DNA of 64,000 nucleotides, from assembly GCF_000337495.1 (NCBI RefSeq), contig NZ_AOIS01000058.1, forward strand, positions 147,312 through 211,311. The letters are read 5' to 3'. Source of the stretch: Haloterrigena salina JCM 13891 (lineage in GTDB: Archaea; Halobacteriota; Halobacteria; Halobacteriales; Natrialbaceae). The translations under genes were made by a program, and so were the position numbers. Of this stretch, positions 1 through 64,000 are shown in pieces. The notes below the pieces were generated by a model, which saw only the letters and a program-made list of their open reading frames with translations, did not search any database and had not been told where the DNA came from. How positions within the stretch are numbered: the stretch's first letter is position 1; the number at the start of each line of letters is the position of its first letter.

Positions 1-2343
1 GACGACTTCCAGTTCACGTTCAACGGCAAGAACGACGAGTTCGACGAACTCGAGCCGCCGCGAACGAAGGCCGAGGAGCAGCAGGTCCTCGGGGCGGCCG
101 GCGACTACCGGCTGCTCATGCAGGCGGGCGACCCGATCAACGGCGAGACCGAGCGGTTCGGTCACCCGCAGACGCCCGACGGCGAGAACGTCGCGGAGCT
201 CGTCGGCGAGGACCTCGCGAGCGCCGGCGGCGTCACCGACATGAACTTCTTCGTCTCGACCAACGACGAGGGGACCGAGGGCTACCTCTTCACCAACAAC
301 GAGACTCGTCCGGGCGCGATCACGCGGACGCCGCTCAGCCGCGAGTCGGGTCGCTGGGAGGCCGACCTCGAGAACGCGATGGAACTCGAGAACACCGAGG
401 CCTTCCGCGAGGTCGGCGGCACGCGGATCAACTGTTACGGCGACCTCAGTCCGTGGGAGACGCCGCTGTCGTCCGAGGAGGACTACAGCCATCCGCGGGT
501 CCAAGGCACCGCGACGGTCAGCGACATCGTCGAGAACGGAAGCGGCGTCGGTCTCCGGGGCGCCAGCGAGTTCTGGAACCGACCGAATCCCGGTGAACTC
601 TCGAACGGGCTCAACGAGGCCCTCGGCGAGGACGGCTGGGGGCCGATGGGTGCCTGGGCGCTGACCGGCCTCGAGAAACACGCCTACCACCTCGGCGCCG
701 AGCCGGTCGACCGGATCGAGGGCGAGGATACGCCTACCCCGATCGACGACGAGGCGTTCCCGAACCGCTACCGCTACGGGAAGTTCGTTGAAATCACCGA
801 TCCCGCAAGCGACGACCCTGTCCCGGTCAAACACCACGTCTTCGGCCGCGCCGCGTGGGAGTGTCCCGAAGTGCTGCCCGACGAACGGACGGTCTATCTC
901 GCTTCCGACGGCGGCGCGAAGGGCATCTACAAGTTCGTCGCCGAAGAGCCGATTCCGGAGTACGACGACCGGATGGACGTCTGCGGCACGCTGTACGCGA
1001 TGAAAGCCACCGAGATCGGCGAGGGACCGGTCGCCGAGACCGACCTCGATATCGAGTGGCTTCCGCTAGGCACCGCGAGCAACGCCGAAGTCGAAGCCTG
1101 GATCAGCGAGTACGACGACGTCACGCAGGTCGATTACCTCGAGACCCACGCCGAGACCGACTGGGCCGACGACCTCGAGCAGGCCCTGCGCGAAGCAGAC
1201 GAGGAAGTCGCGATCAACGGCAACCAGGACTACATCGCCGATGAAGAGATCGTCGAGTGGGCCGAACAGTACGCGGAACGCGGCCCAGACGGTGTCGACG
1301 AAGAACTCCGTCGCGTTCCCTTCCTCGAGACCCGCGCGGCCGCCAAGGAGATCGGCGCCAGCGTCGAGTTCAACAAGGCCGAGGGGATCGACTCCCACGA
1401 CGAGGCCGAACCCGGCGACTTCATCTACTTCGGTATCTCCGCGCTCGGCGGCTCGATGACCGACGATCAGGGCGAACTCCGCTTCGACGAGGTCGAGACC
1501 GGCGTCCTCTACCGAGCCGAACTCGAGGAGGGGTACGACGTCTCCAGACTCGAGCCGGTCGTCGTCGGCCCGAACGGGAGCGATTCCGTCTCCCTGCTCG
1601 ACGAGTCGCTGATCAACGTCGACAACGTGATGGTCATGGACGACGGCCGAGTCATCCTCTGTGAGGACAAGGGCTCCTTCGGCCGCACGTACGAGAATGA
1701 CGCGATGTGGGTCTACGAGCCGCCGGCGGTTCTCCGGACCGACTCGATCGCGGTCAGCCACGGCGCGACCGGCGAGGTCGACCTGACGCTCTCGTCGATC
1801 CCGGACGGCCTCGCGGGCGGCCGCGTCACCGTCTCCGTCGAGCACGCCGACGTCGCCGAGATCACCGACGTCAGCTACCACGACGCGCTCGAGTTGACCT
1901 CGGAGCCGTCGATCGGCGACGGCTCGAGCGTCGAGTTCCGCTTTGCCGACCTCGAGGACGAGATCGGTGCGACCCTCGAGGAGGTCACGCTCGCGACGCT
2001 CGACCTCGAGGGCGTCGGCACGGGTACGACCGATATTACGATCGAGGTCCACTCGCTGGACGACGACGACGGGATGGCGATCGACACCCAGCCGCGTCCG
2101 GGTATCGTGGTCGTCGGTCCGCCGCCGATCGGCGAGGGATCGGGTCAGGCCCCGACGGACCTCGACGGGGACGGACGCTTCGAGGATGTCAACGGCAACG
2201 GCCGACTCGACTACCAGGACGTCACCCTGCTGTTCGAGAATCTCGAGGGCGATGCCGTCCAACTCAACGAGGCGGCGTTCGACTTCAACGACAACGGCCG
2301 TATCGACTATGATGACGTCGTCGCCCTCTATGACGAGCTGTAA
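1..2343 (+). CDS. PhoX/DUF839-type secreted phosphatase with cohesin-like and dockerin domains (5' partial)
   Basis: The reading frame is open from base 1, so the N-terminus and any signal peptide lie outside the window; about 780 residues are visible. Visible residues up to about 575 match the PhoX/DUF839 beta-propeller phosphatase family (for example GIYKFV near residue 308 and FNKAEGIDSH near 458), which in known members are metal-dependent extracellular phosphatases. Residues about 576-700 form a cohesin-like beta-sandwich, and residues about 719-780 carry two dockerin-type calcium loops (DVNGNGRLD and DFNDNGRID). The stop is 3 bases before the next gene, which has a related cohesin-like domain and a surface anchor, so the two are probably one operon. 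Phosphatase substrate is unknown. Family assignment is good; cohesin-like status is from pattern only. Confidence 0.85.
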   Translation, partial: DDFQFTFNGKNDEFDELEPPRTKAEEQQVLGAAGDYRLLMQAGDPINGETERFGHPQTPDGENVAELVGEDLASAGGVTDMNFFVSTNDEGTEGYLFTNNETRPGAITRTPLSRESGRWEADLENAMELENTEAFREVGGTRINCYGDLSPWETPLSSEEDYSHPRVQGTATVSDIVENGSGVGLRGASEFWNRPNPGELSNGLNEALGEDGWGPMGAWALTGLEKHAYHLGAEPVDRIEGEDTPTPIDDEAFPNRYRYGKFVEITDPASDDPVPVKHHVFGRAAWECPEVLPDERTVYLASDGGAKGIYKFVAEEPIPEYDDRMDVCGTLYAMKATEIGEGPVAETDLDIEWLPLGTASNAEVEAWISEYDDVTQVDYLETHAETDWADDLEQALREADEEVAINGNQDYIADEEIVEWAEQYAERGPDGVDEELRRVPFLETRAAAKEIGASVEFNKAEGIDSHDEAEPGDFIYFGISALGGSMTDDQGELRFDEVETGVLYRAELEEGYDVSRLEPVVVGPNGSDSVSLLDESLINVDNVMVMDDGRVILCEDKGSFGRTYENDAMWVYEPPAVLRTDSIAVSHGATGEVDLTLSSIPDGLAGGRVTVSVEHADVAEITDVSYHDALELTSEPSIGDGSSVEFRFADLEDEIGATLEEVTLATLDLEGVGTGTTDITIEVHSLDDDDGMAIDTQPRPGIVVVGPPPIGEGSGQAPTDLDGDGRFEDVNGNGRLDYQDVTLLFENLEGDAVQLNEAAFDFNDNGRIDYDDVVALYDEL

Positions 2344-2346
2344 CCG

Positions 2347-3243
2347 ATGAGGCACGACAACACCGATACGCCGACGACCGGGTCCGAGTCTGAATCGCAC
2401 CGCCGAGGCCGGGACCGCTCGCCTCTCCGCGGGCGCGCGTTCCGAACTCTCGTCGTCGCACTCGTGATCGCGACGGTCGTCGGAACGGTCACGCTCGGTT
2501 CGGTCGGCGCCGCGACCACGGCCGGCGAGCCGACGACGACTGAACCGAGTCCGGCGATGACTGATGGGGCCGCATCGGCCGACAGCGCTGCACCGGCCAA
2601 CGGCGCCTCGAGCGGCGCCGAGCCCGCGCTGGTCGTCTCCGACGCGACGGTCGAGCCCGATTCGACCGGGAGTCTCCGCGTCTCGCTGACCGACGTTCCC
2701 GACGGACTCGCCGGGTTCAAGATCGCGCTCGCCGTCGACGACGGCGACGTCGCAACCGTCGCGAACGCCAGCTACCCAGATCACTTCGGGTTGACGACCG
2801 ACCCCGCCGTGGGCGCCGACGGCGAAACGATCACCGTCGAAGCCGCCGACCTCGACGACGCGGTCACGGCCGGCGACGCGAACGTCACGCTGGCGACGAT
2901 CGACGTGGCCGGCGCCGACGCCGGTCAAACGGACCTGCGCGTTACGTCGATGCAGGTCGACGACGACGACGGTGGCGCCGTCGACCCGTCGCTCGAGGCG
3001 GGAACGCTGACCGTCGGCGACGATGGCTCCGGTACCGAGGACTCGGATCCCAACGGATCGGAATCCGACGATAACGGCTCCGAATCCGACGGTGACGACT
3101 CCGAATCCGACGACGACGGCTCCCCGTCAGACGACGAGACGGACGACGACGGCTCGGACGACGGGATGCCCGGCTTCGCCGCTGGCTCCGCGCTCGCCAC
3201 GCTCGCCGTCCTCGTGGCTACCGTGCTCGCGAAACTCCGCTAA
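2347..3243 (+). CDS. Cell-surface cohesin-like protein with PGF-CTERM anchor
   Basis: This 298-residue protein has a basic N-terminus and a hydrophobic segment at about residues 37-57, consistent with a Sec signal. A cohesin-like domain at about residues 94-220 aligns with the one in the upstream phosphatase (shared PDGLAG, SYxD, VTLAT and DDDDG blocks). A Ser/Asp/Glu-rich linker (about 225-272) follows. The C-terminus has PGF at 275-277, a hydrophobic stretch and a basic tail, the archaeosortase (PGF-CTERM) sorting signal. The start lies 3 bases after the phosphatase stop, with no separate promoter visible. I infer a wall-anchored scaffold that could hold the dockerin of its neighbour. No catalytic motif is seen. 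Confidence 0.85.
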   Translation: MRHDNTDTPTTGSESESHRRGRDRSPLRGRAFRTLVVALVIATVVGTVTLGSVGAATTAGEPTTTEPSPAMTDGAASADSAAPANGASSGAEPALVVSDATVEPDSTGSLRVSLTDVPDGLAGFKIALAVDDGDVATVANASYPDHFGLTTDPAVGADGETITVEAADLDDAVTAGDANVTLATIDVAGADAGQTDLRVTSMQVDDDDGGAVDPSLEAGTLTVGDDGSGTEDSDPNGSESDDNGSESDGDDSESDDDGSPSDDETDDDGSDDGMPGFAAGSALATLAVLVATVLAKLR

Positions 3244-3261
3244 CCGCTCCAACCCGGTTCG

Positions 3262-3267
3262 TTTTTT
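3262..3267 (+). terminator. T-tract terminator of the phosphatase/cohesin operon
   Basis: A run of six T residues lies 19 bases after the cohesin-gene stop in GC-rich DNA. Archaeal transcription commonly ends at such U-tracts. Confidence 0.5.
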
Positions 3268-3345
3268 CGCTGCGCGGCTCGTGCGTCGGAATTCCGAACA
3301 TGATCGTCTCCCAGTTTTACCTTCACGGCTGCCAACGGGTCGGGT

Positions 3346-4632
3346 ATGGGAGACACTCCTGACGAGAACAAGTTCGCCACGAACAGCGTCCACGCCGGCC
3401 AGGTAGCCGATCCAACGACGGGTGCCCGAGCGCCGCCGCTGTACCAGACAACCTCCTACGAGTTCGAGGACACAGAGCACGCCGCCGCCCTGTTCGGCCT
3501 GGAAGAGACCGGAAACATCTACTCGCGGATCATGAACCCGACGAACGCGATGCTCGAGGAGCGCATCGCGACGCTCGAGGGCGGCGTCGGCGCGCTCGCC
3601 ACGTCGTCGGGGATGGCCGCCTTCGACCTCGCGACGTTCATCCTTGCGGACGTCGGCGACAACATCGTCTCCTCGTCGTCGCTGTACGGCGGCACGTACA
3701 CCTACCTCACCCACACCGTCGCGAAGCGGGGCATCGAGACGAACTTCGTCGATACGCTCGATTACGAGGCCTACGCGGAGGCGATCGACGACGATACCGC
3801 GTTCGTCCACCTCGAGACGATCGGTAATCCAGCGCTCGTGACGCCCGATATCGAGCGCATCGCTGACATCGCCCACGACCACGACGTGCCCCTGTTCGTC
3901 GACAACACGTTCGCGACGCCGTACCTGTGCCGCCCGCTCGAGCACGGCGCCGACCTCGTCTGGAACTCCACGACCAAGTGGCTCCACGGCGCGGGATCGA
4001 CGGTCGGCGGCGTGCTGGTCGACGGCGGCTCCTTCCCGTGGCCGGAGGGCGACTATCCCGAGATTACGGAACCCAATCCCGCGTACCACGGCGTCAACTT
4101 CTACGAGACGTTCGGCGAGGCGGCCTTTTCGGTCGTCGCGCGGACTCGCGGGCTGCGCGATCTGGGGAACCAGCAGTCGCCGTTCGACGCCTGGGTCACC
4201 CTCCAGAAACTCGAGTCCTTGCCGCTGCGGATGGAGAAACACTGCGAGAACGCGATGGCCGTCGCGGAGTACCTCGAGGACCATCCGAAGGTCTCCTGGG
4301 TCAACTACCCCGGCCTCGAGAGCCACGAGACCCACGAGAACGCCCGGGAGTACCTCGAGGGCGGCTACGGCGGGATGATCACGTTCGGCCTCGAGGACGG
4401 GTACGACGCCGCAGAAACGGTCTGTAACGAGGTCGACCTGACGAGTCTGCTGGCGAACGTCGGCGACGCGAAGACCCTGATCATCCACCCCGCGAGTACG
4501 ACCCACCAGCAGCTCACCGAGGAGGAGAAACTGGCCAGCGGCGTCACCGACGACCTCGTGCGGCTCTCGATCGGCATCGAGGACGTCGACGACGTAATCG
4601 CGGATCTGGACCGGGCGATCGACGCGGTCTGA
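3346..4632 (+). CDS. metY: O-acetylhomoserine aminocarboxypropyltransferase/sulfhydrylase
   Basis: This 428-residue PLP enzyme of the Cys/Met metabolism family makes homocysteine from O-acetylhomoserine and sulfide in the cytosol. It has the family's N-terminal block (FATNSVHAGQ, PLYQTTSYEF), the YSRIMNPT motif, and the PLP lysine in NSTTKWLHGAG (K211). Full length matches the MetY subgroup (about 425-430 residues), longer than cystathionine gamma-synthases. It appears monocistronic: about 100 bases separate it from the upstream operon and the next gene is 178 bases away. A related gamma-family enzyme is possible, but the length and the N-terminal VHAGQ block favour MetY. Confidence 0.93.
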   Translation: MGDTPDENKFATNSVHAGQVADPTTGARAPPLYQTTSYEFEDTEHAAALFGLEETGNIYSRIMNPTNAMLEERIATLEGGVGALATSSGMAAFDLATFILADVGDNIVSSSSLYGGTYTYLTHTVAKRGIETNFVDTLDYEAYAEAIDDDTAFVHLETIGNPALVTPDIERIADIAHDHDVPLFVDNTFATPYLCRPLEHGADLVWNSTTKWLHGAGSTVGGVLVDGGSFPWPEGDYPEITEPNPAYHGVNFYETFGEAAFSVVARTRGLRDLGNQQSPFDAWVTLQKLESLPLRMEKHCENAMAVAEYLEDHPKVSWVNYPGLESHETHENAREYLEGGYGGMITFGLEDGYDAAETVCNEVDLTSLLANVGDAKTLIIHPASTTHQQLTEEEKLASGVTDDLVRLSIGIEDVDDVIADLDRAIDAV

Positions 4633-4665
4633 TCGCTCGCCGTCGTCGCGTCAGTGACGACACTC

Positions 4666-4737
4666 GAAGACAGAACGACGTTCGGTGGTAGAACAGCGCT
4701 TGGTGGTAGAACAGCGTTCGACGATGAAACAGCGCTC
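4666..4737. repeat. Degenerate 18-bp tandem repeat, four units
   Basis: Four consecutive 18-base units start at 4666, 4684, 4702 and 4720. They share the core gaacagcg; units two and three differ in only a couple of positions, and a fifth diverged unit may follow. The repeat sits between metY and the next start codon. Its unit length is a multiple of three, so it also keeps reading frames open on both strands. Confidence 0.75.
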
Positions 4738-4810
4738 GGCGGTGAACGCCGTTTTCAGCGAGTCAAACCAGCCCCTTGTCGTTAAGGTCACGCGGTTCGA
4801 TGTATTCGGC

Positions 4811-5200
4811 ATGCCTACCGGGTTGCTCACGGACGAGGCTGCGGAACGGATCGTCACCACCTGTCGGACGGCGATCGGCGACAGCCTCCGTTCTGTCACC
4901 TACTTTACGCGCGACGACTTCGAGCAGGTGTACCTGCGCGAGGACTTAGAGCGCGACGCCGATCTGTCGACCTTTATCGGCCACGAGTGGCGCGGTTTCA
5001 AGACGGCCCAGACGGCCTACGACAACTCCGAACTCGGCGACTACAACTACACCATTCGCGTCTTCGACAACGGCTTTCTCGTCAGAGTAACCAGCGATAG
5101 CGACGGGATCTTCGTCACGACCGACGGACTCACCGTCAAAGATTTCGAAGAGGTCGCGACGGCGATCAACGTGTTCCTCAACGATCGCGAGATCGAGTAG
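4811..5200 (+). CDS. Conserved haloarchaeal DUF7522-like protein
   Basis: This soluble protein has 129 residues from the ATG at 4811 (MPTGLLTDEAAERIV). The frame stays open upstream to 4685, but that part is encoded by the 18-bp tandem repeat and looks non-coding, so the internal ATG is preferred. The sequence resembles the haloarchaeal DUF7522 family (blocks SVTYFTRDDFEQVYLREDL and GHEWRGFKTAQTAY), for which I know no function. It has no transmembrane segment or Cys motif. Its 3' end overlaps by 23 bases a possible small gene on the other strand. The family name is from memory and moderately certain. Confidence 0.8.
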   Translation: MPTGLLTDEAAERIVTTCRTAIGDSLRSVTYFTRDDFEQVYLREDLERDADLSTFIGHEWRGFKTAQTAYDNSELGDYNYTIRVFDNGFLVRVTSDSDGIFVTTDGLTVKDFEEVATAINVFLNDREIE

Positions 5201-5372
5201 CGAACTCCTCGTCGGTCGATCGGTCGGCGTCCCGTTCGCGATGATCGCTGTCGTTCTCCTCCTCGGTCCGACTCGAGGGCGTTCCGATCGGCAGCCCGGA
5301 GCCGAGTTCCCCGTCGATGCCGAGGAGGCGTGCGAATCGGCGGCGTTCGGCGGCGTGTCTATCGAGACTCAT
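5178..5372 (-). CDS. Possible small basic/acidic hypothetical protein
   Basis: A 64-residue frame starts at the ATG at 5372 (MSLDRHAAERRRFARLLGID). It has an amphipathic N-terminal helix and a charged, probably disordered C-terminal tail. The frame continues upstream to 5594, but that part overlaps the start of the opposite gene and is Arg/Ser-rich as expected of shadow coding, so the shorter start is preferred. It runs convergently into the DUF7522-like gene with a 23-base overlap. I recognise no family; reality of the gene is uncertain. Confidence 0.4.
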   Translation of the reverse strand: MSLDRHAAERRRFARLLGIDGELGSGLPIGTPSSRTEEENDSDHRERDADRSTDEEFATRSRDR

Positions 5373-5566
5373 GCCGTCGAAAAACGGCAATATCCGTTGT
5401 AGTAATGCATGCCATTTATCGCGGAAACGGCCGATTACGTTCGTGAAACGATCCCGCCGCCGTCGGGCGATTACCCGCCTGTAACGGCCCCATTCAATAG
5501 TCAACGACCGTGACAGACTGCGCGACAGCGTAACACCCTTTTCGCTCACCGCCGTTCGAACGGACG

Positions 5567-6103
5567 ATGACCGATCTTCCCGATCCCGTCGCACGCGAAC
5601 TCGAGTCCCACGACGCGTTCGTCCCGCGCGAGGACGGCGCCGGATACGACCTCGAGACGACCGTCTTCGACGCGACCGTCACCGCCGACGACGCCGAGGG
5701 CAAGCGAGACGGCGAGTTCCGCGTCACCGTCACCCTCCCGACGCTCGACGCCGCCGTCGCCGGCGAGACCGTCGCCTCCGTCGTTGAGGACGGCTGGTTC
5801 GAAACCCTAGAGCGCCGTCTCGAGGACACCTTCACGGTGGCCCAGACGAGCACCCACGAGGACCCCGCCGTCGACCGCGGCGACGACGCGGTCACCGTCA
5901 GACTCGAGTACGTCGCCTGGGACGCCGCGGAGGGCGTCGACGACGCCAAGGCCCTCATCGAGTTCGTCGAGGGGACGTTCGCCCAGGGGATCATCCCCGG
6001 CTACGAGTATCAGGGCGCGGCCGCGACGCTGCTCGAGAACGCCCAGAACCGCGGCCAGCAGGCCGCAGAAGGTGACGGCGGTGGTAACGGAATGCCAATG
6101 TAG
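5567..6103 (+). CDS. DUF5813 family protein
   Basis: This 178-residue acidic soluble protein matches the haloarchaeal DUF5813 family as I remember it (N-terminal MTDLPDPVARELESHDAFV and a C-terminal FAQGIIPGYEYQGAAATLL block). The function is unknown. The start ATG at 5567 follows a roughly 190-base region that separates it from the previous convergent pair. The C-terminal tail after residue 160 is Gly/Gln-rich and probably flexible. It is followed by a 248-base gene-free region. Confidence 0.85.
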   Translation: MTDLPDPVARELESHDAFVPREDGAGYDLETTVFDATVTADDAEGKRDGEFRVTVTLPTLDAAVAGETVASVVEDGWFETLERRLEDTFTVAQTSTHEDPAVDRGDDAVTVRLEYVAWDAAEGVDDAKALIEFVEGTFAQGIIPGYEYQGAAATLLENAQNRGQQAAEGDGGGNGMPM

Positions 6104-6256
6104 CGTTCTCAGTACGACCGTCGCTTCGTATTTCTCTGGCCGGGAGCGCGACTCGAGCGACGGCGAGAGTCGTGCGACTCGGGGAAGGGCAGGCTAATGC
6201 CCAGTCGATCACCGCGAGTGAGCGAAGCGAAGGAGCGGGCCGACGACCGATGTGGA

Positions 6257-6271
6257 GGCCTCGAAGAGGCC
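6257..6271 (+). other. Short perfect hairpin in the 6104-6351 intergenic region
   Basis: GGCCTC and GAGGCC are separated by GAA, giving a six-base-pair stem with a three-base loop. It lies between two convergent genes (DUF5813 and the RAM-domain gene). The rest of 6104-6351 holds Arg-codon-rich low-information sequence in which I see no gene. Confidence 0.4.
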
Positions 6272-6351
6272 GAAACGGAGGGAGGAGCGCTTTTAATCGA
6301 ATTTTTGCCGAGGGCGTGGCGAAGCCGCGCCCGCAGCGCAAAACTTCGCTG

Positions 6352-6582
6352 CTAGTCCATCGCGATGTACGTCTGGGTGTTCTCGACGCCGTCGATGCCC
6401 TGGATCTGGGTGGCCGCGATCTCCTTTACCGCGGCGGGAGTTTCGACCTGCGCTTTCGCGATGATGTCGACGTCGCCGGCGACGATGTAGGCCGACTGAA
6501 CGCCGTCGATCGTCTCGATGCTGTCTCGGAGTCGATCCGCCTCGCCCGTGTTCGCCTTGATCATGATGAATGCCGTGACCAT
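6352..6582 (-). CDS. Stand-alone RAM (AsnC_trans_reg) ligand-binding domain protein
   Basis: This 76-residue protein consists only of the Lrp/AsnC C-terminal ligand-binding (RAM) fold (MVTAFIMIKANTGEADRL, the YIVAGDVDIIAK strand and a final TYIAMD). No helix-turn-helix is present, so it cannot bind DNA alone. The ATG overlaps the TGA of the upstream TrkA-like gene by one base (TGATG), implying translational coupling. Such small RAM proteins may sense amino acids and pair with Lrp regulators or channel regulators; here coupling with TrkA suggests a ligand-sensing partner of an ion-transport regulator. That role is inference. Confidence 0.9.
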   Translation of the reverse strand: MVTAFIMIKANTGEADRLRDSIETIDGVQSAYIVAGDVDIIAKAQVETPAAVKEIAATQIQGIDGVENTQTYIAMD

Positions 6583-7328
6583 CAGTTGACACCTCCGGTA
6601 TCGGTCTCCGACGACAGGTCCGTCGTCGCGGAACTCGAGCCCGTCCCTGCGTTCGTAGCCGCTTGGGCCGCCGATTCGCCGACCAGGAGCTGGCGGACCT
6701 CGCTCAGGACGTCGAAGTCCGCGAGGACGATGAGCCGGTCGCCGTCCTCGAGCGAGAGGTCCGCGTCGGGGAGCCCGAGGTCCCGGCCGCGCTTGCCGAA
6801 CGCGAGGACGGTCGCGTCGGCGGGGAGTTGCAGTTCGCTGATCGTGTAGCCGTTGACGGGGGCCGCGTCGGTGATCGTGAGTTCGACGACCTGCAGATGG
6901 GGGGCGATGTCCGCGATCGCGCGGATCGTGCCGCCCAACAGGGCGTTTTTCGCGCCGATCGCGCCGAGGCGCTCCGGGTAGATCACCTCGTCGACCTGGT
7001 CGGCGTACTTGCGGTAGATCCCCTCGCGGTAGGCCTCGTCGATGCGCATGATCGTCCGGCAGTCGTAGTGGTTGGCGATCATGCAGGCGGTGAAGTTGAC
7101 GTTCAGATCGCCCGTCAGCGCGCCCAGCGCGTCGGCGTCGCGGATGCCGGCGTCCTCGAGGATGTCCTCGCGAGAGCCGTCGCCCTCGACGACGGGGAAC
7201 TCCTGGTCGCGAGCGCGGCGAACCCTCGCCTCGTCGCGTTCGATCATCGTTACCTCGTGGCCCTCGTCGCGCAAGACGCGCGCCGTGCGCAGGCCGACCC
7301 GTCCTGCCCCGATAATCACGAACCGCAT
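6582..7328 (-). CDS. TrkA/RCK family K+ transport regulator
   Basis: This 248-residue cytosolic protein has an N-terminal RCK_N Rossmann domain with the nucleotide-binding GAGRVG motif (residues 7-12) and an RCK_C domain at about 140-220. TrkA proteins gate K+ uptake systems in response to NAD(H)/ATP. The last 30 residues are a Ser/Ala/Thr-rich tail. It is co-transcribed with the downstream RAM-domain gene (one-base overlap). No membrane TrkH-like subunit lies nearby; the divergent SLC13 permease carries its own RCK_C domains, so this regulator may act elsewhere. Confidence 0.92.
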   Translation of the reverse strand: MRFVIIGAGRVGLRTARVLRDEGHEVTMIERDEARVRRARDQEFPVVEGDGSREDILEDAGIRDADALGALTGDLNVNFTACMIANHYDCRTIMRIDEAYREGIYRKYADQVDEVIYPERLGAIGAKNALLGGTIRAIADIAPHLQVVELTITDAAPVNGYTISELQLPADATVLAFGKRGRDLGLPDADLSLEDGDRLIVLADFDVLSEVRQLLVGESAAQAATNAGTGSSSATTDLSSETDTGGVN

Positions 7329-7538
7329 GAACAGGGGTACGCTCGCCCCCGTGAATAAGTTTGTCCCCGAGTACCATGGTGGTTGTTCGAACGTCGCAAC
7401 CGCGGGACTACGCGTTCGTCGCTCTCACACGGACAATCGACCGCGGCGAGCGATGGTCGGAGACGGCACGCCTCCGGACGGAAACGGGCTGTCGTCCTGC
7501 TGGGTTCAGGTCACCGTCGCGCGGCTCGGCCGCTCGTC

Positions 7539-7769
7539 TCACCCCATCGCGATGTACGTTTTCGTGTCGCTGACGCCGCCGAGTCCCTGAACGCTCGAGG
7601 AGACGGTCTCGAGAACGTCGTAGACCTCCTGGCCGTCGATCTCCGCGATGATGTCGTAGTTGCCGGCGACGATGTGAGCGTCGACCACCGACTCGAGGCC
7701 CCTGATCTCCGCGAGTAGCCCCTCGGACTCTCCGGCGGCCGTCTTCACCATGATGAACGCGTGGACCAT
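7539..7769 (-). CDS. Second stand-alone RAM (AsnC_trans_reg) domain protein
   Basis: This 76-residue paralogue of the RAM protein at 6352-6582 has the same length, the same start (MVHAFIMVKTAAGES) and the same TYIAMG ending. It also lacks a DNA-binding domain. It lies 210 bases upstream of the TrkA gene on the same strand and is divergent from the SLC13 permease. Duplication around a transport regulator suggests a shared ligand-sensing role, which is inference. Confidence 0.9.
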   Translation of the reverse strand: MVHAFIMVKTAAGESEGLLAEIRGLESVVDAHIVAGNYDIIAEIDGQEVYDVLETVSSSVQGLGGVSDTKTYIAMG

Positions 7770-7918
7770 CGGTAGTGTGGTATTCTATGGCACGACTAAA
7801 GCCTTTGCCCGACGCCGGAGATGAAGACGGAATGACGGGAGGCAGCCGCCGTCGCTCGATTCGCACCGCCGAATCGGGAGCTTCAAGCGGGGTCGGTCGA
7901 GAGTGGGGGACGTCAACC

Positions 7919-9868
7919 GTGTTCGGTCAGGTTCTCCACAGCGACGGCGTCGTTGGACTGCCCGCTCAGACCGGCGGGCTCGGAGTGACGCCCGATATGG
8001 TGGTCGTGTTCGGGATCATTCTGCTCGCGCTCGTCTTATTCGTCACCGAGTGGCTGCCGATCGACGTGACCGCGATCCTCGTCATGGTGCTGTTGATGGT
8101 GCTCGGCGCCGACGGCGTGGTGAACTTCACGCAGATCTCGACCGCAGAGGGAACCTCCGGGTTCTCGAACTCGGCGACGATCACCGTGCTGGCGATGTTG
8201 ATCCTCAGCTCGGGGATCAGCCGCACCGGCGTCGTCCAGATCGTCGGTCGGAAGATGTCGGCGTTCGCGGGCGAGGACCTCGACAAACAACTGCTCGCGA
8301 CGATCGGCGTCAGCGGCCCCATCTCCGGGTTCATCAATAACACGCCGGTCGTCGCCATCCTCGTCCCCGTCGTCTCGGACATCGCCCACAAGGGGAAGAC
8401 GTCGCCCTCGAAACTCCTGATTCCGCTCTCTTACGCGTCGATGTTCGGCGGGATGCTCACCCTCATCGGCACCTCGACGAACATCCTCGCGAGCGACGTC
8501 TCCGCGCGGCTGCTCGACCACCCGTTCTCGATGTTCGAGTTCACCCAGCTCGGGATCATCGTGCTGATCGTCGGCAGCATCTATCTCATGACGGTCGGCC
8601 ACCGACTGTTGCCCGAGCGCGTCCCCGTCGAGGAGGACTACGTCCAGGAGTACGCCATTGAGGAGTACCTGACCGAGGTCGTCGTCAACGACGACTCGCC
8701 GATCGTCGGGACGACCGTCGAGGAGGCCATCGACCACGTCGAGTTCGACGCCGACATCATCCAGGTCGTCCGCGACGACGAGGAGTTCATCGAACCGATC
8801 GGCCAGAAGACGATCCGGGCCGGCGATCTGCTCCGGCTGCGCGCCGACCGCGACACCGTCCAGCAGTTCGTCGACCGGGAGACGCTCACGCTCTCGGGCA
8901 GCCCCGAGACCGCCGCCGAGTTAGAGCCCGACGAAGTACCGGATCGGACCCTCGTCGAAGTGGTCGTCCCGCGCGGTTCGTTTCTCGTCGGCGAGTCCCT
9001 CGAGAGTTCGACGTTCCGACAGCGCTACGACGCGACGGTGCTGGCCTTCCGCAGTCGGGGTGAAACGGTTCGCGAGGACATGGACGAGCGGCGGATCCGC
9101 GTCGGCGACACGCTGCTGGTCCAGGCGGCGCCGGACAGCATCGATCGCCTCTCGGGGAACGACGACTTCATCGTCGCACACGAACCCGAGGAACCGGACT
9201 ACCGGAGCGAGAAGATTCCGCACGCGGTGGCGATCATGGCTGGCGTCGTCGGCTTCGTCGCCGTTCCGTGGGGCGCGGTCGGCGCCGCCCTCGCCGGTGC
9301 GACCGGCGTCGCGGCGTTCGAGGCGATGTCGGCCCTTTCGCTCCCGATCCTCGTGACCGCGCTCGCGGGCGTCGTGGCGATGGTCGCGACGGGCGTCCTC
9401 AAGCCGACCGAGATCTACGACGCCGTCGAGTGGGACGTGATCTTCCTGCTCGCCGGCATCATCCCCCTCGGGATGGCCCTAGAGCAGACCGGGGGCGCAG
9501 ACTTACTTGGGAGTCTCGTCGCCGCGACGGGGTCCTATCTGCCGATTCTCGGCGTCCTCTGGGTCTTCTACCTCGCGACCGGGCTCATCACGGGCGTCAT
9601 CTCCAACAACGCGAGCGTCGTGTTGATGCTTCCCGTCGCCGTCGAGACCGCGAACCAGATCGGTGCGAACCCCTTCGCGTTCGTCCTCGCGGTGACCTTC
9701 GCGGCCTCGACGGCGTTTCTCACGCCCGTCGGCTACCAGACGAATCTCTTCGTCTACGGTCCGGGCGGCTACAAGTTCACCGACTTCGTCCGCGTCGGCG
9801 CGCCGCTGCAGTTGCTGCTCTCCGTGGTGACGGTGCTCGGCATCGAATTCTTCTGGGGCGTCGCCTGA
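7919..9868 (+). CDS. SLC13-family permease with two RCK_C domains
   Basis: This is an integral membrane anion/Na+ symporter of the DASS/SLC13 class. Using the GTG at 7919 it has 649 residues; alternative ATGs are at 7775, 7832 and 7996, but the sequence before 7919 looks non-coding. The N-terminal membrane half contains the family motif SGFINNTPVVAILVP, two TrkA-C (RCK_C) domains fill about residues 249-435, and the C-terminal half has the mirror motif ITGVISNNASVVLMLP. The SNT-type motifs bind Na+ and substrate (sulfate, phosphate or dicarboxylate in characterised members); the substrate here is unknown. It is divergent from the RAM-domain gene. Confidence 0.9.
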   Translation: MFGQVLHSDGVVGLPAQTGGLGVTPDMVVVFGIILLALVLFVTEWLPIDVTAILVMVLLMVLGADGVVNFTQISTAEGTSGFSNSATITVLAMLILSSGISRTGVVQIVGRKMSAFAGEDLDKQLLATIGVSGPISGFINNTPVVAILVPVVSDIAHKGKTSPSKLLIPLSYASMFGGMLTLIGTSTNILASDVSARLLDHPFSMFEFTQLGIIVLIVGSIYLMTVGHRLLPERVPVEEDYVQEYAIEEYLTEVVVNDDSPIVGTTVEEAIDHVEFDADIIQVVRDDEEFIEPIGQKTIRAGDLLRLRADRDTVQQFVDRETLTLSGSPETAAELEPDEVPDRTLVEVVVPRGSFLVGESLESSTFRQRYDATVLAFRSRGETVREDMDERRIRVGDTLLVQAAPDSIDRLSGNDDFIVAHEPEEPDYRSEKIPHAVAIMAGVVGFVAVPWGAVGAALAGATGVAAFEAMSALSLPILVTALAGVVAMVATGVLKPTEIYDAVEWDVIFLLAGIIPLGMALEQTGGADLLGSLVAATGSYLPILGVLWVFYLATGLITGVISNNASVVLMLPVAVETANQIGANPFAFVLAVTFAASTAFLTPVGYQTNLFVYGPGGYKFTDFVRVGAPLQLLLSVVTVLGIEFFWGVA

Positions 9869-9917
9869 GGAAGGCTCGTCCGGTTCCGGACCGACTGATG
9901 CGGCCGGAACCGCCGAC

Positions 9918-10535
9918 TTAGGGCGACTCGAGGTCCGAATCCTCGAGCGCCGATTCGAGCGTGGACAATACCGCTTCGAGCACCGCGTCCGGCTCCTGGG
10001 TCGCGTCGACGCGGACGAACCGATCGGGCTCGCGCTCGAGGAGTCGCTCGTAGTTGTCCCGGACCGACTCGAGGTAGTCGACGCGTTCGAACTTGTTCGT
10101 CGCGCCCGCGCGCTCGGCGGCCGTCTCGGGATCGACGTCGAGATAGATCGTCAGGTCCGGCGGGATCGAGAACGGTTCGTGGACGTCGACCACGTACTCG
10201 AGGGGGTCGTCGACGGCGAGGCGGTCGGACGCCTCGAGGGTCGCCCCCTGGTAGGCGAATCGGGAGTCGGAGTACCGATCGGAGAGCACGAGGTCGCCGG
10301 CCTCGAGGGCGGGTTCGATCACCCGCGAGAGGTGGTCGGCGTGGTCGGCCGTATAGAGGAACAGTTCCGCCAGGGAGTCGGCGTCGTCGTCGCCGATCGA
10401 GCGGTAGACCGCGTCGCCGTACCAGGAGTCGTTCGTGGGCTCCCGCGTGAAGACCGCGTCCGGATAGCGCTCCCGTAGCGCCTCCCAGACCGTCGTCTTG
10501 CCGCTCCCGTCCAGTCCCTCGAGCGTGACCAGCAT
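9918..10535 (-). CDS. tmk: Thymidylate kinase (dTMP kinase)
   Basis: This 205-residue P-loop kinase phosphorylates dTMP to dTDP with ATP for DNA synthesis. Visible motifs are the P-loop GLDGSGKTT (residues 7-15), REPT of the substrate site, and the [12 protein letters not shown] block. The length is normal. The start ATG at 10535 is supported by conservation from the first residues ([14 protein letters not shown]). It stands alone: convergent with the SLC13 gene (49-base gap) and divergent from the next gene. Confidence 0.95.
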
Positions 10536-10634
10536 ACGTCCACGTCGTCGGGTGGGCTATTACAATCCATCGAGACCGACCGCCAAACCACGGAGGCGAT
10601 CAGTTATTTATCGCTGCGGCGTCATCTTTCGGGC

Positions 10635-11555
10635 ATGAAGATCCTCGTCGCCGGCGGTACCGGTTTCATCGGCACGCCCCTCTGTACGGAGCTCCACGAG
10701 CGGGGTCACGAGGTGACGGCGCTGTCCCGCGATCCCAGCGACACCGATCTTCCCGCAGGCGTCGATCGGGTGGCAGGCGACGTCAGTGCTTACGACTCGA
10801 TCGCCGAGACGGTCGCGGGTCACGACGCCGTCGTCAACCTCGTCTCGCTCTCGCCGCTGTACCAGCCCCCCGACGAGGACGCCCACGAGCGGGTTCACCT
10901 CGGGGGCACGGCGAATCTCGTCCAGGCGGCCGAAGACGGCGGCGTCAATCGATTCCTCCAGATGAGCGGGCTCGGCGCTGATCCGGACGCCGACACCGAG
11001 TTCCTCCGCACTAAGGGTGCTGCCGAGGACGTCGTCACCGAGTCGCGGCTCGCGTGGACCATCGTCCGTCCCTCCGTAGTGTTCGGCGACGGCGCCGAAT
11101 TCCTCGAGTTCACGAAACAGTTGACGACGCCGTACGTGACGGGGCTTCCCGGCGGCGGAAAGACGCGGTTCCAGCCGATCTGGGTCGGCGATCTGGTTCC
11201 GATGCTCGCCGATGTCCTTGACGACGATACCCACGTCGGCGAGACCTACGAGATCGCCGGCCCCCAGATCGTCACGCTCGCGGACGCGACCGAACTGTCC
11301 TACGCAGCTGAGGGGAAATCCGTCTCCATCGTCTCGATTCCCATGTCGCTGGCGAAATTCGGACTCTCCGCGATCGATCCCGTCCCGTTCCTCCCGTTCG
11401 GCGCGGATCAGGCCCGATCGCTCGAGATGAGCAACACCGTCGTCACCAACGACGTCTCCGCGTTCGGCGTCTCGGAGGACGAACTGACGACGCTCGGGTC
11501 GTATCTCGGCGTCGACGCGGCCGGCCGACGGCAGACGTCCCGACCGTCGCCGTGA
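10635..11555 (+). CDS. NDUFA9-like NAD(P)-binding protein (extended SDR)
   Basis: This 306-residue atypical short-chain dehydrogenase has the N-terminal GGTGFIG nucleotide motif (residues 7-13) and the complex I NDUFA9/39-kDa-subunit-like pattern (HLGGTANLVQAA, QMSGLGA, TIVRPSVVFG). The family binds NAD(P)H; in archaea the role is unknown, with suggestions in quinone or membrane-redox processes. There is no membrane anchor. It is divergent from tmk with a 99-base shared upstream region. A sugar-nucleotide epimerase function is unlikely because the catalytic Tyr-x3-Lys is not seen. Confidence 0.9.
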   Translation: MKILVAGGTGFIGTPLCTELHERGHEVTALSRDPSDTDLPAGVDRVAGDVSAYDSIAETVAGHDAVVNLVSLSPLYQPPDEDAHERVHLGGTANLVQAAEDGGVNRFLQMSGLGADPDADTEFLRTKGAAEDVVTESRLAWTIVRPSVVFGDGAEFLEFTKQLTTPYVTGLPGGGKTRFQPIWVGDLVPMLADVLDDDTHVGETYEIAGPQIVTLADATELSYAAEGKSVSIVSIPMSLAKFGLSAIDPVPFLPFGADQARSLEMSNTVVTNDVSAFGVSEDELTTLGSYLGVDAAGRRQTSRPSP

Positions 11556-11808
11556 TCCGCGCCCGAGCCGAGATCGCCGTCCGGCGATTGCCCCCCTGAT
11601 TTACGGCTGGACCAGTCGGCCCAAACATTTAATATAAAACACAGTCGCTTCATCGTTCACGATACGTTTCTCTCGTGAAAACTTGCAGTCGAGACCGACG
11701 CCCGCTTGCGATTTTCGCGAACCCCAAAGAAGAAGAGAAATTCAGCCCAACAAAAGACTTATGTCCTTAATCACTCTGTACCAATTCAACGGAGCCCCCT
11801 GACAAACT

Positions 11809-12987
11809 ATGAAGCTGGCGATGATCGGATTCGGACAGGCTGGTGGCAAGATCGTCGATCGATTCCTCGATTACGACGATCGGACGGGTAGCGGAATCGT
11901 CCGTGCGGCGATTGCCGTTAACTCCGCGAAAGCGGACCTCATGGGCCTGAAGAATATACCACAGGAGAATCGAGTACTCATCGGCCAAGCCCGGGTAAAG
12001 GGCCACGGCGTGGGTGCAGACAACGAGCTCGGCGCGGAAGTCGCCGAGGAAGACATCGACGAGGTGCAAAACGCCATCGACGCGATTCCGACCCACGAGG
12101 TCGACGCGTTTCTGGTCGTCGCCGGGATGGGCGGCGGGACCGGATCCGGCGGTGCCCCGGTGCTCGCGAAGCATCTCAAGCGGATCTACACGATCCCCGT
12201 CTACGGACTCGGCGTCCTGCCGGGGACGGACGAAGGCGGCATCTACACGCTCAACGCGGCCCGTTCATTCCAGACGTTCGTCCGCGAGGTGGACAACCTC
12301 ATGGTCTTCGACAACGACTCGTGGCGACAGACGGGCGAGTCCGTCGAAGGCGGCTACGAGCAGATCAACGAGGAGATCGTCCGTCGGTTCGGCATCCTCT
12401 TTGGCGCCGGCGAGGTCGGCGACGGCCAGGAGGTGGCCGAATCCGTAGTCGACTCCTCCGAGATCATTAACACGCTCTCGGGCGGGGGCGTCTCCACGGT
12501 CGGCTTCGCCAGCGAGGAGGTCGACATGAACACCGGCGGAGGCCTGCTCTCCCGGTTTACCGGCGACGGCGGCGGCGACGACAACTTAGACGCCGCGAAC
12601 ACGACCAACCGCATCACGAGCCTCGTCCGCAAGGCCGCGCTCGGACGGCTGACGCTGCCCTGCGAGATCGAAGGCACCGAGCGAGCGCTGCTCGTACTCG
12701 CCGGCCCCTCGGAGTACTTAAACCGGAAAGGCATCGAACGCGGGCGGAAGTGGCTCGAAGAGGAAACCGGCAGCATGGAAGTCCGCGGCGGCGACTACCC
12801 CCGCGAGGAGCCGGAGGTCGCCGCGGCAATCTTGCTCTCGGGCGTGACGAACGTCCCGCGGATCAAGCGCCTCCAGCAGGTCGCCATCGAGGCCCAGGAC
12901 AACATCGACGACATCCAGCAGGAAAGCGAGGAGAACTTAGAGGAACTCGTCGAGGACGACGAGGACGAACTCGAGCCGCTGTTCTAG
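11809..12987 (+). CDS. cetZ: CetZ tubulin-superfamily cytoskeletal protein
   Basis: This 392-residue GTPase carries the tubulin signature GGGTGSG (residues 108-114) after an N-terminal Rossmann GFGQAGGK. The sequence pattern (MKLAMIGFGQAGGKIVDRF and the EVDAFLVVAGMGGGTG block) is CetZ rather than FtsZ. Known CetZs control cell shape and motility in haloarchaea. The acidic C-terminal tail (EEDD-rich, from about 365) is typical. It follows a 253-base gene-free region with AT-rich tracts near 11628-11640 and 11756-11770 that are likely promoter elements. Its paralogue subtype (CetZ1 versus others) cannot be decided by eye. Confidence 0.95.
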   Translation: MKLAMIGFGQAGGKIVDRFLDYDDRTGSGIVRAAIAVNSAKADLMGLKNIPQENRVLIGQARVKGHGVGADNELGAEVAEEDIDEVQNAIDAIPTHEVDAFLVVAGMGGGTGSGGAPVLAKHLKRIYTIPVYGLGVLPGTDEGGIYTLNAARSFQTFVREVDNLMVFDNDSWRQTGESVEGGYEQINEEIVRRFGILFGAGEVGDGQEVAESVVDSSEIINTLSGGGVSTVGFASEEVDMNTGGGLLSRFTGDGGGDDNLDAANTTNRITSLVRKAALGRLTLPCEIEGTERALLVLAGPSEYLNRKGIERGRKWLEEETGSMEVRGGDYPREEPEVAAAILLSGVTNVPRIKRLQQVAIEAQDNIDDIQQESEENLEELVEDDEDELEPLF

Positions 12988-12993
12988 GCTCGC

Positions 12994-13001
12994 TTTTCTT
13001 T
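12994..13001 (+). terminator. T-rich terminator after cetZ
   Basis: TTTTCTTT occurs seven bases after the cetZ stop, in an otherwise GC-rich spacer, as expected for an archaeal U-tract terminator. Confidence 0.45.
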
Positions 13002-13141
13002 CGACACCCGACGGCGCCAGCGATCGCACTCGTGTCGGGGGGCACGACGGGGGACACTGGCCCCGTCGGCGCGCTCGACCCGAGTCGGACTCGAGCCCGA
13101 GTTCGACGTGCTTTTGCCTCCGTCCGGCCTAGCGACCGTCG

Positions 13142-13816
13142 ATGCAGGTCGTCGTCCCGTTCGCCGCGACGGAGCCGAAGACCCGGCTCGCCGACGTCCT
13201 CACGCCCGCGGAGCGGACGGTGTTCGCACGCGCCATGCTCGCGGACGTCCTGACCGCGGTCGTCGAGGCGGGCCACGAGCCGACGGTCCTCGCGACGGCG
13301 CCGCTCGACCCCGCGACGCTCGATCTCGAGGCCGACGTCCGAGACGCGGTTTCGGTCGCAGTCGACGAACGGCCGCTCACCGAGGCGGTCAACGCGCGGC
13401 TGCCCGAGCGCGGCGACGACGACCCCGTGGCCGTCGTCATGGCCGATCTCGCGCTGACGACCGCCGGCGCGCTCGAGGCGCTGTTTTCCGCCGCGGCCGA
13501 CGTCGCGGTCGTCCCGGGTCGGGGCGCCGGGACGAACGCGCTCGTCGTCGACCACCCCGAGTTTCGGGTCGACTACCACGGCGCGTCCTACCTCGATCAC
13601 CGCGAGATCGCCCGCGACGTCGGTGCGACCCTCGAAACGGTCGATTCGTTCCGGCTGGGGACCGACGTCGACGAGCCCGCGGACCTCGTCGAGGTGCTCG
13701 TCCACGGGACCGAGACCGACCGCGCGCCAGCCCGGCTCCGCGAGTTCGGATTCGAACTCGAGCGAACCGACGGCCGCGTGACCGTCGCGCGACTCGAGGA
13801 ATCCCGTCCGGAGTAG
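13142..13816 (+). CDS. cofC: 2-phospho-L-lactate guanylyltransferase
   Basis: This 224-residue nucleotidyltransferase activates 2-phospholactate (or phosphoenolpyruvate) with GTP for coenzyme F420 side-chain synthesis. It shows the CofC N-terminus (VVVPFAATEPKTRLADVL) and the DLALTTAG and GAGTNALVV blocks. Its neighbours cofG (14201) and cofH (17484-18863, opposite strand) belong to the same pathway, supporting the call. The start ATG at 13142 begins the conserved strand directly, so no upstream start is needed. Confidence 0.95.
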   Translation: MQVVVPFAATEPKTRLADVLTPAERTVFARAMLADVLTAVVEAGHEPTVLATAPLDPATLDLEADVRDAVSVAVDERPLTEAVNARLPERGDDDPVAVVMADLALTTAGALEALFSAAADVAVVPGRGAGTNALVVDHPEFRVDYHGASYLDHREIARDVGATLETVDSFRLGTDVDEPADLVEVLVHGTETDRAPARLREFGFELERTDGRVTVARLEESRPE

Positions 13817-13884
13817 CGCCGTCGACGGACGGCGTTGCTACTCGGCGACGGGTAACACTCGAAAATAGACGGCCGAGACGGTCG

Positions 13885-14043
13885 TCACTCGGTCGCCGGG
13901 TCGGCTTCGGGACGGGACCGCGTTCGGATCCGATCCGAGTACGCGCCGAGGCCGAGCCCCGAGATAAAGGTGAGGAGGCTGGGAACGAGGATCCACAGGA
14001 GGTCGGGATGTTCTGTACCGGTGTGAAGTGCGATATCGAGCAT
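13885..14043 (-). CDS. Small single-span membrane protein
   Basis: This 52-residue protein has one predicted membrane helix (about residues 15-34, LLWILVPSLLTFISGLGLGA) flanked by a short outside segment and a charged C-terminal tail (YSDRIRTRSRPEAD). It sits between cofC and cofG on the opposite strand. I recall similar small membrane proteins next to F420 genes in other haloarchaea, but have no function for them. The start ATG at 14043 follows from the hydrophobicity pattern; a longer frame upstream is not coding-like. Confidence 0.7.
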   Translation of the reverse strand: MLDIALHTGTEHPDLLWILVPSLLTFISGLGLGAYSDRIRTRSRPEADPATE

Positions 14044-14200
14044 ACGGATCTCCCTTTGCCGGACCACTGACGTAATACAATCGGTTGCCGCCCTTCTCGC
14101 CGCCTGCGACTGCGATCGGCCGACGCCTCCACCCTCGCCGCGCTCGGCGAGTCGTCCGGAAGTGAAGGGCTTATGTATCGAGCGCCGGGATTCGGAGGTA

Positions 14201-15379
14201 ATGTTCCCCGGGGCGAGCGAGTACGGCGTCGACATCGCGGTCGACGACGCGGCGGTCGAGGACCTCCTCGAGGTCACGCCCGCCGACGTCGACGCGCCGC
14301 CCGCGCTGACCTTCTCGCGAAACGTCTTCGTGCCGCTGACGACGGCCTGCCGCTACACCTGTACCTACTGCACGTACTTCGATCCGCCCGGACAGGCCTC
14401 GCTGCTCTCTCTCGAGGAAGTCCGCGAGATCTGCCAGCGGGGGGCCGACGCGGGCTGTACCGAGGCACTGTTTACCTTCGGCGACGATCCCGACGACCGC
14501 TACACTGAGATCCACGCGCAACTCGAGGAATGGGGCCACGACTCGATTCACGGCTACCTGCGCGAGGCCTGCGAGGTCGCCTTAGAGGAGGGGCTGCTTC
14601 CCCACGCCAATCCGGGCGACCAGACCCGCGAGCAGATGGCCGAAGTGGCGGACGTCAACGCCAGCATGGGCGTGATGCTCGAGACGACCGCCGAGGTTCA
14701 GGCCCACGGCGGCCCGCGCAGCAAGGAACCGGGCCAGCGCCTGCGGACGATCGAGAACGCCGGGAAACTCGACGTCGCCTTCACGACCGGCATCCTCGTC
14801 GGGATCGGCGAATCGTGGCGCGACCGAGCCGAGAGCCTGCTCGCGATCCGCGAACTGCACGAGCGCTACGACCACATCCAGGAAGTGATCGTCCAGCCCG
14901 TCGTCGACAACGAGCGCTGGTCGGAGGGGTCGCCCGACCTCGCGACGATGCGCCACGTGACGGCGATGGCCCGCGTCGCCCTCCCCGAGGAGATCTCGGT
15001 TCAGGTGCCGCCGAACCTCGCGCCCGCAAAGGAACTGATCGACTGCGGCGTCGACGATCTGGGCGGCGTCTCGCCCGTGACGGACGACCACATCAACCCC
15101 GAGTACGAGTGGCCCGCCCTGCGCGAACTCGAGGAGATTGCTGACTCGGCGGAGCTGCCGCTGGGGGAGCGACTACCGGTCTACGAGCGGTTCCTCCCTG
15201 AGGACCTGCGAACCGACGGGTTCGACGGCGTCGCCGCCGACGGCACCGTCGGTGCGACCGGACGCCGAGATCCGAACGCGGACCGCGAGTGGATCTCGCC
15301 GACGATCCGTAAGGCGCTCGAAGGAGACGGCGAGGCCGGACGGCGGTATCGAACGGTGCTCGAGTCGACCGGCTACTGA
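14201..15379 (+). CDS. cofG: FO synthase subunit 1 (7,8-didemethyl-8-hydroxy-5-deazariboflavin synthase, CofG)
   Basis: This radical-SAM enzyme of 392 residues works with CofH to form the FO chromophore of F420 from a ribityl-diaminouracil and tyrosine. The [4Fe-4S]/SAM motif CRYTCTYC (C-x3-C-x2-C) is near residues 49-56. The ATG at 14201 is preceded by a clear Shine-Dalgarno-like GGAGGT at 14194-14199, which decides this start over an in-frame site 39 bases upstream. cofC lies just upstream on the same strand and cofH 2 kb away on the other strand. Confidence 0.96.
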   Translation: MFPGASEYGVDIAVDDAAVEDLLEVTPADVDAPPALTFSRNVFVPLTTACRYTCTYCTYFDPPGQASLLSLEEVREICQRGADAGCTEALFTFGDDPDDRYTEIHAQLEEWGHDSIHGYLREACEVALEEGLLPHANPGDQTREQMAEVADVNASMGVMLETTAEVQAHGGPRSKEPGQRLRTIENAGKLDVAFTTGILVGIGESWRDRAESLLAIRELHERYDHIQEVIVQPVVDNERWSEGSPDLATMRHVTAMARVALPEEISVQVPPNLAPAKELIDCGVDDLGGVSPVTDDHINPEYEWPALRELEEIADSAELPLGERLPVYERFLPEDLRTDGFDGVAADGTVGATGRRDPNADREWISPTIRKALEGDGEAGRRYRTVLESTGY

Positions 15380-15542
15380 TCGACCGTCGCTCGGAACCGC
15401 GAAACTGCGATCCGTTTTCGATCGATTCGTCAGTTGATTCGGATCGTTTTCGAGGCGGCGTTCTCGTGGTCGGTCACACTTTTGTACTGGAATCTTATTC
15501 AGTATAGAAACAAATATCACTCTATGATGTTATTCGAGAAAT

Positions 15543-16622
15543 ATGAATATCGAACGCCGCCCGTATCTGACCGCCACCGGTGGCGCGGCGTTGGCCCTCC
15601 TCGCCGGCTGTCTCGACGAGTCCGATGCCGACGACGACGATCCCGAGAACGAATCCGACGAGAACGGCGACGAGACGGAATCGCAATCCGGCCCGGAAGC
15701 CGCCGTCGAATCGTTCCTCGAGGCCGCCGCGAACCAGGACACGGACGCGATCACCGAGGTCGCCCACAGCGCCAGTTTCCTCAATCCGGAGGCCCACGAG
15801 GAGTCGGAGTTCGAATACCGGTTCGGCTCCGGGGACGAGGTCGATAGCGTCGACGACCTCGAGTCGTTCGAGACGGCGGTCCAAACCGCGGACGCGTCGA
15901 TCGACGACGTCCTCGATCTCGAGGACGCCGCGTTCGTGTCCGACCGGGAGACGCTGGAAGACGATCTCGGGGGCGAGGAGATCGCGCTGGTCCGAAGCGA
16001 GTCGACGTACCGCGATCCCGAACGGAACGGGGCGCTCGTCACTACGACTACTGTCTGGATCGTCGCGACCGATACCGACGTCGAACCGGCTTCCGACGAC
16101 GGCGACGACAGCGAATCGAACGGCGATGACGACGAAGCGAACGACGACGGCACCGAGTGGCACGTCTACTGGAGCGTCCTTCGAGAGGAGACGATCGACG
16201 ACCTCGAGGCGGCGTTCGAGGCGCCGATCGTCGACGAGGACGACGACGTGGTCGCGGAGATCGACTGGGAGCACGACCAAGCGCGGAGCGGAAACGCCGC
16301 CGACGGCGAGGACCTCGAGTGGGACGTCGAGTGGGCGAAGGTCGTCCTCACCGACTCGCCGGGGCGCGACGCCGAGGACCTCGAGTGGGACGTCGAGTGG
16401 GCGAAGGTCGTCCTCACCGACTCGCCGGGGCGCGACGCCGAGACCGTTCGCATCGAGTCGACAATCGAGGGTTCGGAGTTCGAACTCTTCGGCGAGGGCT
16501 CGAACGCGTGGGCGAGGTCCTGGGTAGCCGTCTCGCTCAACCCCGACGGCGACCAGATCGTCGTGACCGCGATCGACGACGGCGAGGAAACGGTGGTTCA
16601 CCGGGAGCGGTACGAACCGTAG
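15543..16622 (+). CDS. Haloarchaeal lipoprotein with internal perfect duplication
   Basis: This 359-residue secreted lipoprotein starts MNIERRPYLTATGGAALALL followed by the lipobox AGC (Cys22), so it is likely lipid-anchored. An Asp/Glu linker follows, then a domain starting near residue 48 (PEAAVESFLEAAANQD) that resembles NTF2-like/DUF4878-type export domains. Function is unknown. Residues 256-299 are two identical 22-residue copies of EDLEWDVEWAKVVLTDSPGR plus DA, coded by a perfect 66-base tandem duplication. The upstream 160 bases are AT-rich near 15490-15540 and probably contain the promoter. It may be a family-specific paralogue. Confidence 0.8.
   Translation: MNIERRPYLTATGGAALALLAGCLDESDADDDDPENESDENGDETESQSGPEAAVESFLEAAANQDTDAITEVAHSASFLNPEAHEESEFEYRFGSGDEVDSVDDLESFETAVQTADASIDDVLDLEDAAFVSDRETLEDDLGGEEIALVRSESTYRDPERNGALVTTTTVWIVATDTDVEPASDDGDDSESNGDDDEANDDGTEWHVYWSVLREETIDDLEAAFEAPIVDEDDDVVAEIDWEHDQARSGNAADGEDLEWDVEWAKVVLTDSPGRDAEDLEWDVEWAKVVLTDSPGRDAETVRIESTIEGSEFELFGEGSNAWARSWVAVSLNPDGDQIVVTAIDDGEETVVHRERYEP
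16308..16439 (+). repeat. Perfect 66-bp tandem duplication within the lipoprotein gene
   Basis: Positions 16308-16373 and 16374-16439 are identical base for base and in frame, adding 22 residues. No decay between copies means the event is recent, or an assembly artefact. Confidence 0.95.
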
Positions 16623-16661
16623 CTCGAGACCGCCGATTTCGACCGCTTCGCTCGCGACGGA

Positions 16662-17420
16662 TCAGGTACAGGAGAAGCCGCCGTCGACGACCAGCGCCTG
16701 GCCGGTGATCCAGTCGGCCTCGTCGCTCGCCAGGAACAGCATCGCGTTGGCGATGTCCTCGGGGTTCCCGAGACGCTTGAGCGGATAGTAGCGGGCCATC
16801 TCCTCCTTGGCGGTCTCCCACTCTGCCTCAGTGCGGTTCTTCCGGGGCATGGCCGTGTCCGTTACGCCCGGACAGACCGCGTTCGCTCGGACGCCCGCGG
16901 GGCCGACCTCCGCCGCGACCGTCCGCGTGAAGTTGACGACTGCGCCCTTCGACAGCGAGTAGGCACCGAGTTCCGGCGCGCCGATGACCCCCGCCAGCGA
17001 CGCGGTGTTGACGATCGCGCCCGACCCCTGTTCCTTGAAGTGCGGAATCGCGGCGTGACAGCCGTTCCAGACGCCCTTGACGTTGACGTCGATGACCCGA
17101 TCGCGCTCTCCCTCGTTGATCTCCTCGATCTTCGTGCGCTGGTGGCTCACGCCCGCGTTGTTGACCACGACGTCGAGGCCGAACTCCTCGACCGCCTCGT
17201 CGACGGCCGCGTGGACCGCGTCGGCGTCGCGGACGTCCAGTTCGACGGCGGCTCCGTCCTGGCCTGCTTCCTCCACTTGGTCGACTGTCTCCTCGGCGCT
17301 CTCGAGGTCGATATCGGCGGCGACGATCGTCGCTCCCTCCTCGGCGAACCGCGTCGTCGCTTCGCGGCCGAGGCCGGAGCCCGCGCCCGTGATAAACGCA
17401 GTCTTGTTATCGAGTCGCAT
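16662..17420 (-). CDS. SDR-family NAD(P)-dependent oxidoreductase
   Basis: This 252-residue classical short-chain dehydrogenase has the TGAGSGLG cofactor motif (residues 11-18), NNAGVS, the catalytic Ser (VNTAS), and the YSLSK Tyr-x3-Lys. The Asp after the second strand (ADIDLES) favours NAD. It ends with the family's typical DGGFSCT. Specific substrate is unknown; 3-oxoacyl-ACP reductase-like and glucose dehydrogenase-like enzymes look alike at this level. It is 63 bases downstream of cofH on the same strand and convergent with the lipoprotein gene, so it may share the cofH transcript. Confidence 0.93.
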   Translation of the reverse strand: MRLDNKTAFITGAGSGLGREATTRFAEEGATIVAADIDLESAEETVDQVEEAGQDGAAVELDVRDADAVHAAVDEAVEEFGLDVVVNNAGVSHQRTKIEEINEGERDRVIDVNVKGVWNGCHAAIPHFKEQGSGAIVNTASLAGVIGAPELGAYSLSKGAVVNFTRTVAAEVGPAGVRANAVCPGVTDTAMPRKNRTEAEWETAKEEMARYYPLKRLGNPEDIANAMLFLASDEADWITGQALVVDGGFSCT

Positions 17421-17483
17421 ACGAGCGCCACACCGAGGCGGAAAATAAGTGCTGTGCCGCGCGGTCGGGGTCGGGTCGTCGAC

Positions 17484-18863
17484 TCAGTCGTCGGCCGGCA
17501 GCGCCCGCTCGGCGCGTTCGTCCTCGGTGAGTAGCGGCGTGCCGTCGGCGTTCGGGCCCAGCTGCGGGCCGAAGGGCGGACTCTCGGGGTCGATGACGCG
17601 CCGTTTCTCGTAGTCGGTCGAGCGCTCGACCGGGACGCGGCCGATCGAGGAAATCATCTCGACGTAGTCCTCGAAGGAGCGGAACTCGCCGTAGCCGCCG
17701 CCGGCGCGCTTGGTGATCTCCTCGGAGAGGATCGTCCCCATGTAGTCGTCGGCGCCGCAGGAGAGCATCTTCAGGCCTTGCTCGTCGCCGTACTTGACCC
17801 ACGAGGACTGGACGTGGTCGACGTTGTCGAGGAAGAGCCGCGAGACGGCGATCATGAGTTCGTCCTCGTCGATGCTCGGGCCGCTCGAGACGACGTCGTG
17901 TTCGAACAGCGGCGTGTTCTGGTGGACGAACGAAAGCGGCACGAACTCCGTGATGTTACCCGTTCGGTCCTGCAGGTCGCGGATCCGTTTCAGGTGCAGG
18001 GCGCGGTGGGCTTCGTTCTCGACGTGGCCGTACATGATCGTCGCGGTCATCCCGAGGCCGACGTTCGCGGCGGCCTCCATCGCCTCGAGCCACTCCTCGG
18101 TGTCGATCTTACCCGGGCAGATGACGTCGCGAACCTCCTCGACGAGGATCTCGGCGGCCGTCCCGGGGACGGTGTCGAGGCCGGCGTCTTTCAGCCGTCG
18201 GAAGACCTCCTCGTATGACCAGTCGGTCCCGCGGCGGGCGTGGTAGGCCTCCTCGGGGGTCATCGAGTGGACGTGGACGCCGTCGACGCTCATCGCCGCG
18301 ATCTGGTCGGTGTAGGTGCCGGGGCTCGTGTCGTAGCGTTCGGGCGGCTTGTAGTTGATCTCCTTGGGCTCGGGGTGGGCCTCGAGGATCTCGCGCTGCT
18401 CCGCGTCGAGCGCGAAAGCGGGGTGCAGACCGGAGACCGAGGTGACCTCGTAGATGCCCCGATCGACGGCGTCGGCGACGATCTCGCGGGACTCGTCGGG
18501 CGTCTTCGTGAAGCCGGCGGTCTCGACCTCGGCGTCGCTCTCGAAGGTGTGGGCGGCGTCCTTGAAGTTACAGAACAGACAGCCCACGTTACAGGCGGTC
18601 GTGACGTTGTTGTTCAGGTTGGCGACGAAGGTAACCTCCTCGCCGACGACCTCGGCGCGCCGGCGGTCGGCGGCCTCGAGGACCCGCTCCTTGCGTCGTT
18701 GGTCGATACCCTCGCCGTCGGTGCCCGTCGTGAACAGCTCGATGGCGTCGTCGACGGTGAGCCGGTCGCCGTCGCGGGCCTTCTCGAGTGCGTTCTCGAA
18801 GGACTGGTCGGTCTGAGGGACGTGGTCGAACGTGAGGTCGGCCTCGGTCACCGGTCGCTCCAT
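17484..18863 (-). CDS. cofH: FO synthase subunit 2 (CofH)
   Basis: This 459-residue radical-SAM enzyme transfers the tyrosine-derived moiety in FO (F420 chromophore) synthesis together with CofG. The SAM cluster motif CNVGCLFC (C-x3-C-x2-C) is near residues 83-90, followed by CofH-type blocks (INYKPPERYDTSPG, GTAAEILVEEVRDVICPGK). The ATG at 18863 (MERPVTEADL) is chosen because upstream codons to 19082 look non-coding; the Asn/Lys-rich cluster domain then starts at the usual distance. An SDR gene follows 63 bases later. Confidence 0.95.
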   Translation of the reverse strand: MERPVTEADLTFDHVPQTDQSFENALEKARDGDRLTVDDAIELFTTGTDGEGIDQRRKERVLEAADRRRAEVVGEEVTFVANLNNNVTTACNVGCLFCNFKDAAHTFESDAEVETAGFTKTPDESREIVADAVDRGIYEVTSVSGLHPAFALDAEQREILEAHPEPKEINYKPPERYDTSPGTYTDQIAAMSVDGVHVHSMTPEEAYHARRGTDWSYEEVFRRLKDAGLDTVPGTAAEILVEEVRDVICPGKIDTEEWLEAMEAAANVGLGMTATIMYGHVENEAHRALHLKRIRDLQDRTGNITEFVPLSFVHQNTPLFEHDVVSSGPSIDEDELMIAVSRLFLDNVDHVQSSWVKYGDEQGLKMLSCGADDYMGTILSEEITKRAGGGYGEFRSFEDYVEMISSIGRVPVERSTDYEKRRVIDPESPPFGPQLGPNADGTPLLTEDERAERALPADD

Positions 18864-19133
18864 CGGCGTATGAATGCCGGTACAGTGAGAAAAACATAGT
18901 GGATTCGCGAGTCGGTGGGAATTCGAACCGGCGCTCGCGTCGTCCCGCCACCGCCGGGAGTCGAGTCGGTCGTCGTCGGCTGCCGCGAGCCGGTCACTCG
19001 CGCCGTTTCGTTCGGCATCGAGCCGGAAGCCACTCCGTTCTGACTCTGTGTCCGTCGAGATCGTCGCTTCGTCGCCCCCCAATCCGTCGAACGCAGGTCG
19101 CGTTCTTATCGGCGGCGACCGCGAAGGGAGCCC

Positions 19134-19424
19134 ATGAGCTCACGGACATCGACGGAGTGCGTCGAACTCGCCCTCGACGACGGCGCCGACGAGGAGCGCC
19201 GCGCCGGCGCGATTCGCGAACTGAAAACGGCGAACGAGTGCGACGAACTCGCGGCGCTCGCCCGCACGGAGCGCATCGCCGATCGGTACCGGCGACAGGC
19301 ACTCGAGGCGCTGGCGACGTCCCAGTGCGATTCGGCCCTTCGCGGCCTCGTCGAGGAGGAGGATCTCGAGGAATCACTCCAACAGACCGCAACGGAGTTG
19401 CTCGCGACCGTCGACGGTGACTGA
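19134..19424 (+). CDS. Small HEAT-repeat-like haloarchaeal protein
   Basis: This 96-residue acidic protein looks all-helical, with repeated Ala/Leu/Glu helices (GAIRELKTANECDELAALA, QALEALATSQCDSALRGL) suggesting one to two HEAT-like repeats. I cannot name the family. It is divergent from cofH and ends 205 bases before purC, in a spacer where I see no other gene. A scaffolding or protein-binding role is the usual inference for such repeats, nothing more. Confidence 0.75.
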   Translation: MSSRTSTECVELALDDGADEERRAGAIRELKTANECDELAALARTERIADRYRRQALEALATSQCDSALRGLVEEEDLEESLQQTATELLATVDGD

Positions 19425-19629
19425 GCGGACTCCCGCTCCGGACGCCGGTTTGAAACCGCAGCGTCATCGACCGCGGATCTCCTGCCCGATACTGAAACCT
19501 TCTTAGGGGCCGACCACGGCAACTGGGATATGAACTGCGGCGGCGGACACGTCCTGAGGTGTCGCGTATGACTGCTCTCACAGCGAAACCGTTCGAACGT
19601 CACGGTCGACAGCGCCAGAGGTGTCGCAC

Positions 19630-20649
19630 GTGACGAGCGTCAAGGAGTTCCGAATCGAGGAGGAAGCGACCGCCGAGGAACTCGGCGAAGGATCGTTCGT
19701 CTTCACCGACGCCTACTCCGTCTTCGACTGGGGCCAGATGCCCGACCGCATCCCCGACAAGGGCGCCAGCCTCTGTACGATGGGCGCCTTCAACTTCGAA
19801 CTGCTCGAGTCCGAGGGCGTCCCGACCCACTACCGCGGAGTCGTCGAATCGGGCGAGGTCGTCCCGCTCGAGGAGACCTCGAGCCCGCCCTGGGAGATGG
19901 CCATCGACCTCACGCAGGTCCCCGACCTCCCCCACGAGGGCCGGAGCTACGACTACGACAGCTACCACGACGCCGCGGGATCGAACTACCTCGTCCCGCT
20001 GGAGATCGTCTTCCGGAACCGCGTCCCCGTCGGCTCGAGCCTGCGCCGCCGGACCGAGCCCGCGGACCACGGCCTCGCGTTCGACGAGTGGCCAGACGAG
20101 GCCGTCGACCTCGAGGAACCGATCGTCGAGTTCACGACGAAGTACGAGGAGAGCGACCGCCAGCTCGACCGCGCCGAGGCCGACGAGATCGCCGGCCAGG
20201 CCGACATCGAGGAGCTCGAGTCCCTCGCCCGCGAGGTCAACCGGATCGTCACCGAGCAGGCCGAATCGGCCGGACTGACCCACGAGGACGGCAAGATCGA
20301 GTGTCTCTACTACGACGGCGAGATCCGCGTGGGCGACGTCGTCGGCACGTTCGACGAGAACCGCTTCAGCTACGAGGGCACCCAGCTCTCGAAGGAGGTC
20401 CTCCGGCAGTACCACAAGCGCACCCAGCCCGACTGGGTCGAGGCCGTCGACGCCGCCAAGGCCGAGGCCAAACGGACCGACGTCGCCGACTGGAAGTCCC
20501 TGTGCGACGAGGAGCCCGAACCGCTCGACGACGGCGTCATCGAGACCGCCCGCGACCTCTACTGCGCCGGCGCGAACGCGTACACCGGTCGGGAACTGTT
20601 CGACGCGCCGCCGCTCTCGAGCGCGATCGGCGCGGTCAGGCGGCTCTGA
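19630..20649 (+). CDS. purC: Phosphoribosylaminoimidazole-succinocarboxamide synthase
   Basis: This 339-residue SAICAR synthetase couples CAIR and aspartate with ATP in purine synthesis. Visible blocks are [15 protein letters not shown], the [17 protein letters not shown] stretch and [26 protein letters not shown], typical of the archaeal enzyme. I chose the GTG at 19630 (MTSVKEF) because homologues as I remember begin there; an in-frame GTG at 19621 would add three residues. It is separate from the other purine genes in the window (purU, purS-purQ). Confidence 0.94.
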
Positions 20650-20787
20650 GTCGCCGCCGTTCGGCGCGCCGTCGATCCGCTCGCGACTCGTTCCTCTCTC
20701 GACTGCGTCCCTCGATATCGTTTCACATCCGTCGGGTGACAGAGCAACCCTCATATGGCGGGGCGAGTAACCTCCGATTGTCCGTCA

Positions 20788-21000
20788 ATGAGCCTCGCTA
20801 CCAGCGGTATCGTCGCAAGTATCGTCCCGTCCGGACTGACCGGTAGTATCGCGACCGTCGCGACCGGGATGCTGGCCGTCTTCGTGCTCGCGATCGTCGC
20901 CTTCGCCGTCGCATCGATCGTCTCCTCGTCGTGGACCGGCCAGTCGACCGCGACGTCGTCGACGCCCGCCGCCAGCGGCGCCGAACCCGGCGACGACTGA
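20788..21000 (+). CDS. Small single-span membrane protein
   Basis: This 70-residue hydrophobic protein starts at the ATG at 20788 (MSLATSGIVASIVPSG) and has one to two membrane segments (about residues 14-48), then a Ser/Thr/Ala-rich tail. A longer in-frame start at 20755 adds 11 unlikely residues. No family is recognised. It lies between purC and the MoaD-like gene, all on the plus strand, but spacing of more than 100 bases suggests its own promoter. Confidence 0.65.
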   Translation: MSLATSGIVASIVPSGLTGSIATVATGMLAVFVLAIVAFAVASIVSSSWTGQSTATSSTPAASGAEPGDD

Positions 21001-21123
21001 TTTTCCGGCTGCCGCCCGTTCCGTTTTGTCGACTCGAGTCGGATCCCTCGTCCGCCGGCCGTTCGCAATTCTCGACCGGACGCGGCGGAAGCGGCTTTGT
21101 CGGTTCGCGTCCATCGTCGAACC

Positions 21124-21396
21124 ATGGAGATCACGGTGTACGGTCCGGTGCGGAGCGCGACCGGCGCGAAGACGGTTTCGTTCGAATTCGACGGCGGGAC
21201 CGTCGCCGACGCCGTCGCGGCGTTCGTCGACGCCTATCCGCGGGCGGAGGCCCATCTCTACGACGGCGACGACCACGACGAACTGCGCTCGAGCGTCCGG
21301 GTGACGGTCGACGGCGAGCGCGCGACGATGGCGGATCGGGTTCCGGCCGACGCATCGCTGACGTTGATGCCCGCGGTTCAGGGCGGAACTCGGTAG
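21124..21396 (+). CDS. Ubiquitin-like small modifier / MoaD-ThiS family protein
   Basis: This 90-residue beta-grasp protein starts at ATG 21124. The N-terminal strand (MEITVYGPVRSATG), TVADAVAAFVDAYP helix and the end PAVQGG match haloarchaeal SAMP and MoaD proteins. These either donate sulfur or are conjugated to proteins through a C-terminal Gly-Gly. Here Gly87-Gly88 is followed by Thr-Arg, so the tail would have to be trimmed before E1 activation, or the protein is not a conjugating modifier. No E1 or protease gene is next to it. Confidence 0.85.
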   Translation: MEITVYGPVRSATGAKTVSFEFDGGTVADAVAAFVDAYPRAEAHLYDGDDHDELRSSVRVTVDGERATMADRVPADASLTLMPAVQGGTR

Positions 21397-21540
21397 TCGC
21401 TAGTGACTCCGCGTCGAATCCGTCTCGGACCGTCAGAGAACTCGATTTACGACCCCAATACGGAAGAATGCAGTGACGGCGGTCGATCACCGTACCTGGC
21501 GCGCGATTACGTCGCGACCTGCTACGCCGCTCGTTCTACC

Positions 21541-21855
21541 TTACTCGGATGCCCGTTCTATGACGAGGTTGGTATCTTGCACCCGCACGGAGTACTGATG
21601 GCTGTTCTGAATCGTGAAATCGATAGTAACGCTGCTTTCGCTGTTCTTCTCTATGAGCTGATCGAGTGCTGACGGGTCGATGTGGTCGTAAAGCGTGATT
21701 CCGAGAGCTGAGGGCGATTTCATCGGATCAACGTTTTCAACGGCGGCGATCGCTCGCACGATAGCGAGACTCGGCGGCGTATCGCTGTCGAACTGATGTT
21801 CAATGTGGATCGGGGGATCCGGACCGCCGGTGAAATTCGAATTTGAAGGGGACAT
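21541..21855 (-). CDS. HalOD1 output-domain protein
   Basis: This 104-residue protein is essentially a single HalOD1 domain (PSLAIVRAIAAVENVDPMKSP, LYDHIDPSALDQLI), a small fold found as the output module of haloarchaeal response regulators and as stand-alone proteins. No receiver domain is present. Role is unknown, probably signalling. The 21397-21540 spacer downstream shows no gene; 21856-22050 upstream also shows none. Confidence 0.85.
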   Translation of the reverse strand: MSPSNSNFTGGPDPPIHIEHQFDSDTPPSLAIVRAIAAVENVDPMKSPSALGITLYDHIDPSALDQLIEKNSESSVTIDFTIQNSHQYSVRVQDTNLVIERASE

Positions 21856-22050
21856 ACGTTCGCGTCACTCGAATCATCCTCACACTCGTAGCGGGGTGGT
21901 TCTGTCGGGTGCGTCTGCAGGCGTACCGACGCAAACCGGAGCGTACGGCCGTGAACGTGTATTTCTCCTCGATTGATGGCTCGTGCTCGATGGTCGTCCA
22001 CCCCACCGCACACACCTCCGCAGAGCGGTCGGTACTGCGGAGATTCGGAC

Positions 22051-23367
22051 CTACAGCCCGTACTGCTCGCGCACGAGGTGGTCGATCCCCCGCTCCTCGA
22101 GCACGTCCAGCGGCGCGAGCATGTCGAGTTGGACGACGCCGGGCAGCCGACCGATCTGGACGCCGCCGGTGAACGTACACCGCGAGCGGACCTCGCCCTC
22201 GCTCATGTCCAGCAGTTTCGTGGCGCGGTCGAAGGCGTTCTGCGTGGCGTCGTTAACGGTCGCGCCGGAGCCGATCACCTGGATCGGGCCCATGTCGTCC
22301 TCGATATCGACGCCGTGTTCGGCGCCGAGTTCGCGACCCGCCTCGCGTTCGTCCTCGCTGTAGGGTTTGCTGATAAAGGGCAGGTCCTCCTCGGGCGGTA
22401 GCAGGACGGGCCCGTCTAACTCGAGGTCCTCGATGACTTCCACGTCCATCGTGACGTTCCCGCTCACATCGGTCGTGTGCAGGGAGAGTTCGCCGTCGCC
22501 CTGGTTCGCGTGGAGGTCGCCGACGTAGACGCCGGCGCCGTCGACCTTGACGGGACAGATCAGGGTCGCGCCCGGCCGCACTTGGGGGATGTCCATGTGA
22601 CCGTCCGTGCGGGCCTCGAGTTCGTCTTCGCTCTCGACGCCGTAGTCGTGCTCGGCGCCGATGAGGTACTGGCCGAAGTCGCCCGCGTTGTGCGAGTCGG
22701 GCATCGTGATCGGCGGCGTCGTCCCGACGTTCCCGATGAACGGGCGCAGGCGACCCAGCGTGCCGGGCATCTCGCCGGGTTCGTACAGCAGGATCGGGTG
22801 TTGGCGAGAGTTCTCGGGGATGTCCATCACCTCGTCGGCGTCCTCGGCGAGTTCGTGGGCGGCGTCCTCGTCGAGCGTGATCCCGACGCTGTGGTCGTCG
22901 TCGAAGGCGACGGTGTAGCCGTACTCGAAGCCGAAGGAGGAGGCGTTCGCGCCGCACTCGGCGCACTTGATCGCCTCCTCGCCGGTGCCCTCGACGACCG
23001 TCTCCGGCCACTCGGTGCCACACTCCGGACAGCGGTGGTCGACGAACGGGTCGTCGTAGAAGGCGTCCTCGCGTTCGGCCATCGACCCGGTGCTCGTGGC
23101 CATACTCGTCACCTCGACGTCCCGGATGTGTAAGGCGACGGCGTCGCCGACTTCGGCGCCCTCGACGCGGATCGGCCGCGTGACCTCGTGGCCGCCGCGG
23201 AACTCGGGTGTCACCATGGGTCCCCAGCAGCCCGGCGGCGTGTACGTCTCGATCGTCCCCCCGTCCGCGACGGTCCCGGCCCACTCCTGATCGGGTCCGA
23301 CGAGGCCGAGCGTGTACTGGTCGACGGACAGTTCCTCTCGGACTTCCCGATCGTCTTGCTGTGACAT
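22051..23367 (-). CDS. Acetamidase/formamidase family protein with zinc-ribbon insertion
   Basis: This 438-residue hydrolase resembles FmdA-type formamidases/acetamidases, which release ammonia and formate or acetate from amides. It keeps family blocks (GGTIETYTPPGCWGPMVTPEF, GDLHANQGDGELSLHTTDV). Between residues about 111 and 140 it carries CPEC and CAEC, a Cys-x2-Cys pair set that looks like a zinc ribbon inserted into the N-terminal half. Substrate is unproven. It is monocistronic by position, with a convergent remnant and a small zinc protein gene beyond. Confidence 0.9.
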   Translation of the reverse strand: MSQQDDREVREELSVDQYTLGLVGPDQEWAGTVADGGTIETYTPPGCWGPMVTPEFRGGHEVTRPIRVEGAEVGDAVALHIRDVEVTSMATSTGSMAEREDAFYDDPFVDHRCPECGTEWPETVVEGTGEEAIKCAECGANASSFGFEYGYTVAFDDDHSVGITLDEDAAHELAEDADEVMDIPENSRQHPILLYEPGEMPGTLGRLRPFIGNVGTTPPITMPDSHNAGDFGQYLIGAEHDYGVESEDELEARTDGHMDIPQVRPGATLICPVKVDGAGVYVGDLHANQGDGELSLHTTDVSGNVTMDVEVIEDLELDGPVLLPPEEDLPFISKPYSEDEREAGRELGAEHGVDIEDDMGPIQVIGSGATVNDATQNAFDRATKLLDMSEGEVRSRCTFTGGVQIGRLPGVVQLDMLAPLDVLEERGIDHLVREQYGL

Positions 23368-23400
23368 ACCATACTGAACTAGGGCGGAGACCGCGATAAG

Positions 23401-23616
23401 CCTACTGTCGCCGGAAGCCGCATTTCGGACCCGTTACTCCTTGATTTTGACAGTCTCGGTCCGCGCTTACAATCGGCCGAACAGTTCGCCGAGGTGGTCA
23501 CCGACGCCGTTGCCGCCGCGCTCACGGACGGCGAGGTTCAGGACCTCAAGTCCCAGCTCGACGACGACCTCCACCCGCTGTTCGAGGACGTGACGGTCGA
23601 TCCCGACCAGTTCTGA
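23401..23616 (+). pseudogene. DUF2267-like gene remnant (C-terminal fragment)
   Basis: An open stretch without a start codon reads through to TGA at 23614-23616 and gives FAEVVTDAVAAALTDGEV and DLHPLFEDVTVDPDQF. This resembles the C-terminal half of haloarchaeal DUF2267 proteins (a helical unit ending in an LF-E-V motif). No ATG/GTG opens the frame upstream before a stop at 23380-23382. I read it as a decayed remnant; family is a moderate guess. Confidence 0.5.
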
Positions 23617-23736
23617 GTCCGCAATTACGAGCGGCATTTCCGCCGTCAGCTGTCCTCAGCGGGCTGATTTGTCGGCCGGTGGCCGTATCAGCCGCGATAG
23701 GTGCGTTCAAGTGTGTCTTGTCCCTTCAGTCACCTA

Positions 23737-23895
23737 ATGGCTGATTCGACGGACGAGGACTCACAGGAGTGTCGAGTGTGCGGCGACACCGTTGCATCGT
23801 CTGCTAACCACCGCGTCGTGACCGCCGTCGAGGACGGCGAGACGGTCTACGAACACTTCTGTAGCGACGACTGCCTCGAGATCTGGGAGTCGTAG
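23737..23895 (+). CDS. Small zinc-binding protein (DUF7576/TRASH-like)
   Basis: This 52-residue protein has CRVCGDTV near residue 12 and HFCSDDCLEIWES at the C-terminus, a Cys4 arrangement typical of TRASH/DUF7576 treble-clef zinc proteins. The ATG at 23737 is preferred over an in-frame GTG at 23701, because the residues between are not conserved-looking. It may bind zinc or other thiophilic metals; a partner is not evident. It is followed convergently by purU. Confidence 0.8.
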   Translation: MADSTDEDSQECRVCGDTVASSANHRVVTAVEDGETVYEHFCSDDCLEIWES

Positions 23896-23982
23896 CTCGC
23901 GGACTCGAGAACGAACACTGAATCGCACCGCGGACGGACGGGGGTGGGGAACGTCCCGTCGACTCCCGGCCGATCCGACTCG

Positions 23983-24933
23983 CTACTGTTCCTTCGCGAG
24001 GACGTCGCCGATGCCGTCGACCGGTCGGTCCGGCGTCACCTCGTCGACCTCCTCGGGGAGGCCGAGCTGGTACTCGCTCCCGTTTTCTCGGACCGAGGTC
24101 CGGCCCCGGTGGACCGAGACGTCGCCGTTGAGGTGGAGTTTCACCGCCTCGAGTAGGGCGTCGGCTTCGAGGGGCTGGCCGCGGCGTTTCATCTCGTCCA
24201 GATCGGCGTCGTCGGGGACGTCGAACGCGCGCTGGGTGATGATCGGCCCCTGGTCTAAGTCGGTCGTCACGTAGTGGGCGGTGACGCCCGCGACGCGGAC
24301 GCCCCCCTCGAGCGCCTGCCGGTACGCTTCGGCCCCGGGGAACGCGGGCAGCAGCGAGGGGTGGACGTTGATGATGCGATCCTCGTAGCGGAAGACCACG
24401 TTGGGAGAGAGGATGCGCATGTACCGCGCGAGCACGATTAGGTCGACGTCGTACTCGGCGAGCAGGTCGAGCAGTTCGTCCTCGTTTTGCTGGCCCTTCT
24501 CGTCGCCGATGTCGTGGAAGGGGACGTCGTAGTGTTCCGCGAGCGGCTGGAGGTCGTCGTGGTTGCCGATGACGACGCCGATGTCGGCGCCGAGTTCGTC
24601 GTTAGCCCACGCCTCGAAGATCGCCTCGAGACAGTGGCTCTCCTTCGTGCCGAGAACGGCGATCTGCTGGGTCTCGCGGTCGGCGGGGAACCGGACCTGA
24701 ACGTCGAGTCCGAGGTCGTCGCCGAGTTCGCGGAGGTCCTCGCGGAGCGTCTCCTCGGTACAGACCATCTCGGAGGTGTCGACGGCTATATACATCCGGA
24801 AGACGCCGTCGCGAACCGCCTGGTCGAGGTCCTCGATGTTGACTCCGCGCTCGAACAGGAGGCTGGTCACGTTGGCGACCAGTCCCGTATCGTCGTCTCC
24901 GATCACGGTGATTTCGGTAATGTCGGTCGTCAT
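23983..24933 (-). CDS. purU: Formyltetrahydrofolate deformylase
   Basis: This 316-residue protein has an N-terminal ACT domain (EITVIGDDDTGLVANVTSLL) and a C-terminal formyltransferase domain with INVHPSLLPAFPG and the RVAGVTAHYVTTDLDQGPII block. PurU hydrolyses 10-formyl-THF to THF and formate, supplying formate and balancing one-carbon units. The ATG at 24933 (MTTDITE) is chosen over one at 24942 by conservation. The gene is isolated; the 180-base upstream spacer is shared with the divergent FAD oxidoreductase. Confidence 0.94.
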   Translation of the reverse strand: MTTDITEITVIGDDDTGLVANVTSLLFERGVNIEDLDQAVRDGVFRMYIAVDTSEMVCTEETLREDLRELGDDLGLDVQVRFPADRETQQIAVLGTKESHCLEAIFEAWANDELGADIGVVIGNHDDLQPLAEHYDVPFHDIGDEKGQQNEDELLDLLAEYDVDLIVLARYMRILSPNVVFRYEDRIINVHPSLLPAFPGAEAYRQALEGGVRVAGVTAHYVTTDLDQGPIITQRAFDVPDDADLDEMKRRGQPLEADALLEAVKLHLNGDVSVHRGRTSVRENGSEYQLGLPEEVDEVTPDRPVDGIGDVLAKEQ

Positions 24934-25086
24934 CGGAACCACCTCCGCTCGAGCGAAATTGGATTCATCACTACGTGCTTCAGTCTACCTGTCGCCAAAA
25001 GTCCTGCTTTCCGTGGATGTGTCTGAGAACGACTGCATAATATCTCAACTACCGCAGTTGTGTCTAGTTAGCAAAATAAGAATCAG

Positions 25087-25096
25087 TATTATTAAC
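25087..25096 (+). promoter_or_regulatory. TATA box of the FAD oxidoreductase gene
   Basis: TATTATTAAC ends 27 bases before the ATG at 25123 in an AT-rich patch, the usual archaeal TATA spacing for a leaderless transcript. Confidence 0.55.
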
Positions 25097-25122
25097 ACCG
25101 CGGCGGCGAGTACTAGGCTCGC

Positions 25123-26415
25123 ATGACGTTACCAGAAACGCTCGACGTCGCGATCGTCGGTGCCGGCCCCGCAGGGATCGGTACCGCAGTCGCGCTCGAG
25201 TCCCTCGAGATCGAGTACGCCGTCCTCGAGCGCGATTGCATCGGTTCGTCGTTCCGACAGTGGCCCGACGAGATGCGACTGCTGACGCCGTCGTTTCCCG
25301 CCACGGCCTTCGGCACCCGCGATCTGAACGCGATCACACCCGACACCTCGCCGGCACTGGCGCTGGACTGCGAGCATCCGACCGGCGAGCAGTACGCCGA
25401 CTACCTCGAGGCCGTCGCCGCGTTTCACGAGGTGCCCGTCTACGGCGACGTCGACGTCGACCGCGTCGTCCCCGGCGATGCTACGGAATCTGAATCGGGC
25501 GAGGCGGACGTCGAGATCGACGGTTTCACCCTGCAGACCAGCGCGGGCTCGCTCGAGGCCGACTACGTCGTCTGGGCCGCGGGCGAGTACCAGTACCCGG
25601 CGGACGGCTCGTTTCCGGGCGCGGAACACGCGGTCCACGTCTCGACGGTCGACTCGTGGGCGGCCTACGCCGACCGGTGGTCGCCGGACGGCGCCGAAAC
25701 GGCCTTCGACCGCGAATCTTCGGACGCCGACGCGGAGCCGTCCGCACGCGTCGCGGCCGACGGCGCCGGCGCGGTCGGCCCCGTCACCGACGACGTCGTG
25801 ATCGTCGGCGGCGCCGAGAGCGGCATCGACGCGGCGCTCGGTCTCGCCGATGCCGGCTGCTCGGTCGCCGTGCTCGACGCCGACGGCCCGTGGCAGTACC
25901 GCAGTCCCGACCCCAGCGAGGTGCTCTCGCCGCGGACGAGCGAGCGACTCGAGCGAGCGCTGACCGAGGGACGGCCGATCGATCTCGTCACCGACGCACG
26001 CGTCGCGAGTATCGAATGCGTGCAGGCGGGCCCGGTCCGCGCCGACGACGGCTACGTCCTCCGGACGACCGACGGTGATCGATTCCGCTCGCGGGCGCCG
26101 CCGCTGCTCGCCACCGGGTTCGAGGGAAGTCTTGCCGTCGTCGACGACCTGTTCGCGTCCGACGGCGACGCGCCGGCGCTGACCGACCGCGACGAGTCGA
26201 CCGAGACGCCGGGGCTCTTCCTGGTGGGCCCGCAGGTCGCCCACGACGGGCAGCAGTTCTGTTTCATCTACAAGTTCCGCCAGCGCTTCGCCGTCGTCGC
26301 CGAGACGATCGGCGATCGTCTCGGCGTCGATACCGACCCGCTCGAGGCCTACCGGGAACGAGGGATGTTCCTCGACGACCTCGAGTGCTGCGAGCCGGCG
26401 TACTGCGACTGCTGA
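25123..26415 (+). CDS. FAD/NAD(P)-dependent oxidoreductase (flavin monooxygenase-like)
   Basis: This 430-residue flavoprotein has the FAD motif VGAGPAGIG (residues 12-20), the FMO-like SFRQWPDEMRLLTPSF region and a second GxGxxG-type motif (VGGAESGIDA, about 227-236). The C-terminus is Cys-rich (DLECCEPAYCDC), which could bind metal or form a redox pair. It sits beside CobW, FeoB-like and another FAD protein genes, so a metal-homeostasis role is possible. Flavin monooxygenase versus thioredoxin-reductase-like function cannot be decided from this sequence. Confidence 0.88.
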   Translation: MTLPETLDVAIVGAGPAGIGTAVALESLEIEYAVLERDCIGSSFRQWPDEMRLLTPSFPATAFGTRDLNAITPDTSPALALDCEHPTGEQYADYLEAVAAFHEVPVYGDVDVDRVVPGDATESESGEADVEIDGFTLQTSAGSLEADYVVWAAGEYQYPADGSFPGAEHAVHVSTVDSWAAYADRWSPDGAETAFDRESSDADAEPSARVAADGAGAVGPVTDDVVIVGGAESGIDAALGLADAGCSVAVLDADGPWQYRSPDPSEVLSPRTSERLERALTEGRPIDLVTDARVASIECVQAGPVRADDGYVLRTTDGDRFRSRAPPLLATGFEGSLAVVDDLFASDGDAPALTDRDESTETPGLFLVGPQVAHDGQQFCFIYKFRQRFAVVAETIGDRLGVDTDPLEAYRERGMFLDDLECCEPAYCDC

Positions 26416-26712
26416 GGCGCGACCGGACCGGAGCCCTCTCGACGGCGTTCAGTCACGTGTCCACGTTCGAGACAGTGACTCGAGTGAACGCATTCGGGGA
26501 GCTCGTCGGCCTCGTCGACCGAACCGTCACGGACGGCACCGGTATTGTGGTCGAGCGCGACGCGCTGGGTGACGCCGGCCGCGGACTGGACCGACTCGTC
26601 GCAGTTCGAACTCGAGCGACCGTCGGACGTGATTCCGGCCCACGTCCGCGGGTAGTTACGCAGGTCGTGGCCGGAGTTTCTCGGTATCGGTCGAATCGAT
26701 CGGCACGATCGG

Positions 26713-26958
26713 TCACCGCGCGTCGTCTCGAGAGACGAACGCCGCATCGATCGCGCGAACCCACGTCTCTTCGAAGTCGCCCGTCGTCACGTCCGAGTAG
26801 ATCGTACAGACGTCCGGACGGTCGTCGTTGCGCTCGACGTAGGCCTTGTAACACGGCGAGAGTTCGCCGTCCGCCGATTGCGAGTCCGGCGACGCGGCTT
26901 CTTCGGCGAGCATCTCGACGTCGAGATCGGTGTCGGCGTCGGAATCTCGTTCGGTCAC
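26713..26958 (-). CDS. DUF7511-like small protein
   Basis: This 81-residue acidic protein starts at a GTG at 26958, five bases after the CobW stop, so it is in the CobW operon. The C-terminal half (LSPCYKAYVERNDDRPDVCTIYS) matches the haloarchaeal DUF7511 pattern with two Cys. The frame upstream continues far beyond the start as shadow of the CobW gene, so GTG was chosen from gene spacing and the DUF core. Function is unknown; a small partner or metal-binding protein of CobW is plausible. The following 26416-26712 (297 bases) shows no gene. Confidence 0.75.
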   Translation of the reverse strand: MTERDSDADTDLDVEMLAEEAASPDSQSADGELSPCYKAYVERNDDRPDVCTIYSDVTTGDFEETWVRAIDAAFVSRDDAR

Positions 26959-26963
26959 GGTAG

Positions 26964-28250
26964 TCAATCCGCGATCCCGAGTTCCGTCGCGTGATCGCGA
27001 TCCTCGTCGGCGTCGTCCGTCTCCCCGTCGTCCTCGAGGTCCGCTTCGAGCGGCTCGAACCGCGGGAATCGATCCTCGAGCGTTTCGAGGTCGGCTTCGA
27101 GATCGGCGTCGGTCACCAGACACGACTTCAGGTCGCTGCGCAGCGACTCGCGGTCCATCTCGGTGCCGATCAGGACCAGCCGGACGTTCCGGTCGCCCCA
27201 TCGGTCGTGCCAGACCGCCTCGAGTTCGGCGTCTTTGGTGCGGTGCTCGCGGCGTTCGTCTTCGGGAAGCGCGGCGACCCACGTTCCGCCGGGACCGACG
27301 CGAACCGACTGGCCGGCGACGTCGAGTGTGAACGCCTCGTCGCGGCGGGTGGCGATCCAGAAGTGGCCCTTCGCGCGGACGACGGTGTCGGGGAACTCGT
27401 CGAGCAGGTCGGCGAACCGTTCGGGGTGAAACGGGCGGCGCGCCTCGAAGACGAACGAGGAGACGCCGTGTTCCTCCTCGGCCGACTCGTGGGGCTCCTG
27501 AAGTTCCCGAATCCAGCCCGCGGATCGCCTGGCCGCCTCGAAGTCGAACCGATCGGTGTCGACGACATCGTCGGGATCGACTCGACCGTGCTCGGTACGG
27601 ACGATCTCGGCGCGGGGCTGGAGCACCTCGAGCGTCGCTTCGATCTCCGCGAGCGTCTCCTCCTCGACGAGGTCGCACTTGTTAATCAGGAGGACGTCGC
27701 AGAACTCGACCTGTTCGACGACGAGATCCCCGAGGTGTTTCTCGGTGCCGTCGTCGTCGAGCAGTTCGTCGGACTCCATCGCCGTCCGGAACTGGTGGGC
27801 GTCGACGACCGTAACGGTCGTATCGAGGTGACAGCCCTCGAGCGGTTCGATTCCGGTCTCCGCGTAGAACTCGGTGGGGTCGAGATCGGCCTGATCGAAG
27901 CCGAGCGTCAGCGTCTGAGAAACGGGTAGCGGCTCCGCAACGCCGGTCGACTCGACGACGATCCCGTCGAACTCCCGGTCCGACGCGGTGAGTTCGCCGA
28001 CGGCGTCGAGCAAGTCGCCCCGCAGTTCACAGCAGATGCAGCCGTTCGAGAGTTCTATCAGTTCCTCGTCCTCGTCGGCGATGTCCGAGGACTCGGCGAC
28101 GAGTTCGGCGTCGATGTTGACCTCGCCCATGTCGTTGACGAGGACGGCGAGGTCGCGGTCAGTCTCTCGCAGCACGTGGTTGAGCGTCGTCGTCTTCCCG
28201 GCGCCGAGGACGCCGGAGAGCACCGTGACGGGAATCGAGCTATCGGGCAT
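26964..28250 (-). CDS. CobW/COG0523 GTP-binding metallochaperone
   Basis: This 428-residue SIMIBI GTPase has the Walker A GVLGAGKTT (residues 13-21), an ESTGVAEPLP switch block, NKCD for guanine recognition, and CxCC at 71-74 in NGCICCELRGD, the metal-binding hallmark of the COG0523 family. Members insert zinc or other metals into client proteins; the cobaltochelatase CobW is a relative. The C-terminal CobW_C domain contains a metal-binding-like GHFWIATR region. It is first in an operon with the DUF7511-like gene, and divergent from the FeoB-like gene. Zinc is the most common substrate, but unproven here. Confidence 0.93.
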   Translation of the reverse strand: MPDSSIPVTVLSGVLGAGKTTTLNHVLRETDRDLAVLVNDMGEVNIDAELVAESSDIADEDEELIELSNGCICCELRGDLLDAVGELTASDREFDGIVVESTGVAEPLPVSQTLTLGFDQADLDPTEFYAETGIEPLEGCHLDTTVTVVDAHQFRTAMESDELLDDDGTEKHLGDLVVEQVEFCDVLLINKCDLVEEETLAEIEATLEVLQPRAEIVRTEHGRVDPDDVVDTDRFDFEAARRSAGWIRELQEPHESAEEEHGVSSFVFEARRPFHPERFADLLDEFPDTVVRAKGHFWIATRRDEAFTLDVAGQSVRVGPGGTWVAALPEDERREHRTKDAELEAVWHDRWGDRNVRLVLIGTEMDRESLRSDLKSCLVTDADLEADLETLEDRFPRFEPLEADLEDDGETDDADEDRDHATELGIAD

Positions 28251-28252
28251 TC

Positions 28253-28260
28253 TGTTAACA
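28253..28260. promoter_or_regulatory. Palindrome overlapping the CobW transcription start
   Basis: The perfect palindrome TGTTAACA lies 3-10 bases before the CobW start, between TATA and the ATG. It could be a metalloregulator site; it is short enough to be chance. Confidence 0.3.
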
Positions 28261-28271
28261 ATATGGGCTCG

Positions 28272-28281
28272 AGTATAATAG
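28272..28281 (-). promoter_or_regulatory. TATA box of the CobW operon
   Basis: Read on the minus strand the region gives a TATTATA core about 24-30 bases upstream of the CobW ATG, consistent with a leaderless mRNA. Confidence 0.55.
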
Positions 28282-28302
28282 TAGTTATTACCTCACCAAG
28301 AA

Positions 28303-28314
28303 AAATTAATAAAC
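28303..28314 (+). promoter_or_regulatory. TATA box for the leader reading frame and FeoB-like gene
   Basis: ATTAATAAA (28305-28313) is centred about 31 bases before the ATG at 28340, fitting leaderless initiation of the small leader frame rather than of the FeoB-like gene itself. Confidence 0.5.
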
Positions 28315-28339
28315 CGGCGGCGCCATAGCCAACTCGAGC

Positions 28340-28426
28340 ATGCGAACGTCATCGCTGGGGCCGACACAGAGGGGACCGTCTGCCGACCGAACCGCGCGAC
28401 GCGACGGGGTGATCGGCGCTGAATGA
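28340..28426 (+). CDS. Possible 28-codon leader peptide
   Basis: ATG at 28340 opens a 28-residue frame (MRTSSLGPTQRGPSADRT at its start) ending at a TGA that overlaps the FeoB-like ATG as ATGA (28423-28426). The start is at the right distance from the TATA box for leaderless translation, so the transcript may begin at this codon and the main gene be translationally coupled. The peptide is Arg/Ser-rich with no known family. Alternatively it is chance in a 5' leader of about 80 bases. Confidence 0.4.
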   Translation: MRTSSLGPTQRGPSADRTARRDGVIGAE

Positions 28427-30126
28427 CCGACGCGGAACCTGCCCGGCGCTACTCGGAGCCTGACCGCGCCGTCCTGATCGGCAAGGAGAGCGTCGGGAAG
28501 TCCGCTCTCGCGGCGGGACTCACCGGCGCGGCGCCGGCCGCCGAGAACGTCGACGGCGCGACGGTCTCGAGCGAGGTCTACCGGGACGACGACCTCGAGG
28601 TCGTCGACACGCCCGGGATCACTCTCGAGGCGGACACCGAGACGACCCGCGAGGCGCTGGCCGCGCTCGAGGGTGCCGAAACGGTCGTCCTCGTCGTTCC
28701 GGCGTCGGCCATCGTCCGTGACCTCGGCGACCTCTTGGCGCTCGTCCGGGGTCGGACCGGTGCGGTGATCGTCACTCACTGGGACCGCGTCGAGGCGATC
28801 GACGAGACCGAGCGACGTCGCGCCATCGCCGACCTCGAATCGGACCTCGGCGTTCCCGTCGTCCCGGTCGACGCGCGCTCCCTCGAGCGCGATCGGGTCG
28901 CGGCGGACGGCGGACGAAAGAGCGGTGCCCCCGACGCGTCCGACGGCCGCGCGGTTCGCGCCGCGCTGGCCCACGCGGCTGAGTTGCCCGGCGACACCGC
29001 AATGGAAATCGACTGGGATCTCGAGCCGCCCAAACGCGTTTTCGACCGGCCGTATCTCGGCCCCGCGGCGAGCGCGCTCGTCCTGCTGCTTCCCGCAGTC
29101 GTCGCCGTCTGGTTCGCCAACGCCGTCGCGGCCGAACTGGATCCGCGCGTCGGCGCCGCCCTCGAGCCCGCCGTTCGCTGGACGACGGCGCTTCCCGGAC
29201 CGCTCGCGGCCGTGCTCGGCGGCGACTACGGCCTGCTCGCGATGGGGCCGTTCCTGTTCGTCTGGGCGCTGCCGACGATGCTGATCTTCGCGCTGTTCAC
29301 GGGCGCGTACGCGGCGAGCGGGCTGACGATGCGCGTGACGACGGCGCTGCATCCGGTCGTGCGCCGCGTCGGACTCACCGGCCGGGATCTCGTCCGGGTC
29401 GTGATGGGCTTCGGTTGTAACGTCCCCGCGGTCACGAGCACGCGGGCCTGTTCGGACTGCACCCGCTGTACGACGATCTCGGCCATCTCCTTCGGCGCGG
29501 CCTGCTCCTACCAGTTCCCCGCCACGCTGGCGGTGTTCGCCGCCGTCGGGATGCCGTGGCTCGTCGGCCCCTACCTCGCCGTTCTCGTCGCGACGACGCT
29601 GCTCTACGTCCGCCTGATCGCGCCGCCCGAAGCGCGCACGGCCGCCCTCGCCGTCGATCGTCGCACCTGCCTCGAGCGGCCCCGCCCTCGCGCCGTCTGG
29701 CGCGAGGCCCGCAGTTCGCTCGCGAGCTTCGTCACGACCGCGCTTCCCGTCTTCGCCGCCATCTGCGTCGTCGCCGCGCTGCTCGAGTACGCGGGCGCGC
29801 TCGAGCGCCTCGGCGCCGTCCTCGAGCCGGCGATGGCCGCCTTCGCCCTTCCAGCCGAGGCGGCGCTGCCGATCGTGCTCGCGGCGATCCGGAAGGACGG
29901 GATCGCGCTCCTGACGGCCGAGTCGGCCGCGCTCGAGGCCCTCTCGCCCGTCGAGGTGCTGGTCGCCGTCTACCTCGCCGGCGTCTTGCTGCCCTGTCTC
30001 GTCACAGCGATTACGGTCGCCCGCGAGGTTTCGGTGCGGTTCGTCGCCGGGATGCTCGCGCGACAGGCCGCCGCAGCGGCCGGATTCGCGTTCGCTATCG
30101 CCTGGACGGGACGGCTGCTGTTCTGA
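28423..30126 (+). CDS. FeoB-like GTPase membrane transporter
   Basis: This 567-residue protein has an N-terminal G domain with P-loop GKESVGKS (20-27) and G3 VDTPG, then two Gate (nucleoside-recognition) membrane halves; the motif GFGCNVPAVTSTRACSDCTR is the FeoB signature with Cys residues. Members import ferrous iron, and some relatives are implicated in other divalent metals. Unlike classic FeoB the guanine-recognition motif is THWD rather than NxxD, and no separate FeoA is adjacent. It is divergent from CobW and followed by an FAD protein, supporting a divalent-metal function. Substrate is unproven. Confidence 0.85.
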   Translation: MTDAEPARRYSEPDRAVLIGKESVGKSALAAGLTGAAPAAENVDGATVSSEVYRDDDLEVVDTPGITLEADTETTREALAALEGAETVVLVVPASAIVRDLGDLLALVRGRTGAVIVTHWDRVEAIDETERRRAIADLESDLGVPVVPVDARSLERDRVAADGGRKSGAPDASDGRAVRAALAHAAELPGDTAMEIDWDLEPPKRVFDRPYLGPAASALVLLLPAVVAVWFANAVAAELDPRVGAALEPAVRWTTALPGPLAAVLGGDYGLLAMGPFLFVWALPTMLIFALFTGAYAASGLTMRVTTALHPVVRRVGLTGRDLVRVVMGFGCNVPAVTSTRACSDCTRCTTISAISFGAACSYQFPATLAVFAAVGMPWLVGPYLAVLVATTLLYVRLIAPPEARTAALAVDRRTCLERPRPRAVWREARSSLASFVTTALPVFAAICVVAALLEYAGALERLGAVLEPAMAAFALPAEAALPIVLAAIRKDGIALLTAESAALEALSPVEVLVAVYLAGVLLPCLVTAITVAREVSVRFVAGMLARQAAAAAGFAFAIAWTGRLLF

Positions 30127-30217
30127 TCGCAGTCGTCCGGTTTCGGCGGTCGCCCGAGAACCAGTTGCCGGGTATCAGCGGGGGTGTTGATATGAAACTG
30201 AGACCCTACTATATCAC

Positions 30218-30227
30218 TTATTAATAA
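30218..30227. promoter_or_regulatory. Palindrome TTATTAATAA upstream of the FAD-protein gene
   Basis: A perfect ten-base palindrome lies about 41-50 bases before the ATG at 30268 in an AT-rich patch, next to the likely TATA box. A regulator site is possible. Confidence 0.35.
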
Positions 30228-30267
30228 TACAAAGGACTAAAGCAATAATACAGCGTATCGCGGTTCG

Positions 30268-31530
30268 ATGTACGACTGTGTCATCGTCGGCGGCGGCGTC
30301 CACGGCACCTACTGCTGTCAGCGGCTACTCGAGGACACCGCACTCGAGCGCGAGGATCTCCTGCTCGTCGATCCGCACGACCGGCTGCTCGCGTCGTTTC
30401 GTCGGAAGGCGGCGGTCTGCGGGATGGCGGAGCTCAGATCGACGTTCGTTCAGCACGTCGGTACCGAGCCGTTCGGTCTGGAGTCGTTCGCCGAGAGCTG
30501 CGGCCGCGAGGGCGAACTCCGGCCGACGCCGGGATATCCGCCGCGGCCGACGCTGTCGCTGTTTCTGGACTTCGCCGACTACGTGATCGAACGCAAGGGA
30601 CTCGCCGATCGCCACCGGCGGGCCGCCGTCGAGTCGATTCGACGTTCGGCCGCGGGCGACGGCTCGCTGGTCCTCGAGACGGATGCAGGCGACGGAGACG
30701 GAGCGGAGGACGGAGGCGAAACCGGGAACGACGACTCGAGCGGAGGGCGAATCCGAACGCGGACCTGCGTGCTGGCGATCGGTCACGGCGGTCGCTACCG
30801 GTATCCGCCGTGGGCCGACGGCGTCGACGCGATCACGCACGTCTGGGACGGCTTCGATTCCGAGCGCCGCGCCGAGGAGACGGTCGTCGTCGGCGGCGGG
30901 ATCACCGCGGTCCAGCTCGCGACCGCGCTGGCCGAGCGCGAGCGGGTGACGCTGTGTCCGCGCGACGGCTTCGAGGAAGCGACGATCGAGGCCGATCCGC
31001 GCTGGATCAACTGGAACCACATCGAGAAACACCTCCATCGCCACCCGCCCGGATCGCGAGCGCGCGCCGAGACCGTCAGCGAGGCGCGCAACGACGGCAC
31101 CGTTCCGCCGCGACTGCTCGAGCGCCTCGAGCGGGCCGTCGACGGCGGCGATCTGGCCGTTCGAACCGGCGACGTCCGCTCCGCCCGCGAGATCGACGAT
31201 CGCGTTCGGCTGCTGCTCGAGAGCGGCGGCTGTCGCTCGGCCGAGCGCGCCGTTCTGGCGACAGGGTTCGCTCCCGTCTTCGAGCACCCGTTCGTCGACC
31301 GCGTCGCCGCGTCGCTCGACCTCGAGCGCGGCTACCGCGGGATGCCGGTACTCGACGACGAGACGCTGGCCTGGCGCGACGCGACCGGGTCGGAGACGCC
31401 GCTGTTCGTTACGGGTGCGCTCGCGGCGGGAACCGTCGGGCCGCTGGCGGGCAACGTCGCCGGCGCGCGGCGCGCGGCCGACCGGATCGCACGCGCGATC
31501 GAGGCGCGTCGACCGACCGTTCCGGCCTGA
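30268..31530 (+). CDS. FAD/NAD(P)-binding oxidoreductase
   Basis: This 420-residue flavoprotein has VGGGVHGTY (residues 7-15) as FAD motif and VVGGGITAVQLA near residue 209 for the second nucleotide. It resembles the SidA/IucD/PvdA and FAD-NAD(P)-binding superfamily. An acidic, Gly-rich insertion lies at about residues 140-158. It follows the FeoB-like gene on the same strand after 141 bases with its own promoter-like AT region. I cannot give a substrate; a siderophore-type hydroxylase is possible but the N-hydroxylase hallmarks are not clearly seen. Confidence 0.85.
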   Translation: MYDCVIVGGGVHGTYCCQRLLEDTALEREDLLLVDPHDRLLASFRRKAAVCGMAELRSTFVQHVGTEPFGLESFAESCGREGELRPTPGYPPRPTLSLFLDFADYVIERKGLADRHRRAAVESIRRSAAGDGSLVLETDAGDGDGAEDGGETGNDDSSGGRIRTRTCVLAIGHGGRYRYPPWADGVDAITHVWDGFDSERRAEETVVVGGGITAVQLATALAERERVTLCPRDGFEEATIEADPRWINWNHIEKHLHRHPPGSRARAETVSEARNDGTVPPRLLERLERAVDGGDLAVRTGDVRSAREIDDRVRLLLESGGCRSAERAVLATGFAPVFEHPFVDRVAASLDLERGYRGMPVLDDETLAWRDATGSETPLFVTGALAAGTVGPLAGNVAGARRAADRIARAIEARRPTVPA

Positions 31531-31608
31531 CGCGAGCGGGTATCCACAAACGTGTATTACGAATCCGAGTCGAAAGCGTTTTTGAGCACGGATACGGGGA
31601 TTCAGGTA

Positions 31609-31860
31609 ATGACCGCCTACACCGCGACGGTGACCGTTCGGCTCAAACACGGCGTCCTCGATCCCGAGGCCGAGACGACCCAGCAGGCCTTAGAGCGACT
31701 GGGCTTCGACCTCGAGGACCTGCGTTCGGCGGACCGCTTCGAGGTCGATCTCGAGGCCGAATCGGCCGAGAGCGCCCACGAACGCGCGAGCGAGATGGCA
31801 GAGCGACTGCTGGCGAACCCGACCATCCACGACTACGACGTGGAGGTCGACGAGCGGTAG
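31609..31860 (+). CDS. purS: FGAM synthase subunit PurS
   Basis: This 83-residue small subunit links PurL and PurQ in phosphoribosylformylglycinamidine synthase. It has the PurS pattern (YTATVTVRLKHGVLDPEAET, ALERLGF, FEVDLEA). The ATG at 31609 is supported by conservation of the first strand; the frame is open to 31552 but that part is non-coding. The stop is immediately followed by the purQ ATG with no gap. Confidence 0.95.
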   Translation: MTAYTATVTVRLKHGVLDPEAETTQQALERLGFDLEDLRSADRFEVDLEAESAESAHERASEMAERLLANPTIHDYDVEVDER

Positions 31861-32553
31861 ATGACGGTTTCGATCATCCGATTCGGCGGCTCGAACTGCG
31901 ACCGAGACGCCGAGCGAGCCCTCGAGCACCTCGAGATCGACGCCGAGATCGTCTGGCACGAGGACGGCCTGCCCGCGGACACCTCGGGGATCGTCCTGCC
32001 GGGCGGGTTCTCCTACGGGGACTACTTGCGTGCGGGCGCGATGGCCGCGCGCTCGCCGATCATGGCCGAGGTCCGCGAGGCTGCAGCCGAGGGGACGCCC
32101 GTCCTCGGCGTCTGTAACGGCGCCCAGATCGGCTGCGAGTCGGGGCTCACCGAGGGCGCCTTTACCACCAACGAGAGCGCCCGCTTCCAGTGCGAACACG
32201 TCTACCTGCGCGTCGAGCGCGACGACACGCCGTGGACGGCGGCCTACGACGAGGGCGACGTCATCGAGATCCCCATCGCCCACGGCGAGGGCCGCTACGA
32301 GATCGACGACGACCGCCTCGACGAACTCGAGGTCGAGGATCGAATCCTCTTTCGCTACTGCGACGAGAACGGCGAGACCGGACCGGACGTGAATCCGAAC
32401 GGCTCGAAACACAACGTCGCGGGCGTCCTCGGCGAGCGCGAGACCGTCGCCGTGTTGATGCCCCACCCCGAGCGGGCGACGCTGCCCGACGTCGGCCCGA
32501 CCGACGGACAGGGGATCCTCCGCGGCTTCGAACTGGCCGAGACGGAAGCGTAG
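31861..32553 (+). CDS. purQ: FGAM synthase glutaminase subunit PurQ
   Basis: This 230-residue class I glutamine amidotransferase supplies ammonia for FGAM formation in purine synthesis. It has the oxyanion block LPGGFSYGDYLRAG, nucleophile Cys in GVCNGAQIG, and the catalytic His-Glu near the end (MPHPERATLP). The ATG follows purS directly, so they are one operon. purL is not in the window. Confidence 0.96.
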   Translation: MTVSIIRFGGSNCDRDAERALEHLEIDAEIVWHEDGLPADTSGIVLPGGFSYGDYLRAGAMAARSPIMAEVREAAAEGTPVLGVCNGAQIGCESGLTEGAFTTNESARFQCEHVYLRVERDDTPWTAAYDEGDVIEIPIAHGEGRYEIDDDRLDELEVEDRILFRYCDENGETGPDVNPNGSKHNVAGVLGERETVAVLMPHPERATLPDVGPTDGQGILRGFELAETEA

Positions 32554-32697
32554 ACGTCCGCTGGCTCGTCTTCTCGTTTTCGCGACCGTTTCCGCCGAAC
32601 CGCCGATCGCGTCACGACTCAATTCGTGAGTCGAGTCGAACAGTAATGACATGGCAGTTCGTTGATGTCGGTGTATCCAACTGGAGGGGACGAGCGC

Positions 32698-35600
32698 ATG
32701 GGATCTGAAACGGGGGTCGTCTACGTCTGCCCCGCCGCCGACGGGACCGTCCGGGAACTGCGCGAACGCGTCGATCGAGTCGCGGCCGGCGACAGCGTCG
32801 CGGACCTGACAGCCGCTTGCTCGAGTGCCGACTGCGCCGTCGTCGGCGATGGGTCGCCCGACGCCGATCCGGTCGAGTGCTGTCGCCGGCTCCGGACCCG
32901 GTGGCCCGACCTCCCGGTAATCGTCTTTCCGGCCGACGGCAGCGAGTCGCTGGCCGGCGCGGTCGTCGCCGCCGGCGCCGACGGCTACGTTCCCCGCGCC
33001 GACGGCGTCGACGCGCTCGCGAGCCGCATCGACGCCCTCCTCGCGGACGACGGAACCGAGGCGCCGACCGCCGACTCCACCGGGTCCGATTCGGCGACCG
33101 CGCTCTCGAGTCAACTCGAGTCGTTGATCGACCAATCGCCGTTCGCCATGATCGAGTGGTCCCTCGAGTTCGACGTCGTGAGCTGGAATCCGGCGGCGAC
33201 GGAGCTGTTCGGCTACGCGGCGTCGGAGGCCCGCGGTCGGTCCGCGACCGAACTGATCGTTCCCGCCGACATTCGGGACGAGATCCGCGAGCACTGGGAG
33301 CACCTGCTCGACGGGGAGTTCGACGGAAACTCCGCGTGGCGGACCGACGAGAACGTTCGCAAGGACGGAACGACGATCACCTGCGAGTGGGTCAACACGC
33401 CGCTGACCGACGACGACGGCGCGGTCGTCAGCGTCCTCTCGTTCGTTCGGGACGTCACTGCCGAACGCAAGCGCGCGAACGCCCTCGAGGCGCTTCAGGA
33501 GACGACCCGCGAACTGATGCGCGCCGAGTCGCCCGACGAGATCGCCGCGATCGTGACCGACGCGACCGAACACGTCATCGACCGTCCGCTCGCCGCGGTC
33601 CGAATCTACGACGAGGACCGCGGAACGCTCGAACTCGCGGCGGTCAGCGAGTCCCTCGACGCGGTCACGAGCGACATCTCCTCGATCGCACCGGACGAGG
33701 GAGTGCTCTGGAAAACCTACGCGGAGGGCGATCCGTCCGTCCTCGAGGACGTCAGGTCCGAGCGACTCCCCTACGATCTCGGGATCGACGTCGGGAACGC
33801 CGTCGTCCACCCGCTCGGCGACCACGGGTTGCTGACGGTGGCGTCGGCGGACGACGTCGACCTCGATATCGCGGAGATCCACCTCGTTCACGTCCTCGCC
33901 GCGACGGCCGAGGTCGCGCTCGACCGAGCGACCCGGCAGCGCGAACTCGAGCGGACCCAGACGATCGTCGAAACGGTCGGCGACTGCGTCTATCAGCTCG
34001 ACGCCGAGGGCCGGTTCGTCGCCGTCAACGACACGATGGCGAATACGTGTAACTACGGTCGCGACGAACTCGTCGGCGAGCACATCTCGACGGTCCTCAC
34101 CGACGAGAGCGTCGAGCGCGGACGGCGCCGCGTTCGCCGTCTCCGCTCGGAGGACCGACGCGTTGCGACCTACGAGGTGACGCTGGTGGGGCGCGACGGC
34201 GAGCGCACACCGGCCGAGGTCAACATGGCCCTGTTGCGCTCGGACGGCGAGATCGCGGGCTCGGTCGGCATCGTTCGCGATATCAGCGAGCGCAAGCGGA
34301 TGGAACGGGAGTTGGTCGAACGGAAGGCGAAGATCGAGCGCCTCCACGAGGTCGCCTCCCGCCTCGAGAACTGCCGGAGTCGACGGGAGATCTACGACTG
34401 CGCCGTCGAGGCGGCCGAAGACGTCCTGAACTTCGACGCCTGCGTCGTCAAGCGCCTCGAGGGCGACCACCTCATCACGGCGGCCCTCTCTTCGAAACTC
34501 GACGCCGAGTTCGACCGGCGGATGGGAATCGACGAGGGGATCGCCGGGGAGACGTATCGAACGGGGGAGACATACCGGATCGACGATCTCCGGACGGCGC
34601 CCGACGCCATGCCGGTCGACGGCACGCTGCGCTCCGTGCTGTCCGTTCCGATCGGCGACCGGGGCGTGTTTCAGACGGTCTCGACGACGGTCGACTCGTT
34701 CGGTCGGGAGGACGAGGAGCTGGCGGAGCTCCTGTTGTCACACGTCACCGACGCTCTCGATCGACTCGCGTTCGAGGAGCAGTTGCGGGCGGAACGCGAC
34801 CGGTTCGCGGCGCTGTTCGAGAACGTCCCCGACGCCGTCGTCAGCGCGCGCCAGACCGCCGGCGACGCGATCGTCGAGGCGGTCAATCCGGCGTTCGAAC
34901 GGACGTTCGGCTACGAGGAGTCGGCGGTCGTCGGTCGGTCCCTCGATCAGATCATCGTACCCGCGAACAGGAGCACGGAGGCGGAAGCACTCACCCGCCG
35001 CGGCGGCGACGGCGAGACCGTCGAGACCGAGGTCAAGCGGCGGACCGACGACGGGTTGCGCGATTTCATGATGCGGATCGTTCCCGTCGACCGCGGCGAG
35101 TCGACAGACCACACGTTCGGCCTCTACACCGATATCACCGACCAGAAACAGCGCCAGAAGCGCGTCGAGATCCTGAACCGCGTCCTGCGCCACGACATGC
35201 GAAACGGCATGAACATCATCGACGGCTGCGCCGAGATGCTCGCCGACGCCGTCGGCGACGACGCTATCGAGTACGCGACGACCATTCAGCAGCGGGCCGA
35301 CGAACTCGTCTCGCTCGCCGAGAAGACCCGCACCGTCGAGCGCGTTCTGGAATGCGAGCCGATGACCACGGGACCGACCGACGTCGCCCAGACGATCGCG
35401 GCAACCGTCGACCGTCTCGAGGCCGAGTACCCCGCCGCCACCGTCTCCTGTTCGGTTCCCGACCGGCTGTTCGTCCGGATCGACGCCTCGCTCGAGACCG
35501 TCCTCTATCAGGTGCTCGAGAACGCCGTCGAACACCACGACGGGGCGACGCCGACGATCGAGGTCTCGGTCTGCGACCGAAGCGACGACGGGATGCTCTC

Positions 35601-35856
35601 GCTGTCGGTCGCCGACGACGGGCCCGGAATGCCCGACGAGGAGCGGGAACTGCTCCAGGGCGACCGGGAGATCACGCAACTGCGCCACGCCAGCGGGCTC
35701 GGCCTCTGGCTCGTCAACCTCGTCGTCACGCAGGCCGGCGGCCAGCTGTCCTTCGATGCGAACGAGCCGCGGGGGACCGTCGTCACGCTCGAGATTCCGC
35801 GCGCCGACACGGAGTTGGTGCAACCGACCGGCGACGAGACGGCCACCGGCGACTGA
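32698..35856 (+). CDS. Large PAS/GAF sensor histidine kinase
   Basis: This 1052-residue cytosolic kinase starts at ATG 32698, preceded by GGAGG about ten bases upstream; an in-frame ATG at 32665 would add 11 residues. Domain order: a pseudo-receiver (about 1-115, lacking a clear phospho-Asp context), PAS (about 135-260), GAF (about 270-420), PAS (425-550), GAF (560-690), PAS (700-815), a dimerisation helix with H832 in VLRHDMRN, and HATPase (N942 in LENAVEH and DDGPGMP near 973). No transmembrane segment is seen. It probably senses small ligands or redox through GAF/PAS. No response regulator is adjacent. Confidence 0.92.
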   Translation: MGSETGVVYVCPAADGTVRELRERVDRVAAGDSVADLTAACSSADCAVVGDGSPDADPVECCRRLRTRWPDLPVIVFPADGSESLAGAVVAAGADGYVPRADGVDALASRIDALLADDGTEAPTADSTGSDSATALSSQLESLIDQSPFAMIEWSLEFDVVSWNPAATELFGYAASEARGRSATELIVPADIRDEIREHWEHLLDGEFDGNSAWRTDENVRKDGTTITCEWVNTPLTDDDGAVVSVLSFVRDVTAERKRANALEALQETTRELMRAESPDEIAAIVTDATEHVIDRPLAAVRIYDEDRGTLELAAVSESLDAVTSDISSIAPDEGVLWKTYAEGDPSVLEDVRSERLPYDLGIDVGNAVVHPLGDHGLLTVASADDVDLDIAEIHLVHVLAATAEVALDRATRQRELERTQTIVETVGDCVYQLDAEGRFVAVNDTMANTCNYGRDELVGEHISTVLTDESVERGRRRVRRLRSEDRRVATYEVTLVGRDGERTPAEVNMALLRSDGEIAGSVGIVRDISERKRMERELVERKAKIERLHEVASRLENCRSRREIYDCAVEAAEDVLNFDACVVKRLEGDHLITAALSSKLDAEFDRRMGIDEGIAGETYRTGETYRIDDLRTAPDAMPVDGTLRSVLSVPIGDRGVFQTVSTTVDSFGREDEELAELLLSHVTDALDRLAFEEQLRAERDRFAALFENVPDAVVSARQTAGDAIVEAVNPAFERTFGYEESAVVGRSLDQIIVPANRSTEAEALTRRGGDGETVETEVKRRTDDGLRDFMMRIVPVDRGESTDHTFGLYTDITDQKQRQKRVEILNRVLRHDMRNGMNIIDGCAEMLADAVGDDAIEYATTIQQRADELVSLAEKTRTVERVLECEPMTTGPTDVAQTIAATVDRLEAEYPAATVSCSVPDRLFVRIDASLETVLYQVLENAVEHHDGATPTIEVSVCDRSDDGMLSLSVADDGPGMPDEERELLQGDREITQLRHASGLGLWLVNLVVTQAGGQLSFDANEPRGTVVTLEIPRADTELVQPTGDETATGD

Positions 35857-35897
35857 ACGCCGAACGTTTTCCGCCTCGGGTTCGCTCGTCTGCTCAC

Positions 35898-36054
35898 GGG
35901 CGCGAAGCGCCCTCTGCTTACGGCCGCCGGCCGTTCGCATGGCCGGGAGAGCTACGCTCTCCCGAGCCCTCGTTCGTTCCAGTAGAACTCACGAGGAAGA
36001 CCGACGGCTCGGCTGTTGGCCCCGCCGTCGGTCAACCGCTCGCGAAGCGAGCGG
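35898..36054. repeat. Cluster of five short hairpins between convergent genes
   Basis: Within 157 bases lie GGGCGC-GAA-GCGCCC (35898-35912), ACGGCCG/CGGCCGT (35920-35934, one-base spacer), CGGGAGAGC-TAC-GCTCTCCCG (35944-35964), CCGACGGC/GCCGTCGG (36001-36031, 15-base loop) and CCGCTCGC-GAA-GCGAGCGG (36036-36054). Several have three-base loops. They fill most of the 280-base gap between the histidine kinase and RaSEA, which converge here. They may be bidirectional termination or RNA-stability structures, or a REP-like element. Confidence 0.7.
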
Positions 36055-36136
36055 ATACGATACCCGTTCGGAGGGGGACGTTCGACCCTCGACTGAGCGG
36101 AGACCCGAGTCCGTTCCGCGCTCGAGACGATCGTCG

Positions 36137-37234
36137 CTACCGCGTCAGCGGCTGGTTGAAACTGCGCTCGCGCTCCATGACGGTCTCCCAGGTCAGTTCG
36201 CACTCGCAGGAGACCTGCTCGAAGACTGAGGGATCCTGCCGCAGGTCGAAGTCCTTGATCGCCTTCTGGACGAGGTCGTCACACTCCGTGCAGTTGTGCG
36301 GCCCGCGGTCGGAGCCGTGGCCGACCGGGTCGGAGACGACGATGGCGTCGACGTCGGCCGTCTCCTCGAGCACGTGGGCGACCGACCAGAGCCACGGCGG
36401 GCGGTAGCCGTCGTTGAAGTAGAGTTCGTCGACCATCGTGTAGCGCTGGACGTTACAGGGGTTCATCGAGACGGTGTGACAGCCCTCGACGTCGGCGCAG
36501 CGCTCGATCGAGGAGATCATGTCCTCGACGGCCTCGGACTCGGTGAGGAACGGCGGCTTCATCAGGAGGTAGGCCTTGATGCCGGCCTCGGCGTCGTCGG
36601 CCTCGGCGTCCGCCGTCGCGGCCTCGGCGCAGGCGTCCTCGAAGTCCGCGAAGTCGAAGTACTTGTTCACGCAGTCGTGGCGGACGCGGTCGGTCGCCGT
36701 CTCGAGGCCGATCGCGATGTCCGTATCGATCCCGTGCCCGGTGAAGTCGCCGATCTTCTCCCGGTCGACGAAGTCGGGCAGGGACTCGAGGACGATCCGG
36801 TCGCGGTCGGCGAAGGTCTCGGCGATGGCGCGGCGGGTCTCGGCGCCGACCTCGCGCTCGTCGAGGAAGGAGCCGGAGGTGTAGATCTTGATGAGCTCGG
36901 CCGGCTCGTCGGCGTTCTCGTCTTCGTGTTCGAGACAGACGTCGATCTGATCCATCAGGGCCTCGTGGGAGACGCTGCCGCCGTCGACGCTCTCGGCGAC
37001 GTAGCCACACATCGTACAGCCGCCGGCGCGGGCCCACCGGCAGCCCCCCGTGTTCAGAATGATCGTCAGACTCCGCTTGACGCCGCCGGGGGTGTTGTCC
37101 TCGTCGAGCCAGACGCGGGTGGGCTCGTGAGGATCGTAGCTGGCCTCCTTGCGCGAGCGGATCTCGCGCATGACCTGATTGTGGGCGTCCATACCCTTGC
37201 CCTGCTCGTAGACATCGGGGCTCGGTTTGCTCAT
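36137..37234 (-). CDS. Archaeosine synthase radical-SAM subunit RaSEA
   Basis: This 365-residue radical SAM enzyme works with ArcS to convert lysine-modified preQ0 in tRNA (position 15) to archaeosine. The cluster region is NTGGCRWARAGGCTMCGYVA, near residues 62-81, and further RaSEA blocks follow (SGSFLDEREV, GLETATDRVRHDCVNK, MNPCNVQRYT and a C-terminal CTECDD and CECELTW). The ATG at 37234 (MSKPSPDVYEQG) is preferred over one at 37246. The gene converges with the kinase gene across the hairpin cluster. Confidence 0.93.
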   Translation of the reverse strand: MSKPSPDVYEQGKGMDAHNQVMREIRSRKEASYDPHEPTRVWLDEDNTPGGVKRSLTIILNTGGCRWARAGGCTMCGYVAESVDGGSVSHEALMDQIDVCLEHEDENADEPAELIKIYTSGSFLDEREVGAETRRAIAETFADRDRIVLESLPDFVDREKIGDFTGHGIDTDIAIGLETATDRVRHDCVNKYFDFADFEDACAEAATADAEADDAEAGIKAYLLMKPPFLTESEAVEDMISSIERCADVEGCHTVSMNPCNVQRYTMVDELYFNDGYRPPWLWSVAHVLEETADVDAIVVSDPVGHGSDRGPHNCTECDDLVQKAIKDFDLRQDPSVFEQVSCECELTWETVMERERSFNQPLTR

Positions 37235-37320
37235 TACGAGGGGCAAGCAGTCCGGCGCGTAAAGCGCCTTCGTCTGGGGTGGGTCGTGACGCCGTTCGCA
37301 CCGACCGGTTGCAGGGGTCG

Positions 37321-37578
37321 TTAAGACTCGATGGCGATCTCGCCGTCCGCGTCGACGCGGACGTCGTAACCGTAGTACGTGAACTGCACCGCCCCCGTGG
37401 TCTGCGGGCCGTCGGCGCTCGAGGACTGAAAGAGAGAATCCAGCGCGTCGGGGTCGATGGCGTCGTACAGCGGCGGCAGCGAGAGCGGATCCGTTCCGTC
37501 AAGCGCGGCGACTCGTTCGACGATCGTCAGGCTCGGCTGTCCCTCCGAAACCGATGTGACGCTGCTTGGTTCGTGCAT
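37321..37578 (-). CDS. HalOD1 output-domain protein
   Basis: This 85-residue protein is a stand-alone HalOD1 domain (PSLTIVERVAALDGTDPLSLPP, LYDAIDPDALDSLF). An in-frame ATG at 37596 would add six residues; the one at 37578 gives the domain with a short N-terminal lead. It lies 108 bases downstream of the HTH regulator on the same strand and may be co-regulated. Function is unknown, likely signalling. Confidence 0.85.
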   Translation of the reverse strand: MHEPSSVTSVSEGQPSLTIVERVAALDGTDPLSLPPLYDAIDPDALDSLFQSSSADGPQTTGAVQFTYYGYDVRVDADGEIAIES

Positions 37579-37685
37579 TACTGGACTAGCACGCATCGAC
37601 GGCTTCGAACCTATCGTCGTATTCTTCTCCCCTTCACATGGGGGCGCGTATCTTCGGCGGACGATCGCGGTGCGGGCGACCGATT

Positions 37686-38354
37686 TCAACCGTCGAACAG
37701 GTGTCGAAACACTTTGGCTATGATCCGCCGCAGGTGTGTCGACAGCGTCGACTGCGAGATTCCGAGTTCGTCGGCGACGGCCGCCGCGCTGGCACCCTCC
37801 GGTTCGTAGTATCCCATTCGGGCCGCGGTCCGAGCGACCTCCCACTGGCGGTCGGTGAGGGGGATCTCAGCCTCGTCGTCGTAGATGGACTGCGCTTTCG
37901 GCCCGGTGCTGTACAGTTTCACGAGGTTCCAGCGGACGCCCTCCTCGCGACAAAACTGCCAGTAGTCGCCGAGGCACTCCCGATCGGGGGCGTGTAGTCG
38001 CAGGTGCCAGCCGCGGTCGGTGTTCCGAATAGAGAGCACTCGCAGCCCGAGCTCGGCGATCTCCGGGGTCGTGAACTTCGCGGCCGAACTGAGGTAGATC
38101 TGATACGCGCGACGGTCCGAGAACTCCATCGTCACGTCCCAGTCGTCGACCGTGTGATCGTCCTCGAGGGCGGATTCGAACGCCGGAAAACTGCAGTTCG
38201 AAACTGAATAGAACATGATCGGCCCGCCCCGATCGGACGACCGCAACGGTTGTGACTCTGCGGTCAGGTCTACGTCCTCGAGCGTTCGGATCGTCGGCGT
38301 CAGCGGGAGATCCGCGTGGGAGATGGTCATCTCGGCGACGAAGCTTCGCGTCAT
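37686..38354 (-). CDS. Bacterio-opsin-activator-type HTH_10 regulator
   Basis: This 222-residue transcription regulator has the haloarchaeal bat-like N-terminal region (residues about 1-150) and the C-terminal HTH_10 DNA-binding helix-turn-helix (LTDRQWEVARTAARMGYYEP, GISQSTLSTHLRR). Homologues control metabolism and light- or oxygen-linked genes. It has no PAS or GAF sensor, so it probably responds through the N-terminal domain. Its neighbours are a HalOD1 protein and a zinc-finger protein gene. Confidence 0.9.
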   Translation of the reverse strand: MTRSFVAEMTISHADLPLTPTIRTLEDVDLTAESQPLRSSDRGGPIMFYSVSNCSFPAFESALEDDHTVDDWDVTMEFSDRRAYQIYLSSAAKFTTPEIAELGLRVLSIRNTDRGWHLRLHAPDRECLGDYWQFCREEGVRWNLVKLYSTGPKAQSIYDDEAEIPLTDRQWEVARTAARMGYYEPEGASAAAVADELGISQSTLSTHLRRIIAKVFRHLFDG

Positions 38355-38471
38355 CGGTTTCGCCTCCTCGTAGCGGGCGGGCGGGAACGTTCCGGGCCGT
38401 CGCGTCGAGACGCGGCGATGGCACTCGGGTTCCCGAAGCGGCCTCCGGCTGGCCGTCCGTCGTCGACCGTC

Positions 38472-38660
38472 CTAGCCGAGTCGCATCTCCCGGGTTTCGA
38501 TCGCGTCACAGGCCGGACAGACGAACTGGTAGGTGACGCGGCTCCCGGTCGTCCGGACGCGCCAGCCCCCTTCCGTGTCCACGTAGCCACACGCCGGACA
38601 TTTGGGGTCGGAGTCGAACTTCGCCTTGAGTTGTTCGAAGGGTGACCGATAGGTGGACAT
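38472..38660 (-). CDS. HVO_0649-family zinc-finger protein
   Basis: This 62-residue protein has CPACGY (about 21-26) and CPACDA (about 48-53), two Cys-x2-Cys knuckles, in the pattern of the haloarchaeal HVO_0649 small zinc-finger family (N-terminal STYRSPFEQLKAKF). Such micro-proteins are thought to be regulators in H. volcanii. The ATG at 38660 is chosen over one at 38687 by family pattern. It is 117 bases from the HTH gene and divergent from the LOV-Bat gene. Confidence 0.9.
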   Translation of the reverse strand: MSTYRSPFEQLKAKFDSDPKCPACGYVDTEGGWRVRTTGSRVTYQFVCPACDAIETREMRLG

Positions 38661-38770
38661 GTGTTTCTCTATGCTATGACAACACATAACAATCTAGGGT
38701 AGCAGTCCGCTCGTTGAACCGTCGGGCCGAGCACCGCGGTTCTTACGGCGTTGCCGTTCGAAGGAGGGCT

Positions 38771-40702
38771 ATGGAGAACGCCGATGCGGCGGAGAACGAG
38801 GGTCGGGTCGCGCCAGCAGTCGCTGCGCTCGAGGCCGTCGTCGACCCCGTCGTCGCCGTCGTCGACGGGACGATCACGTACGCGAACGACGCGGCGCGAA
38901 CGGCGCTCGACCTGCCGTCGACCGAGGGCGAACGCGAGGCCGGCGAGTGGGACGCGGCGAGCGCGCTCGAGTCGTGGCCGCGACTCGAGGCGGCCGTCGA
39001 CGAGACGACCGTCGGGACGGTCCGCCGGGTCCCGCTCGAGGACGAGCCGTACGATGCGCGCGTCCACCGGGACGCCGATGTGGCCACGATCACGTTCGAC
39101 CGCGACCGGGAGGACGCCGCAACCGGCGGATCGGAGGGGGAGACCGACGGGACGGCGCTCGGCGAGCGCGACCGGACGGTCAAGGATCGCGCGATCAACG
39201 AGGCGCCGGTCGGGATCACCATCTCCGATCCGGACCGCGAGGACAACCCGCTCGTCTACGTCAACGACGCCTACCAGGAGATCACCGGCTACGGCTACGA
39301 CGAGGTCGTCGGCCGGAACTGCCGGTTCCTGCAGGGCGAGGACTCCCAGGAGGTGGCCGTCGCCGAGATGGCCGCGGCCATCGACGAGGAGCGGCCGGTC
39401 ACCGTCGAGCTGAAGAACTACCGCAGGGACGGCACCGAGTTCTGGAACGAAGTGACGATCGCCCCCGTCCGCGACGAGGACGGGACGGTCACCAACTACG
39501 TCGGCTTCCAGAACGACGTCACGGCGCGCAAGGAGGCCGAACTCGCCCTCGAGCGCCGCACCGAGGAGCTCGACGACCTCTTAGAGCGCGTGGAGGGACT
39601 GATCCAGGACGTCACGGACGTCGTCGCGGGCTCGACGGACCGTTCGGAACTCGAGGCCGCGGTCTGCGAGCGGATCGCCGCGGAGGCGGGCTACGACGGC
39701 GCGTGGATCGGCGAGCGCAACCCCGCGACGGGATCGATCGACGTCCGGGCGAGCGCCGGCGCGCGCGACGACCTGGACGGCCCGCCGAGCGACGCCGATC
39801 ACCCTGCCGCCGCGGCGCTCGAGGAGCGCGCCGCCACGACCAACGCGCACGAGGGGCGGACTCGCGCCGCGTTTCCGCTGTCGTACAACGGGATCGAGTA
39901 CGGCGTACTCACTGTCCGCACCGACCCCGACCGCGAGATCGACGAGCGCGAGCGGGTGATCCTCTCGGCGCTGGCCCGCGCGGTCGCCAGCGGCGTCAAC
40001 GCCCGCGAGACCAGCCGCGTGCTCGAGACCGACGCCGTCGTCGCCGTCGAACTCACGCTGACCGACCGCTCGGTCGCTCCCGTCGCGCTCACCGCGGCGG
40101 CCGATTGCCGACTCGAGTACCGCCGCTCGGTCCACCGCACCGACGACGAGACCGCGTCGCTGTGTACCGTTACGGGCCCCGAGGCCACCGCGTCCGACCT
40201 CGTCGCGGCGGCCGACGCCGCCGACTTGGACTGCCGGGTCGTCCTCGAGCGCGAGGGTGAGTGTCTGGTCGAACTCGCCGGCGGCGACGACCTCGTCGGC
40301 TGGCTCTCCGAGCGGGGTGTTCGCCTCCAGTCGATCGAGAGCGAGGACGGCCGGGCCCGCGTCACCCTCGAGATCCCGCGCTCGGCCAACGTCCGGTCGA
40401 TCGTGGAGGCCCTCGAGGACCGCTACCGCGGCACCGACGTCATCTCGTTCCAGCAGCGCGAGCGCGAGGGAGAGACCCGCCAGGAGTTCGCGGCCCGCCT
40501 CGAGCGGGACCTGACCGAGCGCCAGTTCGCCGCGCTGCAGCGGGCGTACCTGAGCGGCTACTTCGAGTGGCCGCGCCCGACGACGGGCGAGGATCTCGCC
40601 CAGTCGATGGGCGTCTCCCGGCCGACGTTCCACGAACACCTCCGAACGGCCGAAGCGAAGCTGTGTCGGGCGTTCTTCGGAGACACTGAGTCTTCGGGCT
40701 GA
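38771..40702 (+). CDS. LOV-domain Bat-like transcription regulator
   Basis: This 643-residue regulator begins at ATG 38771, preceded by an AAGGAGGG ribosome site at 38761-38768. Order: PAS-like (about 15-115), a second PAS of LOV type (about 135-250), a coiled coil, GAF (about 285-415), a bat-specific middle region, and C-terminal HTH_10 (LTERQFAALQRAYLSGYFEW). The LOV domain has the photoactive-cysteine motif GRNCRFLQ with Cys184 and later KNYRRDGTEFWN and GFQNDVT flavin-contact blocks. This suggests blue-light or redox-flavin sensing linked to DNA binding, like bacterio-opsin activator. Light function is inference. Confidence 0.9.
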   Translation: MENADAAENEGRVAPAVAALEAVVDPVVAVVDGTITYANDAARTALDLPSTEGEREAGEWDAASALESWPRLEAAVDETTVGTVRRVPLEDEPYDARVHRDADVATITFDRDREDAATGGSEGETDGTALGERDRTVKDRAINEAPVGITISDPDREDNPLVYVNDAYQEITGYGYDEVVGRNCRFLQGEDSQEVAVAEMAAAIDEERPVTVELKNYRRDGTEFWNEVTIAPVRDEDGTVTNYVGFQNDVTARKEAELALERRTEELDDLLERVEGLIQDVTDVVAGSTDRSELEAAVCERIAAEAGYDGAWIGERNPATGSIDVRASAGARDDLDGPPSDADHPAAAALEERAATTNAHEGRTRAAFPLSYNGIEYGVLTVRTDPDREIDERERVILSALARAVASGVNARETSRVLETDAVVAVELTLTDRSVAPVALTAAADCRLEYRRSVHRTDDETASLCTVTGPEATASDLVAAADAADLDCRVVLEREGECLVELAGGDDLVGWLSERGVRLQSIESEDGRARVTLEIPRSANVRSIVEALEDRYRGTDVISFQQREREGETRQEFAARLERDLTERQFAALQRAYLSGYFEWPRPTTGEDLAQSMGVSRPTFHEHLRTAEAKLCRAFFGDTESSG

Positions 40703-40800
40703 CACTGCAGGGCTGAATGCCCGTCTTAACCGACTGTAGCCCGGCGCTAGCGGTTGGACGGTCGCCGAGGTTTATCTGTCCCTTCGTGATAGACCGGCGT

Positions 40801-40992
40801 ATGTTCCACCTCGTAACGTCGGTACCGCTTCAGGCTGGCGGCGGGTTCCTGTACTGGGCAGTGATCTTCTTCGTCCTGGCGATCGTCGCGGCCGCCGTCG
40901 GCGCTCGCGGCGTCGCGGGGATCTCCATGGAGGTCGCGCGGATCTTCGTGCTGATCTTCATCATCCTCGCGATCGTCTCCTTGCTCCTGTAG
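40801..40992 (+). CDS. DUF1328 small membrane protein
   Basis: This 63-residue protein has two membrane helices ([22 protein letters not shown] and [16 protein letters not shown]), matching DUF1328. Start ATG 40801 excludes 28 in-frame codons upstream that are not coding-like. Function is unknown. It stands alone; the following 228 bases up to aor hold the aor promoter region. Confidence 0.88.
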
Positions 40993-41147
40993 CGGGCGTC
41001 TGGCGCCGCAAAATCGGCGGTTCCGGCCGCCGACTCGAGTCGTGTCAGTTACGACGCCGCAGTATTTGCGACCGCCGATCGATCCGGTGGGTAAGCACGT
41101 TGTCCGGACGGCTCCTGACCGATCGAGCGACGTCGCGATCGATCACG

Positions 41148-41163
41148 TAACCAAATTCGGTTA
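41148..41163. promoter_or_regulatory. Inverted repeat at the aor promoter
   Basis: TAACC and GGTTA flank a six-base spacer, next to a TTATATT TATA-like sequence at 41161-41167 and about 60 bases before the aor ATG. This arrangement suits a regulator site. Confidence 0.45.
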
Positions 41164-41220
41164 TATTGGGGTGAGAACGACTAACACTATAGACGACTAA
41201 TTGAACGGTGTGGAGTTATC

Positions 41221-43143
41221 ATGACTGATATCGGTGGATTCCAGGACCACGTCGCCCGCATCGATCTCTCGGAGGGGTCGGTCGACTACGAGCCGATCGA
41301 CGACGAAGACGCGGAGAAGTATATCGGGGCGCGCGGCCTCGGGGTAAAGTACGTCTTCGAACAGGGACCGGACGTCGACCCGCTCGGGCCGGACAACCTT
41401 CTGGCCTTCATGAACGGGCCGCTGTCGGGAACCCAGACGACGATGAGCGGTCGGATCGCCGTCTGTACGAAGTCGCCGCTGACGGGCACCGTTACGGACA
41501 GCCACCACGGCGGCTGGTCGGGCGCCCGGCTGAAGTGGGCGGGCTTCGATGGGCTGCTGGTCGAAGGGGAGGCCGACGAGCCGGTCTACGCCTACGTCGA
41601 GGACGGCGAGGTCGAACTTCGGGACGCCTCCCACCTCTGGGGCGAGGGCTTTCACGACACGCGCGACGCGATCGAGGAGGAGGTCGACGGCGCCTTCGGC
41701 AAGAACCTCTCGATCATGGGGATCGGCCCCGGCGGCGAGAACGGCGTCAAGTACGCCTGCATCATGAACGAGGACGATCGGGCCTCCGGTCGCGGCGGCA
41801 CCGGCTGCGTCATGGGGTCGAAGAACCTCAAGGCGATCGTCGTCAAGTCCGGGACGAAGATGCCCAAACCGGCGGATAAGGAGACGTTCATGGAGGGCCA
41901 CCAACAGGCCATGCAGGCCATCCAGGAGTCAGAAGTCACCGCACCGAACGAGGGCGGGCTCTCGATGTACGGCACCAACGTCCTCATGAACATCGGTGAG
42001 GAGATGGACGGTCTCCCGACGAAGAACGGCCGGTACACCTCGACCGAAAGCATGCGCGATGCCGAGGGCGCCGATATCGACGCCGAGCGCGTCTCCGGCG
42101 AGAACGTCCGCGAGAACATCCTCGTCGACGAACCCACCTGTCACTCCTGTCCGGTCGCCTGTAAGAAGGAAGTCGAGGTGACGGCGATGCACAAGGGCGA
42201 GGAGATGAACGTTCGCACCGAGTCCTACGAGTACGAGTCGGCCTACGCGCTCGGCCCGAACTCCGGGCACACCGAGCGCGACGACATCGCCCTCATGATC
42301 GACCGGTGTAACGACATGGGCGTCGACACCATCGATACCGGCAACATGCTCGCGATGGCCATGGAGATGACCGAGGAGGGCAAACTCGAGGACGAAGGCG
42401 GACTCGACTGGGGCGACTCCGAGACGATGATCGAGCTGATCGAGCGGATCGCCCACCGCGAGGACGACCTCGCGGACCTGCTCGCCGAGGGCCCGAAGCG
42501 CGTCGCCGACCGCAAGGACGCCGAGGAGAACTCGCTCGCGGTCAAGGGCCAGACCATCGCCGCCTACGACCCCCGCTGCATGAAGGGGATGGGCATCGGC
42601 TACGCCACCTCGAACCGCGGGGCCTGCCACCTGCGCGGCTACACGCCGGCCGCCGAAATCCTCGGGATCCCCGAGAAGGTCGACCCCTACGAGTACGAGG
42701 GCAAGGGCGAACTCACCGCCCAGTTCCAGGATCTGCACGCGATCTCGGACAGCTTCGACATCTGCAAATTCAACGCCTTCGCCGAGGGCATCGAGGAGTA
42801 CGTCACCCAGTACAACGGGATGACCGGTCTCGACGTCACCGAAGACGAACTCCTCGAGGCGGGCGAGCGCATCTACAACCTCGAACGGTACTACAACAAC
42901 CTCGTCGGCTTCGACGGCAGCGACGACTCGCTACCCGAGCGCTTCCTCGAGGACGGCATCCCCGGCCAGGGCGCCAGCGAGGGCGAGTACTGCGAACTCG
43001 AGGAGATGAAGGCGGAGTACTACGACCACCGCGGCTGGGTCGACGGCGTCGTCCCCGACGAGAAACTCGACGAGTTGGGCATCGATATCGGCCCCGGCAC
43101 GGGCGTCTCCGCGGGCGATTCGGCGGCCCCGGCCGACGACTGA
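41221..43143 (+). CDS. aor: Aldehyde:ferredoxin oxidoreductase (tungstopterin)
   Basis: This 640-residue enzyme oxidises aldehydes to carboxylic acids with ferredoxin as acceptor, using a tungsten-bis-pterin and one [4Fe-4S]. It has the AOR N-terminal domain (GARGLGVKYVF), the cluster motif CHSCPVACK (near residues 306-313) and the fourth Cys in DICKFNAF (about 515), plus pterin-binding blocks such as SNRGACHLRGYTP. Length is normal. It could act on aldehydes made by the quinoprotein or formaldehyde route, but many AORs serve other pathways. The gene appears to be monocistronic. Confidence 0.93.
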   Translation: MTDIGGFQDHVARIDLSEGSVDYEPIDDEDAEKYIGARGLGVKYVFEQGPDVDPLGPDNLLAFMNGPLSGTQTTMSGRIAVCTKSPLTGTVTDSHHGGWSGARLKWAGFDGLLVEGEADEPVYAYVEDGEVELRDASHLWGEGFHDTRDAIEEEVDGAFGKNLSIMGIGPGGENGVKYACIMNEDDRASGRGGTGCVMGSKNLKAIVVKSGTKMPKPADKETFMEGHQQAMQAIQESEVTAPNEGGLSMYGTNVLMNIGEEMDGLPTKNGRYTSTESMRDAEGADIDAERVSGENVRENILVDEPTCHSCPVACKKEVEVTAMHKGEEMNVRTESYEYESAYALGPNSGHTERDDIALMIDRCNDMGVDTIDTGNMLAMAMEMTEEGKLEDEGGLDWGDSETMIELIERIAHREDDLADLLAEGPKRVADRKDAEENSLAVKGQTIAAYDPRCMKGMGIGYATSNRGACHLRGYTPAAEILGIPEKVDPYEYEGKGELTAQFQDLHAISDSFDICKFNAFAEGIEEYVTQYNGMTGLDVTEDELLEAGERIYNLERYYNNLVGFDGSDDSLPERFLEDGIPGQGASEGEYCELEEMKAEYYDHRGWVDGVVPDEKLDELGIDIGPGTGVSAGDSAAPADD

Positions 43144-43217
43144 CCGCCGACGCAAGCCGGTCGGCCCGGTCGTCGGGTCGTTCGGACGACGGCTTTTCGG
43201 CGCCAGCGGTTCGGACG

Positions 43218-43982
43218 ATGGCTTCGCGATACAACTTTGGCGTCTATCACTGGCGACGACGGGTCCGTTCGATAGCCGCCGCGCTCGTCGCCGCCGTCCT
43301 CGGCGTCGCCGTTCGACGGCGGACGAACGACGCTCGAGTTCGGCTGGCCGCGGCCGGGGCGACGTTCGGCGCGGCCGTTTACACCGTCCGCGTGCTGCGA
43401 CGCCTCCTGTCGCCGCCACCGTGGGCGCTCGAGCGAGCCAAGTACGACGCGCTGGCGGTCCGCCTCCCTCTCGCCGACGCCGATCTGGTGCTCGACGTCG
43501 GCTGTGGCACCGGCCGGTCGCTCGTGGGTCTCGCACCGTCCGTCTCGCCCGACGCGGACGTGATCGGGTTCGACGTCTTCGACGATCGGATCATCCTCGG
43601 GAACGGCCCCGCGCTCGCCCGCCGGAACGGGTCCCGCGCCGGCCTCGCGGTGACGCCGGTCGCCGGCGACGCGGCGGCGCTGCCGTTCGCCGACGACTCG
43701 ATTCCACTCGTCACCGCCTGTCGCGTCCTCCACGACCTCGAGGCGCCGGCCGCGGATCGAACGCTGCGCGAGATCCGTCGCGTCTGCGAACCCGACGGAA
43801 CGCTCGGGGTTCTCGAGTTGCCGTTGACCCCCGACGGCGTTTCCCGTCACCCCGAGCCCTACTGGACGGATCGCGTCACCGCGGCGGGCTTCCGGATCGA
43901 GTCGCTCGAGCGACTCGAACGCGATACCGGGGCCCCCTATCTCGTGATCGTCGCGACGCCGCGAATCGGGAACGACGGGTAG
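43218..43982 (+). CDS. Membrane-anchored class I SAM methyltransferase
   Basis: This 254-residue protein has two hydrophobic segments (about 19-33 and 41-60) followed by a methyltransferase domain with motif I LDVGCGTGRS (near residue 95). The membrane-anchored N-terminus suggests a membrane lipid, quinone or pigment substrate. It lies 74 bases after aor on the same strand; cotranscription is possible. Substrate is unknown. Confidence 0.85.
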   Translation: MASRYNFGVYHWRRRVRSIAAALVAAVLGVAVRRRTNDARVRLAAAGATFGAAVYTVRVLRRLLSPPPWALERAKYDALAVRLPLADADLVLDVGCGTGRSLVGLAPSVSPDADVIGFDVFDDRIILGNGPALARRNGSRAGLAVTPVAGDAAALPFADDSIPLVTACRVLHDLEAPAADRTLREIRRVCEPDGTLGVLELPLTPDGVSRHPEPYWTDRVTAAGFRIESLERLERDTGAPYLVIVATPRIGNDG

Positions 43983-44118
43983 CCCGCCCGCCGTCGGCTC
44001 CCGTCGGCCGGACCGCCGGCCGGCACCGCCTCGAGACGGTCACCGGAAACGGACTACTTAACGGAACGTACAAATCCTTTATTCCGAGGTTCGTGGTTAG
44101 CACCCGTTGTGGGAGATA

Positions 44119-45198
44119 ATGACAAACACATGCTGCGATCGCCGCCGGTTCCTCGCCGTCGCGGGGGGCGTGACCGCGACCGTTGCGGGCTGTCTCGGCG
44201 GTCCGGGTGGGAGTGACTCGGGCGATACCGCCGACGGCGAGCCCGCCGTCACCGACGTCTCGCTGCTGCTCAACTGGCGGATCAGCGGGCTGCACGCGCC
44301 CTACGTCGCGGCCCGTGAGAACGGATTTTACGCGGACGAGGGGTTCGAGAGCGTTGATATCGAGAGCGGGGACGGCTCGGACTTCGCCGCGAACCAGGCC
44401 GGACTGGGGAACGTCGAGTTCGCGATCACGAGCGCCGATCAACTGCTGAACGTCAACAGCCGCGGGCTCTCGCCGCGCTGCGTCGCGGTCGTCATGCAGC
44501 GCAACCCGAACGTCGTCTTCGCGACCCGCGACGGGTTCGGCGAACTGACCGATCCCGGGCAACTCGAGGGGGCCACGGTCGGTAGCGGTCCCGGCATGGT
44601 CCGCCAGATGACCGAGGCGTACCTCGAACACCACGGCGTCCTCGGGTCCGTCGACTACGTCGACGCCGGGTTCGACACCGTCCAGCAGCTGCTCGCGGGC
44701 GACCTCGACGCCGCCGGCGGCGTGTTCGGCGACGTCGTCGACGCCGAACAGCAGGGCGCGACCGTCGACGTGCTCTCGATCGACGAGACGATCCGCTCGT
44801 ACGGCCACCTCGTCGCGACCGACGCGGAGTTCGCCGAATCGAACGAGGCGACCGTCCGCTCGTTCCTCCGCGCGACCGCGCGAGGCGCCGTCTGGGCGAG
44901 TACCAACCCCGCTGACGCGATCGCCTTCCTCGTCGACGCCCAGCCCGAACTCGAGGAGGTCCGCGAGAATCAGGCCGACAAGTGGGACCGGATGCACGCC
45001 GAGTACATGTTCTCGGAGACCGTCCGCGAGCGCGGCTGGGGATACAGCGAATCGAGACCGTGGACGGAGACCTACGAGACGCTCGCGGCGGCCGACGTCT
45101 TCGAGGACGACGTCGATCCCGAAACGGTGTGGACGAACGACTACCTCGACGATGAATCCGAACACATCGCCGACTACGCGGCGCGGGTCGAGTCCTAA
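44119..45198 (+). CDS. NMT1/THI5-type ABC substrate-binding lipoprotein (Tat)
   Basis: This 359-residue secreted binding protein starts at ATG 44119 (MTNTCCDRRRFLAVAGG); the DRRRFLAVAGG twin-arginine motif and AGC lipobox (Cys24) indicate Tat export and lipid anchoring. The mature part has the NMT1/THI5-like pattern (LNWRISGLHAPYVAAR, ATVGSGPGM, and a C-terminal VRERGWGYSE). Members bind pyrimidines, sulfonates, taurine or thiamine precursors; the ligand here is unknown. A permease gene follows after about 70 bases, but no ATPase is adjacent. It is a paralogue of the SBP half of the HTH fusion at 49121-50395. Confidence 0.92.
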   Translation: MTNTCCDRRRFLAVAGGVTATVAGCLGGPGGSDSGDTADGEPAVTDVSLLLNWRISGLHAPYVAARENGFYADEGFESVDIESGDGSDFAANQAGLGNVEFAITSADQLLNVNSRGLSPRCVAVVMQRNPNVVFATRDGFGELTDPGQLEGATVGSGPGMVRQMTEAYLEHHGVLGSVDYVDAGFDTVQQLLAGDLDAAGGVFGDVVDAEQQGATVDVLSIDETIRSYGHLVATDAEFAESNEATVRSFLRATARGAVWASTNPADAIAFLVDAQPELEEVRENQADKWDRMHAEYMFSETVRERGWGYSESRPWTETYETLAAADVFEDDVDPETVWTNDYLDDESEHIADYAARVES

Positions 45199-45267
45199 CC
45201 GCCCGCGAGCCTCGAGGCGCGCCGCGAACCGGCGGCCGACCGAGGGACGGCGGATTCGACGGCGTCG

Positions 45268-46224
45268 ATGGAGCGCCAGCGAACCGTCGTCGAGACGGGA
45301 CCGAGATCGATGACCGATCGACGTACGGAGTCAGTGGCCGACGGCGGGACGGAATCGATGTCCGAGGGGGACGGATCGAGAGCGGGAGCGATGCCCGACG
45401 AACGGACCGATACGAACCGCCGCCCGATCCGGACGCCGTCGATCGGGCGATCGCGATCCGTTCGCGATCGAGCCGCGCCCGTCGGGAAACGCGTCGGACC
45501 GCCGGCGTTCGTCTTCGTCGTTCTGCTCGCCGCGTGGCAGGCGGCCGTCGTCGTCACCGGGCTCCCGACGCTGATCCTCCCGTCGCCGACCGACGTCGCG
45601 ACCGCGCTGCTCGAGACGTATCCGACCTTGCTCGGCGATGCGGTCGTGACGGGCGTCACCGCCGCAGCGGGGCTGCTCGCCGGCGGTCTCGTCGGCTTCG
45701 CGCTCGCGTTCGGGATGACTTACTCGCGGACGGCGACGCGGACGCTGGTGCCCTACGTCGTCGCCTTACGGATCGCGCCGCTGATCGCCGTCGCGCCGCT
45801 GCTGTTCCTCTGGTTCGGCCGCGGAATCCCGGCGCGGGCGCTGCTCGTCGCGACGCTGACCGTCTTTCCGATGACCATCGCCGCGCTCGACGGGCTGCGG
45901 GAGACGCCGGCGCCGTACCTCGACCTCGCCGACTCCGTGGGCGCGTCGCGGCTCGAGACCTTCCTGTTCGTCCGCGTGCCGGTCGCCGCGCCGAGCGTCG
46001 TCGCCGGGTTCAAGATCGCGGCCACGCTGTCGGTCATCGGCGCGGTCGTCGCCGAGTTCGTCACGCTCCGGGCCGGACTGGGCTACCGGGTGTTCGACAC
46101 GGCGACGTACCTCGAGACGGCCGAGACCTACGCGGCGCTGGTCGTCCTCTCGGCACTGGGCGTCGGGTTCTATCTGGTCCCGGTGGCGCTCGAGCGATTG
46201 CTGTGGTCGGCTTCCGAACGATAG
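45268..46224 (+). CDS. ABC transporter permease (NMT1-type importer)
   Basis: This 318-residue membrane protein has the BPD_transp_1 fold with a permease signature EAA-like region (SVGASRLETFLFVRVPVAAPSVVAG, about 227-251). It has an unusually long charged N-terminus (residues 1-75, Arg/Ser/Thr-rich), so a shorter start at 45310 or 45358 is possible; I kept the longest. It pairs with the upstream SBP; its ATPase may be the one at 48318-49124. Confidence 0.85.
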   Translation: MERQRTVVETGPRSMTDRRTESVADGGTESMSEGDGSRAGAMPDERTDTNRRPIRTPSIGRSRSVRDRAAPVGKRVGPPAFVFVVLLAAWQAAVVVTGLPTLILPSPTDVATALLETYPTLLGDAVVTGVTAAAGLLAGGLVGFALAFGMTYSRTATRTLVPYVVALRIAPLIAVAPLLFLWFGRGIPARALLVATLTVFPMTIAALDGLRETPAPYLDLADSVGASRLETFLFVRVPVAAPSVVAGFKIAATLSVIGAVVAEFVTLRAGLGYRVFDTATYLETAETYAALVVLSALGVGFYLVPVALERLLWSASER

Positions 46225-46346
46225 TCTCGAACGGTAGCGGCTCTCAGATGCGCGTGCCGGTTTCGACACCGCGTAATGGAACGCGCGTCTCCGGCACCGA
46301 GGACAGGTAGAAGATCGCCCCGAACGATACGGACGTCTAGATCGGG

Positions 46347-47222
46347 TTAGGGCACCTCACTCACGCGTTCGTACACGCCCTGGACGACGGCGATCCGGTC
46401 TTCTTCGAGGTTCCGGACGACGTTCGCCGCTTTGACCGGCGTTTCCGCTCCCATCAGGAGGTTGAGTCCGAGCGGTGGCGGCGCGTCCGCCGGCCGCGAT
46501 CGCATCGACTCCACCACGTTCCGAAACCACTCGAGGCTCGGCTCCGTGACGTCCCTCCAGGCGATCTCGTCGAAGCCGCGATCGAGGACGATCTCCCGGA
46601 GTCGCTCGGGCGGATCGAGGTAGCTGAGGGATCCGTCCGACGACCAGGGGACCGGGAACACCGGCTCGCCCCCGGAGCCGGCACAGATTTCGTACAGTGC
46701 GAGCGTACCCCCTGGTCTGCAGACGCGCCCCGCTTCCTCGACCGCCGCTCCCGTGGCCTCGACGTTCAGCAGCGTGTGCTCGAACCAAACGACGTCGAAC
46801 GCCTCGTCCTCGAACGGCAGGTCGAGGGCATTTCCGCGCTGGAAGCGGACGGTGTCGGTCAACCCCACTCGATCGGTAAAGAGCGTCGCAGCCCGACAGT
46901 ACTCCTCGACGATATCGATTCCGACGACGTCGCAACCGAACTCGGAAGCGAGGGTGCGAGCGGGCCCGCCGATCCCACACCCGACGTCGAGGACGCGAGA
47001 GCGGGCTTCGACCCCCGCGAGGTCGGCTACTTCTCGGGTCGCCTCGCGGCCGCGGATGTGGAACTCGTCGAACGACGCGATATCGTCCCGAGTGAGCGCG
47101 TCGACGTCTTTCCCGGCGGCTTCGAGGGCGACGAGGATTTCGTCGCCGAGGTCGGTCGCTCCGTAGTGTTCGTTCAAGGCCGCTTCGCGGGGGCTGTCCG
47201 CTTTCGATTCGTCGCTCGTCAT
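46347..47222 (-). CDS. Class I SAM methyltransferase (sarcosine/dimethylglycine type-like)
   Basis: This 291-residue protein has motif I LDVGCGIGGPA (near residue 76) and the pattern of glycine/sarcosine/dimethylglycine methyltransferases (ALNEHYGATDLGDEILVAL at the N-terminus). These make glycine betaine, an osmolyte, in halophiles; the assignment to that subfamily is moderate. It lies between the two ABC blocks on the minus strand. The start is at 47222. Confidence 0.85.
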   Translation of the reverse strand: MTSDESKADSPREAALNEHYGATDLGDEILVALEAAGKDVDALTRDDIASFDEFHIRGREATREVADLAGVEARSRVLDVGCGIGGPARTLASEFGCDVVGIDIVEEYCRAATLFTDRVGLTDTVRFQRGNALDLPFEDEAFDVVWFEHTLLNVEATGAAVEEAGRVCRPGGTLALYEICAGSGGEPVFPVPWSSDGSLSYLDPPERLREIVLDRGFDEIAWRDVTEPSLEWFRNVVESMRSRPADAPPPLGLNLLMGAETPVKAANVVRNLEEDRIAVVQGVYERVSEVP

Positions 47223-47544
47223 GATCGTACCCTCTCTCGGCAGGAGACGTCACAGTGGCCGGCCACCGCGTTGCTCCCGTTCTCTCTTGAGTTGAGTTCG
47301 GACGGTTCCATTCTAGATGGCTACGGTCTCAGGCACGATAGCGTTTACACGACCGTCGCGAATTCGCGGGTAGTTTCGTCTCAACACAAGAGGCGCGAGA
47401 TACGCTCTCTGTATGCAGCAGTCGGATTTCGACGGACGGCCGGTGATCGGTAATCGTTCCGGTAACTGCTTCGCCCGTTCTCGTCGCGGGATTCGCGTGT
47501 GACGACGAAGAAGGACCATAAACGGCGACAACTACTTACCGCGA
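47223..47544. other. Gene-free spacer upstream of the methyltransferase
   Basis: These 322 bases contain no convincing gene. A perfect 12-base palindrome is at 47255-47266; the rest holds low-complexity GC-rich sequence, and a modest AT-rich patch near 47510-47540. Confidence 0.6.
47255..47266. promoter_or_regulatory. Perfect palindrome upstream of the methyltransferase
   Basis: GTGGCCGGCCAC is a perfect 12-base palindrome about 33-44 bases before the methyltransferase start. It might be an operator; GC-rich palindromes are common by chance here. Confidence 0.3.
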
Positions 47545-48321
47545 TCAACCCGTCGCCTCGAGCCCCAGCCACCGCCTCACGCCGCGCTGGACGAGCACCA
47601 CCGTCCCGTACAGCGACAGTCCCAGCGCCAGCAACACCGCGAGCGCCGCGAGCATGACGTCCGGGCGGACGTTCTCCGAGCCCATCAGAATCAGAAAGCC
47701 CAACCCGCGGTCCGCGATCACCCACTCCGCGACGACTGCGCCCACCACCGCGAGAGTCACCGACTGCTTGAGCCCCGCGAAGACGTCCGGCAGCGCGTAC
47801 GGGAGGTCGACGTAGACGATCCGCTCGAGCGGGCCGGCGTCGACCGACCGCAGCAGATCGCGGTGGGCCGACGGCGCGCGCTCGAGGCCGGCGGCGGTGC
47901 TCAGCACGAGCGGGAAGAAGGTGATGAGCGCGACGAAAACGACGGCGGTCTCCGTTCCCGTCCCGAGGTAGATCAACAGCAGCGGCGCGACGGCGAGCTT
48001 CGGCAGGACTCTGACGGCCACCAGATAGGGGTAGACCGCCGTCCGGAACCAGGGGAGGTAGGCGACCAGTACCGCCAGTAGGAAGCCGGCCGCGATCCCG
48101 ACGCTGCCGCCGTAGAGGACTTTCTCGAGGGTGTACCACGCGTTGTGGACGTACAGCGTCGGGTTCCCGACCAGTCGGGCGACGACGGCGCCGGGCGCGG
48201 GCAGGACGAACGCCGGCACGTCGCCGACGACCGCCACCGCCCACCAGCACAGCGCGGCGACGGCCAGCGCGGCGGTCGGGAAGAAGACGTCGCCCGCGAG
48301 CGTCCGTATTCGCGTCGTCAT
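47545..48321 (-). CDS. ABC transporter permease (NMT1-type importer)
   Basis: This 258-residue permease starts at ATG 48321, which overlaps the upstream ATPase stop by four bases (ATGA). It has six hydrophobic segments and the cytoplasmic-loop motif DAGPLERIVYVDLPYALPDVFAG. It belongs with the ATPase and HTH-SBP fusion genes in a coupled three-gene operon. Substrate is unknown. Confidence 0.9.
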   Translation of the reverse strand: MTTRIRTLAGDVFFPTAALAVAALCWWAVAVVGDVPAFVLPAPGAVVARLVGNPTLYVHNAWYTLEKVLYGGSVGIAAGFLLAVLVAYLPWFRTAVYPYLVAVRVLPKLAVAPLLLIYLGTGTETAVVFVALITFFPLVLSTAAGLERAPSAHRDLLRSVDAGPLERIVYVDLPYALPDVFAGLKQSVTLAVVGAVVAEWVIADRGLGFLILMGSENVRPDVMLAALAVLLALGLSLYGTVVLVQRGVRRWLGLEATG

Positions 48322-49124
48322 CGGTCTCGCCCCCGATCTCGCTCTCGTCTCTGATCTCGCCCCAGATCCCGCTCCCGGTCTCGGTCGTGGGCCTCGTGGA
48401 GCGTCCGTCGGACGGTCGCGACCTGTTCCTGGAACGCCCGCGAGCCGAAGACATTCGCGTCCCGCGGTTCGGGCAGATCGATCTCGTAGTCGGCCTCGAT
48501 CCGGCCCGGTTGTCCGCAGACGACGAGACAGCGATCGGCGAGGAACACTGCCTCGGGGACGCTGTGGGTGACGAAGACGACCGTCTTGCGCTCGCGGCGC
48601 CAGACGTCCCGGATCTCGACGCCGAGTTCGTCGCGCGTGATCTCGTCGAGTTCGCCGAACGGCTCGTCCATCAGGAGTACGTCCGCGCCGAGGTGGAGCG
48701 CGCGGGCGATCGCGACCCGCTGGCGCATCCCGCCCGAAAGCCGCGCCGGCCGCGCGTCCGCGAACCCCTCGAGGCCCATCGTCTCCAGCAGCGCCCGCGC
48801 GTCGGTCTCGTCGGGCTCTTCGCCGGCCAGCCGCCGGAGAAAGGTGACGTTCTCGAGGGCGGTCTTCCACTGGAAGAGGGTGTGGCGCTGGAAGACGAAG
48901 CCGAGGTCGGCACCGGCCTGTGCGGCCGCGGGCGGCTTCCCGTCGATGCGCACGCGGCCGGTCGTCGGCGTCTGGAGGCCGCCGATCGTCCGCAGCAGCG
49001 TCGTCTTCCCGCAGCCCGACGGGCCGACGACCGTGACGAACTCGCCGTCGTCGATCCGGAGGTCGACGTCTTCGATCGCGGTGACGTCGTCGAACCGAAC
49101 CGTGACGTCCGCGAGGTCGATCAC
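48318..49124 (-). CDS. ABC transporter ATP-binding protein
   Basis: This 268-residue ATPase has Walker A GPSGCGKTT (near 34-42), the ABC signature LSGGMRQR, Walker B VLLMDEPFGELDEI, and an H-loop FVTHSVPEA. It resembles the taurine/nitrate/sulfonate (SsuB/TauB) class. A Arg/Asp-rich C-terminal tail is unusual. It overlaps its neighbours by four bases on both sides, so the operon is tightly coupled. It may also serve the SBP-permease pair at 44119-46224, which lacks an ATPase. Confidence 0.93.
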   Translation of the reverse strand: MIDLADVTVRFDDVTAIEDVDLRIDDGEFVTVVGPSGCGKTTLLRTIGGLQTPTTGRVRIDGKPPAAAQAGADLGFVFQRHTLFQWKTALENVTFLRRLAGEEPDETDARALLETMGLEGFADARPARLSGGMRQRVAIARALHLGADVLLMDEPFGELDEITRDELGVEIRDVWRRERKTVVFVTHSVPEAVFLADRCLVVCGQPGRIEADYEIDLPEPRDANVFGSRAFQEQVATVRRTLHEAHDRDRERDLGRDQRRERDRGRDR

Positions 49125-50395
49125 GCTTCATCACCGAGCAGCGAACCCTGCGCTAAGGCCGTTCGGAGGCGGTCCCACATCTCGGCTCGGTGCCAGCCCC
49201 AGCCGCGTTCGCGGACGGCGTCGCTGGTGCCGACGTCGGCCGCCGCGCGAGCGAACGTTCGCCGAATTCGCTCCGGCGGGTCGTCGCTCTCCGCGGCGAT
49301 TCGCTCGGCCGCCGGGCCGGGATCGCGACGCGCCGCGGCCCAGCCGCCGGTCGTCCCCGCGAGGACGTTCGCGATCTCCCGCGTCCGCTCGTCGAGCGTC
49401 CGCTCGCGGACGACGATCGTCGGCCCGTAGACCGGGAAGTGAGCGGTGATCGGGAGCACGTCGACGGTCGCTCCCTCTCGCTCGAGCTCTCGCGGGTCGG
49501 CGATCGATCCGGTCACGACGTCGGCCTCGCCCCGACGGAGGGCGTCGCGCTCCTCGCCGTTCGTATCGACGACTGCGACGTCCTCGTCGACCGCGATCTG
49601 CGAGAGAAAGAGTCGTCCGAGCAGGCGCGTCTCGGCGTTCGGCGGCATGCCGACCCGTCGGCCCTCGAGCTGGTCGACACTCCGCAGCGGCTCGCCGAAC
49701 ACCTCGCGGACGGTGTAGAGGACGGTCATCGCCCGCTGGTAGCAGAGCGCGACCGGAACGATCGGCTCGCCGGCAGCGCGGGCGCGGACGACCGTCGCGG
49801 CGCCGACGACGGCGAGGTCGGCCTCGCCCGAACGCACTCGCTCGAGCGCTCGCCGGGAGCCGTCTCGGTGATCGATCCGGACGTCGACCCCGAACGCGTC
49901 GTACCACTCGGCCGCGATCGCCGCGTAGATCGGGACGTGGAGGGCGTTCGGCCGCCAGTTCAGCGCGAATTCGATCGGCGAGTCGGACGGCGCCGCCGCC
50001 TCGGACCGCGGTTCCGTCGCCGTGCCGCCGCGGAAGCTCTCGGCGAGTTCGAGCAGCGCCCGGGCGTGACTCTCGTAGGTCGCTTCGATCGTCCGCTCGA
50101 CGTCAGCGACCGGTCGCCACGCGGTCCGCGGTCGACCGCCGGACGCGGCCGTGCTGACGGTCGTCCGTTCGACCAGGTCGCGGGACTCGAGTCGCGCTAT
50201 CGCCTCGCTGATCGACGTTCGGTTCGTCCCGGTGCCGATCTGCAGGCGAACGTTCGTGGTCGGATCGGTCTCGCGCTCGGCCCGCAAGAGTAGGTACGCG
50301 AGGATTCGGGCCGGCGTTCGCCCGACCCCGGCCGCGATGCTGTCGACGATCGGGTCGTCCTCGTCGTCGAGTACCCAGACGGAACGCGTTCGCAT
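49121..50395 (-). CDS. Winged-helix DNA-binding / NMT1 substrate-binding-domain fusion
   Basis: This 424-residue protein begins with a winged-helix (about 1-95; VGRTPARILAYLLLRAER, NRTSISEAIARLESRDLV) and continues with a periplasmic-binding fold from about residue 137 (IEFALNWRPNALHVPIYAAI). There is no signal peptide, so it is cytosolic. The binding domain is paralogous to the secreted SBP at 44119 and keeps its C-terminal VRERGWGW pattern. It overlaps the ATPase gene by four bases. I infer a one-component regulator that senses the transported ligand inside the cell. Transport participation without export is unlikely. Confidence 0.9.
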   Translation of the reverse strand: MRTRSVWVLDDEDDPIVDSIAAGVGRTPARILAYLLLRAERETDPTTNVRLQIGTGTNRTSISEAIARLESRDLVERTTVSTAASGGRPRTAWRPVADVERTIEATYESHARALLELAESFRGGTATEPRSEAAAPSDSPIEFALNWRPNALHVPIYAAIAAEWYDAFGVDVRIDHRDGSRRALERVRSGEADLAVVGAATVVRARAAGEPIVPVALCYQRAMTVLYTVREVFGEPLRSVDQLEGRRVGMPPNAETRLLGRLFLSQIAVDEDVAVVDTNGEERDALRRGEADVVTGSIADPRELEREGATVDVLPITAHFPVYGPTIVVRERTLDERTREIANVLAGTTGGWAAARRDPGPAAERIAAESDDPPERIRRTFARAAADVGTSDAVRERGWGWHRAEMWDRLRTALAQGSLLGDEA

Positions 50396-50555
50396 GGGAT
50401 GTGGTACCGATCCACCCCCTACTGCATAAGGCTAGCACTACGCGCGGGAAGCGAAACCGAACACGGCGCCGCCGACGCACCGGGTGTGTGTTCGGATGCG
50501 CCGCCGGTGACTGGCCTCCGCGGGGTTCGGTTACCTTACGGAATAGCACATTCGA

Positions 50556-50597
50556 TTAGATATTCATTTCTGCTGTCTCCATATCAGTTTAGATATT
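50556..50597 (+). promoter_or_regulatory. Direct repeat TTAGATATT in the quinoprotein-operon promoter
   Basis: TTAGATATT occurs at 50556-50564 and 50589-50597, 33 bases apart (about three helical turns), within the AT-rich segment 50541-50640 upstream of the operon. The second copy runs into a TATA-like stretch (ATATTATATTTT). It could be an activator or repressor pair. The remaining 50396-50555 is GC-rich and holds no gene. Confidence 0.45.
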
Positions 50598-50667
50598 ATA
50601 TTTTGATGCCGATTCTATTGATAAGTATTATCCAAACACGTGGTGGTCCTCTATGTGTGGTGGTAAC

Positions 50668-51570
50668 ATGAGTCAGACACCAACCGCGTCGAACACGAGA
50701 CTCGCAGAACGAGGCGATCTGGCGACGGCGCTCGGCGTCGATACGGCGGGTGAGGAGGACGTAACGTGGACGACCCTCGCGGGGCGGGTCGAACCGCGGT
50801 CCGATTCGACGTTCGCCTCGAGGGGGGCGACGATCCGAGACGATCTCGGCGACCGACTCGATCCCGACCTGATCGAGCGGGAACGCGATCGAATCGCGGC
50901 CGAAATCGGTCGCTTGCCGGACGTCCGCGAGGCGGGCGTTCCGGACGAGCCCGAGGGACTGTATACGGAGGTCGCCGAACCCGGTTGGCGCCCCTATGAC
51001 CACCTTCTCGAGGCGGGATTCTTCGAGCGCCTCGACGAGACCCTGCCGCGGTTCACGGCCGAGCACGTCGAGACCACGGCGCGCGAACTGGTCCTGACGG
51101 ATCGGCTCTCGTCGGCGCTCGACGACGCGGGCTTCGACGAGGGGGAGAAGACGGCGCTGCTTTCGGCCGTCGCCAACGACAGCGAACGGCTCTCGCGGTG
51201 GGTGCCGTCGAATCAGATCCCGGACGACGTCGAGTTCGACACGTCGACGATTCCCCCGTTACATCAGCGGGCGATGGGCGGGGCGCTGCTGTGGATCCGC
51301 GGTCTCGACAGACACCTCTGGCAGAACGAGGTGCTCGTCACCGAGGAGATCCTCGACGATGCGGCGTGGTACGTCAAGGCGATGCTGGGCGGCCTGTTCG
51401 TCTCGGCGACCGCCGCTCACGATCTCGCCACAGCGGAACGGTTCACGGACGAACAGCTGACCGCCGCGCTCACCGCGGGGACGGCCGTACAGATCGTCAG
51501 TCAGGAAGAGCTGCTGCACGCCGTCTTCTACATCACGGACGAGATGCGCGCGCCGAGCGAACTGAGGTGA
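50668..51570 (+). CDS. Hypothetical protein of the quinoprotein operon
   Basis: This 300-residue soluble protein starts at ATG 50668 (MSQTPTASNTRLAERG) and looks mostly helical with an acidic surface. It has no signal peptide, transmembrane segment or metal motif that I recognise. The stop is six bases before the quinoprotein ATG, so the two are translationally linked. A chaperone, activator or partner of the quinoprotein is a reasonable guess only. No family is recognised. Confidence 0.85.
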   Translation: MSQTPTASNTRLAERGDLATALGVDTAGEEDVTWTTLAGRVEPRSDSTFASRGATIRDDLGDRLDPDLIERERDRIAAEIGRLPDVREAGVPDEPEGLYTEVAEPGWRPYDHLLEAGFFERLDETLPRFTAEHVETTARELVLTDRLSSALDDAGFDEGEKTALLSAVANDSERLSRWVPSNQIPDDVEFDTSTIPPLHQRAMGGALLWIRGLDRHLWQNEVLVTEEILDDAAWYVKAMLGGLFVSATAAHDLATAERFTDEQLTAALTAGTAVQIVSQEELLHAVFYITDEMRAPSELR

Positions 51571-51576
51571 TAACCC

Positions 51577-53286
51577 ATGGCACTTCGAAACGACAGGGCC
51601 GTTCAGGCCGCACGCGACATCGAACTGGTAGAGATCGACGACGGCTATACGCTGGTCGGTGGTCCCGAGGAATCGATCACGCAGCAACACGACAGCGACC
51701 GGATCCCGGAGGTCGACGTCGATCAGGAGATGCTGAGCAACTCGGGCGAGGATCCGGAATCGTGGCTGATGTACGGCGGCAACTACGAACAGCACCGAGT
51801 CACGACCGCCGATCTCATCACGCCCGACACCGTCTCCGACCTCGAGCTCGAGTACGAGCTGTCGGTCGGCACCGGCTCGAGCATGGAGGGGACGCCGATC
51901 GTGGTACCCGGCGATCCGCCGGTCATGTACCAAACCAACGGGCCGAATCACATGAAGGCGATCGACCCCCGCGAGGGGGAGGTCCTCTGGAGCTACACCT
52001 ACGCGGTCCCGATCGGCGTCGAACTCTGCTGTGACGACAACAACCGCGGGGCCGCCGTCTGGGGCGACAAGGTCTACATGACGACGCTCGACTCGGGCGT
52101 CGTCGCGCTGAACCGGTACACCGGCGAAGAGGAGTGGTACACGAGCACCGCCGATCACGAGGTCGGCTACTCCGCGACGTGGGCGCCCGTGATCCACGAC
52201 GGAACGATCTACACCGGAAGCGCCGGCGGCGAGTACGGCGTCCTCGGATTCGAGGCCGCGATCGACGCGGAAAGCGGCGAGATCCAGTGGCAGACCGACA
52301 CGCTCCCCGAGGACGAGTGGGTCGGCGCGAGCCGGGAACACGGCTGCGGGACGACCTGGATGACCCCGACGATCGACGAGGAACGGGGGGTCCTCTACAC
52401 GGCGGTCGCGAACCCCGGACCGGACTTCGACGGAACGGTGCGGCCGGGGCCGAACTTCCCGACCTGCGGCACGATCGCGCTGGACTTAGAGAGCGGCGAG
52501 TTCCAGTGGGGCTTCCAGAGCAGTCCCCACGACGTCTGGGACTACGACGCGGTCGCGCCGCGAGTGCTGTTGCGCGACGTGGACGTCGACGACGGCCCGT
52601 CGGAGATGGTCGTCGGCTCCGACAAGACCGGCTGGGTCTACATGATGGACGCCGAGTCCGGACAGCTCCACGAGCGAAGCCAGGAGATCTGCCAGCACAT
52701 CAATATGTGGGAGATGATCCCCCACATCAGCGCGGACGAGCGGATCCCGTTCGTCCCCGGCGCGCCGGGCGGCAACGACTGGCAGCCGCCGTCGTACAAC
52801 CCCGAGACGGGGTACGTCTACGTCGTCCACCAGAACTTCCCGCAGGACCTCTACTGGCGCTACGAGGAGTACAGCGAGGGCAACCCCTACTGGGGCGGCG
52901 GCCTCGACGACCCGGCCTCGGAGATGCCCGACGAGTGGAACGAGTCGATCACGGCCTTCGCCGCGGTCGATCCCGCGACGGGCGAGCGCGTCTGGCGCGA
53001 CTGGATCGAGAGCGAAGACGAGTTCTACATGTGGGGCGGCTCGATGTCGACGGCGACGGGCCTGGTCTTTAACGGGACCCAGAACGGAAATCTCGTCGCC
53101 TACGACGGCGAGAGCGGCGACCGCCTCTGGGAGCACGAGTTCGACGTCCCGATCAGCGCCTCGCCGATGAGCTGGTACGACCCCGGCGAGGAGAAGCAGT
53201 ACGTGGCCGTCCAGGTCGGCGGCAGCGGCTGGCTCCGACAGGGAACCCGCGGCGACACGCTCGCCGTGTTCTCGATGGGGGCCTGA
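51577..53286 (+). CDS. PQQ quinoprotein alcohol dehydrogenase with lanthanide-type signature
   Basis: This 569-residue beta-propeller resembles methanol/ethanol dehydrogenases. From about residue 65 (WLMYGGNYEQHRV) the family pattern runs to the end. Aligned by eye to methanol dehydrogenase: vicinal Cys151-Cys152 (ELCCDDNNRG), Glu219 (GGEYGV), PQQ-stacking Trp261, Asn279 and catalytic Asp322; Asp324 two residues later gives D-Y-D, the extra ligand seen in lanthanide-dependent XoxF/PedH and missing in calcium MxaF. Spacing Asn-to-Asp (43) matches XoxF. There is no signal peptide visible on a roughly 60-residue N-terminal extension. The substrate could be methanol, ethanol or another alcohol. 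A PQQ synthesis gene is not in the window. Confidence 0.9.
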   Translation: MALRNDRAVQAARDIELVEIDDGYTLVGGPEESITQQHDSDRIPEVDVDQEMLSNSGEDPESWLMYGGNYEQHRVTTADLITPDTVSDLELEYELSVGTGSSMEGTPIVVPGDPPVMYQTNGPNHMKAIDPREGEVLWSYTYAVPIGVELCCDDNNRGAAVWGDKVYMTTLDSGVVALNRYTGEEEWYTSTADHEVGYSATWAPVIHDGTIYTGSAGGEYGVLGFEAAIDAESGEIQWQTDTLPEDEWVGASREHGCGTTWMTPTIDEERGVLYTAVANPGPDFDGTVRPGPNFPTCGTIALDLESGEFQWGFQSSPHDVWDYDAVAPRVLLRDVDVDDGPSEMVVGSDKTGWVYMMDAESGQLHERSQEICQHINMWEMIPHISADERIPFVPGAPGGNDWQPPSYNPETGYVYVVHQNFPQDLYWRYEEYSEGNPYWGGGLDDPASEMPDEWNESITAFAAVDPATGERVWRDWIESEDEFYMWGGSMSTATGLVFNGTQNGNLVAYDGESGDRLWEHEFDVPISASPMSWYDPGEEKQYVAVQVGGSGWLRQGTRGDTLAVFSMGA

Positions 53287-53327
53287 GGGGATCGACAGAC
53301 GACCAACAACCGACACAGAACACAACT

Positions 53328-54839
53328 ATGACCAACGAACAACGCTCACGCGAGGACGTTTCCCGTCGCGGCGTGCTGAAGGGAACGGCGGCGCTGGCCG
53401 GGACGGCCGCGCTCACGGGCCGTGCCGGCGCCTACCGCGACGTCGTCGACTACCCGCTGCCGGCCGCGCAGGGCGACGTCGAGGGCCGGACGCTCTCGCT
53501 GCTCGGCATCGTCGGCGGCTGGGTCGGCGTCGCGCCCGCGGAGATCGACGGCGCTTCGAACCCGCCGCTGCGACTGATGGAAGGCGTAGAGAACGAGATC
53601 ATCTGGACGAACGGCGACGGCTCGCGCCACAACTTCACCATCGGTGACGACCAGGACGAAGTGATCGAGGCGACCGAGTTCGTGGAGGAACAGGGCGAGT
53701 CCACCTCGCTCACGATCACTCCCGAGGAGGGAATGGCCCAGTACTACTGCATCCCGCATCCGGTTCAGATGCGCGGTCCGATCGAACTGGTCGATCCGGG
53801 GGAGGTCCACGAACTCAGCGTCCGCGTCGAGGACGAGAACGGCGACCCGCTGGGCGCGGAGGTCTTCGTCGGCGATCACCACTCCTTCTCCAACGTCGTC
53901 GCCCGAGGGGGTCCGGACCAGGAAGGCCAGAGCGGAGAGTCGCAGGAATTGGAACCGGGCGACGACGAAGGCGGCAACCAGACGGCCAGCAACGAAACAG
54001 TCGGCAACGAAACGGCAGGTAATGAGACGGTCGGCAACGAAACGGCAGGTAACGAGACGGCCGGCAACGAAACGGCCAGTGACGGCGTTCAGGAGGAGGA
54101 AACGCCGGCCGACGAGGACGCGCCGGCGATCGCCCGTTTCGACATGCTCGAGGACGGCGAGTACGACCTCGAGGTCTGGACCTACGGCCACGAGCGGGTC
54201 ACCGACACGGTGACGATCGACGGCGAGGACCAGGAGATCACCGTCACGCTACCCGCGACGGATCCGGGCGAACCGACCGAGACCTTCTCGATGCGTCTCG
54301 AGGAGGGTCAGTGGGTCGGACAGGAGCCCGAAGCGATCGCCGACCAGACCAACCCGACGCTCGAACTCGAGGCGGACGAGACCTACGCGATCGAGTGGGA
54401 GAACGGGATCGGTCGCCACCAGCCCGAGGGGGAGAACCGGGTCTTCGAACCCCTCCCCGGCCACAACTTCGTGATCGCCAGCGGCGGCGACACCAACGAG
54501 TGGAACACGTACGTCCGGTCGAACTTCCTCAGCGAGGAGGGCGAGACCCAGACCGTCGAGTTCGTCGCCAACGAGGAGATGGGCGTCTACTTGGACCAGT
54601 CGCAACTCGATGCGGTCGGCGAGATCGCCATCGGCGGCGCGGCCAACGGCGAGGCGGTCCCCGCCGGCGACGAGACGGCCGGTAACGAGACGGACAGCAA
54701 CGAGACGGCCGAGGGAATCGGCAACGAAACAGCTGGCAACGAGACGGTCGACAACGAGACGATCGAAGCCGCCGGAAACGAGACGGAGGGAAACGAGACG
54801 CTCGAGACCCCCGGCAACGAGACGGGCGACGACGACTGA
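53328..54839 (+). CDS. Tat-exported blue-copper protein with glycosylation-sequon linkers
   Basis: This 503-residue secreted protein begins with a twin-arginine signal (VSRRGVLKG, then hydrophobic). The first cupredoxin domain (about 45-160) has Cu ligands His101, Cys141, His144 and Met148 in CIPHPVQM. A Ser/Glu/Asn-rich linker at about 210-250 holds seven Asn-x-Thr sequons. A second cupredoxin-like domain follows (about 320-440) in which the Cys/His/Met set is missing, so it is probably structural. The C-terminal tail (about 446-500) has eight more sequons. It follows the quinoprotein by 41 bases and is the natural electron acceptor candidate. Confidence 0.88.
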   Translation: MTNEQRSREDVSRRGVLKGTAALAGTAALTGRAGAYRDVVDYPLPAAQGDVEGRTLSLLGIVGGWVGVAPAEIDGASNPPLRLMEGVENEIIWTNGDGSRHNFTIGDDQDEVIEATEFVEEQGESTSLTITPEEGMAQYYCIPHPVQMRGPIELVDPGEVHELSVRVEDENGDPLGAEVFVGDHHSFSNVVARGGPDQEGQSGESQELEPGDDEGGNQTASNETVGNETAGNETVGNETAGNETAGNETASDGVQEEETPADEDAPAIARFDMLEDGEYDLEVWTYGHERVTDTVTIDGEDQEITVTLPATDPGEPTETFSMRLEEGQWVGQEPEAIADQTNPTLELEADETYAIEWENGIGRHQPEGENRVFEPLPGHNFVIASGGDTNEWNTYVRSNFLSEEGETQTVEFVANEEMGVYLDQSQLDAVGEIAIGGAANGEAVPAGDETAGNETDSNETAEGIGNETAGNETVDNETIEAAGNETEGNETLETPGNETGDDD

Positions 54840-54867
54840 CGCCGGTCCGCCGTCCGACGCCGATCCG

Positions 54868-54873
54868 TTTTTT
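54868..54873 (+). terminator. T-tract terminator of the quinoprotein operon
   Basis: Six T residues lie 28 bases after the copper-protein stop, typical for archaeal termination. Confidence 0.5.
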
Positions 54874-54974
54874 CGGTGTGGCTCCGACGCGCACAGTGCG
54901 TCCGCCGGGTCGAAACCCGATCGAGCGCGTCGCACCGTCCGCGTCCGCGGAGTCGCGAGCGAGAGCCGCGCACG

Positions 54975-56096
54975 TCACGCGTAGTTCGCGATCCAGTAGC
55001 CGACGTAGAGCGCGAGCAGCGCCGCGCCGCCCGCCCGCGTCACGCGACCGCGAGCGAGCAACCCGGCGACGACGAGCAGACACGCGGCGAGAAACGGCCA
55101 GTGGACCGTCATCACCGCGCCCGCGGTATCGACGGGGCGCAGCAACGCGATGAGGCCGACGTTGGCCGTCACGTAGAACACCGTGCTCCCGACGACGTTC
55201 CCCACGGCGAGGTGCGCTCGGCCCTGTCGAACCGGTTCGACGGTGAGCGCCAACTCCTCGATCGAGGCGATAAAGGAGAGCACCGTCGCGCCGAACGCGA
55301 GCCCCGAGATGCCGAGCGCCACGAAGATCCCTTCGGCGCTCACCACGGTGAGTCCGGAGCCGACCGTCATGCCGACGATCGCGAGGACGGCGACGGCGAG
55401 GCTGAACCGTCCGCTTTTCCCTTCGAGGTCGGGGACGAACTCGTCGAGGTCCAGATCGAGATCGAGGTCGCGATCCGCGCGTCGGTCGTCGCGCTCCGAA
55501 CCGAGAGCGGGCGCTCGATCGCCACCGTTGGGTTCCGCGCCCGTACCTGCGACCGCTGTCGAGTCCGCCGCTGCGCCCGCCTCCGCGTCCGCCTCGAGGC
55601 CGACGACCTCCTCGACCTCTCCCGAGAGCAGGTACGTCGTCTCCGAGCGGCGCTCGCGCCAGAAGATGCCGGCGAGCAGCGGGACGAACAGGACCGTCAG
55701 GATCGCGCCATCTGTCCAGTCGAGCGTCCCGTCGAGCGAGAGCGCGAACGCCGGGAGGGGAACGAGGACGAGCAGGAACAGATAGAGTCGCGGGACGTCC
55801 ATTCGGAAGGGGACGGCGAGCCCCGCGACGCCGACGGCGACCGCGAGGACGAACAGCGACTCACCGAACACCGTTCCGAGCGCGAGATCGGGGAGGTCGA
55901 CGAACGCCGCCGTGACGCCGAGGATCGCGTTCTCGAGGTCGACGCCGGCGAGCACGACGGCGAGGAAAAAGCCCGAAATACCGAGCGAGACGGCGCTGCG
56001 GGCGACGGCCGCGATGAAGACCTCGACGCACCAGATCACCAGCAGGACGCCTCCCAGGAAGAGGGCGGCGAGGCCGACGAGCGCCGCGATGTCCAT
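54975..56096 (-). CDS. CaCA-type cation antiporter-like membrane protein
   Basis: This 373-residue protein has about ten membrane segments in two halves, with the cation/calcium exchanger alpha-repeat traces GNVVGSTVF (about 288-296) and LGTVFGESLF in the first half. The canonical GxSxPE motifs are replaced (DLENAILG and SIEELALTV), so ion specificity is uncertain. A central acidic linker (about 170-225, repeated Asp-Leu) separates the halves. The start is ATG 56096 by hydrophobic onset. It is tandem with a paralogue. Confidence 0.85.
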   Translation of the reverse strand: MDIAALVGLAALFLGGVLLVIWCVEVFIAAVARSAVSLGISGFFLAVVLAGVDLENAILGVTAAFVDLPDLALGTVFGESLFVLAVAVGVAGLAVPFRMDVPRLYLFLLVLVPLPAFALSLDGTLDWTDGAILTVLFVPLLAGIFWRERRSETTYLLSGEVEEVVGLEADAEAGAAADSTAVAGTGAEPNGGDRAPALGSERDDRRADRDLDLDLDLDEFVPDLEGKSGRFSLAVAVLAIVGMTVGSGLTVVSAEGIFVALGISGLAFGATVLSFIASIEELALTVEPVRQGRAHLAVGNVVGSTVFYVTANVGLIALLRPVDTAGAVMTVHWPFLAACLLVVAGLLARGRVTRAGGAALLALYVGYWIANYA

Positions 56097-56172
56097 ACGC
56101 GGTCCCGAACCACGTCGGCGCACTTAATTCCGGGCGCCGATTCCGTGCCCCGTCTCGTCAGCGCTCGCGGGC

Positions 56173-57270
56173 CTAGCCGGGGATCGGAACGCCGCCGAAC
56201 GCGAAGATCGCGACGAGCCAGTAAGCGACGTACAGCCCGGCGAGGGCGTACCCGTGGCCCCGCCGGAGCCGGCCGCTGGCGATCACGGCTGCAGCGACGG
56301 CGGTCAGGACGATCACCGCGGGCAGGTGGAAGACGAGCACGGCCGGCGGAATCGTCACCTCGGCGACGAACGCGATGACCCCGACGTTGGCCGTGACGGA
56401 GAAGATCACGCTCCCGACGACGTGGCCGACGCCGATCTCCGGAATCCCTCGGCGGACCGGTTCGATCGTCAGCAGGAGGTTCTCGAACGTCAATACCAGT
56501 GTGAGGACGGTCGCCCCGAAGACCGTCTCCTCGATCCCCCACGACTCGACGAGCACCTCCGAGCTCGCCTGCAGCATGATCGAGCCGACGACGAGTCCGC
56601 CGAGCGCGAGCACCGACAGCCCGAGCCAGAAGGCGGCCTCGTAGGCGGCGTCCGTGACGAACCGGTCCTCGGGGATCTCCTCGAGGACCGTTCGACTGTC
56701 GAGCTCCGCGAGGCTGACTTCCTCGAGCGGGACGCCGCCGTCGGCCTCGATGCGCTCGGCGATCTCCGAGTCCCGGAACACCGGGACGTCGCGCTGGGAC
56801 TCCCGGACGACGACGTAGCCCAGCAGCGCGGCGAACGCCGCGACGAGGAGGAGCCCGTGGACGGCGGTGAGCGTTCCCGCGAGGACGAACGGGACCAGAA
56901 GAAGCGGCGAGAGCGCGAACAACACGAGGTAATCGCGGGGGACGTCGACCGGAAACGGCCGCGCGATCGCGGCGACCGCCAGCGTGATTCCGGTGATCGC
57001 CAGCGCGGTCCCGAGCGCGGTGCCGAGCGCCGCGTCTTCGAGGCCGCCGGCGCCGAAGACCAGCGCGACGGCGGTGTCGTCGAACTCGAGGCCGGTGAAG
57101 ACGATCGCCAGCGCGAAGATGGAGACGCCGAAACCCATCGCCGCCCGCGTGAGGTAGCTGATGAGTTTCTCGACGCTGTAGGTGAGGACGACCGCCCCGA
57201 CGACGAGCACGACGACCGCGAACCACGTCCCCTGTCCCTCGATGACGCCCTCGAGGAGGTCTTCGACCAT
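56173..57270 (-). CDS. CaCA-type cation antiporter-like membrane protein (paralogue)
   Basis: This 365-residue paralogue of the preceding gene product has the same two-half topology and second-half motif GHVVGSVIFSVTANVGVI, with GLEFDDTAVAL in the first half. A central linker with mixed charge (about 150-200) follows the same plan. Start ATG 57270; ATG 57282 is an alternative. It is upstream of the other gene on the same strand with a 76-base gap, so they are likely cotranscribed. Confidence 0.85.
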   Translation of the reverse strand: MVEDLLEGVIEGQGTWFAVVVLVVGAVVLTYSVEKLISYLTRAAMGFGVSIFALAIVFTGLEFDDTAVALVFGAGGLEDAALGTALGTALAITGITLAVAAIARPFPVDVPRDYLVLFALSPLLLVPFVLAGTLTAVHGLLLVAAFAALLGYVVVRESQRDVPVFRDSEIAERIEADGGVPLEEVSLAELDSRTVLEEIPEDRFVTDAAYEAAFWLGLSVLALGGLVVGSIMLQASSEVLVESWGIEETVFGATVLTLVLTFENLLLTIEPVRRGIPEIGVGHVVGSVIFSVTANVGVIAFVAEVTIPPAVLVFHLPAVIVLTAVAAAVIASGRLRRGHGYALAGLYVAYWLVAIFAFGGVPIPG

Positions 57271-57474
57271 AACCCACTGCATGCGGGCCGTCAACATATA
57301 GCTAACAACCCGGGGAGAGAATTCCGTTGGAAATCTATACACGCGTCGCGGATCGACCGACGGGACGACCCGCCGGCCGTCGAGTACGCGCCCGTCGTCG
57401 GGACCGGTTCCGCGCGTTTTCGAGGCGAAAATCGGTCGTTCGGGACGGAGCGCGACGACCGCCGCACGCCGTCG

Positions 57475-57894
57475 TTACGAAGAGTGTTCGTCGAATCTGT
57501 CGACGCCAGACTCCGCGACATCCATGTCCTGCTCGACCTCGCCGCCGCTAACGCCGATCGCCCCGACGATATCGCCGTCCCGCTCCAGCGGGTAGCCGCC
57601 GCCGAAAATGACCATCTTTCCCTGGTTGGTGTTCTGCAGGCCGTACAGCGATTCGCCCGGCCTGGTCGGATCGGCCAGATCGTGCGTCGGCATGTCCAGG
57701 GCGGCCGCCGTGTAGGCCTTGTTCCGCGAGATATCGATCGACGCGAGCCACGCGCCGTCCATCCGATGTTGGGCGATAAGGTTACCCTCGGAATTCGAGA
57801 CCGCGATCACCATCGGATTGTCGATCTCTTCCGCTCGCTGTTCGGCCGCGTCGATAACCTCCTTCGCCGTCTCGAGTTGTACTGACTCGACCAT
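57475..57894 (-). CDS. GlcG/HbpS-like (DUF336) protein
   Basis: This 139-residue protein matches the GlcG/HbpS heme-binding-like family (AKEVIDAAEQRAEEI, SNSEGNLIAQHRMDGAWLASIDIS, the GGGYPLERDGDIVGAIGVSGG loop). Members bind heme, cobalamin or small ligands, often in glycolate or PDO operons. Start ATG 57894 is 27 bases after a TATA box, as in leaderless genes. It is upstream of and divergent from the formaldehyde dehydrogenase gene. Confidence 0.9.
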   Translation of the reverse strand: MVESVQLETAKEVIDAAEQRAEEIDNPMVIAVSNSEGNLIAQHRMDGAWLASIDISRNKAYTAAALDMPTHDLADPTRPGESLYGLQNTNQGKMVIFGGGYPLERDGDIVGAIGVSGGEVEQDMDVAESGVDRFDEHSS

Positions 57895-57920
57895 GCGGAA
57901 GCCTACCACACTTCGAGGGT

Positions 57921-57930
57921 TCATAAATAC
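57921..57930 (-). promoter_or_regulatory. TATA box of the GlcG-like gene
   Basis: Minus-strand GTATTTATGA lies 27-36 bases before the ATG at 57894. Confidence 0.6.
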
Positions 57931-58185
57931 TCGCCGTGGAAATCCGACTATATACTGCCAGTGATAGATGGGAAATCGAACGGCGAGACTGTCTCTCTCG
58001 CTGGTGGTTTTCCGGCGCCCATCGCGACGTGCGGCCTCGTCTCGTGACGGCGATCGCGCGCCACGGACGGGGTAGAACGAGACGGTCGACCGACGGCGCC
58101 AGTCACCGTCAGAGTGGGCGTGCTAGCACACCTTCCACGGAACGAACGGATGCTAACTGATTCCGACTCGAGCGCAGCGACCACG

Positions 58186-58199
58186 CGAAGCTTTACAAC
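58186..58199 (+). promoter_or_regulatory. TATA/BRE of the formaldehyde dehydrogenase gene
   Basis: CGAAGCTTTACAAC about 37-50 bases before the ATG at 58236 fits a BRE-TATA pair with a short leader. Confidence 0.5.
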
Positions 58200-58235
58200 G
58201 GAGTTCGTCGTCCGTTCATCGAGGTTTGATAACCA

Positions 58236-59402
58236 ATGTCAATGGACGCCGTCGTCTATCAGGGACCGCAGGAGGTAGCCGTCGAGTCGGTCGACGAGCC
58301 CGAAATTGAACACGAGAACGACATTATCGTCGATATCACGACGACGTGCATCTGTGGATCGGACCTCCACATGTACGAAGGGCGGACCTCGGCCGATCCG
58401 GGGATCGTCTTCGGTCACGAGAACATGGGCAACGTGATCGAGACCGGCGACGCCGTCACGTCGCTCGAGGAGGGCGACCGCGTCGTGATGCCGTTCAACG
58501 TCGCCTGCGGGTTCTGTCGCAATTGCGAGAACGGGTACACCGGGTTCTGTACCAACGTCAACCCCGGCTTCGCCGGCGGCGCGTACGGCTACGTCGCGAT
58601 GGGACCGTACAAGGGCGGACAGGCCGAGAAACTCCGGGTCCCCTACGCCGACTTTAACGCGCTGAAACTGCCGGAGGGAGACGAGCACGAGGACGCCTTC
58701 GCGCTCCTCGCGGACATCTTCCCGACGGGGTGGCACGGCACCCGACTCGCGAACCTGCAACCCGGCGAATCGATCGCGATCTTCGGGGCCGGTCCCGTCG
58801 GCCTGATGGCCGCCTACAGCGCCAAGATCCAGGGCGCGTCGGAGATCTACGTCGTCGACCGCGTCGAGAGCCGCCTCGACTTGGCCGAGGACCACTGCGA
58901 CGCCCGCCCGATCAATTTCGAGGAGAGCGATCCAGTCGAACAGATCAAGGACGCACACGGCGGCGGCGTCGACAACGGCGTCGACGCGGTGGGGTATCAA
59001 GCGATCGACCCCGAGACGGATCCGGGTGACGACGCGTACGATCCGGCCCGAGAGAACCCCGCGGTCGTGCTCAACCAGCTCATCAAGGCCGTCCGACCGA
59101 CCGGCGAGCTCGGGATCCCGGGGTTGTACGTCCCGTCGGACCCCGGCGCGCCCGACGAGATGGCGGCCCAGGGCCGACTCGGTATCGACTTCGGCAAACT
59201 CTTCGAGAAGGGGCTGAAGTTAGGCACCGGCCAGTGTAACGTCAAGGAGTACAACCGGGAGCTACGGGACATGATCATCGAGGGACGCGCCGACCCAAGC
59301 TGGGTCGTCTCCCACCGCGTCGACCTCGATCGCGCTCCGGAGATGTACGAGAAGTTCGACGAGCGCGAGGAGGGCGTTATCAAAGTCCTGCTCGAGCCGT
59401 AG
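58236..59402 (+). CDS. Formaldehyde dehydrogenase, glutathione-independent type (zinc)
   Basis: This 388-residue medium-chain zinc dehydrogenase has the catalytic-zinc motif CGSDLHMYEG with Cys40, GHENMG, the structural-zinc Cys group CGFCRNCENGYTGFC, and the Rossmann GAGPVG (about 185-190). The longer insertion and the C-terminal pattern (NVKEYNRELRDMII, HRVDLDRAPEMYEKFD) match glutathione-independent formaldehyde dehydrogenases (FdhA of Pseudomonas type). It would oxidise formaldehyde to formate with NAD+. It could also act on other aldehydes or alcohols. It is monocistronic and lies between the quinoprotein operon and formate dehydrogenase. Confidence 0.9.
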   Translation: MSMDAVVYQGPQEVAVESVDEPEIEHENDIIVDITTTCICGSDLHMYEGRTSADPGIVFGHENMGNVIETGDAVTSLEEGDRVVMPFNVACGFCRNCENGYTGFCTNVNPGFAGGAYGYVAMGPYKGGQAEKLRVPYADFNALKLPEGDEHEDAFALLADIFPTGWHGTRLANLQPGESIAIFGAGPVGLMAAYSAKIQGASEIYVVDRVESRLDLAEDHCDARPINFEESDPVEQIKDAHGGGVDNGVDAVGYQAIDPETDPGDDAYDPARENPAVVLNQLIKAVRPTGELGIPGLYVPSDPGAPDEMAAQGRLGIDFGKLFEKGLKLGTGQCNVKEYNRELRDMIIEGRADPSWVVSHRVDLDRAPEMYEKFDEREEGVIKVLLEP

Positions 59403-59493
59403 CCGTCTCGCCGCCGGTTCCGGTCGGTAGCGCTCGTCTCGAAGCGACCGATCGGACCGGGCCCTCGCCGCGGTCCGCGGGTGTGCCCCGACG

Positions 59494-59655
59494 TCAGCTT
59501 CGCAGCCACGCCGTCGGGTGTTCGTCGCGGAGGTGATCCTGATACCGTTCGATCAGTTCCGGATAGGATCTCGCGATCGCGTGCCACTCGCAGTGCTCGC
59601 ACGCCCGTTCGACTGTCTCGTCCGCGCTACTGACGTATCCGCCCTTCCGATTCAT
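59494..59655 (-). CDS. Small zinc-finger-like protein (C2H2 pattern)
   Basis: This 53-residue protein starts at ATG 59655 and contains CEHCEWHAIARSYPELIERY followed by QDHLRDEH, that is a Cys-x2-Cys and His-x4-His pair. I recall similar small proteins in other haloarchaea. It is convergent with the formaldehyde dehydrogenase gene (92-base gap) and divergent from the next small Cys-containing protein gene. Function unknown. Confidence 0.75.
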   Translation of the reverse strand: MNRKGGYVSSADETVERACEHCEWHAIARSYPELIERYQDHLRDEHPTAWLRS

Positions 59656-59810
59656 GGTTATCGTCGTTCCCTCGCGATCGCATAGCTTTCGGCTCGTCCG
59701 ACGGTCACTCGCGTTCGATGCCGCCGCGAGTTCGATCCGTTGCTTGCCGACCGGCCGGAGCCTCCTCGTGCGGAGAAACGGGTATATCGCCGGCCGGCGT
59801 AGCTCGACGC

Positions 59811-59969
59811 ATGTGCCAGTACTGCAGCTACTCCCTCCACGACGGCTGGACGCGGCTGCTCGAGTACGACGACGTCTACCAGAACGCCCTCTCCGACCGG
59901 GCGGCGGACCAGTCGACTCACGGCTTCCACGAGTCCTGGGACGAACTCAGCGACCAACTGGAGTCGTAG
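59811..59969 (+). CDS. Small CxxC protein
   Basis: This 52-residue protein begins MCQYCSYSLHDGWTRLL with a single Cys-x2-Cys motif, and the rest is acidic. The ATG at 59811 is preceded by an AT-rich patch (GGTATATCG). It converges with the CobW gene (14-base gap). It may bind metal as a dimer; function unknown. Confidence 0.65.
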   Translation: MCQYCSYSLHDGWTRLLEYDDVYQNALSDRAADQSTHGFHESWDELSDQLES

Positions 59970-59983
59970 GGATCGGGGAGCGG

Positions 59984-61105
59984 TCATAGCGGAAACGGAT
60001 CGACCGGCGGTTCCGTCTCCGCCGCTTCGTCGCTCTCGATCACGCACGCCTCGAGTTCCTCGCGAATCCGCTCTTCGTCCATCTCTCTGCCGATGAACAC
60101 CAGTTGCGTGCGCCGGTCGTCGTCGGGTCGCCACTCGCCGATCGGGCCGGCCCTGACGGACGGCCCGGCCTGACTGACGCCGATCACCTCCTCCCGGTTC
60201 GCGACGTAACAGACGCCCTTGGCGCGGACGATCGCGCCGTCCCAGTCCTCGAGCCAGTCCGCGAGTCGCTCCGGGTGAAACGGTCGGTCGGACCGGAAGA
60301 CGAACGACGAGACGCCGTGCATCTCGGCGGCGGTGCGCTCTTCGTTGTGGGCGCCCGGCCCGTCTCCGTGATCGTGATCCTCCCCGCGAAGATGGCGTTT
60401 CCACCCCTGCGACCGCTTCGCCGTTTCGAAGTCGAATCGACCGGTGTCGAGGACGACGTCCGGATCGATCTCACAGTAGCTCGTTCGGAGCCGTTTCGCA
60501 CGCGGCTGGAGGGTCTCGACGACCGCTTCAATCTCCTCGAGGACGTCCTCGGGGACCATATCGGACTTGTTGAGCAGCAAGACGTCACAGAACTCGATCC
60601 CCTCGACGAGGACCTCGCTCAACGGCCGGTCGGTGTCGGGTTGTGCCCCCTCCGGAAGCCGTTCTCCGGCGTCGAACTCCTTCCAGAACCCGTACGTATC
60701 GAGAACGGTCACCATCGTGTCCAGCCGAAACAGGGTTGTCGGATCGACGTCGCTCTCGTCGGTCCCTTCGGTGAACACCTGTGCCACGGGAATCGGCTCG
60801 CTGATCCCCGAGGACTCGACCAGCAGGTAGTCGAACGTTCGGCGCTCCGCCAGCCGCCGTGCTTCCTCGAGGAGATCTCCCCGTAACCGACAGCAGATAC
60901 AGCCGTTCGAGAGATCCACGATCCCGTCCTCGTCGTTTTCCCGCGCGATGCGGTCCGCGTCGACGTTGATCTCTCCCATGTCGTTGACGATCACCGCTAC
61001 CTGCCGTCCGCCCGGATTCGACAGCACGTGATTGATCAGCGTCGTCTTTCCCGCCCCGAGGTAGCCGCTGACGACGGTGACGGGAACTGGGCCGTTCTCT
61101 GTCAT
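59984..61105 (-). CDS. CobW/COG0523 GTP-binding metallochaperone (second copy)
   Basis: This 373-residue COG0523 protein has Walker A SGYLGAGKTT (13-22), CxCC at 69-72 (NGCICCRLRGD), NKSD, and a C-terminal CobW_C domain. Before that domain is a His/Asp-rich segment (GEDHDHGDGPGAH, near residue 240), an extra metal-binding site missing from the copy at 26964. The gene is surrounded by small Cys-containing proteins and an ArsR-like regulator, suggesting a zinc or other metal stress response. It is divergent from nothing immediately; the regulator is 179 bases upstream. Confidence 0.92.
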   Translation of the reverse strand: MTENGPVPVTVVSGYLGAGKTTLINHVLSNPGGRQVAVIVNDMGEINVDADRIARENDEDGIVDLSNGCICCRLRGDLLEEARRLAERRTFDYLLVESSGISEPIPVAQVFTEGTDESDVDPTTLFRLDTMVTVLDTYGFWKEFDAGERLPEGAQPDTDRPLSEVLVEGIEFCDVLLLNKSDMVPEDVLEEIEAVVETLQPRAKRLRTSYCEIDPDVVLDTGRFDFETAKRSQGWKRHLRGEDHDHGDGPGAHNEERTAAEMHGVSSFVFRSDRPFHPERLADWLEDWDGAIVRAKGVCYVANREEVIGVSQAGPSVRAGPIGEWRPDDDRRTQLVFIGREMDEERIREELEACVIESDEAAETEPPVDPFPL

Positions 61106-61284
61106 ACGATATCTCCTATCATGACGGGAGCGCTACTAAGTGACCGGTCGGGATCCACCGACAGTATCGAACGCGGGACTATTAGGTGTCGATCGGACGA
61201 GTCTCGGGACGACCATGTTGCGTCACTGTTCGAGCGGCGACGCTGCCGCCGCGACGGCGAGTACGAACCGTGCCGGTGGTTCGC

Positions 61285-61578
61285 TCACCGATCGGACGGA
61301 TCCGACGCGTCGATCTCGTCGGCCTGCAGGACGAACGTCCGCTCCGGCGGCGGTGCGATCCGCAACTCGAGTGAACTCGTGAGTCGGTAGTACTTCCGGT
61401 TGCCGCGCATGTACCACTCGACTAAGCCGGCGTCTTCGAGCGTCGAGAGGTGGTGGACGGCGCTCGTTCCGTCCATGCCGACCGCCTCGGCGAGTTCGGA
61501 GACGTACTTCGGCCCCCGGGAGAGTTCGCGCAGAATCTCGAGTCGGGTCCCGTTCCCCAGTACCTCGATCAGGGACAT
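61285..61578 (-). CDS. ArsR-like winged-helix regulator
   Basis: This 97-residue regulator has the winged-helix pattern (LEVLGNGTRLEILRELSRGPKYV start, AVGMDGTSAVHHLSTLEDAGLVEW recognition helix and wing). No obvious Cys/His metal site (no CxC or DxCxxH) is visible in its core. It lies upstream of and on the same strand as the CobW gene (179-base gap), so it may regulate or share its transcription. The gene downstream amphi-Trp is divergent. Confidence 0.88.
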   Translation of the reverse strand: MSLIEVLGNGTRLEILRELSRGPKYVSELAEAVGMDGTSAVHHLSTLEDAGLVEWYMRGNRKYYRLTSSLELRIAPPPERTFVLQADEIDASDPSDR

Positions 61579-61691
61579 AGAGTCACGTGGGTCGCAGACC
61601 CAAGAAGGATTTCGCCGGTACGCTTCCCCTACATACAGGATTCGAAGGATGTTGGTTCAGGTTTATGCCGACAAGTGTGGTACCAAACACC

Positions 61692-61994
61692 ATGTCCGAT
61701 CGAGTTACCCTTCCGGAAGACCGCGACCGCGACCGGCGGACGATCACCGACGGGTTCTTCGAACGAGAAGTCTATCTCTCGCGGGAGGAGACGGCCGCCT
61801 TTCTCCGGGAACTCGCCGATCAACTCGAGGCCGATACGCGGGTGACGGTCGCGGGATCGACGTGGGAGATCCCCTTCGAGTACCGCGACCCGATCGAGGT
61901 CGAGATCGAGTTCGCGAGCAAGCGCGAGCGCGAACTCGAGATCGAACTCGAGTTCACCGAACGGGGCGAGGGTTCGGACCTCTCCGTCCGCTGA
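61692..61994 (+). CDS. Amphi-Trp domain protein
   Basis: This 100-residue protein is an amphi-Trp domain (FFEREVYLSREETAAFLREL, WEIPFEYRD, and a Glu/Arg-rich C-terminus EVEIEFASKRERELEIELEF). The ATG at 61692 is chosen over an upstream in-frame ATG at 61587, whose leading codons are non-coding. The domain is common in haloarchaea; function is unknown. It is convergent with the 187-residue protein gene. Confidence 0.88.
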   Translation: MSDRVTLPEDRDRDRRTITDGFFEREVYLSREETAAFLRELADQLEADTRVTVAGSTWEIPFEYRDPIEVEIEFASKRERELEIELEFTERGEGSDLSVR

Positions 61995-62007
61995 CCGCCG
62001 GCGAGGC

Positions 62008-62571
62008 TCAGTCCCGGTCCGTCCACAGCCGCCAGAGCGCGCGGTACAGCGCCCACATATCGCAGTCGAATCGGTCCGCCAGCGAGCGACAGGTCTCGAG
62101 GTACGTCTCGTAGTCCGCGACCGACGGCGGCTCGGGATACGGTTCGGACAGCTCTCCGCAGTCGGCGAGTACTGTCCACTCGCGATCGCCGACGACGATG
62201 CACCGCTGGGGGTTGGCAAAGAACAGGAACGCCGACGCCACCGGGACGTCGACGCCCTCGAGGGCGGTCAGTCGGTCGATTCGATCGGCGGGATCGGTCG
62301 CCGCCGCGACGTCGGTGATCGCGTCCCGGGCGGTCTCGAACTCGTTTCGTCCGAATCGCTCCTCGCGCTCCCGACGGCGGGCGTCGGGGATCGCACCGAG
62401 GAGTCGCCGGTAGTACCACTGGACGACCCACTCGGCGTCGCGGCGGCCGAACTCGCCCGCGGCGAACGCGCCCGGAAGCGTCTCGATCGACTCCCGTTCG
62501 ACGGGGTAGAGGGGTTCGCGCTCGCGGTACTCGTCGGCGTTCGCCTCGACCACCGATCGGGTGAGCTCCAT
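62008..62571 (-). CDS. Conserved haloarchaeal hypothetical protein
   Basis: This 187-residue acidic protein starts at ATG 62571 (MELTRSVVEANADEY); an upstream ATG at 62592 would add seven residues. It has a helical-looking pattern with conserved-type Trp and Tyr (EWVVQWYYRRLLGAIP, CDMWALYRALWRLW) but no motif I can name. It is 13 bases from the convergent amphi-Trp gene. I see no signal or membrane segment. Confidence 0.8.
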   Translation of the reverse strand: MELTRSVVEANADEYREREPLYPVERESIETLPGAFAAGEFGRRDAEWVVQWYYRRLLGAIPDARRREREERFGRNEFETARDAITDVAAATDPADRIDRLTALEGVDVPVASAFLFFANPQRCIVVGDREWTVLADCGELSEPYPEPPSVADYETYLETCRSLADRFDCDMWALYRALWRLWTDRD

Positions 62572-62592
62572 CGCCGTGGTACAATTTGTCAC

Positions 62593-62792
62593 GCATGGCC
62601 GTGAGCGTTCCCCCTCTTGGCCTCGCTACGGCGATGGACGGCGGAGTCGACCTGGCGTTCGTCCGAAACGGGTCGCGCCCGTCCGGTAATCGGTATCGAT
62701 TTTCGTGATATGTGCTAGAAAGACTCATGAACACGGACGAAGTCCATCTACGTGGCACCGAACCGCAGGCCGACAGCTAGCAACTCAGACCA
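62593..62792. other. Spacer upstream of formate dehydrogenase
   Basis: These 200 bases are the shared divergent upstream region. An AT-richer patch (TATCGATTTTCGTGATATG, about 62695-62713) is the likely promoter of the formate dehydrogenase gene. Confidence 0.5.
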
Positions 62793-64000
62793 ATGTCCAG
62801 CGATCAGCAAGAGCACCACGATCCGGTCGAGACGATCTGCCCGTACTGCGGCGTCGGGTGTGGCATTCAGATTCAACAGGGCGACGACCCCGGCGACGTC
62901 CAGTTCATGCCGTGGGGCGACGCGCCGGTCAACGAGGGCCGCATCTGCATCAAGGGCGGCGCGGCGACGGAGGTAATCGACCACGAAGACCGGCTCACCG
63001 AACCGCAAATCAAGGAGGACGGCGAGTTCCGCGAGGCAACGTGGGAGGAGGCCTACGAGTACGTCGTCAACGAACTCGAGCGGATCCGCGAGGAACACGG
63101 TCCGGACGCGACGGGCTTCTTCGGCTCCTCGAAGACGATGAACGAGGAGAACTACCTCCTCCAGAAGCTCGCGCGCCGGTACGGGACGAACAACGTCGAC
63201 AACTGTACGCGGATGTGCCACGCCTCGACGGTCTGGGCGCTGCGGACCAGTCTGGGCGCCGGCGCGATGACCAACAGCATGCGCGACCTCCGCGAGGAGT
63301 GTGACCTGTTCTGGATTCAGGGCGCGAATCCCGGCGAGCAACACCCCATCGCCAACAGCCAGTACTTCCGGCAGGCGGTCCTGGACGGCGCGACCGTGAT
63401 TCAGGTCGATCCGCACGCGAACAAGACGACGCGGTCGTTCCAGATCGACGACACGGAGCGCCACCAGCACCTTCAGCTGAACCCCGGCACCGACATCCCG
63501 CTGCTGAACATCGTCCTGAAGACGATCCTCGAGCACCACGAGGAGAATCCCGACGACGGCTGGATCGACGAGGAGTTCGTCGAAGAGCGCACGAAGGGGT
63601 TCGACCACCTGAAGGACACGCTCGAAGACTTCGACAAGGAGGCCGCGGCCGAGGAGTGTGGCCTCCCGCTCGAGGAGATCGAACGCGCCGCCGAAAAGTA
63701 CGCCACGGCGGACAACGCGGCCATCTTCACCGGGATGGGGATGAGCCAGCACGCCTGCGGCGTCGACAACGTGCAAAACGAGATCAACCTGGCGCTGATC
63801 ACCGGCAACATCGGTCGTCCCGGGACCGGTGTCAACCCGCTGCGCGGCCAGAACAACGTCCAGGGGACCTGCGACGTCGGCGCGATGCCGAACGTCCTCC
63901 CGGGCTATCAGCTGGTCGACGACGACGAGGCCCGCGAGTCCGTCGAGGACGTCTGGGGGTTCGAGATTCCGGACGAGCCGGGACTGACGAACGTCGAGAT
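62793..64000 (+). CDS. Formate dehydrogenase alpha subunit, molybdopterin/selenocysteine-type family (3' partial)
   Basis: 402 codons are visible from ATG 62793. The N-terminal [4Fe-4S] motif has Cys16, Cys19, Cys23 and Cys52 (CPYCGVGC and GRICIKG). The catalytic position, selenocysteine 140 in E. coli FdhF, is Cys142 here (RMCHAST), so it is a cysteine-type formate dehydrogenase. The GANPGEQHP and NPLRGQNNVQG blocks are typical of the FdhF/FdhA family. It oxidises formate to CO2, passing electrons to a partner that would lie downstream or elsewhere. The gene runs off the window end. Confidence 0.93.
   Translation, partial: MSSDQQEHHDPVETICPYCGVGCGIQIQQGDDPGDVQFMPWGDAPVNEGRICIKGGAATEVIDHEDRLTEPQIKEDGEFREATWEEAYEYVVNELERIREEHGPDATGFFGSSKTMNEENYLLQKLARRYGTNNVDNCTRMCHASTVWALRTSLGAGAMTNSMRDLREECDLFWIQGANPGEQHPIANSQYFRQAVLDGATVIQVDPHANKTTRSFQIDDTERHQHLQLNPGTDIPLLNIVLKTILEHHEENPDDGWIDEEFVEERTKGFDHLKDTLEDFDKEAAAEECGLPLEEIERAAEKYATADNAAIFTGMGMSQHACGVDNVQNEINLALITGNIGRPGTGVNPLRGQNNVQGTCDVGAMPNVLPGYQLVDDDEARESVEDVWGFEIPDEPGLTNVE

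Follow-up and report, generated by a model that had tools for sequence, protein, structure and literature searches.

PQQ-dependent alcohol dehydrogenases (PQQ-ADHs), among them the lanthanide enzymes XoxF and PedH and the calcium enzymes MxaF and ExaA, are the closest described systems to the locus reported here. In methanol dehydrogenase (MDH), PQQ is sandwiched by a vicinal cysteine pair; PedH has a signal of its own for export, and PqqC is the last enzyme of PQQ synthesis. Archaeal quinoproteins, some with a D-Y-D motif, occur in marine heterotrophic Thaumarchaeota and are thought to feed electrons to the quinone pool or to blue-copper proteins; Cys-Cys is absent from them, signal peptides are found in 15 of 21, and a PQQ synthase is reported (PMC7300363). 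For haloarchaeal quinoproteins of the present type, no paper was found in the open-licence literature, and they constitute a previously undescribed family. The preliminary description of this locus regarded an archaeal member as new or unusual; "new for archaea" would be too strong in view of the thaumarchaeal D-Y-D proteins.

The window, i.e., the whole stretch of 64,000 nucleotides from Haloterrigena salina JCM 13891 that was analyzed, encodes a quinoprotein whose reading frame starts with ATG (Table 1). Its product matches the family model TIGR03075 (PQQ_enz_alc_DH) over residues 47-550 (E 4e-108), although the score of 362 bits does not reach the curated cut-off of 480. It also matches the Pfam PQQ model PF01011 with 170 bits, above the cut-off. 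The protein has a whole-length match to the PQQ-dependent alcohol dehydrogenase superfamily as well as its PQQ- and metal-contact residues. NCBIfam, Pfam, and PDB sequence searches assign it to the methanol/ethanol family of quinoproteins, and PQQ binding and alcohol oxidation are predicted for it. The top PDB matches in sequence searches are PedH and quinohaemoprotein/XoxF enzymes, of which the PedH type scores best. The second-best NCBIfam match is TIGR04528 (acido_non_PQQ), a model named for "empty" quinoproteins, whose cut-off of 650 bits is not reached (273 bits). The AlphaFold model of the quinoprotein, computed from ten close sequences, has a pLDDT of 48, and D324 was placed by alignment instead.

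Table 1. Features of the window discussed in the text, with the evidence for each.
Feature	Position	Strand	Basis
Aldehyde:ferredoxin oxidoreductase family protein	41221..43143	+	PF01314/PF02730; near quinoprotein in several loci
NMT1/THI5-like substrate-binding protein of ABC importer	44107..45198	+	PF09084; synteny
ABC permease 1	45268..46224	+	PF00528
ABC permease 2	47545..48330	-	PF00528
ABC ATPase	48318..49124	-	Synteny; ATPase by sequence motif
HTH fused to NMT1-like ligand-binding domain, probable sensor-regulator	49121..50395	-	Domain searches; co-occurrence 53/54
Partner protein up305, 300 aa, all-helical; vestigial Tat signal ERGDLATALGVD	50668..51570	+	Pfam/NCBIfam/PDB searches, AlphaFold, synteny
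Quinoprotein (PQQ-ADH-like, 8-bladed propeller family), 569 aa, without signal peptide	51577..53286	+	ORF, NCBIfam, Pfam, PDB sequence searches
Vicinal C151-C152	52027..52032	+	Alignment
E219, metal ligand (MxaF E177)	52231..52233	+	Alignment
W261, PQQ-stacking Trp	52357..52359	+	Alignment
N279, metal ligand (MxaF N261)	52411..52413	+	Alignment
D322-Y323-D324, catalytic Asp and lanthanide-type extra Asp	52540..52548	+	Alignments
Blue-copper (plastocyanin-like) protein with Tat signal, likely electron acceptor	53328..54839	+	Pfam; downstream synteny
Na/Ca antiporter family protein NCX1	54975..56123	-	PF01699, TIGR00367
Na/Ca antiporter family protein NCX2	56173..57342	-	Family searches
ArsR/SmtB-type winged-helix regulator, without Cys	61291..61578	-	NF033788 above cut-off
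Amphi-Trp domain protein, divergent from ArsR-type gene	61704..61991	+	Domain search

The residues named in the preliminary description (C151-C152, E219, W261, N279, D322, and D324) are all correctly numbered, and their aligned counterparts are active-site residues of XoxF and PedH. When the protein is aligned to solved structures with HMMER and MAFFT, D324 lies inside the metal site, and D322-Y-D324 aligns with the D-Y-D of XoxF (6dam, 4mae) and the D-F-D of XoxF1 (6oc5) and PedH (6zcv), whereas the +2 position of calcium enzymes is occupied by Ala (MxaF; 1lrw, 4tqo), Ser (ExaA; 1flg), or Thr (quinohaemoprotein ADH, QH-ADH; 1kb0, 1yiq). Among the aligned references of the vicinal-Cys MDH/ADH type, Asp is found at +2 in four of four lanthanide enzymes and none of five calcium enzymes, and the complete E-N-D-x-D set with vicinal Cys is found, among solved references, in lanthanide enzymes only. 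D324 thus occupies the position, two after the catalytic Asp, of the extra Asp of lanthanide-dependent PQQ-ADHs. Furthermore, Gly218, the residue preceding the metal Glu, matches XoxF (6dam) and PedH, whereas Asp or Ala occurs in those calcium enzymes whose corresponding half was available. Counted on the alignments, the Trp-Asn spacing of 18 equals that of XoxF 6dam and the Asn-Asp spacing of 43 compares with 42-43 in XoxF and PedH, as first proposed; the distance from E219 to N279, however, is 60 as against 82 in PedH and 88 in XoxF 6dam, and the haloarchaeal enzyme thus lacks 22-28 residues between the metal Glu and the Trp, a departure that the first reading overlooked. Most of the PQQ and metal contact positions compared are identical to those of MDH/XoxF, and the non-identical ones, K350 (for Arg), D401 (for Asn), and A216 (for Ser), are all found in characterized quinoproteins. 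The set E219/N279/D322/D324 is kept in nearly all of the approximately 36 haloarchaeal relatives sampled, down to approximately 38% identity (the exceptions being the group-6 sequences L058-L060, in which the metal Glu is lost), and the D-Y-D site is therefore not due to chance. The site appears suited to a trivalent lanthanide and may accept calcium too.

All 36 haloarchaeal quinoproteins in a maximum-likelihood tree of 54 sequences form one clade (support 100/100), which falls outside the branch comprising XoxF, MxaF, ExaA, PedH, and the quinohaemoproteins. The quinoprotein of the window groups with neither XoxF nor PedH/ExaA, and orthology to XoxF or PedH is rejected by the tree; it looks as if the protein works like a lanthanide-type PQQ-ADH, yet is neither of these two enzymes. 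The haloarchaeal sequences are divided into six groups, with the enzyme of the window in group 1. The PQQ and metal contacts are nearly invariant in groups 1-3; group 4 retains the metal set without the vicinal Cys, and both the vicinal Cys and the metal Glu are missing from group 6.

The start codon of the quinoprotein lies 6 nt after the end of the up305 gene, which is directly upstream of the quinoprotein gene in all 46 haloarchaeal loci among those listed. In 125 Natrialbaceae genomes, the two genes co-occur and are co-located in 54 of 54 cases, a count that includes one genome (G065) in which both are decayed remnants; up305 is an obligate partner of the quinoprotein. Relatives of up305 were found neither in Pfam, NCBIfam, and the PDB (including a search of the PDB with a 26-sequence profile) nor in the bacterial quinoprotein loci examined, and its AlphaFold model (pLDDT 72), which is all-helical, has no fold match in the PDB (best E 0.2). 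In one genome (G072), the up305 gene of one chromosomal copy (L018) is frameshifted into two overlapping frames, and the remaining copies appear intact. Judging gene names by eye, the Tat-partner/quinoprotein pair of the group-5 loci L096, L098, and L099 is located in or beside an RNA polymerase - nusA - rpsL - EF-2 block, an odd site for dehydrogenase genes.

No signal peptide was found in the quinoprotein of the window. In most group-1 orthologues, the ATG is preceded, immediately or within a few codons, by an in-frame stop codon, and a signal peptide is therefore impossible there. By contrast, the N-terminus of 12 distinct, deep-branching up305 proteins is a canonical Tat signal, in which RRxFLK precedes a nearly uncharged hydrophobic stretch. 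The N-terminal stretch of the remaining up305 proteins still aligns, with the FLK motif lost and charges mostly gained (the version of the window is ERGDLATALGVD). Two changes of the Tat label are seen on the tree; the signal of the partner has decayed twice, including in the lineage of the window. The catalytic subunit lacks a signal, as in Tat hitchhiker systems; an adjacent partner with a Tat signal is seen in the 12 deep-branching cases, whereas the up305 of the window has no such signal and the neighboring cupredoxin does. Given that the quinoprotein lacks a signal peptide and the deep-branching partner has a Tat signal, the simplest reading is hitchhiker export, in which the partner would have carried the folded enzyme out of the cell until two lineages lost the signal. 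The pattern suggests that export was thereafter either lost or moved to the adjacent Tat blue-copper protein.

This blue-copper gene is directly downstream of the quinoprotein gene in 19 of 19 group-1 loci among those listed, and its product has a type-1 Cu motif (H...C-x-x-H-x-x-x-M) in the first domain; it is the likely electron acceptor and could in group 1 serve as both acceptor and new Tat carrier. At group 2-3 loci, no cupredoxin match was found and a 2Fe-2S ferredoxin is often beside the quinoprotein, which fits cytoplasmic life. Reduced PQQ donates electrons poorly to cytosolic 2Fe-2S ferredoxins, and this poor fit to PQQ electrons counts against the main explanation given below. A CDC48-type AAA ATPase and a coiled-coil protein often accompany the ferredoxin beside the quinoprotein at these loci (L046-L048, L064, L065, L090-L093, L095). 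In one group-4 locus, the blue-copper neighbor (L049:8921-10885, minus strand) carries a fused GSDH domain (PF07995), whose PQQ-type sugar dehydrogenase fold is a second one, unrelated to that of the quinoprotein. The aldehyde:ferredoxin oxidoreductase family protein of the window, a weakly linked gene, possibly performs the next step, from aldehyde to acid.

Co-inheritance was analyzed in the same 125 Natrialbaceae genomes (54 quinoprotein-positive and 71 negative), in which positive and negative genomes are interspersed within several genera; all counts depend on the E-value threshold, are uncorrected for phylogeny, and include linked genes that travel together. The HTH-SBP fusion encoded beside the ABC importer occurs in 53 of 54 positive and 1 of 71 negative genomes (Fisher p 4e-33, phylogeny-uncorrected), the ArsR-type regulator in 52 of 54 and 0 of 71, and NCX1 in 38 of 54 and 0 of 71 (Fisher p 1e-19, likewise uncorrected), NCX1 being unlinked to the quinoprotein gene in 14 of the 38. 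The importer would bring PQQ or substrate, and the antiporters would serve the metal. The neighboring Zn-alcohol dehydrogenase (FdhA-like), used as a control, is present in approximately 19 quinoprotein-negative genomes; because it is so common there, it was dropped as a part of the system, and the HbpS-like and CobW genes were left out along with it. The ArsR-type protein was rejected as a Cys-based metal sensor owing to its lack of cysteine. In many loci, the amphi-Trp gene occurs together with the antiporter block. The window also encodes two CobW-family GTPases (26964-28250 and 59984-61105, both on the minus strand), approximately 45% identical, the latter of which scores well against the zinc chaperone ZigA, below the cut-off.

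PqqC was found in 0 of 125 Natrialbaceae and 0 of 384 Halobacteria genomes, and the same search detects it in four of seven bacterial plasmids with related quinoproteins, which served as positive control. PqqE never exceeded its 381-bit cut-off in the 125 Natrialbaceae genomes; PqqE-like matches of approximately 84-126 bits in 92 of them are similar to those in 8 of 14 control genomes and were taken as other radical-SAM proteins. As PQQ synthesis is undetectable, PQQ, if used, must be scavenged.

On balance, we consider the following explanation probable as a whole. The quinoprotein would be a PQQ-dependent dehydrogenase of alcohols (or related carbinols) belonging to a haloarchaea-specific clade, in which PQQ would be held between W261 and the C151-C152 disulfide and the metal would be bound by E219, N279, D322, and D324. 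The enzyme would work with its obligate helical partner, whose Tat signal, in the ancestral state, would take the enzyme, folded and without a signal of its own, to the cell surface; there the enzyme would reduce the Tat-exported blue-copper protein. In the lineage of the window, in which the signal of the partner has decayed, the complex may be carried by the adjacent Tat cupredoxin or may stay in the cytoplasm. PQQ would be scavenged, with the NMT1-type ABC importer and the HTH-SBP sensor supplying PQQ or substrate, and the co-inherited Na/Ca antiporters and ArsR-type regulator would manage the metal. Against this explanation stand the sub-cut-off TIGR03075 score, the absence of vicinal Cys from group 4, and the absence of PQQ biosynthesis, which leaves room for a PQQ-free role. 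A bolder version, a rare-earth quinoprotein system with dedicated ABC import of PQQ, "Na/Ca" antiporters that handle Ln3+, and a once-exported enzyme back in the cytoplasm, is speculative, and we would not expect it to hold.

The identity of the metal is where the earlier label of a lanthanide-type D-Y-D site needs qualification: the alignment bears it out, with D324 in the metal site and Gly218 as in XoxF/PedH, but lanthanide dependence is not diagnosed by the motif. E. coli Gcd, a Mg/Ca enzyme without the MDH-type Glu/Asn ligands, also has D-x-D (D466-M-D468). The motif is also noted for characterized m-GDH, with facultative lanthanide use predicted there (PMC11996626). D-x-D alone is thus no proof of lanthanide use, and calcium therefore remains a serious rival. 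An ordinary Ca2+-dependent PQQ alcohol dehydrogenase, in which the extra Asp is inherited and unused for lanthanides, would also agree with the annotation of co-inherited genes as Na/Ca antiporters and with the abundance of calcium in brines; the distribution of the +2 Asp among the aligned references and its retention throughout the haloarchaeal clade speak against it, and we regard it as rather unlikely. That haloarchaea obtained the protein from bacteria as an orthologue of XoxF or PedH, as its best PDB matches and shared metal ligands might suggest, is hardly credible, since the position of the clade already contradicts it, the 22-28-residue segment is missing, and neither cytochrome c nor PQQ genes lie nearby.

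A further alternative is an "empty" quinoprotein, in which PQQ catalysis has been lost and the propeller serves as a scaffold or holds another cofactor. The lack of PqqC across the Halobacteria, the acido_non_PQQ match, and the residues lost in groups 4 and 6 point in this direction, whereas a scaffold would not need the contacts that are nearly invariant in groups 1-3, and many bacteria rely on PQQ made by others (PMC12124388); we regard this alternative as improbable. As to location, the enzyme may be wholly cytoplasmic in the window, the loss of the Tat signal having moved the system inside and the importer bringing both substrate and PQQ, a reading to which we give somewhat less than an even chance. 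In its favor, the quinoprotein and up305 of the window both lack a signal, genes for 2Fe-2S ferredoxin, AAA, and coiled-coil proteins flank the pair in groups 2-3 with no Tat protein directly beside it, a binding-protein importer is co-inherited, and a signal-less Streptomyces relative adjoins pqqB, C, D, and E; against it, group 1 always has the Tat cupredoxin, a potential carrier of the complex, directly downstream.

If the preferred explanation, a haloarchaea-specific PQQ alcohol dehydrogenase with ancestral Tat carriage, is true, lanthanide-type alcohol oxidation would extend to halophilic archaea, including cultivable species, e.g., of Natrinema and Natrialba. We know of no description of archaeal PQQ uptake, and the locus would provide a case of archaeal PQQ scavenging with a candidate importer, in addition to a natural series of a Tat-carried enzyme losing the signal of its carrier. 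Because the Na/Ca antiporter and the ArsR-type regulator are strictly co-inherited, the question of calcium or lanthanide is directly testable by genetics.

Compared with XoxF (6dam, 6oc5, 4mae), the haloarchaeal quinoprotein has in common the CC-D-x-x-NRG motif, the Glu/Asn/Asp/Asp metal set, the Gly before the metal Glu, and the PQQ-stacking Trp, whereas it differs in its separate clade, Lys in place of Arg331, the shorter Glu-Asn segment, the lack of its own signal peptide and of pqq genes, the obligate helical partner, and a blue-copper neighbor in place of cytochrome c (XoxG). PedH/ExaF (6zcv, 6zcw; PQQ-ADH type 2b) shares D-x-D and Ala-Gly-Gly-Glu at the metal Glu, although the haloarchaeal protein belongs to a separate clade and has no signal peptide. 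In Tat hitchhiker dehydrogenases, such as gluconate dehydrogenase with its Tat-bearing subunit 3, a signal-less catalytic subunit and a Tat-bearing partner are likewise encoded side by side; up305, however, has no sequence match to the subunit 3 family, and its signal has decayed twice. A PQQ-ADH encoded on a plasmid of Streptomyces sp. NBC_01483 (L075) resembles the present enzyme in its lack of a signal peptide, its D-Y-D, and the small accessory gene upstream, but that gene encodes an MSMEG_3727 PQQ-associated protein unrelated to up305, and the dehydrogenase gene lies between it and pqqB, C, D, and E. The quinoproteins of Thaumarchaeota differ from those of haloarchaea with respect to Cys-Cys, PQQ synthase, and signal peptides, whereas both are archaeal and some of the thaumarchaeal proteins share D-Y-D.
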